IMG/VR virus record: IMGVR_UViG_3300018049_000080
Span: 1 to 32,832 of that record
Direction: 5' to 3' (one strand)
Length of the DNA stretch: 32,832 nucleotides
From: a virus
The notes beneath the pieces were generated by a model that made no database searches, was not told the origin of the DNA, and was given only the letters and a program-made list of their open reading frames with translations. Of the stretch, positions 1 to 32,832 are shown one piece after another. The translations under genes were made by a program, and so were the position numbers. How positions within the stretch are numbered: the first letter of the stretch is position 1; the number at the start of each line of letters is the position of its first letter.

Positions 1-365
1 GGTACACCTGCATCAACAAGTGCTTTAGCTTGACGACCTGCGTCAGTATCTAGTAGCCTGATTTTACCTCTTACTTGTTTAGACTCATTATCATAGTAAA
101 GTTCTTCGATAATGTGTGAAACATTCTTAAGAGAAACGTCAAATTTAGCCGGGTGATCTAATTCACCTAAAAGCTTTGATGATTTAATTTTTTCTTGTAG
201 AGCTTCAATCTGAGGTAAGTATTCAGATTCAGTGTAAATACGATTGTTTTTATTCTTTTTATCGATTTCACCAAAAATACCCTCTAGCACGTAATCACCA
301 GACTTTGCGTCAGCAACTAGCGTACTGCTTGATCTCTCAAGAATCAGTAGATTATTATAGTTCAT
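1..365 (-). CDS. 21: Prohead core protein protease gp21, N-terminal part (cut by window edge)
   Basis: Reading the minus strand from ATG at 365 gives an open frame of about 121 residues that runs off the window. It begins MNYNNLLILERSS and contains NRIYTESEYLP (about 41-51), LGELDHP (66-72) and NVSHIIEELYYD (81-92), the pattern of the T4 gp21 / peptidase S77 family. His71 in ELDHP is the likely catalytic histidine. The catalytic serine region should lie just past the window edge, since the frame stops near an LVDAGV segment. In T4 this serine protease sits in the prohead core and cuts scaffold, capsid and internal proteins after I/L-x-E. It is the last gene of the portal / core protein / protease run, matching the T4 order 20-67-68-21. 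A TATAAACA octamer lies 17 nt upstream. The family call is firm; catalytic residues are inferred. Confidence 0.88.
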   Translation of the reverse strand, partial: MNYNNLLILERSSSTLVADAKSGDYVLEGIFGEIDKKNKNNRIYTESEYLPQIEALQEKIKSSKLLGELDHPAKFDVSLKNVSHIIEELYYDNESKQVRGKIRLLDTDAGRQAKALVDAGV

Positions 366-382
366 GAATGTTATAATATATT

Positions 383-390
383 TGTTTATA
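383..390 (-). promoter_or_regulatory. Putative T4-type late promoter before gene 21
   Basis: On the minus strand the octamer reads TATAAACA (within GATATATAAACA) and lies exactly 17 nt upstream of the gp21 ATG. The same spacing recurs before four other genes in this window. It resembles the T4 late promoter TATAAATA recognised by gp55. No Shine-Dalgarno sequence lies between it and the start codon. Confidence 0.5.
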
Positions 391-425
391 TATCAAGATT
401 AAAAAACAGAAATTTTGTTTTTTTA

Positions 426-773
426 TTAGATATCAGCTAGTGGGTCTTCTTCGCCGCCTTCTTCACCACCTTCAGCTTCTTTTTCTTTTTCTAACTCCTC
501 TTCTTTATTTTCGGCAGAATAGTCGTTCCAGTACTTTTTTAATGTTGATATATCTTCTTCTGAAAAAGCAGTGTCTCCAAATTTATCATACATTTTGTCA
601 ACTAATTGCTTTTCATTATCAGATGAAACAACAATACCTAGGATTTCTTCTGAAGAAATTTCAGTACCGTCTGTTGTAATCATATCGTCAACCACAACTT
701 CTGATTCTGGTCCAGCATTAATTGCTTCTTCATTAGCAGCTACAAACTGTTCAAATGTTTTAAGTGTATTCAT
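426..773 (-). CDS. Small acidic prohead core protein, gp67-like, with capsid-targeting N terminus
   Basis: This is a 115-residue, very acidic protein. It starts MNTLKTFEQFVAANEEAINAG, which fits the capsid-targeting peptide seen on many proteins here (M-x-x-x-K-x-F-E-x-F). It ends in a run of Glu/Gly followed by EEDPLADI. In T4 the gene between portal (20) and protease (21) is 67, a small acidic core protein with a Glu/Asp-rich tail that is cleaved by gp21. Position, charge and size all fit, though I do not recognise clear sequence identity. Its start lies 17 nt downstream of the portal stop, so it is probably cotranscribed with the portal. Known of the family: gp67 helps shape the prohead and its fragments stay in the mature head. 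The gp67 assignment rests mainly on synteny. Confidence 0.6.
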   Translation of the reverse strand: MNTLKTFEQFVAANEEAINAGPESEVVVDDMITTDGTEISSEEILGIVVSSDNEKQLVDKMYDKFGDTAFSEEDISTLKKYWNDYSAENKEEELEKEKEAEGGEEGGEEDPLADI

Positions 774-790
774 TATACTTAAGTATTTTT

Positions 791-2395
791 TTACATTCCC
801 ATGCCCATGCCCATTGGGTCTTCTGGTTCTTCACCTGCACCCGCTTCTTCTGACCTAGCTTTGTATGCATCATTTGCAGCTTTGTCATCCGGTGTAAGCT
901 TCAAGTATTTATCTACCAAGAAGTCCATATCGAAGAAGTAATCCTCTTCCATTGTTACAGGGTCAGTAATCATTAGGTTGTCGCGCATTTGACCAATAAA
1001 GTCTAATCTACGTTCCATGATTTCCATGTGCTTCAATTCAGCAAACATGTTTTCTTCATTAAATCTAAGAGCGATTTGTGTTCTGAACTGTGGGTCATTA
1101 GCAAAGTCAGGGTACTTTAAACACATTTGTAAGTACATTGGCTTAACAAGAACTTCTTGGAAAGCAGAACGCAGTCTTCTTACAAACTTAGAGAATTTAA
1201 TCTCATCTCTAATCATACCGTCAGCAGCAAGATTGAAATCACCACCACCGTCTTCGTACATAAATCTATTGTAAGGAATCTTAGATACATGCTTAAGTTT
1301 ATCGTTAAAGTACTTAAGTGCTTCTGTATCTGAAAGGTCTGGTCCGTCACCGCCAAGAGTTTCAATCTCTGGAGTTTCACCCTCTTTAGAAGGTAACCAG
1401 TATTCTCTTGAGAACTGAAGCATTGGCTTACCGTCCGTTTCAAGTGTACCTGATTCCCAATCAAAGTCTACAACCTCTTTATAGTTGTTCATCAGCTGTG
1501 CAAGAGACTGCTTAGCTCTTGTCTTAGACTTACCACCCATTGGGATAACAAACTTCATTCTGAATGAAGCATTCGTAACTGCCCAAATCACACGAGTGTG
1601 TTCCATGATTCTCATCAGGTTAAACGACCTAATTAGACGCTCAACATAAGAAACTCTTGAAACTGTAGTAATTGATGAATATGAAATGTAAATGATTTGC
1701 GAATCGTAAAGGACTCTTTCTTTCATCGGGTCATCTTTAAACTGTACCCAAACTTTCTTACCGTCCTCTTTATTAAAACCAGGCATTAGAGTAATTGGGT
1801 CAATTTCTTTGAAGCCAATAATTTCTGTTTGCTCTTCGTTGTAAATAATCTCAAATGAAAGATAACCGTCAATAAGGAATTTACGGAAGAAGTACCAAGC
1901 AGATTGGTCACCGTTAAATCCAAAGTACTGGTAAATGTTTCTGAAAGATCTTTTAAAGTATTTGTCAACCTCGTCTGAAACCTCTAATCCAATAATGTCT
2001 GGGTAACAGAAAAAGTTTTTATCGTCATAAACAATAGTTTCGTCACAAAGAATATCTAAGATATCTTCAATTTCATCATGTAATGAAAACTTTCTAAGCT
2101 CTTCTCTTTTCCCTTCGTAATCTCTATCAAAAAGTGGGATAGATTTACGCATGTTAGTATCTGTCATAGACAGCGCGGCAAATGCACCATATATGTCGTC
2201 ATTGTCAATACCCATTGGGTTCATCTGACCGTATCCAAACGCATCTTCAGTTGGACCAATTGCTTGAGACTGACGAAGAACCATATCATCGTAGTACATA
2301 CCAAACGATGAAAGGCTCTTAAGAGCTGTACTTAAAGTAAACGGTCTCTTACCATATGAAAGAGGACCATTGTTGTTATTTACGAAACCTGCCAT
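791..2395 (-). CDS. 20: Portal vertex protein gp20
   Basis: The 534-residue protein has the length of T4-type portal proteins (T4 gp20 is 524 aa). Typical features are the early ALSMTDTNMRKSIPLFDRDYEGKREELR region (about 73-100), DILCDETIVYDD, the WYFFRKFLIDGYLSFEIIYNEE segment, the YSSITTVSRVSYVERLIRSFNLMRIMEHTRVIWAV core, and KHVSKIPYNRFMYEDGGGDFN. The portal is a dodecamer at one capsid vertex; it nucleates head assembly, docks terminase and is the DNA channel. The C terminus ends in a Met/Gly-rich tail (PMGMGMGM), which is unusual. A TATAAAGA octamer sits 16 nt before the ATG. Downstream come the gp67-like core protein and the gp21 protease, the conserved T4 head cassette. Confidence 0.95.
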   Translation of the reverse strand: MAGFVNNNNGPLSYGKRPFTLSTALKSLSSFGMYYDDMVLRQSQAIGPTEDAFGYGQMNPMGIDNDDIYGAFAALSMTDTNMRKSIPLFDRDYEGKREELRKFSLHDEIEDILDILCDETIVYDDKNFFCYPDIIGLEVSDEVDKYFKRSFRNIYQYFGFNGDQSAWYFFRKFLIDGYLSFEIIYNEEQTEIIGFKEIDPITLMPGFNKEDGKKVWVQFKDDPMKERVLYDSQIIYISYSSITTVSRVSYVERLIRSFNLMRIMEHTRVIWAVTNASFRMKFVIPMGGKSKTRAKQSLAQLMNNYKEVVDFDWESGTLETDGKPMLQFSREYWLPSKEGETPEIETLGGDGPDLSDTEALKYFNDKLKHVSKIPYNRFMYEDGGGDFNLAADGMIRDEIKFSKFVRRLRSAFQEVLVKPMYLQMCLKYPDFANDPQFRTQIALRFNEENMFAELKHMEIMERRLDFIGQMRDNLMITDPVTMEEDYFFDMDFLVDKYLKLTPDDKAANDAYKARSEEAGAGEEPEDPMGMGMGM

Positions 2396-2411
2396 TTAAT
2401 TGCTTTAAATT

Positions 2412-2419
2412 TCTTTATA
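2412..2419 (-). promoter_or_regulatory. Putative T4-type late promoter before gene 20
   Basis: The minus strand reads TATAAAGA within AATATATAAAGA, 16 nt before the portal ATG. It lies just before the stop codon of the preceding gene (stop at 2415-2417), so it overlaps that gene's end. Octamer and spacing match four other sites in the window. Confidence 0.5.
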
Positions 2420-3020
2420 TATTCTTATTATTATAATACTTTCTGAACATAGCACGAAGCATTCCAGGTGTTACACCTTCAAGTTCTGCAAAATCACAAA
2501 GTACTATTTTTGCCCAGTTTTCATAAGACACTACTGCTTGCTTTACTTTTAACGCAGGTTTGTATTGTCTTATGGCAAATCCACAACCGTATTGGTCTAA
2601 ATAACGCTTAGCACCCTGGTAGCTTAAACTCAATTGACCTTGTGCTTTAGCGTTTTCTTTAGCCCTATTTTCGTTTGTTTTAATCTGGCCATTTAATCTT
2701 ATATGCAAATCATCTAATAATGTTTCTTTTACATTAATAGGCAATAGATTAAGATTGATTGCAACGTCGTTGCCTTTATAGGGGTCAAGTGCTAGTACCA
2801 CTGGGTTACGGTCCCACCATTGAAGGTTTTCAGTAATCGGTGTATCGTATCTAAAAACATAAATCTTACCTGGTCTAAATCTTTCACCGTACTTAGCAAC
2901 TGAATTGTTGTTAAATGACTTTAGCGAAGTCTTATACCAATCTTCAGCAGCTGCCCTAGCATTTGCTTTAGAACCGTGTAACTTTATTTGTGATTGTATG
3001 TCTTTTTTAATCTGACCCAT
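2415..3020 (-). CDS. Conserved T4-like phage protein of unknown function
   Basis: I choose ATG at 3020 (MGQIKKDIQSQIKLHG), giving 201 aa, because it overlaps the gp4 stop as TAATG, a junction used at seven other places here. The longer frame from 3059 would overlap gp4 by 40 nt. Residues about 40-75 read RPGKIYVFRYDTPITENLQWWDRNPVVLALD, followed by GNDVAINLNLLP. A PGKIY-F-Y-P... D-x-P-hh pattern of this type recurs in T4-like phage proteins that I remember only as hypothetical. The rest is basic with a helical N terminus (KANARAAAEDWYKTSLK). It lies between head-completion gp4 and portal, so a structural or packaging role is plausible. In T4 a neighbour of gene 4 is the DNA-end protector gp2, but I see no clear match to it. 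Confidence 0.7.
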   Translation of the reverse strand: MGQIKKDIQSQIKLHGSKANARAAAEDWYKTSLKSFNNNSVAKYGERFRPGKIYVFRYDTPITENLQWWDRNPVVLALDPYKGNDVAINLNLLPINVKETLLDDLHIRLNGQIKTNENRAKENAKAQGQLSLSYQGAKRYLDQYGCGFAIRQYKPALKVKQAVVSYENWAKIVLCDFAELEGVTPGMLRAMFRKYYNNKNI

Positions 3021-3496
3021 TATCCAAGAGATTTTTCTGTCATCACCACAAAACGCCAACCTCTTCCGTTAGCAAATTCTTGTGCTGCATTATATTTATC
3101 TCGATTAACAACATACTGCTCTGCTAAAAATTTATAATTTTTTAGAGCTTTCTTACTGTTTGTTGTTGGAGGCTTTGGCTTTTTAATTTGAGATTCTGGT
3201 TTAATCTCTACAAGAATGTGCTCTATATTACCGTCATGCTTTTTAATTTTAATATAAAAGTCTGGGTAATATGTACGCTTTTTATTATGTAGCTTTGACC
3301 AGTATGGTATTTCAACAGGTTCACTCGACCACATAATAACACCCTCATTGACGTCACACCACATCATAAACTTACGTTCCCAAGAAGACCTATAAATAAT
3401 AGGCTCAGGTCCAACGTATTTTGTGGGGTTTTTAGGTTTAAAATAACCTTGAGTAAATCCTGATTTATTTGTGGGGCGAACCCTTTTAATTGACAT
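3020..3496 (-). CDS. 4: Head-completion protein gp4, PD-(D/E)XK nuclease-like
   Basis: The 158-residue protein matches the T4 gp4 (gp50) family: YRSSWERKFMMWCDVNEGVIMWSSEPVEIPYWS (about 35-67), then RTYYPDFYIKIK and HILVEIKPESQIKKPKPP, then a helical segment and GRGWRFVVMTEKSLG at the end. The catalytic pattern of a PD-(D/E)XK fold is visible: Glu40, Asp79 in YPDF, and Glu97-Ile-Lys99. In T4 gp4 acts after DNA packaging to complete heads so that tails can join. TAATG overlaps couple it to gp55 upstream (3496) and to the unknown gene downstream (3020), so the three are one translational unit. Family confidence is high; nuclease activity is inferred from the motif. Confidence 0.9.
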   Translation of the reverse strand: MSIKRVRPTNKSGFTQGYFKPKNPTKYVGPEPIIYRSSWERKFMMWCDVNEGVIMWSSEPVEIPYWSKLHNKKRTYYPDFYIKIKKHDGNIEHILVEIKPESQIKKPKPPTTNSKKALKNYKFLAEQYVVNRDKYNAAQEFANGRGWRFVVMTEKSLG

Positions 3497-3870
3497 TATA
3501 TCGAGAACAAACCACCTTCCTCACCTGGTTTTGCACCGGCCCGGTCGATGGACATTGTATCTTTATATTTTTGTGGGTGTATCTTATTCCATCCTTTAGC
3601 GTAACCTCTTTTAGCAATTTCCGTAAAGTATGCGAAGGCATTAGGGTACTTTGGATTAAAGTTTCTCCAGTACTTTAAAAGGTCAAGCATGGCAAACTGT
3701 AAACAATCTTGGCGGTCGTCATCGTAAACGTATGACATTTTACGAATAGCTCGTTCAGCCAACAACATCAACATTTTCTCCGCGGTTGGAGTCAGTTTAT
3801 CTTGTTCTTTTGACTTTACGATTTCTGCGTAAAGATCTTTATTGTTTAAATAGTTTTTACTTTTAGCCAC
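3496..3870 (-). CDS. 55: Late-transcription sigma factor gp55
   Basis: The 124-residue protein carries the signature core of T4-type gp55: LMLLAERAIRKMSYVYDDDRQDCLQFAMLDLLKYWRNFNP (about 34-73), then NAFAYFTEIAKRGYAKGWNKIHP (77-99). This corresponds to sigma region 2, which recognises the late TATAAATA element and binds core RNA polymerase. It is shorter than T4 gp55 (185 aa), like other compact marine forms. The start is GTG at 3870; there is no nearer in-frame ATG. The C terminus, EEGGLFSI, contains a Leu-Phe pair that could be the sliding-clamp contact T4 gp55 has at its C terminus (inference). It has its own upstream promoter-like element at 3903-3933 and a terminator before that. Confidence 0.93.
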   Translation of the reverse strand: MAKSKNYLNNKDLYAEIVKSKEQDKLTPTAEKMLMLLAERAIRKMSYVYDDDRQDCLQFAMLDLLKYWRNFNPKYPNAFAYFTEIAKRGYAKGWNKIHPQKYKDTMSIDRAGAKPGEEGGLFSI

Positions 3871-3902
3871 AATTGTTAATTATTATTTTAATATCTTTGA
3901 TT

Positions 3903-3933
3903 ATTATACGATGTAAGTGGATAAGTGTTTCAT
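3903..3933 (-). promoter_or_regulatory. Putative promoter (TGAAACA class) before gene 55
   Basis: On the minus strand ATGAAA (3928-3933) is followed after 19 nt by TATAAT (3903-3908), 32 nt before the GTG of gp55. The -35-like box continues as ATGAAACA, shared with the promoters before the clamp, gp41 and others. It lies between the upstream terminator (3948-3979) and gene 55, which suits an independent transcription unit. Confidence 0.5.
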
Positions 3934-3947
3934 AGGATACACCAAAT

Positions 3948-3979
3948 AAGAAAGACCCAGTAAGCCCGGGTCTTCTTAA
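3948..3979 (-). terminator. Rho-independent terminator after the 82-aa targeted-protein gene
   Basis: The minus strand forms a stem AAGACCC / GGGTCTT around a 9-nt loop, flanked by A-rich sequence on the 5' side and TTTCTTATTT on the 3' side. It lies about 33 nt after the stop at 4012. Confidence 0.6.
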
Positions 3980-4011
3980 AAGCTTTTCAGCTTTAATAAT
4001 ATTTGAGCAAT

Positions 4012-4260
4012 TTAAATGCCTTCGCCTTCTTCCAGCTCTAATCTCGATTTTGGAACTCTGATCATATCGTCGTCATTCACAAAACAGATTACAAGGTCAT
4101 CGTTTGCTGATTGAGAATAGCTTAGAGCGTCAATTGACAGCTCCGTGCCCTCTGGCATATCTTCGAATTCTCTTTTCAGAGCACCCGGTACATATCCATT
4201 AGACCTGCTAGTGTCCTCTTCGTTAATTGAGAATTGCTCAAATGTCTTAATATAGTTCAT
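4012..4260 (-). CDS. Small capsid-targeted (internal head) protein
   Basis: This 82-residue acidic protein opens MNYIKTFEQFSINEEDTS. The first ten residues nearly copy those of the gp67-like protein (MNTLKTFEQF) and fit the capsid-targeting pattern. SINEE gives an I-N-E site of the type gp21 cuts after. The mature part (about 65 aa) contains PEGTELSIDALSYSQSANDDLVICFVNDDDMIRVP, which looks like a small beta domain, and ends in LEEGEGI. Its ATG overlaps the stop of the 254-aa gene (TAATG). I infer that it is packaged in the head and processed on maturation, as T4 internal proteins are. Its function after packaging is unknown. Confidence 0.7.
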   Translation of the reverse strand: MNYIKTFEQFSINEEDTSRSNGYVPGALKREFEDMPEGTELSIDALSYSQSANDDLVICFVNDDDMIRVPKSRLELEEGEGI

Positions 4261-5024
4261 TATAGTGTAGCTTTTAGTTCTTTAATCTCTGCTTCAAATC
4301 TTGCAATCTCACCCTCGATAAGTGCATCAGCAGCTTTGATTTCTTCGATTGACCTGTCTGCTTCAGCTAGTCTGTTTCTTTGGTCTTTTAAGAAATCAAC
4401 TAGTTCACCTTTTTTCTTAAGTTCGTCAAGTGCATCAACATATTCTGTTAGTTCACCTTCAACTAAGTCAGCTACAAAGTCAGCAATGTTTACATTAGTC
4501 TTCTCTGTAACATATTCCACAGCAGCGTTAGCTGTATTTGCCTTAAAGAAATTGTATAGCTTTGCTGATTCGTTTAATCTTGAAATGTAAACGTTACCAC
4601 CAACTCTCATTACATCGATTAGGTTGTTGTTTTCATTTACAGTTTTAACAAAATCAAGTTCTACATATTTGTCAATATTTCTTGCTGCGTTTTCAAAAGC
4701 TTTTGCAATAGGCTTCTCTTCGTATCTGATTACACCTGCTGCTAAAATAAACTCTGTGAAGTTTTCATCTAACACCTCTGTATTACCCATGTAAAATTTA
4801 GACTCTTCAATGTTGTAATACATTTTGTAAATACCCTTGTACCATATAATCGCTTCATTTGTAAACTGGAAGTTTTCAAGCGCCCATGCTAATGATAACA
4901 TGTCGTTGCTAATTTCCTCGTTTTCTACGATTGTATTTTCAGCAGTATTAACCGTATAAGATTTACCGTGTAAGTAAAACGCAATCTCGTTTTCATTAAT
5001 AATATTAATAGGAGATAGATTCAT
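4260..5024 (-). CDS. Unknown protein of the late region, C-terminal coiled coil
   Basis: I do not recognise this 254-residue protein. The N-terminal 110 residues look like a mixed alpha/beta domain (INENEIAFYLHGKSYTVN, AIIWYKGIYKMYYNIEESKFYMG). The last 80 residues (VADLVEGELTEYVDALDELKKKGELVDFLKDQRNRLAEADRSIEEIKAADALIEGEIARFEAEIKEL) are strongly helical and coiled-coil-like. It starts 29 nt after the gp15-like gene, has a late-type octamer (TATAAAAA) exactly 17 nt before ATG, and is coupled by TAATG to the small targeted protein. Context suggests a virion or morphogenesis role. It has no targeting peptide of its own. Confidence 0.75.
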   Translation of the reverse strand: MNLSPINIINENEIAFYLHGKSYTVNTAENTIVENEEISNDMLSLAWALENFQFTNEAIIWYKGIYKMYYNIEESKFYMGNTEVLDENFTEFILAAGVIRYEEKPIAKAFENAARNIDKYVELDFVKTVNENNNLIDVMRVGGNVYISRLNESAKLYNFFKANTANAAVEYVTEKTNVNIADFVADLVEGELTEYVDALDELKKKGELVDFLKDQRNRLAEADRSIEEIKAADALIEGEIARFEAEIKELKATL

Positions 5025-5041
5025 AATTTAATACGTTTGTT

Positions 5042-5049
5042 TTTTTATA
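5042..5049 (-). promoter_or_regulatory. Putative T4-type late promoter before the 254-aa gene
   Basis: The minus strand reads TATAAAAA within GATATATAAAAA, exactly 17 nt before the ATG at 5024. Sequence and spacing match the sites before genes 20, 21 and the two long polyprotein genes. Confidence 0.5.
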
Positions 5050-5053
5050 TATC

Positions 5054-5842
5054 TTAGTCGACGATGCGTTTTGGATTATCGTCTGATGTTCTATCAAAGT
5101 CTGTTTCTGATGTTGATGTAGGCTGTGTATGAATTTCAAACATTCTATTACCAACATGCATTTCAGTACCCCATTCAAATGATGGTAGGAATGAATTGAT
5201 TTCTAATGGGAACGTTACTTTATAACCCTCATTTGAATCAAATGAAAATTCAACAGGTCTTTCTGTGCCATAATCTTCAGGCATCGCATAATAAGAAGGT
5301 AATCTATAAGAACCTTCGTACAGGTCGCCTACTTCAATATTGTATTGATTAGACTTGTACAGTCTCTTGATAATACGTTCTACAATTTTGAAGTTATCAA
5401 GCTGTGATGACGTGATAATCTCAACATTAACTGAAATATTGATAGGTATCATTTCAAATTCAGCGTTGTAGCCTTGCATTGCACCGTTATCGTCCATTTT
5501 AGTGTACGATCCACGAATGCGCTTATTTACAAGCTTTGATGAATCTATAGACAGACCCTCAAAGTTAACAACACCTCTTGGTACTCTATCGTAATTACCG
5601 TCAGCCCTAACTTGTTCAGGTTCACATCTTAAACCGTCTTTAGTTAAGAATAAGAAGTTATCTTTTAAGAAATCTTCGTCACCTGCTATTGCATAATAAA
5701 AAGGTACATCTACCTCAACTCGATTATCGTTGTCAAGTTGACGGTAAAAATATACCTTATTATTTAAGTCAGCAAGTAAACCTATGATGATGTGCCTGAT
5801 TGCACTGTCATCCTTATTAAATTTTACATTATACGTCGCCAT
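5054..5842 (-). CDS. 15: Probable tail completion / sheath stabiliser protein, gp15-like
   Basis: The 262-residue protein follows the domain plan of T4 gp15 (272 aa). It has an opening helix with paired beta strands (AIRHIIIGLLADLNNKVYFYRQLDNDNRVEVDVPFYYA, about 14-51, like T4's RRYATLMGDLFSNIQIKRQLESGDKFIRVPITYA). Then comes a PRGVVNFEGLSIDSSKLVNK strand region, and a QGYNAEFEMIPINISVNVEIITSSQLDNFKIVERIIKRLY segment resembling T4's NPSPIKMIYELSIFTRYEDDMFQIVEQILPYF. A YKVTFPLEINSFLPSF strand pair follows near the end. In T4 gp15 forms a hexamer capping the tail tube and sheath and joins tail to neck. The match is by eye and remote. It starts 15 nt after the stop of gene 46. Confidence 0.65.
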   Translation of the reverse strand: MATYNVKFNKDDSAIRHIIIGLLADLNNKVYFYRQLDNDNRVEVDVPFYYAIAGDEDFLKDNFLFLTKDGLRCEPEQVRADGNYDRVPRGVVNFEGLSIDSSKLVNKRIRGSYTKMDDNGAMQGYNAEFEMIPINISVNVEIITSSQLDNFKIVERIIKRLYKSNQYNIEVGDLYEGSYRLPSYYAMPEDYGTERPVEFSFDSNEGYKVTFPLEINSFLPSFEWGTEMHVGNRMFEIHTQPTSTSETDFDRTSDDNPKRIVD

Positions 5843-5857
5843 AGATAGTATATATCT

Positions 5858-7531
5858 CTAATCTATGGTCTCAATTTCAAATTTAGAGAATCCATTGTCG
5901 CGGTAAATCTGAATCTTTTTATCAAAGATTTCATGTGGTAGTACCGAGTGGTTAATAACAAATGTATTGATTTTATTCTCTTTAATTACTTGAGCTAAAA
6001 TCTTAAGTATGTTGTACACACCATCTGAATCTACTGACGAAAGCAATTCATCCAAGAACAGTAGGTTTAACTGCGGGAATCTTAGTTTAAGAATCTTAAT
6101 GATTGCAATAATGATAATAAAATCAGCAGCTTTACGCTCACCTGTTGAAAGTGTCATTGGATTGATCTCTTCACCTAAGTGGTTGATAATACAATTAAAC
6201 TTATCGTCAAATCGGATATGGAACGGTAAGTGCATTGTATTAATCATCGCAGCAATGTTAGCATTCAACCCTGGTAAGATTGTTTTAACTGCCATGTTCT
6301 TAATTCCGTCTTCACCTAAGATGGTTTCGATAGTCTCAAGGAAATAATATTCATTAGAGATTAAAGACTTGTCTTTTTCTTTAGTCTCTTCTTGTGTCTT
6401 GAACTGGTCAATCAAATTTTGCAAGTGCGTAAACTGGTCAGCATCTGAAGATGATTTCTGTATTTTTACCAGTTCGTTCTTAATAACCTGCATATTTGTT
6501 TTAAGTGCGGACACTTTATCTCTAATGGCGCCTTGCTTTGTTTCAGCTGATTGTATTGATGACTTAACAGAAGCTACTTCAGTCTCTAGTGCTTCCATTT
6601 TAGACGGGATAGCTGATACGCTTTCTTCAAACTCTTGTTTCTTACTATTATGAAAGTCTGTATTCAACGGAGCTTCACAAGTAGGACATGCATTCTTTTC
6701 ATAGAGTGCTAGCTTTTTCTTCAATGACTGAAGTTCGTAATTTAAATTAGAATAGCTAACATTCTTAGTTGACAATTCTTCTTTTAGCTCACCTAAACTG
6801 GTAGTAATCTTGGTGTTTGCTTCTTCTAGCTTTTTCTTGTTATCGTCAAACTTTACAAGCTTGTCTTTAAGCTCTTGTATTTTATCTTTGTTCTTTTCTT
6901 CACTCTCAGCTTGAAGCTTATTAAGTTGCATTTTAACTTGAACAATAGACTCGTTGATTTGTGTAAGTTCTGATTCAAATCCATCAAGGTCAGACTTAAG
7001 TGCTTTACGGTCTTCTTTAACAAGACGTTGCATGTCATTAAGTACAGAGAATCCAAACATCTTATCAATGATTTGCTTTTTATCAGCTGGTGTCATTGTT
7101 AAGAATGACTTAAAATCATTAATCGATAGGATAATAATGTTCTTAAATACATGGTAAGGAATACCGTATACTTCTTCCTCTAGATAGTCTTGTACAGATT
7201 TCTTACCGGCTTTATCGTATTCAACACCATTAATAGTAACGTTGAATTTACTAGGTGCTAATCCTCGTTCAACCACAACGTCCATCGTACCGCAACGTAC
7301 ATGAACCTTTACCCAAAGTTCTTTATTAATACGATTGGGAAGGTCACCTAACTTCACACCTTCAACTTTACCGTATAGCCCAAATACAATAGCGTTAGCG
7401 ATAGTAGTCTTACCATAACCGTTTTTGCCAAGCGTCAGATACAACTCTGCTGAATCCTCTGGGAACTCTAGCTTTTGTTTCTTATTACCGTATGATGCTA
7501 TATTCTTAAATTCTACTGATATTATTTTCAT
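5858..7531 (-). CDS. 46: Recombination endonuclease subunit gp46 (Rad50/SbcC-like ATPase)
   Basis: The 557-residue protein has the SMC/Rad50 plan. Walker A is GKNGYGKT (35-42). The first coiled coil runs about 165-280, the zinc-hook CPTC is at 282-285, and the second coiled coil runs about 295-395. The ABC signature LSTGERKAADF begins at 461, with Walker B LLFLDE (490-495) and the D-loop after it (SSVDSDG). T4 gp46 is 560 aa. With gp47 it forms the nuclease that resects DNA ends for recombination-dependent replication and degrades host DNA. ATG at 7531 overlaps the gp47 stop as ATGA, so the two subunits are translationally coupled and probably made in similar amounts. Confidence 0.96.
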   Translation of the reverse strand: MKIISVEFKNIASYGNKKQKLEFPEDSAELYLTLGKNGYGKTTIANAIVFGLYGKVEGVKLGDLPNRINKELWVKVHVRCGTMDVVVERGLAPSKFNVTINGVEYDKAGKKSVQDYLEEEVYGIPYHVFKNIIILSINDFKSFLTMTPADKKQIIDKMFGFSVLNDMQRLVKEDRKALKSDLDGFESELTQINESIVQVKMQLNKLQAESEEKNKDKIQELKDKLVKFDDNKKKLEEANTKITTSLGELKEELSTKNVSYSNLNYELQSLKKKLALYEKNACPTCEAPLNTDFHNSKKQEFEESVSAIPSKMEALETEVASVKSSIQSAETKQGAIRDKVSALKTNMQVIKNELVKIQKSSSDADQFTHLQNLIDQFKTQEETKEKDKSLISNEYYFLETIETILGEDGIKNMAVKTILPGLNANIAAMINTMHLPFHIRFDDKFNCIINHLGEEINPMTLSTGERKAADFIIIIAIIKILKLRFPQLNLLFLDELLSSVDSDGVYNILKILAQVIKENKINTFVINHSVLPHEIFDKKIQIYRDNGFSKFEIETID

Positions 7532-8643
7532 TGCTCTACATCGTAATTGTTAGCGACTTTATCGTATATGTTTTTTAGCTGAGATTTTATCTTTTGTTTC
7601 GTTTCTGTATCGTGTGAAAGTCCTTCAACATAAGATTCAAACAAATGTAAAATGTTATAGCTTTTAAACTCACCTTCAATCTCTTCCATATCGTGAAGGT
7701 CTTTATCAATAATATCTTGCTCTTGGTAGATATTTGGTTCAATCTTTCTCGCGACTTGTTGTACCCTGTTAATTAAGGCGCTTAAGGACGAGTTTGTGGC
7801 AATTTTACTAGGAACAAATAGGTCAACGAAGTTATTGTTGATACGCTCCTTAAAGTCGCCTAAAGTCGTATTATAAAGCGTTGTAAGATTAAACTTAACA
7901 AACTTAGGTGAAACTGTGTTCTCAAAGAACGTTTCTTCCATAGTCTCTAGGTCTACAAGGTCAAATCCTTTGGTGTTGCCTGAATCTGAACGTGTCAATT
8001 CATACGGCGTTCCCACCATTCTTAAAGCACCTTTAGTCTGACGGTAGTGAATGTGACCTGAATAAACTGCTGTGTATTTAGAGAAAGTATTCGCATCAGA
8101 ACCGTGCATGTTTTTCACCTTATTATTAAGTGCAATACCTCGCACCTCTGAGTGACAAAATACGATATCTGTTGTTGGGTATTCTGATAAGGTTTCAGCT
8201 TCGTGTTGTGGGTCTCTTCTCCATGGCATCATCAAGATGTTCTTGTCGTGCCATTTCATAAGTTCAGGCTCTTTATAAATCTGAACGTTTGGAATCCACT
8301 TAAGTGAATCAATAGACGTAATCTCATTAGACTTCTTTGCCCAAATATCGTGGTTACCACAAATAACATGTGTTGGCAGAATCTCACCCAATCTCTCGAA
8401 TAGGTCTACAGCATAGCTGAGTACTTTTAGATTGATAGACTGTCTGTTATCAAACGCATCACCTACCTGCACTAGAACATCACCCTCTTTAACATTCTCT
8501 TTAAGAGTCGGTATAAATTGATTTTCATAAAAGTCTTTTTGAATTTCAAGCCACTCATTAGAGTTGGAACGAATGCCTAAGTGCATATCACCAAGAATCC
8601 AAACTCTTTTTACAGGTTGGTTTTTTACTTCTTGTGAAATCAT
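7528..8643 (-). CDS. 47: Recombination endonuclease subunit gp47 (Mre11/SbcD-like)
   Basis: The 371-residue protein has the metallophosphoesterase motifs in order: GDMHLG (18-23), GDAFDNRQS (61-69), CGNHD (95-99), FCHSEVRG (162-169) and YSGHIHYRQ (194-202). These residues bind the two manganese ions in Mre11-family nucleases. The C-terminal part (about 270-371) is the helical region that contacts the Rad50-like partner. T4 gp47 is 339 aa. It lies between gp33-like and gp46 genes, joined to the first by TAATG (8643) and to gp46 by ATGA. Confidence 0.95.
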   Translation of the reverse strand: MISQEVKNQPVKRVWILGDMHLGIRSNSNEWLEIQKDFYENQFIPTLKENVKEGDVLVQVGDAFDNRQSINLKVLSYAVDLFERLGEILPTHVICGNHDIWAKKSNEITSIDSLKWIPNVQIYKEPELMKWHDKNILMMPWRRDPQHEAETLSEYPTTDIVFCHSEVRGIALNNKVKNMHGSDANTFSKYTAVYSGHIHYRQTKGALRMVGTPYELTRSDSGNTKGFDLVDLETMEETFFENTVSPKFVKFNLTTLYNTTLGDFKERINNNFVDLFVPSKIATNSSLSALINRVQQVARKIEPNIYQEQDIIDKDLHDMEEIEGEFKSYNILHLFESYVEGLSHDTETKQKIKSQLKNIYDKVANNYDVEQ

Positions 8644-9089
8644 TAGAATAATCTGTTTATGTTTCTACTCTTTAGGATGCCTGTTTTTTTATCTAACTCT
8701 TCAATTAACGCTTCTTTAAATGAATTTGCCAAAGAGCTGTAAAACTTATTAGGATTTACATTAAAATAATCAGATAGCTCACTAAAAATATCAATACAAT
8801 TGTACTTGTGATTTATTTCATCAATAACAAATTCATAAACTTCATTAATGTCGGTCTTTTTAAGCTTTTCAGTTTGACCAAATTCATCAATCTTATTAAA
8901 AAAATTAAAGCGACTAACTGTAATTAATTCATGTATATCTTTACGCAGAGCTTCTTGTTCAATCTTGTCTTCTTCTGGACGGTCATCTGAATATTGTGGG
9001 CTTACAGTGAATGTAACATTTCCATTTAATTCGAAATCCGTTTCCTCAAAAGTATTGTCAAATATCTTATCTGTCTTAGTTCTAGCCAT
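8643..9089 (-). CDS. 33: Probable late-transcription coactivator gp33
   Basis: The 148-residue protein has an acidic, poorly ordered N terminus (about 1-70) and a helical C-terminal half: VYEFVIDEINHKYNCIDIFSELSDYFNVNPNKFYSSLANSFKEALIEELDKK. This resembles the T4 gp33 core (a helix, then an EEFGMSYLEAT-like turn, then EENSIPETQFAKFI and a lysine/glutamate helix). It ends NINRLF, comparable to the hydrophobic end of T4 gp33 (LDFLL) that binds the gp45 clamp. In T4, gp33 bridges RNA polymerase and the clamp to activate late promoters. The match is by eye and weak. It is longer than T4 gp33 (112 aa). TAATG junctions link it to genes 41 and 47. Confidence 0.5.
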   Translation of the reverse strand: MARTKTDKIFDNTFEETDFELNGNVTFTVSPQYSDDRPEEDKIEQEALRKDIHELITVSRFNFFNKIDEFGQTEKLKKTDINEVYEFVIDEINHKYNCIDIFSELSDYFNVNPNKFYSSLANSFKEALIEELDKKTGILKSRNINRLF

Positions 9090-10402
9090 TATAGTGCATG
9101 TATATTTGAACCTGAAATATCGTCAGTTTCTGTTAATCTCATATAGTTATAGTTTATCGTAAGGCGACACTTCATACCTTTACCTTCACCATCCCTAATC
9201 TTTAATATCTTCAACCAGTATTCTTGTTCAGCATGCATTAATTCATCTTGAATAATACCCAACATAACATCAGCTGTGTGTGAAAGACCTGCTGATTCTG
9301 CAATGTCAGTCAATGTAATGTCTGATGCATTGTACCCTGAACGTGTAATCTGAGTTGCCGTAATAATCAACCAGTTGTTGCGGACACCCATAGCGCGAAG
9401 ATCTTCAGCAATCTGCTTAATCTTCATGTATGTGTTTTCTGTATTCTGGTTTCTGTGGTTTGCAAGAATGTTGATGTAGTCAATAACTACAACATCCATC
9501 TTAATCTTTTTCTCTTCTTCAATCTGCTGTAAGTAAGCTTCAATATCTGGTACAGTTGCTTGTGACGTTGGAAATTGCTTAACAAAAAGCTGACCAGGTA
9601 CGGTCAATCCGTTGCCTACAGATTCAAGCTTACGCTTAATAAAGTCTTTGTTTTTCGCTTTCTCCTGGTACTCGTTAACCGGAATAGTTAGAAGGTTTGC
9701 ACCAAGACGCTTTACAAACTTGTGCGCTGCCATTTCCGCTGTAATCACCGCGGTATTATGACCCATCTTAACTGAAGTCGCTGCGTCGTTTGCAAGGAAT
9801 ATAGATTTACCAATGTTCTGCTCTCCAGCGTATACAACAAGGTTACCACCCTTATCATATCCACCACCGAGTGCGTAATCAATGAAGTTATATCCAGAGC
9901 TAACCTTTTCAGTCTCTTTCTGGTCGTGAGACATTGGGTCAAAGAAATCAAGGCCTAAATCAGAATTAAAAGTAAGGTTATTTCTATCATTAATTAATGA
10001 CTTAACTTTACTAATAATTGATTCAGTATTCTCTGGAGTAACTTCAGTGGTTTTAATAAATTCAACAGTATCAATAAGAGAAATATCGAAGTTTCTCCAT
10101 TTGATCCAAGATTCAGCCGTAGACGTTAGCCACTCTTCGTCGTACTCGTTTAGGTTAACATCGAATATCATATCAATAATATTCGGGTCAATCTTACTAG
10201 CAGACTTAGTTCGTTGTGCTAATAGCTTTGTTTGCTCCTTAGATGGCGTTTCTTGATACTTATCATGAAACTTAGCCGCAAGCCTAGATAGAATATCAAT
10301 CTCTTCAGATGTATAGAAACCTGCTTTAATACTTTGTAAGTACTTAGGTTTCTTTAAAGAAAGCTTGAAAAATATCTTTTCAAAATCTTGGTTAAACTGC
10401 AT
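9089..10402 (-). CDS. 41: Replicative DNA helicase gp41 (DnaB-like)
   Basis: I start at ATG 10402 (MQFNQDFEKIFFK, 437 aa); the codon just upstream is TTG. An N-terminal helical domain (about 1-130) is followed by the RecA-type motor. The motor has Walker A GEQNIGKS (about 193-200), TAEMAAHKFVKRL, Walker B VVVIDYINIL (about 304-313) and ITATQITRSGYNASDITLTDIAESAGLSHTADVMLGI (DnaB motifs H3-H4). It is a hexameric 5'-3' helicase on the lagging strand, working with primase and gp43/gp45. T4 gp41 is 475 aa. A promoter-like element with a palindrome in its spacer lies upstream. Gene 33-like is coupled downstream by TAATG. Confidence 0.95.
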   Translation of the reverse strand: MQFNQDFEKIFFKLSLKKPKYLQSIKAGFYTSEEIDILSRLAAKFHDKYQETPSKEQTKLLAQRTKSASKIDPNIIDMIFDVNLNEYDEEWLTSTAESWIKWRNFDISLIDTVEFIKTTEVTPENTESIISKVKSLINDRNNLTFNSDLGLDFFDPMSHDQKETEKVSSGYNFIDYALGGGYDKGGNLVVYAGEQNIGKSIFLANDAATSVKMGHNTAVITAEMAAHKFVKRLGANLLTIPVNEYQEKAKNKDFIKRKLESVGNGLTVPGQLFVKQFPTSQATVPDIEAYLQQIEEEKKIKMDVVVIDYINILANHRNQNTENTYMKIKQIAEDLRAMGVRNNWLIITATQITRSGYNASDITLTDIAESAGLSHTADVMLGIIQDELMHAEQEYWLKILKIRDGEGKGMKCRLTINYNYMRLTETDDISGSNIHAL

Positions 10403-10422
10403 CAATTTATTTTTTTATAACA

Positions 10423-10452
10423 TTTATACACTTTATTGTGTATATGTTTCAA
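10423..10452 (-). promoter_or_regulatory. Putative promoter (TGAAACA class) before gene 41, with embedded palindrome
   Basis: On the minus strand TTGAAA (10447-10452) is followed after 18 nt by TATAAA (10423-10428), 20 nt before the ATG. The spacer and -10 box are covered by a perfect inverted repeat at 10425-10444, with arms TATACAC and GTGTATA around a 6-nt centre. This is a good position for an operator. Confidence 0.55.
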
Positions 10453-10463
10453 TATCGATATTA

Positions 10464-11036
10464 TTACTCTTTTACAAGCTCACCAGCGCTTAATGCATAC
10501 GGTTCTTGAGACCATAAATTAATTGCAATTGCATGTCGTGTTCCTTTTGTAACCGGTAATACTTCGTGTACGTCTTGGCCTGCTTGGAATATAATAAGAC
10601 GGTTTGGTTTAGCTTTAATAATTTCAGGAGACTTGTCAGTGCCGTCTGTATAAACAGCTAAATCACCACCTTCGAATTCTTCAATACCTGGGTAATATAC
10701 TGTACCGATAAAAGGCGTAACGATTTCACCGGTCTTTTTGAACCAAGCTTCATCTTTATCATAATGTCTACCTAAAACATTTTTATGACCAATCTCTGGG
10801 TTTGCGGTTTGAATACCTGTCCAATATTCAAATCCGTGCACATTAAATGCAGTACTTAATGGACTTCCATCTAACCAAATCTTTTCAATTAGTCTTTTTT
10901 TAAGAGTGTTTACTGGTTCATTATTCCATGGACCAGCCCAGTAATAATATACTCCTGGGTCTTTAAAAAACGTTGTATCGTTTTTAATTTCATTTAGTAA
11001 TTCTTCATTTAAGAAGTTGTCAAATACTGCTATCAT
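10464..11036 (-). CDS. 2-oxoglutarate/Fe(II)-dependent oxygenase
   Basis: The 190-residue protein has the prolyl-4-hydroxylase-like double-stranded beta helix pattern. The iron site is His91-x-Asp93 (LGRHYDKDE) with distal His157 (GQDVHEV). The 2-oxoglutarate-binding Arg is probably Arg167 (GTRHAIAINLW). The core strands FIGTVYYP, GGDLAVYTD and NRLIIFQAG lie between. Enzymes of this group hydroxylate protein side chains or nucleobases, and are common in T4-like phages of marine bacteria; the substrate is not visible here. ATG at 11036 overlaps the upstream stop as ATGA, so it is in the uvsX operon. Confidence 0.85.
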   Translation of the reverse strand: MIAVFDNFLNEELLNEIKNDTTFFKDPGVYYYWAGPWNNEPVNTLKKRLIEKIWLDGSPLSTAFNVHGFEYWTGIQTANPEIGHKNVLGRHYDKDEAWFKKTGEIVTPFIGTVYYPGIEEFEGGDLAVYTDGTDKSPEIIKAKPNRLIIFQAGQDVHEVLPVTKGTRHAIAINLWSQEPYALSAGELVKE

Positions 11037-11338
11037 TCGAATGGATTTATTATCACCTTGTAAGATTCCTTACCGGGTGTGTTATTTGTTTGGATTACAT
11101 AACCCATTTGGGTTAATTTATTAATTGATTCTTTTATAATTTCAGGGTCTGAATCTTTAAACCAGTATGTTATACAATGGTGTGTTGTAAAAGTACCCTT
11201 ATATCTACTAGGGTTCCTGACCGCCATTTCAACCGTATGGTATAAAATATCTAGCGGTTCAGGATATCCTGGTAAATCTTTCTGTATACCTAAAATATAC
11301 TTAATAGGTGTGCTATTTTCGCTGATAGTTAGTATCAT
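11033..11338 (-). CDS. Small unknown protein, possibly winged-helix-like
   Basis: I do not recognise this 101-residue protein. Its second half, PEIIKESINKLTQMGYVIQTNNTPGKESYKVIINPFE, has the helix-turn-wing look of a small winged helix (helix, 'L-x-x-x-GYV', then two strands). The first half has helices around LPGYPEPLDILYHTVEMAVRN and GTFTTHHCITYWF. A nucleic-acid-binding role is therefore possible but unproven. It overlaps uvsX upstream and the oxygenase downstream by 4 nt each (ATGA junctions). Confidence 0.7.
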   Translation of the reverse strand: MILTISENSTPIKYILGIQKDLPGYPEPLDILYHTVEMAVRNPSRYKGTFTTHHCITYWFKDSDPEIIKESINKLTQMGYVIQTNNTPGKESYKVIINPFE

Positions 11339-12441
11339 TCGTCTTCGTCAATAATTGAATCAAAGTCCATATCAACCTCAGTGTTGTAATTAAACAACGG
11401 GTGAATTTTTGCTTCAATTTTTTCTAGGACTTCTTTTGTAAATACTTTCTCACTAAAGAATTCTGAATTAGGTACTGTTTCATCGAGGTGTTTACAAATC
11501 CAGTTACGAGCAGTTGCTTTAGGAATCTTTTCACCTTTCTCAATAATACCGCGTGTGATACCAATATCTTCCCAGTCAATGTAATTCTCAAGACCTACAA
11601 ATCTATTCATACCTTGTGTATAGTGTAGGTGGAACTTGATTGGATTTGGCTTAGCAAAACGGTTTTTATTTGGCTTAGCTGTAACAATAATACCTGCTTT
11701 TTCACCACCTTCTTTAAGCTGTGCTTTATTCAAGAACAGTACAATAGACGCGGCGTATTCTGGACCTGTACCACCACCAGCAACCTGACGTGAAATAAAA
11801 TCTTGTGTCTGGTATGTGTGGTTAGTGAATAAGAATGGAATCTTAAGGTCAGCCATAGGTGTCATAATAATACGGAAGATAGACTTCAATATTTTAGAAC
11901 GTGTCATGTCTGATTTCTCAGAACCTGAGCGTGCATCTTCAATCTCTTTAGCTGTTGCAAGGTTACCAGCGGAATCCAAGATAATCATAATCTTAGGTAC
12001 TTCACCACCAGAGCGCTTAACCTCTTGCATCTTGCTTGTGATTGTTGTAACCGATGTTCTGAATTCTTGAACAGTGTTAGTTGGTTGGTAGTTTACTTTA
12101 TTAGTATCGATACCGAACTTTTTCATTAGGTCTTTATCAACCGCGGCTTCCGAATCATAGAATACTACATTGTATCCCATATTAATTGCCTCGCGAATTG
12201 AGTTAAGAATCAAGAAGGTTTTACCTGTTCCTGATGGACCCGCAATTGAACACGACCTGTTGTTTGGCCAGCCACCAAATAGTGAACCTGACACACAAGC
12301 ATTCAAGTGGTAGTTACCCGTATCAATCCATTCTGTTACATCTGAAAACGTAGATTGTTCCATCACGGAACCGAGTGGATTAATGTTGCTTAATTCAGCG
12401 TTTAGGTCGTCGAATGTAAATTGTTTTTTAGACTTCGCCAT
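11335..12441 (-). CDS. uvsX: UvsX recombinase (RecA/Rad51-like)
   Basis: The 368-residue protein has the RecA core: Walker A GPSGTGKT (68-75), the VVFYDSEAAVD strand (92-102) with the catalytic Glu98, Walker B IMIILDSAGNLATAKEIEDA (151-170), then MTRSKILKSIFRIIMTPMADLKIPFLFTNHTYQTQ and the glycine-rich QVAGGGTGPEYAASIVLFL loop. The C terminus is acidic (MDFDSIIDEDE), as in RecA/UvsX, where it moderates DNA binding. It forms filaments on single-stranded DNA for strand invasion and recombination-dependent replication. T4 UvsX is 391 aa. The start overlaps the 62-aa gene by 14 nt. Confidence 0.96.
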   Translation of the reverse strand: MAKSKKQFTFDDLNAELSNINPLGSVMEQSTFSDVTEWIDTGNYHLNACVSGSLFGGWPNNRSCSIAGPSGTGKTFLILNSIREAINMGYNVVFYDSEAAVDKDLMKKFGIDTNKVNYQPTNTVQEFRTSVTTITSKMQEVKRSGGEVPKIMIILDSAGNLATAKEIEDARSGSEKSDMTRSKILKSIFRIIMTPMADLKIPFLFTNHTYQTQDFISRQVAGGGTGPEYAASIVLFLNKAQLKEGGEKAGIIVTAKPNKNRFAKPNPIKFHLHYTQGMNRFVGLENYIDWEDIGITRGIIEKGEKIPKATARNWICKHLDETVPNSEFFSEKVFTKEVLEKIEAKIHPLFNYNTEVDMDFDSIIDEDE

Positions 12442-12616
12442 CTGTTTCTTTTTGTTGTTTAGTTTCTTTTTCTCTAAGCTCTTGTAGTTCTTTTAAGAGT
12501 TTAGCCGTTGCTTGCTCAATAGTAAGCATATCATTTTGTAGACGACTTAATTCACCGTGAATGAATTCGTATCGTTCTACATAGTATCTTTCGTTAGGTG
12601 TTAAATCGTCTTTCAT
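12428..12616 (-). CDS. Small helical protein, unknown
   Basis: This 62-residue protein is predicted to be almost entirely helical: YYVERYEFIHGELSRLQNDMLTIEQATAKLLKELQELREKETKQQKE. Its heptad-like Leu/Ile spacing suggests a coiled coil. It lies between a 45-aa ORF (4-nt gap upstream) and uvsX (14-nt overlap downstream). The overlap argues that it is translated. No family recognised; T4 has UvsY as a helical UvsX partner, but this is far shorter (T4 UvsY is 137 aa). Confidence 0.6.
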   Translation of the reverse strand: MKDDLTPNERYYVERYEFIHGELSRLQNDMLTIEQATAKLLKELQELREKETKQQKETDGEV

Positions 12617-12620
12617 AAGA

Positions 12621-12758
12621 TTAGTAATTTGCGTTATTAGCGTGGATCATATCCCACATTAACATACGGACTTTACCGCCAAATTCCATGTCGTTTGGTT
12701 CTTGAACGTGAAGTTCCATAATTTGCTTCACAATTTCTAGTGCGTTGTTGTCTTCCAT
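12621..12758 (-). CDS. Very small ORF (45 aa), unknown
   Basis: Minus-strand ATG at 12758 opens a 45-residue frame that starts MEDNNALEIVKQIMELH, continues VQEPNDMEFGGKVRMLMWDM and ends NANY. The composition is protein-like (an amphipathic helix, then a GGKVR turn). A TGAAACA/TATAAT promoter-like pair lies directly upstream, with TATAAT ending 4 nt before ATG. The stop is 4 nt before the next ATG. It sits in what would otherwise be a gap after the C-terminal polymerase gene. Confidence 0.6.
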   Translation of the reverse strand: MEDNNALEIVKQIMELHVQEPNDMEFGGKVRMLMWDMIHANNANY

Positions 12759-12762
12759 GATA

Positions 12763-12793
12763 ATTATAGTTTATTAAATAGCTTTTGTTTCAA
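12763..12793 (-). promoter_or_regulatory. Putative promoter (TGAAACA class) after gene 43C
   Basis: On the minus strand TTGAAA (12788-12793) is followed after 19 nt by TATAAT (12763-12768), which ends 4 nt before the ATG at 12758. The -35-like box extends as TTGAAACA, as at the gp41 and clamp promoters. It could drive the small ORFs and uvsX. Confidence 0.5.
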
Positions 12794-12795
12794 CC

Positions 12796-14013
12796 TTAAA
12801 ATAATGAGGTAGAATAGATTAAGTTTCTATTGATGTTATGTAAACCTACTGCTGTAAGTACCCTGTTAAGTGGGTCAATGATACACTTTTCAAATTGTGT
12901 TTCGTAATCAACGGGTGGTGCAATCTCATAAGGATGGTCACCTGGAAGATACGCAAACATATCAGAAAGTCCATTAGTACCTGTTGCGTGATAAATCTTC
13001 AACTTCTCACCGTTACCAATCATCCTGTACTTCTGTTTGTACTTTGTATTATTGTTCATTAAGAAGTTATAATATCCCGCAGCTTTAACGTTAGGTGGAC
13101 ACTTAAGACCTGTTTGGAATTCAATATGGTCATCTACAATATACTTTTCTAAGTTATTTGTGCGACGGTTAAATGAAATATCATCTAGCTTAGCCAGCTT
13201 GAATTCTTTCTTAGCGTTCTTAAGGAACTTAGTTAGTTTCTCAAGTGTTTCTGCAGTTGGACCTGAAGGCTCTGTAAATAGAATTTTTAGAGCTTCTGTC
13301 AATTTAGCACGAGCAAATGTTGGCGTAGATGATTGAATCGTATCAAATCCAATAGTTTTCACTTTACTCAACGGATTGTGACGTTCAGTAGTAGGAAGCT
13401 TATCGTCCCATGCAATATCTTGAATGTACTTCTTCTTACTCATCCAAATACCACCGTATGCAATTGTCTCTAATTCAAACTGTAAGAAGTTGTCAGTATT
13501 AGTTGCAATAGCATACTTTTCCATTGCCTTTACAATGTAATCTTTTAAGCGAGCATCGTAAAGTGATAAAATGAACGTGTCAATGGTTGGTTTGTTTTCC
13601 TCGTCTTTCCAGATGATTGTATTGTACAATTCATCAAACTGTACGTAACATGAATCTGTATCAATATAAATTACAGAAGGTTCATTACAAGGTGACTTTA
13701 CACGTTCTACACCCAATTGTTCATGAATGGCTGTGTCTTTGTGCCAAAACTCTTGAACGTATTTGTTAAGGATTTTCTCAGAATACAGGATTGCATTCTG
13801 GCTTTGTAATGTGATTGATTCAGCAATATCGATATTGAAGAAGTGAAACCATTTGTTACCAAATGCGCCATAGATGGAGTTAAGGGTAACCTTTACGGCT
13901 TGCTCATAAGCAGTGTACTTGGCAGCCATTAGGTCATAATGGTCTGCCAAGCGCTGCAAATCTTCTTTGCTTAGAGAATCAATCGGTTGTTCTTGTAATT
14001 CTTCTATTGTCAT
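12796..14013 (-). CDS. 43: DNA polymerase gp43, C-terminal fragment (palm motifs B and C, thumb)
   Basis: I start at ATG 14013 (MTIEELQEQPID, 405 aa), which overlaps the clamp stop as TAATG; the longer frame from 14031 would overlap by 19 nt. Family B motif B is KVTLNSIYGAFGN (41-53) and motif C is VIYIDTDSCYV (114-124), with Asp118 and Asp120. The KKKYIQDIAWD-like segment (SKKKYIQDIAWDDKLP) and the thumb follow. The exonuclease and motif A are missing; they are on a separate gene at 18336-19739. The protein ends NLIYSTSLF, where a Leu-Phe tail could bind the clamp as the T4 polymerase tail does. The two parts together (872 aa) equal a whole T4 polymerase (898 aa), so this looks like a working two-subunit enzyme, not debris. 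Confidence 0.93.
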   Translation of the reverse strand: MTIEELQEQPIDSLSKEDLQRLADHYDLMAAKYTAYEQAVKVTLNSIYGAFGNKWFHFFNIDIAESITLQSQNAILYSEKILNKYVQEFWHKDTAIHEQLGVERVKSPCNEPSVIYIDTDSCYVQFDELYNTIIWKDEENKPTIDTFILSLYDARLKDYIVKAMEKYAIATNTDNFLQFELETIAYGGIWMSKKKYIQDIAWDDKLPTTERHNPLSKVKTIGFDTIQSSTPTFARAKLTEALKILFTEPSGPTAETLEKLTKFLKNAKKEFKLAKLDDISFNRRTNNLEKYIVDDHIEFQTGLKCPPNVKAAGYYNFLMNNNTKYKQKYRMIGNGEKLKIYHATGTNGLSDMFAYLPGDHPYEIAPPVDYETQFEKCIIDPLNRVLTAVGLHNINRNLIYSTSLF

Positions 14014-14762
14014 TATCCTGCTGTTTGACAAGTTGCAATAGTAAGTAGTGTTTCAGAGTCATTAGACTTCATAACCACTTTATTGCTTGAAACATATACA
14101 CTGTATTCTTCGCGGTCTAGTAGGTTCAAGTACTTTTTGTAAAGTGTAGCTTCTGAAGCTGAACCGTTAAATGCTTGGTTTGCTTGGTAATTGTAAGTCT
14201 TACCTTTTACGCGAACCTCATTGTTGCCTGCTGAAATAGAGAATGTTTCTTCTTTGTCAAGAGAGAATAAAGAACGAATCTTGTTGAGCGTGAATGTATC
14301 AAGTACAAAATCAAAGTCTGAACCTTCACGGTCAAAGATACCTTGTAGCTGTGCATCAGTCAAATCTTTGAATCCTAAAGAAGGGTCTGAACAAGCCAAT
14401 GTAATTTCTAGCTCGTCATTGAATAGACGCAGTGAAGTACATACAAAGTCTTCTTCATTTTCTTGGAATTCCATCTCACCGCTAATCTGGTCAGACTGGA
14501 ACATTTTAAGCGCATCTAAAACTTTAGTAGCATCAAAGAAAGCTACTTTAAGTTCTTTACCTTCCGGCAGAGCGCTTGAAATTGAAAATACGTCTTTGAT
14601 TGGTGCATTGTGAAGTTTCACAGCATCTCGTTGTGGCAAATAAACAGCTGATGTTATTTGTCCATTACGCAACTTGAAATACAGAAACGTGTCGATTGTC
14701 TTAAGTCTACTAATAAACTCGACAAACCCGTTCTGGTCAATACGATTGATTTCTAGTTTCAT
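14013..14762 (-). CDS. 45: Probable sliding clamp gp45
   Basis: The 249-residue protein is rich in alternating beta strands with two or three short helices per repeat, as in DNA clamps (ISRLKTIDTFLYFKLRNGQITSAVYLP; ELKVAFFDATKVLDALKMF; LRLFNDELEITLACSD; FDFVLDTFTLNKIRSLFSLDKEETFSISAGNNEVRVKG; YSVYVSSNKVVMKSNDSETLLTIATCQ). T4 gp45 is 228 aa and forms a trimer. Sequence identity is not obvious, so the call rests on fold pattern, length and position directly before the C-terminal polymerase gene, to which it is coupled by TAATG. In T4 the clamp also activates late transcription with gp33 and gp55. It has its own promoter and an upstream terminator. Confidence 0.65.
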   Translation of the reverse strand: MKLEINRIDQNGFVEFISRLKTIDTFLYFKLRNGQITSAVYLPQRDAVKLHNAPIKDVFSISSALPEGKELKVAFFDATKVLDALKMFQSDQISGEMEFQENEEDFVCTSLRLFNDELEITLACSDPSLGFKDLTDAQLQGIFDREGSDFDFVLDTFTLNKIRSLFSLDKEETFSISAGNNEVRVKGKTYNYQANQAFNGSASEATLYKKYLNLLDREEYSVYVSSNKVVMKSNDSETLLTIATCQTAG

Positions 14763-14787
14763 TTATTTATTTTTTTAATGTATAGTT

Positions 14788-14817
14788 ATTATATGGCTTA
14801 ATTAAATAATGTTTCAA
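14788..14817 (-). promoter_or_regulatory. Putative promoter (TGAAACA class) before the clamp gene
   Basis: On the minus strand TTGAAA (14812-14817, extended to TTGAAACA) is followed after 18 nt by TATAAT (14788-14793), 25 nt before the clamp ATG. It begins just after the terminator at 14821-14844, marking a new transcription unit of clamp and 43C. Confidence 0.6.
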
Positions 14818-14820
14818 TAA

Positions 14821-14844
14821 TAAAAAAGAGGACCGAAGTCCTCT
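14821..14844 (-). terminator. Rho-independent terminator after the membrane/coiled-coil gene
   Basis: The minus strand reads AGAGGAC, tetraloop TTCG, GTCCTCT, then TTTTTTA. It is a perfect 7-bp stem with a stable UUCG loop and a U-run, 20 nt after the stop of the 118-aa gene. Confidence 0.9.
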
Positions 14845-14863
14845 CTGTATTGTCGCTTTATTT

Positions 14864-15220
14864 TTATTTAGTTAGACTATCTAACCTTTGATTAATTTCG
14901 GCAATATGTTTAGAGACACTATCTGCCATTTTGTCTGTACGAGAATCGACATAACGATATAACTCGTTTAAGTCATCCTCGTGTTTTGAATGTAGTTGGT
15001 CAGCATATTTGTAAAGTTTGTCGACTTCTGAATCTATACGAGATTCGACGGCATCGCTGTAGCGTTCTACCTTTTCAATGTAACTTGAAAGGTGGTTTAC
15101 TGTTTGGTCTAAACGGTCATCAACCATTTTGTCCATTTCTTTTCTAATCTTAAACACACTCACAACAGCAACTAAAGTTACCACTGAAAGCGCACCCAAA
15201 ACAAAATAAAGTGTTTCCAT
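14864..15220 (-). CDS. Membrane-anchored coiled-coil protein, unknown
   Basis: The 118-residue protein has one N-terminal transmembrane helix, METLYFVLGALSVVTLVAVVSVF (about 1-23), then a basic KIRK stop, and then about 90 residues of coiled coil (DKMVDDRLDQTVNHLSSYIEKVERYSDAVESRIDSEVDKLYKYADQLHSKHEDDLNELYRYVDSRTDKMADSVSKHIAEINQRLDSL). A repeating Y-x-D/E pattern (SYIEKVERYSD, KLYKYADQ, ELYRYVDSR) suggests an internal repeat of about 20 residues. The positive-inside rule places the coiled coil in the cytoplasm. It is a single-gene unit with its own promoter and a strong terminator. Function unknown; spanin, holin-partner or superinfection-exclusion roles are possible but not supported. Confidence 0.75.
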   Translation of the reverse strand: METLYFVLGALSVVTLVAVVSVFKIRKEMDKMVDDRLDQTVNHLSSYIEKVERYSDAVESRIDSEVDKLYKYADQLHSKHEDDLNELYRYVDSRTDKMADSVSKHIAEINQRLDSLTK

Positions 15221-15257
15221 AATTTTAATATTGTATTTTTAATGCGACAATACGTAT

Positions 15258-15287
15258 ATTATATAAAACCTATTTAAATTGTTTCAT
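15258..15287 (-). promoter_or_regulatory. Putative promoter (TGAAACA class) before the membrane/coiled-coil gene
   Basis: On the minus strand ATGAAA (15282-15287, extended to ATGAAACA) is followed after 18 nt by TATAAT (15258-15263), 37 nt before the ATG at 15220. It follows the nrdA terminator directly. Confidence 0.55.
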
Positions 15288-15294
15288 AAAAGAT

Positions 15295-15324
15295 GAGGCC
15301 AGGAAGTAGCGAACTCCTGGCCTC
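15295..15324 (-). terminator. Rho-independent terminator after nrdA
   Basis: A perfect 10-bp stem, GAGGCCAGGA / TCCTGGCCTC, encloses a 10-nt loop (GTTCGCTACT on the minus strand) and is followed by ATCTTTT. The loop contains the reverse complement of GTAGCGAA, an 8-mer that adjoins the helix-69 sequence in 23S rRNA. Confidence 0.85.
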
Positions 15325-15327
15325 GTT

Positions 15328-15368
15328 CCGTTAACTATAACGGTCCTAAGACGGGGTCTTCAAACCCC
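15328..15368 (-). ncRNA. Structured nrdA 3' UTR with antisense match to 23S rRNA helix 69
   Basis: Between the nrdA stop and its terminator are two further hairpins. One is GGGGT / ACCCC at 15353-15368; the other is CCGTT / AACGG at 15328-15343. The plus strand at 15332-15350 reads TAACTATAACGGTCCTAAG. This equals E. coli 23S rRNA about 1911-1929 (helix 69 and flank) and the first 19 of 27 bases of the I-CeuI site. The transcript would be antisense to the rRNA. That it acts as an RNA element is inference; no tRNA or rRNA gene is present. Confidence 0.4.
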
Positions 15369-15375
15369 ACCATCG

Positions 15376-17181
15376 TTATCCATCACATGAAAGACAGTCT
15401 GGATCTGTTGCTCGCGTAGCAATGTCACCTCTAAGGACTGACTCCGTTCTCATGTAATAGAGTGTTTTTACACCTTGTTTATATGCTTCCATATGCACTT
15501 GGTTAATAAACTTAGGTGTTGCTTCTGTTGGGAATGCAAGGTTTAATGAAACAGCTTGGTCAATATATTGCTGACGCACACCTGCTTGTTTTACCAATTC
15601 CATTTGATTCAACTCTTTGAACGTTAAGAACACATCTTTGATAGGTGTCCATTCGTCTTGTTGAAGCTTGTCTAGTTTATCGAATTCTTCTTGATTGATA
15701 TATTTACCAGGACAGTTGTGTTTCCCATACCATCCGTCCATTGCATCAACACCTTGAACTGAACCACCGTCTGCTAAAATCTTATCCCATACATATTTTG
15801 TATTGATTTCAGCAAAGTCTAAGAACTTTTCTAGCGTATGGTTCTTTCTGATAAATGTACCTTTAGCTGTTTGCTCAGTGAATACATTCGCAGCCCATGG
15901 CTCAATACCCGGAGAAACGTTACCTGATAATTTAGAGTTAGAAACTGTTGGTGCAATCGCTCTTAAGTGAGTGTTACGCATTCCAGTTCCAACACACCAT
16001 AGAGGTTCACCCATTTCAGTAGCCATATCTCTAGATGCTCTTTCAGACTCAATCTTAATCTGAGAGAAAATCTTGCGAGTTTCAAACTGTGCCGATAGTG
16101 AATCGAAAGGAATGTTTCTGTCTTGTAGGTATGTGTGCCATCCTAGAACACCTAAACCAAGTGCTCTACCTTTTTCAGCAGAACGTACTGAGTTTTCAAA
16201 CCCTCTCATGTATTTTGCTCTTGTGATAAACTCCTCAAGAACACCATCAAGGAACCATGTGGCTGTGTAGATTAGGTCAGTATCTTTCCATTCGTCGTAC
16301 TTCGCAAGGTTCACAGATGATAAACAACAAACAAACGAGTGGTTCTCATCAGTGTGTAGTGCAATCTCAGAACAAATGTTCGTCATGTACACTTTAAGTC
16401 CATTTTGCTTGTATGCCTCTGGGTTTTGACGGTTGACGTTACCCTTAAACATAATGTAAGGTTCACCTGTTGAACGTCTCTTTTTAAGAACCGCGGCCCA
16501 ACGTTTACGTGATTCTTTATCACCTTCTGAAAGCTTCTTCATAAAACCATCAGATACAATAACTGCTTGGTGTACGTTTAGAGACTGGCGGTTTACATCA
16601 CCCTTAGGTTCACGAATCTCTAGCCATTCCCAAAAATCATCGTGTTCAATATCAATGTTCACAGAAGCAGCGCCTCTACGAACTGAACCTTGATTTGTTG
16701 CAAGGATAGTTGAATCATAAATCTTAATGAACGGAACCACACCATCAGATGTACCATTGCCTTTGATAGTTGCTCCAGCTGGTCTAATTTGGTTTACGCC
16801 AATACCAACACCACCACCGTGCTTTGCTAAAAGCATTAACTCAAGATTCTTATTACCAATGTCGTAAATCGAATCAGCCACATCAATACCGAAACAAGAA
16901 ATTGGAAGACCTCTTTCAGTACCCGTGTTTGAGAATACAGGTGTCGCTAGGTTTAACCAACCTCTCCAAATGTAATCATAAAATTTACTCGCAAGCTCTG
17001 GCTTCTGAAGTCTTTTAGCTGCAGCAGTCGCAACTCTCCAGTAAGCATCTTTTGGAGTTTCCCCTTGTAGTAGGTAACCTTTTGAAACCGTCTTAACGTA
17101 TATCTCTGTGTTCCCCCATACAGGAAAATCAACGCCAAGTTCCCAGCCAAATTCAGCTCCCCAATTTTTAATATCTGTCAT
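15376..17181 (-). CDS. nrdA: Ribonucleotide reductase class I large subunit NrdA (no ATP cone)
   Basis: The 601-residue protein makes deoxynucleotides with NrdB. Visible are Cys96 in GLPISCFG and Cys285 in SFVCCLS (the redox pair that reduces substrate), Asn268/Cys270/Glu272 in MTNICSEIAL (catalytic triad with thiyl Cys270), the Tyr pair in TLYYMRTES (radical transfer), and C-terminal Cys596/Cys599 in DCLSCDG (reactivation pair). It is much shorter than E. coli (761) or T4 (754) NrdA because it starts at the ten-helix region. The N-terminal ATP-cone that switches activity off at high dATP is absent. It begins 14 nt after the nrdB stop and ends in a structured 3' UTR and terminator. Confidence 0.96.
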   Translation of the reverse strand: MTDIKNWGAEFGWELGVDFPVWGNTEIYVKTVSKGYLLQGETPKDAYWRVATAAAKRLQKPELASKFYDYIWRGWLNLATPVFSNTGTERGLPISCFGIDVADSIYDIGNKNLELMLLAKHGGGVGIGVNQIRPAGATIKGNGTSDGVVPFIKIYDSTILATNQGSVRRGAASVNIDIEHDDFWEWLEIREPKGDVNRQSLNVHQAVIVSDGFMKKLSEGDKESRKRWAAVLKKRRSTGEPYIMFKGNVNRQNPEAYKQNGLKVYMTNICSEIALHTDENHSFVCCLSSVNLAKYDEWKDTDLIYTATWFLDGVLEEFITRAKYMRGFENSVRSAEKGRALGLGVLGWHTYLQDRNIPFDSLSAQFETRKIFSQIKIESERASRDMATEMGEPLWCVGTGMRNTHLRAIAPTVSNSKLSGNVSPGIEPWAANVFTEQTAKGTFIRKNHTLEKFLDFAEINTKYVWDKILADGGSVQGVDAMDGWYGKHNCPGKYINQEEFDKLDKLQQDEWTPIKDVFLTFKELNQMELVKQAGVRQQYIDQAVSLNLAFPTEATPKFINQVHMEAYKQGVKTLYYMRTESVLRGDIATRATDPDCLSCDG

Positions 17182-17195
17182 CTTTAATAATCTTA

Positions 17196-18200
17196 TTAAT
17201 CAAATAAATCGTCTTCATCCCAGTTTTCATCTTCACCTGCCTTAGAATAATCTGTAGGTCTTACTGCAAAGAAATCGGTGTGGGTATGTCCACCAGTCAA
17301 GTGATAGAACCAGTCTAATGCTTCAGCCTGCTCTTCATTATACATAAAAACCGGCTTAATGTTTAATTCTGCTAGCTTTTCATTTGCTCTCATTTTGATA
17401 AATTCTTTAAGGTCTGCTTTATTAAGGTTTTCAAGATCACCCTGTTCAAAGATTTTATCAATGTATGACATTTCCATCTCAACCATAAGTTTTGCAGCTT
17501 CGATAACATCATCTTTAACTTCGTCAAGAAGCTCAGGGTACTCTTCAGTCATGTGTCTGAATAACTGACAACCCATCTTAGAGTGTAGTGATTCATCTCT
17601 TACAGACCATTTCATTTGTTGACCGATACCCTTTAGTTTATCTCTCATTTGGAATGAGTAAAGTACCGCAAATGATGAGTAAAGAGCAACACCTTCTGCA
17701 AATGCCGAAAAGATTGCTAATGAACGTGCAACTTGCTTTCTTGCTCTTGCATTTTCTTGTAAGTCTTCATGTGTCCAATCTGCTTCCGTATTCATAAGGA
17801 ACTCGAAACGGTCTGCAATCGCAGGTTCATGTAAGAACCCTGCAAAGTCTTCAAGACCTAGAGTTTCATTAAGGTATGAGTACGCTGTCGCGTGAATAGT
17901 CTCCTGTGAACCGAACATCATAGCCATTTGCTTGATTTCATGCTTAGGGAACCACTTAGTAACCATTGTTGTCCAGTAATCTGAAACTGCACATTCTGTT
18001 TGTGCAAAACCTAAAAGGATGTTACCTACTAAATTCTTTTCCTCAGGTGTAAGATTTTCATTCCAATCTTTAACATCACCTTGCATCGAAATTTCAGTGT
18101 GTAACCAAAATGCTTGCGCTTGCTTTAACCACCCCTCTGTATAATATACAGGGTATTCAAATGGTTTATATTCTATTCTTTCTTCAAAAAGTTTTGACAT
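17196..18200 (-). CDS. nrdB: Ribonucleotide reductase class I small subunit NrdB
   Basis: The 334-residue ferritin-like protein has the metal-site pattern. The first ligand is Glu69 (AQTECAVSDYW), 31 residues before Glu100; the E. coli position is Asp84. Glu100-x-x-His103 is followed by Tyr107 (QETIHATAYSY), which aligns with the radical Tyr122. The second set is in FAEGVALYSSF and RDESLHSKMG. It ends NWDEDDLFD, a short acidic tail that should dock into NrdA. NrdB provides the radical that starts reduction in NrdA. The gene follows the terminator of 43N. I find no clear TGAAACA-type promoter before it. Confidence 0.96.
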   Translation of the reverse strand: MSKLFEERIEYKPFEYPVYYTEGWLKQAQAFWLHTEISMQGDVKDWNENLTPEEKNLVGNILLGFAQTECAVSDYWTTMVTKWFPKHEIKQMAMMFGSQETIHATAYSYLNETLGLEDFAGFLHEPAIADRFEFLMNTEADWTHEDLQENARARKQVARSLAIFSAFAEGVALYSSFAVLYSFQMRDKLKGIGQQMKWSVRDESLHSKMGCQLFRHMTEEYPELLDEVKDDVIEAAKLMVEMEMSYIDKIFEQGDLENLNKADLKEFIKMRANEKLAELNIKPVFMYNEEQAEALDWFYHLTGGHTHTDFFAVRPTDYSKAGEDENWDEDDLFD

Positions 18201-18237
18201 TTTTAAAATTCTATTTTTTTTAAAAATCGTATTAGAC

Positions 18238-18274
18238 TAAAAACGGGTCTAGGAAGTTACTCCAGACCCGTTTA
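18238..18274 (-). terminator. Rho-independent terminator after gene 43N
   Basis: On the minus strand AAACGGGTCT pairs with AGACCCGTTT, with an inner GGA/TCC extension around GTAACT, followed by TTAGTCT. The 10-bp perfect outer stem and T-run lie about 60 nt after the N-terminal polymerase stop and before nrdB. Confidence 0.85.
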
Positions 18275-18335
18275 ATTGTATTATATATTTCGTTAAACAA
18301 AAGGGTCGCTTAAAATAGCTAATTATAGTATGGCA

Positions 18336-19739
18336 CTATAATTCGGCCAGCTTATCTTTTACTTCTTTGGCTTTGGTATAATAATCATAAGAAGTCTTTT
18401 TGTAAGCCTTTCTTTGACCGTACAAATCAGAAAGAATCTGCTTTAAAATAGAATCTTTCTTATCATACACAACACCGTTAGCACAAACAATCTCATCTTT
18501 ATTCTTGCGACGCTCTGGAATCTGAGAGACTGGAATAATATCTTTGTACGAATCCGGTGAGATATTATATTGTCTCATAATTGAAGGATACAGTGACGCA
18601 AAGTCAAATGCAGATACACCTTGATAGAATCCTACTTTAGGTTGCTTCACATAAGCACCTGCATATTTACCATCCTTCTGACTGTCTTCTTTCTTCTCAG
18701 ATGCAACACACTTGTTATCTTCCGCTAACTTACGTGCAATAAGAGCTTCGGTAACCGATACAGGTGACGCAGCTTTATACAATGGCATCTTTGTAATCGA
18801 TGCAAGTGTAAGAAGTACTTCCATTGATTTTAGTTTCTGGTCAATGTAATATACCAAAACTGAATCGACAACGTTGTAGTAAATGTATTTAACGAAATCT
18901 TGCTCGTAAAGGTCCTGCAGCGACCCCTGGAACTTAATCTTATTCAACTTAAGTACTTGTCCAGAAACATAGTCGAGTGCGTTAGACTCCTTTACTTTAA
19001 CCGAGCGGTCGTATTTGTCATATAACTGCATGTAATCAAGAATACCCATATGAAGTGGTCTTGAATCTACACGGTCAAGTGCTTTAGTCTTTGCTGCGGC
19101 GGTAATGTCAATCTGTAAACGCTTGCATCGGTTTACAATGTACTGCCAGTCATAATTGATAAAGTTCCAACCTGTCATCATTGGGAACTTAGGCAAGAAT
19201 CTGTTGATGAATGTGAATACCATGTCATACTCAGAATCAAACTTACGGTAGTCAAAGGTCCAATCAGAATCAAGTGTCTTAAAATACTCATTAGTATCAT
19301 CTTGAATCTTCTGAATCTTTTCTTGAGGCATGTCTTCAAGACCTAGTACAATCGCTTTACGTTCTGGCGTAATGATTGAGAACGCAAGGATTCTTGTCTT
19401 AGCCTCTTCTGGTTTAGGGAAACCGTCAACAATCTCTGTCTCAATATCGACAAAGTATGTTTTAGGCATTGTAGGCTCAAAGATAACTTTCTTATCGTTC
19501 TCTGGTAAATTATCCAAGAATGAAATAAGAGAGAACTTACTGTATTGTCTTGAGCGACCTTCTTTTACTGGTCGACCGTCCCAATTTCTTAAAGAGCTGT
19601 GTTTGTATCTGTCGTTCTCATCTGTGATGTACCAGTTTTTATACTGTTCGATTGGATAACGACGAAACTTAACTTGGCCTTCTTTATCGTAATACGATAC
19701 GATAATTTCTTTGTCTTTTTGTTCTACATCTAATAGCAT
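18336..19739 (-). CDS. 43: DNA polymerase gp43, N-terminal fragment (exonuclease and palm motif A)
   Basis: The 467-residue protein holds the family B N-terminal domain, the 3'-5' exonuclease and the first part of the palm. Exo I is FVDIETEI (Asp98, Glu100), Exo II is GWNFINYDWQYI (Asp197), Exo III is YYNVVDS (Tyr288, Asp292). Polymerase motif A is SAFDFASLYPSIMRQYNISPDS (about 376-397, Asp379). It ends in the first fingers helix, GQRKAYKKTSYDYYTKAKEVKDKLAEL, followed by TAG. Motifs B and C lie in a separate gene 4.3 kb downstream (12796-14013). The break falls near the tip of the fingers, where T4 has a long hairpin, so the parts could reassemble. It is coupled to the dUTPase-like gene by TAATG and followed by a terminator. 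Confidence 0.94.
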   Translation of the reverse strand: MLLDVEQKDKEIIVSYYDKEGQVKFRRYPIEQYKNWYITDENDRYKHSSLRNWDGRPVKEGRSRQYSKFSLISFLDNLPENDKKVIFEPTMPKTYFVDIETEIVDGFPKPEEAKTRILAFSIITPERKAIVLGLEDMPQEKIQKIQDDTNEYFKTLDSDWTFDYRKFDSEYDMVFTFINRFLPKFPMMTGWNFINYDWQYIVNRCKRLQIDITAAAKTKALDRVDSRPLHMGILDYMQLYDKYDRSVKVKESNALDYVSGQVLKLNKIKFQGSLQDLYEQDFVKYIYYNVVDSVLVYYIDQKLKSMEVLLTLASITKMPLYKAASPVSVTEALIARKLAEDNKCVASEKKEDSQKDGKYAGAYVKQPKVGFYQGVSAFDFASLYPSIMRQYNISPDSYKDIIPVSQIPERRKNKDEIVCANGVVYDKKDSILKQILSDLYGQRKAYKKTSYDYYTKAKEVKDKLAEL

Positions 19740-20206
19740 TAGTATCCACGCTTTTGACGGTTCTTATTCTCTTCTGCTTTTGCGAAGTAGTAATTGTATG
19801 CCGTTTTAGCGTCAAGTCCAATAGACGCAGCGTAGTTCATAAAGAAGTGTAGAATATCAACCCACTCCATATACAACTCTTTGCGGTCATCGTCCGTTAG
19901 GTCAGCAACCTTCATGGTGTCGTATTTACTAAAGTCTTTTTTCCACGTCTTCCAAATCGCAGAACCAGAGCCATCATTAATACCACCAAGTGCATCTGTC
20001 ATTTCGTGAATCTCGTCAATCATCGCATGATTTGTAACATGCCAGAAATTCATAACATCACGTAAACTCATATCTTCAAAGTTGAATCCATAAGTTTTTT
20101 CTTGCATCTCTTTTTGATGCTCCATAATGTCTGCTAGGTGTGTTGTTGATTCGCCGTAGAAGTCTTTTACCTCTAGGTCTTTACATTGATTATCTGCGTT
20201 TGCCAT
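19739..20206 (-). CDS. Dimeric dUTPase-like all-alpha NTP pyrophosphohydrolase
   Basis: The 155-residue all-helical protein matches the dimeric dUTPase/MazG-like family. FWHVTNHAMIDEIHEMTDALGG (about 54-75) carries an E-x-x-E metal site. YMEWVDILHFFMNYAASIGLDAKTAYNYYFAKAEENKNRQKRGY (about 112-155) carries the second acidic pair (E-x-x-D) and the closing K...N-x-x-R-Q-x-x-GY. Such enzymes hydrolyse dUTP to dUMP and pyrophosphate. That would feed the ThyA encoded 0.6 kb upstream and keep uracil out of DNA. dCTP hydrolysis, as by T4 gp56, is an alternative. Its stop overlaps the 43N start (TAATG). Confidence 0.8.
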   Translation of the reverse strand: MANADNQCKDLEVKDFYGESTTHLADIMEHQKEMQEKTYGFNFEDMSLRDVMNFWHVTNHAMIDEIHEMTDALGGINDGSGSAIWKTWKKDFSKYDTMKVADLTDDDRKELYMEWVDILHFFMNYAASIGLDAKTAYNYYFAKAEENKNRQKRGY

Positions 20207-20207
20207 A

Positions 20208-20582
20208 TTATCTTAAGCTAAATGGTGAGCGTGGTTTTACCCAAGCTGGATTAGTATTAATTAATAATTCAAATGTATCTTTTTCTGTTTCAAAGATAAC
20301 TTTAGATTTTGTAGATTCTACAATTTTTGTAATTGGTTCTGACAAAAATTTATATGGGTCTTTTATTTTAATATCGCCCATACCTTCAAAGTTATTTTGA
20401 GACATTGCCAATAAAACATCCATTGGAATTGTTTTCATATCCATAACCAAACTTCTACCTTCAGATGGTCCGTCATGCGCAGCTTTTAAGCCACCTCCAT
20501 CAACATTCCATGTTACCCAATTAATAGCGTCTGCTGTTATTTCAGTACCGTCTGGTTTTATAAGTTTAAAATTTACTTCCAT
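20208..20582 (-). CDS. Unknown protein in the nucleotide-metabolism cluster
   Basis: I do not recognise this 124-residue protein. It begins MEVNFKLIKPDGTEITADAINWVTWNVDGGGLKAAHDG, a beta-rich start with a GGG turn. It continues with helix MKTIPMDVLLAMSQNNFEGMGDIKI and strands KSKVIFETEKDTFELLINTNP. It is cytosolic by composition. A TGAAACA-class promoter-like pair ends 4 nt before the ATG, and the stop is only 1 nt before the dUTPase-like gene, so it may be the first gene of the dUTPase-43N unit. Confidence 0.7.
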   Translation of the reverse strand: MEVNFKLIKPDGTEITADAINWVTWNVDGGGLKAAHDGPSEGRSLVMDMKTIPMDVLLAMSQNNFEGMGDIKIKDPYKFLSEPITKIVESTKSKVIFETEKDTFELLINTNPAWVKPRSPFSLR

Positions 20583-20586
20583 GTTT

Positions 20587-20616
20587 ATTATACTCTTAAT
20601 GTTATTTTTGTTTCTT
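20587..20616 (-). promoter_or_regulatory. Putative promoter (TGAAACA class, weaker) before the 124-aa gene
   Basis: On the minus strand AAGAAA (20611-20616, extended to AAGAAACA) is followed after 18 nt by TATAAT (20587-20592), which ends 4 nt before ATG 20582. The -35-like part lies within the coding end of the upstream membrane-protein gene. Confidence 0.4.
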
Positions 20617-20814
20617 GCTAATGACTATTTCTTTAATCACACTGTACAAAAAGAAAGGCCAAGTGCATATAATGTATATACGCTCCCAGTTTTTATAACC
20701 TTCTTTAAATTCTTCGTCAATTTTATTAATTACCATTCTGTGTAATATGTCTAAAACCAACATAAAAATTGTACCAACTGCTAAATATCGAATAGCCCAA
20801 TAAACAAATATCAT
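20602..20814 (-). CDS. Small two-helix membrane protein
   Basis: This 70-residue protein has two hydrophobic stretches: VYWAIRYLAVGTIFMLVLDIL (about 4-24) and IYIICTWPFFLYSVIKEIVI (about 46-65). Between them is a charged segment, HRMVINKIDEEFKEGYKNWER, and the end is basic (SKKQK). Both charged parts suggest a hairpin with the loop inside. It starts 2 nt after the thyA stop and is probably cotranscribed. Small membrane proteins of this kind are frequent in T4-like genomes; the function is unknown. Confidence 0.7.
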   Translation of the reverse strand: MIFVYWAIRYLAVGTIFMLVLDILHRMVINKIDEEFKEGYKNWERIYIICTWPFFLYSVIKEIVISKKQK

Positions 20815-20816
20815 AA

Positions 20817-21845
20817 TTAATTACTTAAGGGTGCTTTAATTGCAGGGTGTGGGTCATATCCCTCAATTTCATATTCAAACTCACCCGTCAAAACACTGCC
20901 TTCTAACTTAGAAAGCTTTGGTAATTTTTTAGGCATTCTTCCTAATAGTTCATTTACTTGCTTTAGGTGATTGTTGTAAATGTGAACATCACCTAGCATG
21001 CAAATCAATTCATCCGGTATCATATTTACTTCAAGTGCAATCAAGTGTAGAAGCATACCATACGATGCAATATCAAAAGGTAATCCTAAGAAAGTGTCAA
21101 CTGAACGCTGGTCCCACTTTAGTGAAATAGTTCTAGTTGGGAATCCTTTAGCATCAAGGTCTTCATGTGAAAGTTCTCTAGCATATGATTCGTCTTTATC
21201 CAATGATTTAGCCCAAGCTGCTCTGCGTTGCTTTAACGATAGTGGTTGTGTATAAACTTGGAACCCGTAATGGCACGGAGGCAACGTCATATTTGGAAGG
21301 TCTGCAACATTCCAAGCGTTAACCATTAGTCTACGTGAATCAGGATTTGTTTTAAGTTCATTAATCAACCATTCAATTTGGTCAACCCATGCATATTCAC
21401 CACCGGATTCAATTTCATTCTTAGCAACCCAGTGTCTCCACTGATAACCATAAATAGGACCTAACTCGCCCCATTTTGCTGCGAATGCATTGTCGGTTTT
21501 AATTTGTTCAATAAATTCATCCATTGACAGAATATCAACACCATAAGAATTAGCCAATGCATATTTCTCATATGCCTTATAAGCATCACCATTCCAAATG
21601 TTACATCCATTATCCACCAAATACTTGATGTTGGTATCTCCTTTTAAGAACCATTTTAACTCGGTCATACAAGTTTTCATAAACATCTTCTTAGTTGTAA
21701 GAAGTGGAAAACCATCTGACATTTTATGACGCATCATACGACCAAATGTTGAAATAGTACCGGTTCCTGTTCTATCGTCTTTACTTACGCCATTAGTTAA
21801 AACATCTTTTAATAGCTCTTGGTATTGTCTATCTAAATTATTCAT
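20817..21845 (-). CDS. thyA: Thymidylate synthase ThyA
   Basis: The 342-residue enzyme converts dUMP to dTMP using methylenetetrahydrofolate. Seen are DDRTGTGTISTFG (23-35, with phosphate-binding Arg25), FPLLTTKKMFMKTCMTELKWFLKGDTNIKYL, GPIYGYQWRHW (129-139), the paired arginines DSRRLMVNAWN (169-179), the nucleophile Cys191 in LPPCHYGFQV, QRSVDTFLGLPFDIASYGMLLHLIA, and GDVHIYNNHLKQ. Compared with E. coli ThyA (264 aa) there is an insert of about 30 residues after FQVYTQ (KQRRAAWAKSLDKDESYARELSHEDLDAKG) and another before the GPIYGYQW region. The ATG overlaps the end of a 58-aa ORF. Confidence 0.97.
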   Translation of the reverse strand: MNNLDRQYQELLKDVLTNGVSKDDRTGTGTISTFGRMMRHKMSDGFPLLTTKKMFMKTCMTELKWFLKGDTNIKYLVDNGCNIWNGDAYKAYEKYALANSYGVDILSMDEFIEQIKTDNAFAAKWGELGPIYGYQWRHWVAKNEIESGGEYAWVDQIEWLINELKTNPDSRRLMVNAWNVADLPNMTLPPCHYGFQVYTQPLSLKQRRAAWAKSLDKDESYARELSHEDLDAKGFPTRTISLKWDQRSVDTFLGLPFDIASYGMLLHLIALEVNMIPDELICMLGDVHIYNNHLKQVNELLGRMPKKLPKLSKLEGSVLTGEFEYEIEGYDPHPAIKAPLSN

Positions 21846-22014
21846 CTTCTTCTAAAACTTGTTTGATTTTACTAAATGCAACTTCATATGCATCTACTCG
21901 GTCTAATCTAATATTGATTTCTCTAAGGTGTCTAGCATACTGTATAACCTCTTCGCGAATTCCTAACGCATCAGCTTCCATTAAGATTTCAATTACTTGC
22001 TCTTCACTTGTCAT
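21838..22014 (-). CDS. Very small ORF (58 aa) between the 85-aa gene and thyA
   Basis: Minus-strand ATG at 22014 opens a 58-residue frame: MTSEEQVIEILMEADALG, IREEVIQYARHLREINIRL, DRVDAYEVAFSKIKQVLEEDE. It is acidic and helical, with a heptad-like pattern. It overlaps the stop of the upstream 85-aa gene (TGA at 22004-22006) and the thyA ATG (21845) by a few bases at each end, the arrangement of real genes in this genome. It fills what would otherwise be a 160-nt gap. No family recognised. Confidence 0.75.
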   Translation of the reverse strand: MTSEEQVIEILMEADALGIREEVIQYARHLREINIRLDRVDAYEVAFSKIKQVLEEDE

Positions 22015-22261
22015 ATAAGCTTCTTTTCATTTTTAGTTTTTTACTGAGTATCCATATTGCTGTTTCATGATCGTATTCACCTGTATGTGATACAATAGGT
22101 TTATCGCTACTTTTCTTAAAGTATTGTATATAGTAATCTCTTCTAGAATCATACAGATCTAAACATCTTTGGGCAACTTCTAATTGACCGGGTGTTTCCG
22201 CCGATTTGACGATAAACATCAACTTTAAATAATGTGAATTCGGGTTAATAAAAAAGTCCAT
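22004..22261 (-). CDS. Small unknown protein
   Basis: This 85-residue protein reads MDFFINPNSHYLKLMFIVKSAETPGQLEVAQRCLDLYDSRRDYYIQYFKKS, then SHTGEYDHETAIWILSKKLKMKRSLYDK. It is helical and basic. I do not recognise it. The ATG at 22261 lies inside an 11-bp inverted repeat and only 4 nt after a TATAAA box. If that box is a promoter, a message starting there would be leaderless or would use Met15 (ATG at 22219). The next frame overlaps its stop. Confidence 0.65.
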   Translation of the reverse strand: MDFFINPNSHYLKLMFIVKSAETPGQLEVAQRCLDLYDSRRDYYIQYFKKSSDKPIVSHTGEYDHETAIWILSKKLKMKRSLYDK

Positions 22262-22280
22262 ATAGTTTATATATGGACTT
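22254..22280 (-). terminator. Perfect 11-bp inverted repeat with T-run over a start codon
   Basis: On the minus strand AAGTCCATATA and TATATGGACTT flank TAAAC, followed by six T (TTTTTTATT counted from the stem end). It lies 24 nt after the stop of the 230-aa gene, so it is probably that gene's terminator. It also contains the ATG of the 85-aa gene and a TATAAA box in its centre. Confidence 0.6.
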
Positions 22281-22295
22281 CTTAATTTGTTTCGA
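22266..22295 (-). promoter_or_regulatory. Putative promoter (TGAAACA class, variant) before the 85-aa gene
   Basis: On the minus strand TCGAAA (22290-22295, extended to TCGAAACA) is followed after 18 nt by TATAAA (22266-22271), 4 nt before the ATG at 22261. Spacing equals the other members; the -10 box falls in the loop of the inverted repeat. Confidence 0.4.
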
Positions 22296-22303
22296 AATTA
22301 GAC

Positions 22304-22996
22304 TTACCTATTTTTAGTGAAATTACTAAAAGTAGTTACATTAACTGCAGCGTGTCTACGTTTGCGTATTTCTTCCATCTCAAGGTCAGGGTCTCTAGCT
22401 GGGCCAATTTCATATTCACCCTCACCTAACTCTTCACCTTCACCTTGTTCTGGTTTAAAAGCTTTTAATTGTTCTTGTTCTTTAATAAACTCTTGAACAT
22501 TTAAAAGTTTCTTTTTTTTCTTTTTAGCTTTACCTTGACCTGCTGGAACATCACCTGAACCTGGGGCATCTCCATTGGGTAAAACAACATCGCCCATACC
22601 ACCAAGCATACTTGGGGTAACAGCTGATAAATCTTCTTCAATTGTTTCATCTTCTACAATGTAGTCATGCTTAACCATAATTTCCCTAAGGTCTTTTTCA
22701 AAAGCTGATAACAACTCTTCCCTCATTTTTGGGTCATGCTTGTATCCGATAGCACCTGAAATTTTAGTTAGTATTTTACGTAAATCAATTTTCACTACAC
22801 CTTCTGTAACCTCTTCCGGTATATCGTCGTGTTTTGTTTCAGCAAAATCTTTAAGGTCTTTAAGTGACATACCGTCAACAAGCTCTTTAACTTTATCTCT
22901 ATATGACGCATCTACATCAGAAAGTGGCATATCACCGGATTTAACCGCGTATGCAACTCCCATTAGACGTTGTTGTGATTTACTTTGACTAGGCAT
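22304..22996 (-). CDS. DUF3008-like N-terminal domain protein with targeting-like segments
   Basis: The 230-residue protein begins MPSQSKSQQRLMGVAYAVKSGDMP, followed by MSLKDLKDFAETKHDDIPEEV (about 43-63). That S-x-x-QQR-hhG-hAYAhK-x-G ... hS-x-x-D-h-x-DFA-x-TKH-x-x-hP pattern I know from small phage proteins of the DUF3008 type. The middle holds helices and a flexible Gly/Pro/Lys stretch (GQGKAKKKKKK). Two segments resemble the capsid-targeting peptide: LNVQEFIKEQEQL, and the very C terminus VTTFSNFTKNR. It lies directly downstream of the long polyprotein gene with a 14-nt gap. I infer a head-associated protein; its biochemical role is unknown. Confidence 0.7.
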   Translation of the reverse strand: MPSQSKSQQRLMGVAYAVKSGDMPLSDVDASYRDKVKELVDGMSLKDLKDFAETKHDDIPEEVTEGVVKIDLRKILTKISGAIGYKHDPKMREELLSAFEKDLREIMVKHDYIVEDETIEEDLSAVTPSMLGGMGDVVLPNGDAPGSGDVPAGQGKAKKKKKKLLNVQEFIKEQEQLKAFKPEQGEGEELGEGEYEIGPARDPDLEMEEIRKRRHAAVNVTTFSNFTKNR

Positions 22997-23010
22997 AATC
23001 TATAACTTAA

Positions 23011-26000
23011 TTACCAAGCGTAATCAAACGATTTAATTTTTTTAATGTCATCAGCAACTCTCTTAGCATAAGCTTTAGCTTCTTTTTCATAGAAACCTGA
23101 TGAGTATCCCTTGTCTTTTTCTTCTTTCGCCTCTTGTGTATAGCTTACGTATTTACTGTATGCATCTAAAATGTTTGACATATGTTGAGAAGCATCTCTC
23201 ATTCTAACATCACTACCCTTTTTGTTTTTACCAATAAGAATATCACCGTAACGTGTAAATTCACCTTTAGCTAAACCATCTTTAATTTGGGCAGACAAAT
23301 CATTAATAGCTTTTTCAACCATTTTATCTAAAGGAAGTTTAGAAGCTTTAGTTGCTAAAATTTCTCTGTATCTATACATGTTAGCATCTTTAAACTCTTT
23401 ATCAGATTTAAATGCAATAGCACCTGATTTAGCATCGGCTCTTTGCTCTACTTTATCAGTAGACTTGAATACATCATTATTAAGCCATACAACAACTGCT
23501 CTATCTGCAAGCTCCGCCGCTCTCTTTATATTGTAAATACCTGTAGCACCGTAACCAGAGTATCTTTTATCACCACCAACTGCATTATCTGAAGCAGCTT
23601 TCATAAGTGTCGCTGGCATCTTTTTAGTATCGTGTGTTGCACCTAAGAATTCTTTACCTCTTGTAATTCCAATAATACCTGGTTGAATTTTGCTTTCCCA
23701 GTCACTGTCGCCGTAAGGATTTTCTTTTTCGTTATCTGCAATATAGAATACTGCAAATTCATTATCTTTTTGGTAAGACTTGTACGCTGTTTGAGGGTCA
23801 ACATCTCTTAACGCTGCATCTGGTAGTTCGTCTAGTTTGTACTTAGTTAAACCGTAAAATGCTCTAGCTAAACTTTTAATTGCGTTACCGTCAGCACCTC
23901 TCATTGTTAAAAGGTTTCTTAGCTTTGAAGACTTGAATGCTTCTGTAACTAATTCAGCGTTTTCCGTAGTAACCGACTCAAGTACACCGATTGCAATATC
24001 ACCAACTTCTCTATCACCTTTTTCAACATACTTTTTGTTTAGAATAGCGATTGGGTACTTTTTCAGTTGATACATTGGCATCATACCTGTTGAGAAATCA
24101 TACTTGATACCCGCTTCTTTAAGCTTAAGACCGATGTTCATAAACGTTACATCTTTAACAAGCTCTGCTAATTGGTCTAGCATTGCATCGTGCTTACCTT
24201 CATTAACTACTGATTCATTCTTTAATTGTCTTAAGAATTCTTCGCGCTCTTCTTCAGTTTCAAGTGCATCGTACTTATCTTGATTAGCATTTCTTTCAGC
24301 TGTTGTTTTACCCCAATCAAGAGCATTCATTTTAATCTTTGCAGCTTCTTTAATATATGGTGCTTCTTTTTTGTCCCACATATCTTTAGACATTGTGCCA
24401 ATTGCTTTAACACCCACTGTGTTTAGTACTTCATCTTCTTCTTCTGACTTGTACTTGTCCGCTGCTTTTTTATTATGGAATGTACCTAGAAGGTGCTTGC
24501 CTTCTTTATCTTCATACCATACAACAAATGCACCTTCATTAATTGTGTTAGATTCGAATTCAGAGAATGATTCAAATACAAATTTAGTGTTTTCCATAAC
24601 GTTACCCGCTTCTTTTTCTTTTTCCCATTCACTCTTAGTCATCATACCTACTTGGTTCAGTACTCTTGAGGCCATGTCTACCATTTTTTCAGCCGACTTT
24701 TTACCAGTGTGTTCTGAGTAAAACTTTTTCATAGCTTCACCTGTATAAACAACCCAGTGTTCTCTAGCTTCATTCATATCGTCTTCGTTAATTGTAATTT
24801 GCTTAAGAGCTCTTTTACCAAACTTTGATAGTGAAATACCGTCTTCAGATACGTTAAAGTACTTAGCGTTTCTTCTTGACCACTTACCTGGGTGGTTAGA
24901 CATTTCTTTTAAGATAGCGTTAAACTCTTCTTGAGTGATTTTGCCATCAGCGATTGCTTCTAGCATTTTGTTTCTAATTCTTGCTGATTTACCAGCTGTA
25001 ACTGCTGGGTAATTTTCAGTATATCTTCTTTTAAGTGTAACCGTTCTTTCATTAAGTTCGTTGTACGATTCGCTTACTAACTCGATTGTGCCACGAGTTT
25101 CTGTTGCATTTTCTAACATCTTTGCTTTTTCGTCATTCAAAAATTCTACAAAATCATCTAGGCTATCGCGGTATGCGTTTTTCTTGCCAGAGTCAGACAT
25201 GCTTGAATGAACTATCAGACCTTGCTTTTTGTGGTCTTCAACATCATCAACTCTAAAAACAGTACCTCCTTTAATTTTAAATTCAGCACCTGGTTTAATA
25301 TCTTCAGCTTTAATAGACTCGTCAACTGTTTCTGTTGTCATGCCCTCTGCTAATTCAGCGTCAATATCTTTAAGACCAACCGCTGCATCTAATTCAGCTT
25401 CAAGTTGTTTCTTAGAAGCTGTTAAAGATTTAAGCTCGTCTAATAAGTCCTCTTTTTCTTGACCTTCTGCTTTCTTATATTTAGCAACAACGTCTTTCAT
25501 AATTGCGGTAACATTACCCCATTCCTTTTGAATCTTAGCAATTGACTTAGCTTCATTAATTGTTGATTCAGTCACTATTTTACTAATTTTTGATCTAACA
25601 TAGGCTTCGTCATCTGATGATAAATGATTATCATTATTAGATAGAAGTTGGTCCATAGCGTTTGCTAATTTATCATCAACCTTTACTGCCGTTTTGTTAC
25701 CCGGTTTAGACTCTGCTCTTTTTATATAGTTAGAAAGCATTGTATTTAAAGTATATCCGTATACACCCGCAATTCTTTCACCTTGGTCCATTTTAAGAAC
25801 CAAAATTCTATGAAGTCCGTTTAATTGGTCTGCTGTAAACGTAACGCTTGCTTCATTAACTACAGATTCATAAAACCAACCTTGCTTAGGGTCTGACTTA
25901 ATCTTAGTAGTAAACTTATGTCTTTTCCAGTTGAAGTCTTCGTCTCTTGTTAAAGCTGGATATAAAACTTTTTTATTATCGCTGTAGTAAAGGTCAATGC

Positions 26001-26241
26001 CGATATCTCTACCTTCTTCACCATTCATTTCGGCCATTAGCTCAAAATAGTCTTTACCACCGAAGATACCATAACCTTCATAGTTTTCTTCATGCCACAT
26101 GTTTCCTTTATCATCAAACATGTAAATATCAGCACCTGACCTAGCACTGATTGCCTTATTATCACCTAAGGTTTTAAACGAGAACATGCCCTCATTTAAA
26201 GGCATGTCATTATTTGTAAAGTCGTTAAAAGATTCAAACAT
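23011..26241 (-). CDS. Giant modular head-targeted polyprotein with repeated protease sites
   Basis: The 1076-residue protein starts MFESFNDFTNNDMPLNEGMF, a targeting-like peptide ending in L-N-E|G. Sites matching the gp21 rule or close variants follow at about E130 (VNE|A), E230 (INE|A), E299 (LAE|G), E398 (LNE|R), E569 (INE|G), E681 (VNE|G) and E767 (VTE|A), often after a Phe/Leu-x-E-S. They divide it into pieces of about 70-115 residues plus a 309-residue C-terminal part. Pieces differ: a beta module (GYGIFGGKDYFELMAEMNG), a coiled coil (240-300), a basic helical piece (400-480), and two related pieces (about 495-548 and 571-625). No piece is recognised. The long final part (AFKSSKLRNLLTM to the end) may be an enzyme. 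It has a late-type octamer 17 nt upstream. Confidence 0.85.
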   Translation of the reverse strand: MFESFNDFTNNDMPLNEGMFSFKTLGDNKAISARSGADIYMFDDKGNMWHEENYEGYGIFGGKDYFELMAEMNGEEGRDIGIDLYYSDNKKVLYPALTRDEDFNWKRHKFTTKIKSDPKQGWFYESVVNEASVTFTADQLNGLHRILVLKMDQGERIAGVYGYTLNTMLSNYIKRAESKPGNKTAVKVDDKLANAMDQLLSNNDNHLSSDDEAYVRSKISKIVTESTINEAKSIAKIQKEWGNVTAIMKDVVAKYKKAEGQEKEDLLDELKSLTASKKQLEAELDAAVGLKDIDAELAEGMTTETVDESIKAEDIKPGAEFKIKGGTVFRVDDVEDHKKQGLIVHSSMSDSGKKNAYRDSLDDFVEFLNDEKAKMLENATETRGTIELVSESYNELNERTVTLKRRYTENYPAVTAGKSARIRNKMLEAIADGKITQEEFNAILKEMSNHPGKWSRRNAKYFNVSEDGISLSKFGKRALKQITINEDDMNEAREHWVVYTGEAMKKFYSEHTGKKSAEKMVDMASRVLNQVGMMTKSEWEKEKEAGNVMENTKFVFESFSEFESNTINEGAFVVWYEDKEGKHLLGTFHNKKAADKYKSEEEDEVLNTVGVKAIGTMSKDMWDKKEAPYIKEAAKIKMNALDWGKTTAERNANQDKYDALETEEEREEFLRQLKNESVVNEGKHDAMLDQLAELVKDVTFMNIGLKLKEAGIKYDFSTGMMPMYQLKKYPIAILNKKYVEKGDREVGDIAIGVLESVTTENAELVTEAFKSSKLRNLLTMRGADGNAIKSLARAFYGLTKYKLDELPDAALRDVDPQTAYKSYQKDNEFAVFYIADNEKENPYGDSDWESKIQPGIIGITRGKEFLGATHDTKKMPATLMKAASDNAVGGDKRYSGYGATGIYNIKRAAELADRAVVVWLNNDVFKSTDKVEQRADAKSGAIAFKSDKEFKDANMYRYREILATKASKLPLDKMVEKAINDLSAQIKDGLAKGEFTRYGDILIGKNKKGSDVRMRDASQHMSNILDAYSKYVSYTQEAKEEKDKGYSSGFYEKEAKAYAKRVADDIKKIKSFDYAW
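24367..24531 (-). repeat. Module copy 2 within the 1076-aa polyprotein
   Basis: Residues about 571-625 (VVWYEDKEGKHLLGTF..., VLNTVGVKAIGTMSKDMWDKK) resemble residues about 494-548 (HWVVYTGEAMKKFY..., VLNQVGMMTKSEWEKEK). Both have a VVxY start, a Lys-rich KKAA/KKSA centre, VLNxVG, and an MxKxxW(D/E)KxK end. Copy 1 is at 24598-24762. The similarity is at protein level only. Confidence 0.55.
24598..24762 (-). repeat. Module copy 1 within the 1076-aa polyprotein
   Basis: Residues about 494-548 of the polyprotein. It pairs with the copy at 24367-24531, sharing the VV-x-Y, KK-S/A-A, VLN-x-VG and M-x-K-x-x-W-D/E-K elements. The copies are separated by a linker with a targeting-like FVFESFSEFE and an INE|G site. 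Confidence 0.55.
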
Positions 26242-26258
26242 CTTACTATGATTGTATT

Positions 26259-26266
26259 TTATTATA
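26259..26266 (-). promoter_or_regulatory. Putative T4-type late promoter before the 1076-aa gene
   Basis: The minus strand reads TATAATAA within AATATATAATAA, exactly 17 nt before the ATG at 26241. It overlaps the stop codon of the upstream gene. Confidence 0.45.
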
Positions 26267-28109
26267 TATTAGCAATAAATTGTTCAAATGTCATGATTGT
26301 TTCATTTGACTCTGCTAACGCCATTGCTTGCTCTAATTTAGATTTAAGGTCGTTGTACATACCGTGAATAGACTTAGGTGTAAGCTTCTTAAATAACTTT
26401 TCGTCACCAGCTAACATTGCTTCTCTAACTTGAGTAGCTGAAATGTTTTTACCTGTTCTTGGAATCTCAAATAAACCAAAGTCTGGTCTAACATCTAATT
26501 GAGACCTGTATTTTGGCTCATCAACCTGGTAACCATACGTTTTTAATCTGTCAGTACCTGTACCCCATAAAACTGGTTCGTACTTAGGTCTCATTTCGTT
26601 AAACATAAGGTCAATACCTGCTGAGTTAATAATGTATACCTCTTCAATCGGAAGTTCTCTTTTAAGAGCGTTTAGCATTTCAAGCTGTGTTTGCTCATCG
26701 TAAGGTCTTTTAAAACCGTCTTCTTTCTTTTTAGAAACTGACTTCACTAGGAAGATTACTACAGGGTAACCGTTTTGTTCGTGAATTGTTTTTACCACTT
26801 TAGCATGGCCTAATGTAAATGGTTGGAATCTACCAACAAACATATTTACAAGCTTCTTACCTTGTTCAGGGTGTTTTACTGTAAATACGCGTCTTGCTTC
26901 GTTTACAGAAGCATCAATTCTATCTTTTTTGATATAGTTCTGGAAATCTAACACGTCACCTTCTTCTATTTTTGCAGACACATGTGAATCAATAGCTTCA
27001 ACAATTTCATTCATTTGATTGACCATATCTTCAGATAGGATGTCCGTTGTTTTTGTTCTCTTAGCCTTAAATGAGCTAAGTGTAATTTTAAACAGCTCTG
27101 CTAATACTGGATTATTCGTAAGTCTAATCGTCTCCTCATTTTCTATAAATGAAGTATTAAGCTTAAACGATTCTTTTTTAGCAAAGTCTGCTGATTCAAA
27201 GTTAACACCAATATATTTAGGTGCATTTTCTTTGATATAGTTATTGAACACTTCTGACATAAGTTCAAGGAACCTACGGTACTTGTCTTCTTTAACTAAT
27301 TTATGCTTTTTAAAATCATATTCAGATAGATACTCAATTAAATCTACAATAGTGATTTGGTAAATATCTGATGACTTTCTAGGGCCAGCTGATTCATTAA
27401 TTTTTCTAAAATCTTCAATTTTAAACGGCGTCATTTTTTTACCGTCTACAAATGAAACTACCAAGCCTTCAATTTCACTATCAAGATTTTCTTGAAGTGC
27501 TGAATTCCTAAGATTTGAATTAAAAATTGAGAACAAATCTCTTGTAAAAGACCTGTCTTCATATTTTCTAGCAAACTCATCATCAGTAAGCTCTAACATT
27601 TTAACAAGATCCTCCTTTTGGTTGTGGCTCAATTGACCCTCAAAAATAACTGGTGGTTTTTGAACCTCTAGTTTTTCTGCCCATTTATTAAGAACCTGAG
27701 TATCTCTAATTACTTTAGAAACTGTCTCATTAGTTGGATTTAATACTTGAATGTGTGTAAGTACTAAATTGTTTTTAGGAAGTAGTGAGTACTTGAAGTT
27801 GGGAGTTTCACCGTCAATTAAATAGTCAAATCCAAACTTCCAATCTTTAGGCATTTCTTCTCTAATTTCCATAGGAAGACCTTTAAAGTGCATAATAGCA
27901 GGTTCATAAAAACTAACGATTGTTCTGTCAATAACATTAAGAGGTGTTGATTGACCAGACTTATAGTATTCGTTTTTAATATCACTTGCTTTAACGTGAA
28001 AAGACGACGCTGCTAATTTCTCAACAACGTGAATCTTTTGCTCTAGCATTTTATAAAAATGATTTCTAGACGTTTCGTTATAATAGTCCCTTAGTTTTTG
28101 AAGTGCCAT
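26262..28109 (-). CDS. Ligase-like domain fused to NMN-adenylyltransferase-like domain, C-terminal targeting peptide
   Basis: The 615-residue protein has two parts. The C-terminal part (about 419-600) is a nucleotidyltransferase of the HxGH class: FVGRFQPFTLGHAKVV (424-439), LVKSVSKKKEDGFKRPYDEQTQLEML, LWGTGTDR, and ISATQVREAML (556-566), which equals the ISSTxxR motif. This is closest to NadR/NMNAT, which makes NAD from NMN and ATP. The N-terminal 400 residues include IEGLVVSFVDGKKMTPFKIEDF, like motifs IV and V of nucleic-acid ligases, and LVLTHIQVLN, like motif IIIa. No KxDG is seen, so this half may be inactive. The last residues, TIMTFEQFIANI, copy the targeting peptide but at the C terminus, after LAE|S. 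It lies 9 nt from the KTDG ligase-like gene. Confidence 0.8.
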   Translation of the reverse strand: MALQKLRDYYNETSRNHFYKMLEQKIHVVEKLAASSFHVKASDIKNEYYKSGQSTPLNVIDRTIVSFYEPAIMHFKGLPMEIREEMPKDWKFGFDYLIDGETPNFKYSLLPKNNLVLTHIQVLNPTNETVSKVIRDTQVLNKWAEKLEVQKPPVIFEGQLSHNQKEDLVKMLELTDDEFARKYEDRSFTRDLFSIFNSNLRNSALQENLDSEIEGLVVSFVDGKKMTPFKIEDFRKINESAGPRKSSDIYQITIVDLIEYLSEYDFKKHKLVKEDKYRRFLELMSEVFNNYIKENAPKYIGVNFESADFAKKESFKLNTSFIENEETIRLTNNPVLAELFKITLSSFKAKRTKTTDILSEDMVNQMNEIVEAIDSHVSAKIEEGDVLDFQNYIKKDRIDASVNEARRVFTVKHPEQGKKLVNMFVGRFQPFTLGHAKVVKTIHEQNGYPVVIFLVKSVSKKKEDGFKRPYDEQTQLEMLNALKRELPIEEVYIINSAGIDLMFNEMRPKYEPVLWGTGTDRLKTYGYQVDEPKYRSQLDVRPDFGLFEIPRTGKNISATQVREAMLAGDEKLFKKLTPKSIHGMYNDLKSKLEQAMALAESNETIMTFEQFIANI

Positions 28110-28118
28110 ATTTAATTG

Positions 28119-29408
28119 TTATCTACCGTATTTAATGATACCCATTAGCTGATTAATCGCAGCAAAGGTTCCCGTTAACTTATATATTTTGCCATTATAC
28201 TTGAACACTAAACCCTCTGTTGGAATGATTGATTCAATACCTCCGATTCTATTTAGTCTTTCAAGCTCGGCTTCTACCTTTTCAATTTGCTCAATGTCAC
28301 CGCCCTTTTTAATTTTGTCAGCCTCTTTTCTAATTTGATTATGCAGTCTTTGCATTTCCGCGTCTGGAGATGCTGCAACAAAATTAGAAGCATTCTTTAA
28401 AATGACTGAACCTAATTCAAGGAAAAGGTCTTCAAATGGTCTAATGTTTTCTTTGTACTTTTTATTAAGGTCCTCTTTATCAAACTTTTTAATAGCTTCC
28501 ATTTGTTCTGGAGTCACTTCTTTTGCAAGAGTTCTCATGTTTAGAGTCTTCTTGTCTTTATATGCCCATCTAAGTAGTAATCCCTCTTTCTTATCTTGTG
28601 TAAGGTCACCAAAGTTTTCTTCAATTTGTTCTCTCCACCACATTTCATGGTATCTTGCAACCTCGTCATGGCCTGTTAGATTGTACCTCTTTTGAAGTGC
28701 ATCTACTTTTTTCATGAAATAAGGTTTACGAGTTTCGAAATCAATATCTTTTTGTAGCTTAAGTACCTGGGGTGGAATAATGTTGAATACCTTACCAGCT
28801 CTTGCATTAACATTGTCTAAAAGCTTTGCAATCTCTTTAGCCGACCTTGCACCCATATCACCAATAATGTTGCCCTCACCATCAGTCTCTTTAATACCGT
28901 GGAATTGAATAACATCTCTATCGTAGTTGATTACGTTAGGGTTCTTTGAATAGATAAGCTCCATGTTCATGAAGTTCTTACCATTGTTAAAATACTTTTC
29001 TTGGTCAGCTGGTTTTAATTTAGTAAGTGATGATGATAAATCTTGAGCAGCGAATGTAAATGTGTCCCTAACCAACTCAGATTTGTGCTCAGCAAACATT
29101 TTTGTAATACCCGCTAAATCTATAGGCGCCATTAATTGTCCCTTGTTTCTAGCAAAAAGAACTTGACCGTCTTTAACAGTAGCAAATACGTTTTGACCAT
29201 CAGTCTTTTCAGTTGGCTCTTCGTCAAAAGTCATTTCACCTTGAAGACCTGCCTCGATAAACTTTCTAAAGTCATCAAAAGTAAGACCCTTATCATCAAA
29301 TGGGTGCATCATATGACCAGCTGCGCCACCTTCTAAGATTAAATCAGCGTTATATGAGTTATGAGCTTTTTCTAAAAGAAACTCATTAAAAGAAACAAGT
29401 AATTTCAT
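28119..29408 (-). CDS. Head-targeted nucleic-acid ligase-like (KxDG) nucleotidyltransferase
   Basis: The 429-residue protein begins MKLLVSFNEFLLEKAHNS, a targeting-like peptide. It then shows covalent nucleotidyltransferase motifs in order: motif I EKTDGQNVFA (Lys68-Thr-Asp-Gly71), motif Ia LFARNKGQL (Arg87), motif III/IIIa NFMNMELIY (146-153) and VIQFHGI, motif IV TEGLVFKYNG (about 397-406), and motif V KIYKLTG (407-413, Lys410). These are the residues that bind ATP and carry AMP in RNA and DNA ligases. Between IIIa and IV is a helical insertion of about 220 residues. Substrate (RNA or DNA) cannot be told. The start overlaps the upstream stop (TAATG). I infer that it is packaged in the head. 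Confidence 0.72.
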   Translation of the reverse strand: MKLLVSFNEFLLEKAHNSYNADLILEGGAAGHMMHPFDDKGLTFDDFRKFIEAGLQGEMTFDEEPTEKTDGQNVFATVKDGQVLFARNKGQLMAPIDLAGITKMFAEHKSELVRDTFTFAAQDLSSSLTKLKPADQEKYFNNGKNFMNMELIYSKNPNVINYDRDVIQFHGIKETDGEGNIIGDMGARSAKEIAKLLDNVNARAGKVFNIIPPQVLKLQKDIDFETRKPYFMKKVDALQKRYNLTGHDEVARYHEMWWREQIEENFGDLTQDKKEGLLLRWAYKDKKTLNMRTLAKEVTPEQMEAIKKFDKEDLNKKYKENIRPFEDLFLELGSVILKNASNFVAASPDAEMQRLHNQIRKEADKIKKGGDIEQIEKVEAELERLNRIGGIESIIPTEGLVFKYNGKIYKLTGTFAAINQLMGIIKYGR

Positions 29409-29890
29409 TATTTAATTATCTTTGGATTCTTTTTAAGAACCTTTTCCATTTGGTCCTCATCTAAAGTTGCAAAACCAAACTCACCGAACATTTCTTCTGC
29501 AAGTTCATTAGCCATATCTATATTAATGTACTTATCCATATCATCCTCAGACAAAGTTGCAAATCCCATTTCACCTTCAAACTTAACTGCTAATCTATCT
29601 AATTTTTTAAGATACTGTCCTTCGTTAATTTCAGCTGATTCTTGAACAAATACAACTTCACCTGTTTTAGATTCTACATGAATCTTAAGGTTTGGGTACT
29701 TGTCTTTTAATACTGACATTGAAGCTGGAACTGCCATTGGAGTCTCTACCAATTCTTGGTGAACAACTTTTTTACCGTCAATCACTACAAGTGTCACTGG
29801 ATAGCTAGCGTCTTTTGCTGCTTTATGAACTTTACCTTTGTTAACTTTTGCTTCGTTAACAAAATCTTCAAATAGTCTAACCCTTTTCAT
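29408..29890 (-). CDS. Small head-targeted protein with internal GFATL repeat
   Basis: The 160-residue protein opens MKRVRLFEDFVNEAKVNKG, the targeting peptide with a V-N-E|A site. The first domain (about 20-90) contains YPVTLVVIDGKKVVHQELVETPMAVPASMSVLKDKYPNLKIHVESKTGEVVFV. A second site, EINE|G (about 113-116), precedes a tail of two similar segments: GEMGFATLSEDDMDKYIN and GEFGFATLDEDQMEKVLK. It would therefore yield two packaged peptides. Its first 24 bases are identical to those of the next gene upstream (29892-30221). Function unknown. Confidence 0.75.
   Translation of the reverse strand: MKRVRLFEDFVNEAKVNKGKVHKAAKDASYPVTLVVIDGKKVVHQELVETPMAVPASMSVLKDKYPNLKIHVESKTGEVVFVQESAEINEGQYLKKLDRLAVKFEGEMGFATLSEDDMDKYINIDMANELAEEMFGEFGFATLDEDQMEKVLKKNPKIIK
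29867..29890 (-). repeat. 24-bp exact direct repeat encoding the targeting peptide (copy A)
   Basis: Positions 29867-29890 are identical to 30198-30221. Both encode the first eight residues, MKRVRLFE, of neighbouring genes. The identity extends over all codon positions, pointing to recent duplication or recombination of the targeting-peptide segment. Confidence 0.9.
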
Positions 29891-29891
29891 A

Positions 29892-30221
29892 TTATTTTAC
29901 TGTATATTTTAACAACTTACCGTCCTGCTCTACTTCAATTTTACCCTTTGCTAACTTATCAATTTGGTTTATAGTTTCATCTGGGTTTTGAGCTGCTAAA
30001 TAGAAGTTATCTTTAATTTTTTGAGATTGACCTGGCTTAGCATTGAACTGTTTAACTAAATCACCTTTATCATAACCAGTCCCACCTACATTAACAACTC
30101 TCCAAGAATTATTATAATAAACACTGTGTTTTAAATCAGCATTTAATAATAGATCTACTAAATATTTGTAGTCTGCTGTTCTTTCATTTAAGAATTGTTC
30201 AAATAGTCTAACCCTTTTCAT
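29892..30221 (-). CDS. Small head-targeted protein
   Basis: The 109-residue protein opens MKRVRLFEQFLNERTAD, a targeting peptide followed by an L-N-E site. The remaining 95 residues form an alpha/beta domain: YKYLVDLLLNADLKHSVYYNNSWRVVNVGGTGYDKGDLVKQF, then NFYLAAQNPDETINQIDKLAKGKIEVEQDGKLLKYTVK. It is basic overall, so it could bind DNA in the head. No family recognised. Gaps to the neighbours are 1 and 12 nt, so it belongs to one operon of similar genes. Confidence 0.75.
   Translation of the reverse strand: MKRVRLFEQFLNERTADYKYLVDLLLNADLKHSVYYNNSWRVVNVGGTGYDKGDLVKQFNAKPGQSQKIKDNFYLAAQNPDETINQIDKLAKGKIEVEQDGKLLKYTVK
30198..30221 (-). repeat. 24-bp exact direct repeat encoding the targeting peptide (copy B)
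   Basis: Identical to 29867-29890, at the 5' end of the adjacent gene. A third, diverged version is the start of the gene at 30234-30536. Confidence 0.9.
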
Positions 30222-30233
30222 TTTGTTGTTTTG

Positions 30234-30536
30234 TTATTTTGACCAAGGATGGTTTTTCTTCACCATATTAAATGCATTAATAAGACCTAATACATCTCTG
30301 TCTTTTTCAGAATGGTAAATTCTACCTTCGTCTTTAAAGTATTTCCAAAGGGCTTCTTTAGAGCCTTTACGCATACCGTAGTCGACATCTTCTTTGTTAT
30401 CAGTGATTACTACGTTATCTTTATGAAGCTTCTTAAAACCATCTACAAACTCTCTGTACTCATAGCCTACAAGCTCGTTGTATGTTCTAAAGACACCTTC
30501 GCCAATAAACGCTTCAAATAGTTTTACCTTTTTCAT
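30234..30536 (-). CDS. Small head-targeted protein
   Basis: The 100-residue protein opens MKKVKLFEAFIGEGVFRT, the targeting peptide with an I-G-E|G site that fits the gp21 cleavage rule exactly. The mature part is basic and mostly helical: YNELVGYEYREFVDGFKKLHKDNVVITDNKEDVDYG, then MRKGSKEALWKYFKDEGRIYHSEKDRDVLGLINAFNMVKKNHPWSK. It follows the terminator at 30551-30589 directly, so it may head the operon of targeted genes. No family recognised. Confidence 0.75.
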   Translation of the reverse strand: MKKVKLFEAFIGEGVFRTYNELVGYEYREFVDGFKKLHKDNVVITDNKEDVDYGMRKGSKEALWKYFKDEGRIYHSEKDRDVLGLINAFNMVKKNHPWSK

Positions 30537-30550
30537 AATATGAATATAAG

Positions 30551-30589
30551 AAAAAAAGCCGACATAAAAAAATTATGTCAGACTTTTTT
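30551..30589 (-). terminator. Rho-independent terminator after the 677-aa gene
   Basis: On the minus strand an A-rich arm with GTCTGACATAA pairs with TTATGTCGGC around a T-loop and runs into TTTTTTT. It is AT-flanked and could also work on the plus strand. It lies 10 nt after the stop of the 677-aa gene. Confidence 0.75.
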
Positions 30590-30598
30590 AATAGTTTT

Positions 30599-32632
30599 TT
30601 ATAGTACCTCGATTAACCAAGTAGTTCCATGTCTACCTTTACCGATTTTCCATTTAAGGAACATACCAGGTCTAACACCCATAATCATACCATCACCATT
30701 TTCAATAGATTTTAACTCTTCATCAAAGTCAAATCCCATGTAATCAATTTTGTGAAGGCCGTATGACCCTTTTTTGAAAGTATCTATAATTTCTGATTCA
30801 GAACCGCCTTCGTAAATAGTTAGCTTAACTTTTTTACCTTCAGCCTTCTTAATAAATTCCTTAGCGTCTTCTAGTTTTCTTTCTTCGTAACCTTCTTCAA
30901 TCACTTCCTGTGATTCTTTAATAGTTACTGGGTAAGTTTTACCGTCAAATTCAAACTCTTCTTCACCAGCATCTTTAGCCTTCTTAGCTGCGGCTGCAAA
31001 CGCTCTACCTTCAGAAATTAATGATTCTTGTAGTTGCTTTCTTATGTTAGGGTCCCTCATGATTGAGTTCATAAATTCAATAACGTCGTCAAATTCAAAA
31101 CCTTCGTCAATGTGTGACTGTACGATTGATAGGAAAGCTGATCTAAAATCACGTAGGTCTCTTGTATCTGTTAGACCTGACATTCTTTTCATAGTTTCTT
31201 TGTCTAATGCTTCAGTTACTGAACCTTCAAATTCTTTTTGTTTTTTAAGAATAACCTCTAGTTGCTTTACCATTTTTTTGATATCTGAACCAAATGATTT
31301 AACATCTAATGGCGCGTCTATATCTGGGTCAAAAGTATTTTCTAAACTTCTTTTAGCCTGCATTAGTTTGCTTGATGCATGCTTCTTATTACCTGAACCT
31401 AACGCTTCTGTAATTTCATCAGCTAGCTCTTCATCTTCCTTATCAACAGACTTTACTGGATAAGTTTTACCGTCAAACTCAAACTCGTCCTTATCGTCAG
31501 CAATCGCTTTTAGTCTCGCTGTGTTAAAAGCTGAACCTTCGTTGATTCTTTGTACTTTGATATCTAGTTCGTTAGCTTCACCTAAAAATTTATTTAATGT
31601 GTCTCTAAGTGCTGTAGCTGATGAATTCTTTTTAAATCTAGACTCCATGTAAAGTGCAACAGCTTCAATAATAGCATATCCATTATATTTAACACCTCTA
31701 GCTATTTCAGTACCTAGTTCATACACCTTCTCCATCATTATCCTCTTGCTAATCTGGATTGGCATACCACCCATTTCCTTAATAAAGATAGTTGGGGCTA
31801 TGAAGTTTGCAAAGTTAATTGCTCTTGCAGCTTGATTAGCCTCTTGACTAAAGTTAGCGTCAATCATTGCAGCTTTAAGAGCTTCTTTTAATAACCATGC
31901 AATTGTTTGGTCGGCTACTGTTTTACCACCTGCAAATGCCGGGTGAGCTGCCATAAATTTATTAATAGCTGCTAAACCTCTAACCGCATCTTTTTGAGAA
32001 CGTGCATCTAGTGCTTCATTCATAAAATCTACTTTAGTAGACTCTTCGATAAACTCATCAGACTCAGAGTTATCCATACACCAACCGTAATCACAATCAG
32101 CCATTACAGTTTGAAGATCTTTTTTCTTACCTGTTAATACAACAACTTGTGTACCGTATGTTGGACCGCCATAAGAAACGATTTCCATTTCTACCTTATT
32201 TTTCTTAAGTAGCTTTGCAAGGTCTTTAGATTTTGGGTCTAATGCGTCTAGCTCAACTGTTGCTTCAAAAATAGTAGTATCTTCATTAACCACTGACTCG
32301 TTAGCAAATTCTTCTGCGTTTTCCTCGTCTTCAGCATCAACGTCTTCAACTGGTAGTTTTTCACCGTCAACTTCAAACTCTTTTTCACCTTTAGCAATAG
32401 CTTCTGCTCTTGCAGCACCAAAGGCGTTACCTTCAGCTGTTAGCTCTGTCATAAATGCATCAAGGTCTTCTTCGTTGATATCTGTGATTGAAGATGCATT
32501 GTACTTAGATAGTAGTTCATTAAACGCTGCGGTAGAAGCTTCACGTTTACTTGCAACTTCTTTTAGTCTAGCTTCCTCTCTTAATTGATTCTGCAGTTGA
32601 GAGAAAGACTTAAATGATTCGATTTTTTTCAT
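30599..32632 (-). CDS. Large modular head-targeted polyprotein with three repeats
   Basis: The 677-residue protein starts MKKIESFKSFSQLQNQLREEA, a targeting-like peptide. It carries three copies of a 28-residue unit (68-95, 366-393, 542-569): G-x-AF-x-x-A...EFEFDGKTYPV. Each follows a Glu that fits or nearly fits the protease rule (TAE|G, INE|G, ISE|G). Other possible sites are VNE|D (117) and FMNE|A (206). Between repeats are an alpha/beta piece with two Cys (DCDYGWC, 179-185), an alpha-helical piece of about 150 residues, a helical piece (410-535), and a C-terminal domain ending KGRHGTTWLIEVL. No domain is recognised. A TATAAAAA octamer lies 17 nt before ATG. I infer a packaged polyprotein cut on head maturation. 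Confidence 0.82.
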   Translation of the reverse strand: MKKIESFKSFSQLQNQLREEARLKEVASKREASTAAFNELLSKYNASSITDINEEDLDAFMTELTAEGNAFGAARAEAIAKGEKEFEVDGEKLPVEDVDAEDEENAEEFANESVVNEDTTIFEATVELDALDPKSKDLAKLLKKNKVEMEIVSYGGPTYGTQVVVLTGKKKDLQTVMADCDYGWCMDNSESDEFIEESTKVDFMNEALDARSQKDAVRGLAAINKFMAAHPAFAGGKTVADQTIAWLLKEALKAAMIDANFSQEANQAARAINFANFIAPTIFIKEMGGMPIQISKRIMMEKVYELGTEIARGVKYNGYAIIEAVALYMESRFKKNSSATALRDTLNKFLGEANELDIKVQRINEGSAFNTARLKAIADDKDEFEFDGKTYPVKSVDKEDEELADEITEALGSGNKKHASSKLMQAKRSLENTFDPDIDAPLDVKSFGSDIKKMVKQLEVILKKQKEFEGSVTEALDKETMKRMSGLTDTRDLRDFRSAFLSIVQSHIDEGFEFDDVIEFMNSIMRDPNIRKQLQESLISEGRAFAAAAKKAKDAGEEEFEFDGKTYPVTIKESQEVIEEGYEERKLEDAKEFIKKAEGKKVKLTIYEGGSESEIIDTFKKGSYGLHKIDYMGFDFDEELKSIENGDGMIMGVRPGMFLKWKIGKGRHGTTWLIEVL
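30926..31009 (-). repeat. EFEFDGKTYPV repeat, copy 3
   Basis: Codes for residues 542-569 of the 677-aa polyprotein: GRAFAAAAKKAKDAG then EEEFEFDGKTYPV. It follows LISE, a good match to the I-x-E protease rule. Confidence 0.8.
31454..31537 (-). repeat. EFEFDGKTYPV repeat, copy 2
   Basis: Codes for residues 366-393: GSAFNTARLKAIADD then KDEFEFDGKTYPV. It follows RINE, a perfect I-N-E|G site. Confidence 0.8.
32348..32431 (-). repeat. EFEFDGKTYPV repeat, copy 1
   Basis: Codes for residues 68-95: GNAFGAARAEAIAKG then EKEFEVDGEKLPV. It follows LTAE, a poorer match to the protease rule, and is the most diverged copy. Confidence 0.75.
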
Positions 32633-32649
32633 TATATAATGATACTTTA

Positions 32650-32657
32650 TTTTTATA
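32650..32657 (-). promoter_or_regulatory. Putative T4-type late promoter before the 677-aa gene
   Basis: The minus strand reads TATAAAAA within CTATAAAAATAAAG, exactly 17 nt before the ATG at 32632. Confidence 0.45.
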
Positions 32658-32673
32658 GTATAATATCTTAATG

Positions 32674-32832
32674 TTATATATCTCCTTCAAAACGGACTTT
32701 TTTAACCTTGTAATTAAACTTTTCTTGGCGATATATCTTTTTACGAGCAATACCATGTCTGTACAGATAGTTTTGCCAGTCATCTGTTGTAAGGTCATCT
32801 ACAAAATCTATGATGTTTACAGAATCTTTTGA
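32674..32832 (-). CDS. Unknown protein, C-terminal 52 residues (cut by window edge)
   Basis: Reading from the window's right edge on the minus strand gives an uninterrupted frame that starts SKDSVNIIDFVDDLTTDDWQ, continues NYLYRHGIARKKIYRQ and ends KVKKVRFEGDI, with stop TAA at 32674-32676. It is protein-like, basic at the end, and fits the gap before the next late promoter. The 62-aa frame over the same bases is less likely because it would overlap the next gene start. The product is not recognisable from the tail alone. Confidence 0.6.
   Translation of the reverse strand, partial: SKDSVNIIDFVDDLTTDDWQNYLYRHGIARKKIYRQEKFNYKVKKVRFEGDI

Follow-up and report, generated by a model that had tools for sequence, protein, structure and literature searches.

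The capsid-targeting sequence (CTS) of phage T4 is described in PMC9026906 as a peptide with residues 4 and 7 determining targeting and residues 8 and 10 determining processing by a protease of L/I-x-E specificity, and the T4 internal proteins (IPs) are reported to inhibit type IV restriction enzymes (PMC9026906, PMC12373910). As is predicted for the locus analyzed here, the anti-restriction Dar proteins of phage P1 (DarB) are packaged via an N-terminal signal; unlike here, the relevant parts of PMC9024508 give no consensus among the Dar N-termini and mention no polyprotein. In the giant phages phiKZ and SPN3US, a T4-type head protease cleaves several inner head proteins behind a Glu (A-x-E in SPN3US), some with long propeptides that are cut several times, but the pieces are described as propeptides, whereas here the segments between the sites are shuffled modules (PMC5694885, PMC10052503). 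Finally, polyvalent proteins, as presented by Iyer et al. 2017 (PMC5512222), are large, mosaic, multidomain phage proteins predicted to enter the host with the DNA and are likened by their authors to viral polyproteins; the release described there is tied to embedded peptidase domains, whereas the joints reported below fit the head protease.

The window, that is, the whole stretch of 32,832 nucleotides of IMG/VR virus record IMGVR_UViG_3300018049_000080, contains a cluster of eight genes (Table 1) that probably forms an operon for virion cargo in a T4-like marine phage, with a CTS/prohead-protease system extended to polyprotein cargo, the products being packaged, cut and probably injected. The similarities to T4 IPI, IPII, IPIII and Alt include an N-terminal peptide with aromatics three residues apart and an h-x-E cleavage Glu, an S77 protease, the portal, core gene, protease order, and variable cargo behind a conserved leader. 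In contrast to T4, the number of tagged genes per phage is higher, there are predicted polyproteins whose joints match a protease site, the cargo includes enzyme-like proteins (RNA-ligase-like, Acb1-family and ATP-grasp, in the window and its relatives together), and the 615-aa protein has a conserved C-terminal FxxF; T4 Alt is C-terminally processed, but the descriptions in PMC9026906 and PMC12373910 include no C-terminal FxxF tag as far as they cover it. A search of the open-access PMC literature found no description of packaged proteins made as a polyprotein that a head protease separates at the joints, and none of a packaged Acb1.

Table 1. Features of the head-gene end and of the cargo cluster (slashes mark predicted cut sites; module boundaries in residues)
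Feature	Position	Strand	Basis
gp21-type prohead protease, N-terminal part, truncated by contig end	3..365	-	Pfam PF03420 (Peptidase_S77), phrog_207
CTS-bearing acidic protein between portal and protease, T4 gp67/gp68 core-protein position	426..773	-	MNTLKTFEQF
Portal protein gp20 (context)	791..2395	-	phrog_213, E 1.1e-69
82-aa protein with N-terminal CTS MNYIKTFEQFSINEE	4012..4260	-	Sequence, homologues
DUF3008 protein, C-terminal FxxF at 22307-22336, N-terminal CTS absent	22304..22996	-	PF11450, 39 bits
1076-aa predicted polyprotein: CTS 1-17 and ten proposed modules, 18-130, 131-230, 231-308, 309-398, 399-491, 492-569, 570-632, 633-681, 682-767, 768-1076; joints LNE/G, VNE/A, INE/A, VDE/S, LNE/R, MNE/A, INE/G, IKE/A, VNE/G, VTE/A	23011..26241	-	h-x-E joints, module contexts
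Module D1, C-terminal 309 aa of the 1076-aa protein	23014..23940	-	Upstream contexts, model
Module KRRYTEN, residues 399-491 of the 1076-aa protein	24769..25047	-	Upstream contexts
615-aa protein: N-terminal half and nucleotidyltransferase domain; possible C-terminal FxxF tag at 26265-26294	26262..28109	-	PF01467, 41.2 bits
429-aa RNA-ligase-like protein with CTS MKLLVSFNEFLLE/	28119..29408	-	Structure model, conserved blocks
160-aa CTS protein, two proposed modules (14-90, 91-160)	29408..29890	-	MKRVRLFEDFVNE/A and EINE/G
109-aa CTS protein, MKRVRLFEQFLNE/R	29892..30221	-	N-terminal sequence, homologues
100-aa CTS protein, MKKVKLFEAFIGE/G	30234..30536	-	13 homologues listed
677-aa predicted polyprotein: N-terminal region 1-67 and eight proposed modules, 68-123, 124-206, 207-365, 366-409, 410-474, 475-541, 542-580, 581-677	30599..32632	-	Joint motif, contexts

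The tag is an aromatic-x-x-aromatic motif at the N-terminus that is mostly followed by h-x-E. A preliminary description of this DNA quoted eight such N-termini, likened them to the start of the T4 internal proteins and read them as capsid-targeting peptides; all eight are present, six in cluster genes (those for the 677-, 100-, 109-, 160-, 429- and 1076-aa proteins) and two, MNTLKTFEQF and MNYIKTFEQF, in the core-position and 82-aa genes at the head-gene end. The two remaining cluster proteins, the 615-aa and DUF3008 proteins, lack the motif at the N-terminus and end in ...TIMTFEQFIANI and ...VTTFSNFTKNR, respectively. The combination of aromatic-x-x-aromatic and h-x-E near the N-terminus occurs in 8 of the 38 window genes, compared with a mean of 1.0 both in shuffles of the same N-termini (maximum 5, n = 500) and at internal positions (maximum 4, n = 200). 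The strict [FY]E.[FY] start is found in 5 of the 38 (shuffle mean 0.4, maximum 3), and bare FxxF is weakly enriched (9/38; shuffle mean 3.3, maximum 10). In six large related contigs, FxxF with h-x-E heads 12/144, 13/151, 17/163, 16/212, 12/290 and 19/222 genes, with shuffle means of 2.2-3.8, the largest shuffle (14) exceeding the observed count in the contig with 12/290.

Selection by FxxF with h-x-E within 12 residues, or by FE.F, yields 117 genes in these six contigs, lookalikes included, of which 103 fit the parsing pattern. Among these 103 proteins, 59 have a Glu exactly three residues past the second aromatic (shuffle mean 12.1, maximum 24, n = 5000), a spacing that is not implied by the selection rule although the rule already favors a nearby Glu in most of the 117, and that is also found in T4 IPII and IPIII (MKTYQEFIAE/A). 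As a positive control, the motif scan of T4 recovers ipI, ipII and ipIII. Equal frequency of the motif in replication enzymes would speak against packaging, as the preliminary description pointed out, and none of the ten window replication/nucleotide genes scanned (nine with a PHROG match in this class or as a recombinase) carries it at the N-terminus. Lookalike starts are found in the 2OG oxygenase of the window (MIAVFDNFLNEE) and, in relatives, in gp32 (MADFDIFNL) and SbcC-like proteins (AFKNFASYG). Among isolates, there is no excess of FxxF with h-x-E in immuto (3/219) or PAU (4/291), PAU having six FE.F starts against a shuffle maximum of 5; in PTm1, the count is 9/300 against a mean of 5.7, and the modular protein ORF-082 has one module in common with the proteins described here. 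With aromatics at positions i and i+3 and a P1 Glu, the peptide fits the mapped T4 determinants, and capsid targeting of the tagged proteins is well supported by this fit, the T4 control, the tagged gene beside the portal and the scanned replication/nucleotide genes, whose N-termini lack the motif.

The gp21-type protease that was noticed at the left edge holds up: the fragment, cut by the edge, scores 43.7 bits against PF03420 (cut-off 27) and matches phrog_207, head maturation protease, with E 1.4e-30. In relatives it is longer and makes up the N-terminal part of proteins of 715 aa (G001) and 666 aa (G002). An S77 (gp21) protease is encoded here beside a portal and a core-position gene, as in T4 with its order 20-67-68-21, and most of the listed homologues of the core-position protein start with a similar peptide. 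In several relatives (e.g. L161, G003, G007 and G002), the 82-aa protein corresponds to a C-terminal portion of a larger protein. In the major capsid protein of relatives, LINE/[AS] close to the N-terminus is accompanied by KLYE/[DE]A in all 9 sequences recovered, which derive from 14 loci and include identical ones.

The 677- and 1076-aa proteins appear to be polyproteins. Their modules, of 39-309 aa, reappear in other orders in related phages, some of them as stand-alone proteins with a CTS. In the window, the joints were drawn at h-x-E sites; 16 of the 18 joints in the two proteins (9 of the 10 in the 1076-aa protein) have another neighbor context elsewhere, the exceptions being those before residue 131 of the 1076-aa protein and before residue 410 of the 677-aa protein. 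The 1076-aa protein contains 8 matches to [ILVMFT][NT]E[AGS] (shuffle mean 0.71, maximum 5) and the 677-aa protein 13 matches to [ILVMFT].E[AG] (shuffle mean 4.30, maximum 12); the latter is not enriched in ES..NE, with one occurrence, a number reached by 339 of 2000 shuffles. Of the eight modules in the 677-aa protein, five are preceded by 15-31 distinct contexts and the others by 1, 3 and 4.

These contexts, like the boundary counts below, come from related phages and are non-independent. For seven modules, h-x-E lies within 2 residues in 27/27 (D1, including two N-terminal CTS), 32/34 (KRRYTEN), 20/28, 22/23, 10/10, 23/24 and 16/16 of the distinct upstream contexts, the modules with 22/23 and 23/24 being versions of one repeat with overlapping contexts; for KRRYTEN, which is near the N-terminus in many relatives (13 of its 34 contexts are N-terminal), h-x-E is within 8 residues in 34/34. 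At mosaic boundaries, h-N-E is found within 8 residues of 269 of 965 starts, compared with 106.5 (s.d. 10.1) at random positions, and of 336 of 1002 ends, compared with 107.5 (s.d. 9.4); in other mosaic proteins of the same contigs, it is less frequent at boundaries (61/815 and 102/1033), and also above random at segment ends (102/1033 versus 45.0). Where the mature start of a CTS protein is located inside another protein, it is preceded by h-x-E in 147 of 242 cases in an automatic test (background 0.157) and not in the other 95. With modules that are independent or reordered and joined at a protease site, head-protease cleavage at the joints is fairly well supported; no Pfam domain, peptidase domains included, scores over its cut-off in either large protein, although domains that Pfam does not recognize may be present.

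An alternative that we consider unlikely, if the most serious one, takes the tagged single proteins as packaged cargo and the 677- and 1076-aa proteins as a head-core scaffold that, like T4 gp22 and gp67, is cut to fragments mostly leaving the head. T4 core proteins are indeed described as being cut into several fragments, most of which leave (PMC9026906), several modules of the 677-aa protein are short (39-56 aa), and the protease protein of relatives is very rich in h-x-E (50 sites in 715 aa). That protein, however, already includes a long scaffold-like part fused to the protease, with a scaffold role suggested by position and composition. Moreover, the modules are shuffled among genes, G004 encodes a DPGILKA-type module as a stand-alone CTS protein while G002 has it internally, following LISE/, and D1, itself a stand-alone CTS protein in two relatives, folds in silico with fair confidence (pLDDT 85.6, pTM 0.53), with no clear match to its fold in PDB or BFVD and with VIA rows mostly on the helical C-terminal part. 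Considerably less probable is that the h-x-E joints are mere linkers for domain shuffling and the large proteins stay intact, as in the polyvalent proteins of phages and conjugative elements: common linkers would aid recombination, and PMC5512222 presents those proteins as multidomain mosaics for which injection is predicted, but the joints resemble the h-x-E that closes the CTS of single proteins, the same modules follow a CTS in some relatives and a joint in others, and other mosaic proteins have fewer boundary h-N-E. Convergence of the N-terminal motif on an amphipathic start that is no packaging signal, e.g. one that binds another phage protein inside infected cells, has some appeal given the lookalikes and the weak enrichment of bare FxxF but is very improbable in view of the T4-like spacing to Glu, the motif on the gp67-position gene next to portal and protease, its absence from the N-termini of the ten replication/nucleotide genes scanned and its presence as a discrete leader on some Acb1-like proteins but not others.

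Under the preferred reading, cargo packaged through the CTS and cut by the head protease, the N-terminal peptide M-K-h-h-K-x-F-E-x-F-h-x-E would recruit each protein to the prohead core as assembly proceeds, and the C-terminal FxxF core would perhaps do the same for the 615-aa protein. The gp21-type protease would then cut after h-x-E, removing the tag from single proteins and, at the joints of the 677- and 1076-aa proteins and of the 160-aa protein as a short form, freeing many small proteins inside the capsid. The products would remain with the DNA, most of them would probably be injected at infection, and some at least would act against host functions or first-response defenses. We infer packaging, cleavage, retention, injection and anti-host action from what is seen in the sequence: the motif, its spacing and conservation, synteny, the coincidence of joints with h-x-E and the stand-alone CTS modules. 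The earlier idea of a tagged set is borne out, but its size of about ten different proteins is probably an undercount of the final products because the polyproteins and the RNA-ligase-like fold had been missed.

On balance, we lean toward the broader view that a large uncultured marine phage clade packs fast-shuffled effectors, anti-CBASS and RNA-repair enzymes among them, as protease-cut polyproteins and tagged single proteins for counter-defense from the onset of infection, and gains new ones by module insertion between two head-protease sites. Capsid cargo is difficult to deduce from a genome; on this view it would become readable from sequence as a tag and a cut site, and relatives of the phage could be screened for injected proteins that disarm bacterial defenses, T4 IPI-III being the precedent for injected anti-restriction proteins. 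If cut in the head, the polyproteins would represent an equivalent of viral polyproteins in a bacterial virus, with cleavage by the head-maturation protease, and would offer anti-defense genes a platform for exchanging modules.

The idea of an arsenal is strengthened by the tagged cargo of relatives, chiefly a predicted Acb1-family (anti-CBASS) protein in G009, outside the window, with a perfect CTS. This protein scores 30 bits against Pfam Acb1 (cut-off 27) and contains HCT and HMT, the two H-x-T motifs that we take to be the Acb1 signature. The CTS also heads ATP-grasps and a polynucleotide-kinase-like protein in related contigs; in a Pfam scan of 20 of the 117 tagged proteins, 13 had no match over the cut-off and one was of the Acb1 family. 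Some Acb1-like relatives are annotated as members of the 2'-5' RNA ligase superfamily. An automatic flag marks a CTS on 16 of 37 distinct Acb1-like starts (one blank), and inspection by eye attributes 4 of the 16 to chance, leaving 12 of 36; L332 was omitted for want of a readable start. T4 Acb1 (57B), which starts with MMEFKDF, was considered as a hidden CTS protein and rejected, with FxxF in just 14 of the 29 T-even-type homologue starts that could be read, a blank and a distant one being excluded; the by-eye reading of the CTS protein L214:5800-6765 as an ADP-ribosyltransferase was dropped for lack of family support. PADLOC matched none of 10 proteins, a set that included five window proteins.

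Within the window, the 429-aa CTS protein appears RNA-ligase-like. For its structure model (pLDDT 68.9), RNA/DNA ligases take the first 22 places in VIA-align (Z 4.7-6.2, rated middling by the tool), and Foldseek gives E 0.07; there is no sequence-profile match. The alignment contains KTDG (invariant), MEL and EGLVF blocks, presumably ligase motifs. The P1 Glu (Glu13) is invariant in 20 of 20 aligned homologues, and FxxF is kept, by pattern, in 45 of 45 distinct N-termini, including the truncated start of L010, a chance match. For the 100-, 109- and 160-aa proteins, neither PHROGs nor Pfam gave a convincing family match; the second half of the 160-aa protein has relatives within other, longer proteins.

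The case for a C-terminal tag is weaker than that for the N-terminal one because C-terminal FxxF shows no genome-wide enrichment: it is found in 3 of 38 window genes (shuffle mean 0.9, maximum 4), one of them encoding the SbcC-like protein, and within the shuffle range in all six related contigs, and a general rule of C-terminal tagging was rejected on these counts. In the DUF3008 protein, it is kept in just 10 of 32 distinct homologue C-termini. In the 615-aa family, by comparison, 43 of the 45 distinct C-termini retain it; an h-x-E precedes it by no more than 14 residues in 43 of 45 if Ala is allowed at P3 (background 0.46) and in 40 of 45 otherwise. The conservation of FxxF in this family suggests that the 615-aa protein perhaps carries a C-terminal targeting tag. 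None of 16 pattern matches to 615-aa relatives in bacterial and archaeal genomes was confirmed. Across the related loci, with some contigs counted twice, the 615-aa gene follows the ligase gene within 1.5 kb in 77 of 78 cases, and a relative of the 677-aa gene lies upstream in 71 of 81.

What appears to be new in this phage is a predicted packaged polyprotein cargo with putative head-protease sites at its joints, built of known parts: the capsid-targeting sequence (CTS), the gp21-type protease and mosaic injected proteins are all known, and the parts of the literature searched yielded no polyprotein cargo with head-protease joints. By its sequence, the source of the window, which is an entire 32.8-kb IMG/VR contig, is a T4-like myovirus (table), and the gp21-type protease that the preliminary description placed at the left edge does lie there, its gene cut by the contig end. 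In viral contigs, 21 related stretches were confirmed for the 677-aa protein, 283 for the ligase-like protein and 305 for the portal; by portal, the nearest isolates are PAU and PTm1 (∼32% identity). The matches to Flavobacterium, Tenacibaculum and Maribacter phages suggest a Bacteroidota host. The DNA polymerase of the window is split over two ORFs, separated by ribonucleotide reductase and further genes. In three related contigs (G001, G002 and G004), the gp21-type protease lies at the beginning of a long protein in which h-x-E is very frequent (50 in 715 aa in G001). This protein is probably a protease-scaffold fusion, unlike in T4, where genes 21 and 22 are separate.

Features of the window and of related phages (window positions unless a locus or contig is named)
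Feature	Location	Strand	Remark
Portal, DNA end protector, head closure, tail sheath stabiliser, late sigma factor	window
gp21-type protease	window		interrupted by left end
Replication and nucleotide genes	window
gp67-position protein	426-773		CTS-bearing, between portal and protease
SbcC-like protein	5858-7531
2OG oxygenase	10464-11036
DNA polymerase, C-terminal part	12796-14031
DNA polymerase, N-terminal part	18336-19739
Proposed cargo gene cluster	22304-32632	minus
DUF3008 protein	22304-22996	minus
1076-aa protein	23011-26241	minus
615-aa protein	26262-28109	minus
Ligase-like protein, 429 aa	28119-29408	minus
677-aa protein	30599-32632	minus
Long protease protein	G001 96060-98207 (L199:16060-18207)
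Extended gp67-position relatives	L128:5479-6525, L134:5239-6048, L139:7967-10483, L147:11613-12254
PTm1 ORF-082, 396 aa	L247:11770-12960
Mel-JY01 cytidylyltransferase-like protein	L248:7308-9227
T4 gp61.1, 54 aa	NC_000866 18966-19130	minus	hypothetical
Acb1	G009		Pfam over cut-off
RimK-like ATP-grasp	G002, G003		Pfam over cut-off
D-ala-D-ala-ligase-type ATP-grasp	G007		Pfam over cut-off
DUF5824	G001		Pfam over cut-off
PGA_cap	G007		Pfam over cut-off
gp32 (lookalike)	G004		Pfam over cut-off

The putative CTS is an N-terminal aromatic-x-x-aromatic motif (FxxF), usually followed by h-x-E with the predicted cleavage Glu at P1. All eight tagged N-termini of the preliminary description were recovered in the window, 8 of whose 38 genes have FxxF with h-x-E behind it (shuffle mean 1.0, maximum 5, n = 500). 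Six large related contigs resemble the window in this excess, except for G007, in which 12 of 290 genes carry the pattern and the largest shuffle value, 14, was not exceeded. The Glu lies exactly three residues past the second aromatic in 59 of 103 tagged proteins, 56 of these having a hydrophobic residue or Thr at P3. The layout equals that of T4 IPIII, in which residues 4 and 7 serve targeting and residues 8 and 10 serve processing according to section 10 of PMC9026906; section 9 of the same source places gp21 cleavage after L/I-x-E. A control scan of T4 matched 11 of 259 genes (shuffle mean 3.8, maximum 10), ipI, ipII and ipIII included. The start of T4 gp61.1, MKTFKEFIKED, is close to the internal-protein leader. 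The specificity of the scan is imperfect: loose matches were also obtained for the window 2OG oxygenase and, in relatives, for gp32 and SbcC-like proteins. Tagged genes tend to be neighbours, the number of adjacent pairs being clearly above shuffles in three of the six contigs (G001, G004 and G009), with a weak excess in the other three, where 31, 54 and 78 of 2000 shuffles reached the observed value.

In the ligase-like protein, FxxF is found by pattern in all 45 distinct homologue N-termini, one of which (L010) is a chance match in a shortened start; Glu13 is invariant among 20 aligned sequences, and the residues that follow it are variable both in number and in sequence. The operon order is recurrent (polyprotein, small CTS proteins, ligase-like protein, 615-aa protein, polyprotein, DUF3008 protein), the 615-aa gene following within 1.5 kb in 77/78 loci and a 677-type relative upstream in 71/81, with some contigs counted twice. 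Several relatives of the gp67-position protein have extra N-terminal sequence, headed by a CTS in L128 and L134, so that fusion of cargo to a core gene is a further possibility in some relatives.

The 615-aa protein has no N-terminal tag; instead, 43 of 45 distinct homologue C-termini have FxxF at their very end, the two exceptions being longer proteins (1117 and 1122 aa), and the motif is kept even though the bodies of most homologues are only 48-60% identical. An h-x-E lies at most 14 residues before it in 43/45 with Ala admitted at P3 (background 0.46) and in 40/45 without. Neither in the window (3/38, shuffle mean 0.9, maximum 4) nor in the six contigs is C-terminal FxxF more frequent than by chance, and only 10 of 32 homologues of the DUF3008 protein retain it. 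Given the lack of a genome-wide excess and the poorly conserved DUF3008 tag, a C-terminal tag would be a good guess for the 615-aa family, not a rule. The third window case is the SbcC-like protein, which, with its relatives, has the conserved end NGFSKFEIE; this protein is expected to be cytoplasmic, yet has the motif, which argues against taking every C-terminal FxxF for a tag.

No Pfam match over the cut-off was obtained for the 677- or the 1076-aa protein, and their PHROG matches are all weak. Among the phage records, nothing matches the former and a single stretch of 57 aa, in PTm1/PTm5, matches the latter. By sequence comparison, both are mosaics, with a different neighbour context elsewhere for 16 of their 18 joints, which in the window were placed at h-x-E sites. 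Misassembly of one contig does not explain the module chain of the 677-aa protein because three IMG/VR contigs bearing different metagenome numbers encode this protein with 100% identity. Modules of the 1076-aa protein recur close behind an N-terminal CTS elsewhere: D1, its C-terminal 309 aa, does so as a stand-alone protein in G004 (MNKIHTTFESFVNESLEVNE, then AFKSSKL) and in locus L064 (MKHVQLFEGFVASQKLNE, then AFSSQ), and the KRRYTEN module (residues 399-491) in G007 (MKKFEEFIGEG, then KITLKRRYTEN). A separate cluster behaves in the same way, with a CTS form in G009 (MKRIKLFEEFLNE, then SEETYNDYPAAA) and a counterpart in G006 internal to a 233-aa protein, after ESLNE and before AEETYNDYPAAA. 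When the predicted mature starts of CTS proteins were located automatically within other proteins, h-x-E preceded them in 147 of 242 cases (background 0.157), and among 60 inspected cases many of the misses are displaced by one to a few residues. The stand-alone tagged forms, along with the structure model of D1, argue against the main rival reading, in which the 677- and 1076-aa proteins would be core proteins destined for disposal.

The packaged-polyprotein reading is also consistent with the composition of the joints. Among 57 mosaic proteins of the 677- and 1076-aa kind, 51 yielded boundaries of shared segments; h-N-E lies within 8 residues of 269/965 starts and 336/1002 ends, compared with 106.5 and 107.5 at random positions of the same proteins, the boundaries coming from related phages and the counts thus not being independent. 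Mosaic proteins of other kinds encoded by these contigs gave 61/815 and 102/1033, compared with 40.6 and 45.0. For seven modules, h-x-E lies within two residues of the joint in 27/27, 32/34, 20/28, 22/23, 10/10, 23/24 and 16/16 distinct upstream contexts (22/23 and 23/24 being versions of one repeat, with contexts common to both); three further modules, with 1 to 3 contexts only, gave 0/1, 3/3 and 3/3. The 1076-aa protein contains 8 copies of [ILVMFT][NT]E[AGS] (shuffle mean 0.71, maximum 5) and the 677-aa protein 13 of [ILVMFT].E[AG] (mean 4.30, maximum 12), the ES..NE form of the joint not being enriched over shuffles in the latter. The Glu could be part of each module and not of a joint, but the same h-x-E rule holds before unrelated modules and behind unrelated upstream sequence. 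ORF-082 of Tenacibaculum phage PTm1 has one module in common with the 1076-aa protein and repeated NE-type joints, so this isolated phage could perhaps be used for a virion proteome test.

Under the proposed mechanism, the tag would recruit cargo to the prohead core, as a strong analogy and the conserved spacing suggest; the protease would cut after h-x-E, both to remove the tag and to separate the modules, a step supported by the behaviour of the modules; and, by extension from T4, the products would be retained in the head and then injected. Complete cutting at the proposed joints would release ∼25 polypeptides from the cluster (10 + 8 + 2 modules and five others). An anti-defence role of the products is supported for one family in relatives; for the window's own cargo it is a possibility.

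The ligase-like protein, without a match in any profile search, contains KTDG, MEL and EGLVF blocks that resemble nucleotidyltransferase motifs. In its structure model of moderate quality (pLDDT 68.9), RNA/DNA ligases fill the best 22 VIA-align rows (Z 4.7-6.2, middling by the tool's scale) and T4 RNA ligase 1 fills the first two of Foldseek (E 0.07 and 0.29), so that it is likely RNA-ligase-like. The 615-aa protein has a nucleotidyltransferase domain at its end. A protein of Microcystis phage Mel-JY01 annotated as cytidylyltransferase-like holds a relative of the ligase-like protein in its C-terminal part and may link the functions of these two window neighbours. Among 20 CTS-pattern proteins of relatives, 7 have a Pfam match over the cut-off (table) and 13 have none; a PHROG scan of ten such proteins added a polynucleotide-kinase match in G004.

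According to PMC10419184, Acb1 degrades CBASS signals and its first known member was T4 gene 57B; the Pfam model matches T4 57B. An Acb1 match is present in only 2 of 19 related contigs, in both cases with a CTS. In a wider set of Acb1-like relatives, a CTS was recognized by eye in 12 of 36 distinct starts; others have different short leaders, several with h-x-E at the end. The leaders of the Acb1-like 2H phosphoesterases (L304-L334) differ by phage (MKxIKLFEEFxNE, MIKLKDLITE, MELNEQLTKIKTMMGINE), possibly reflecting different packaging dialects.
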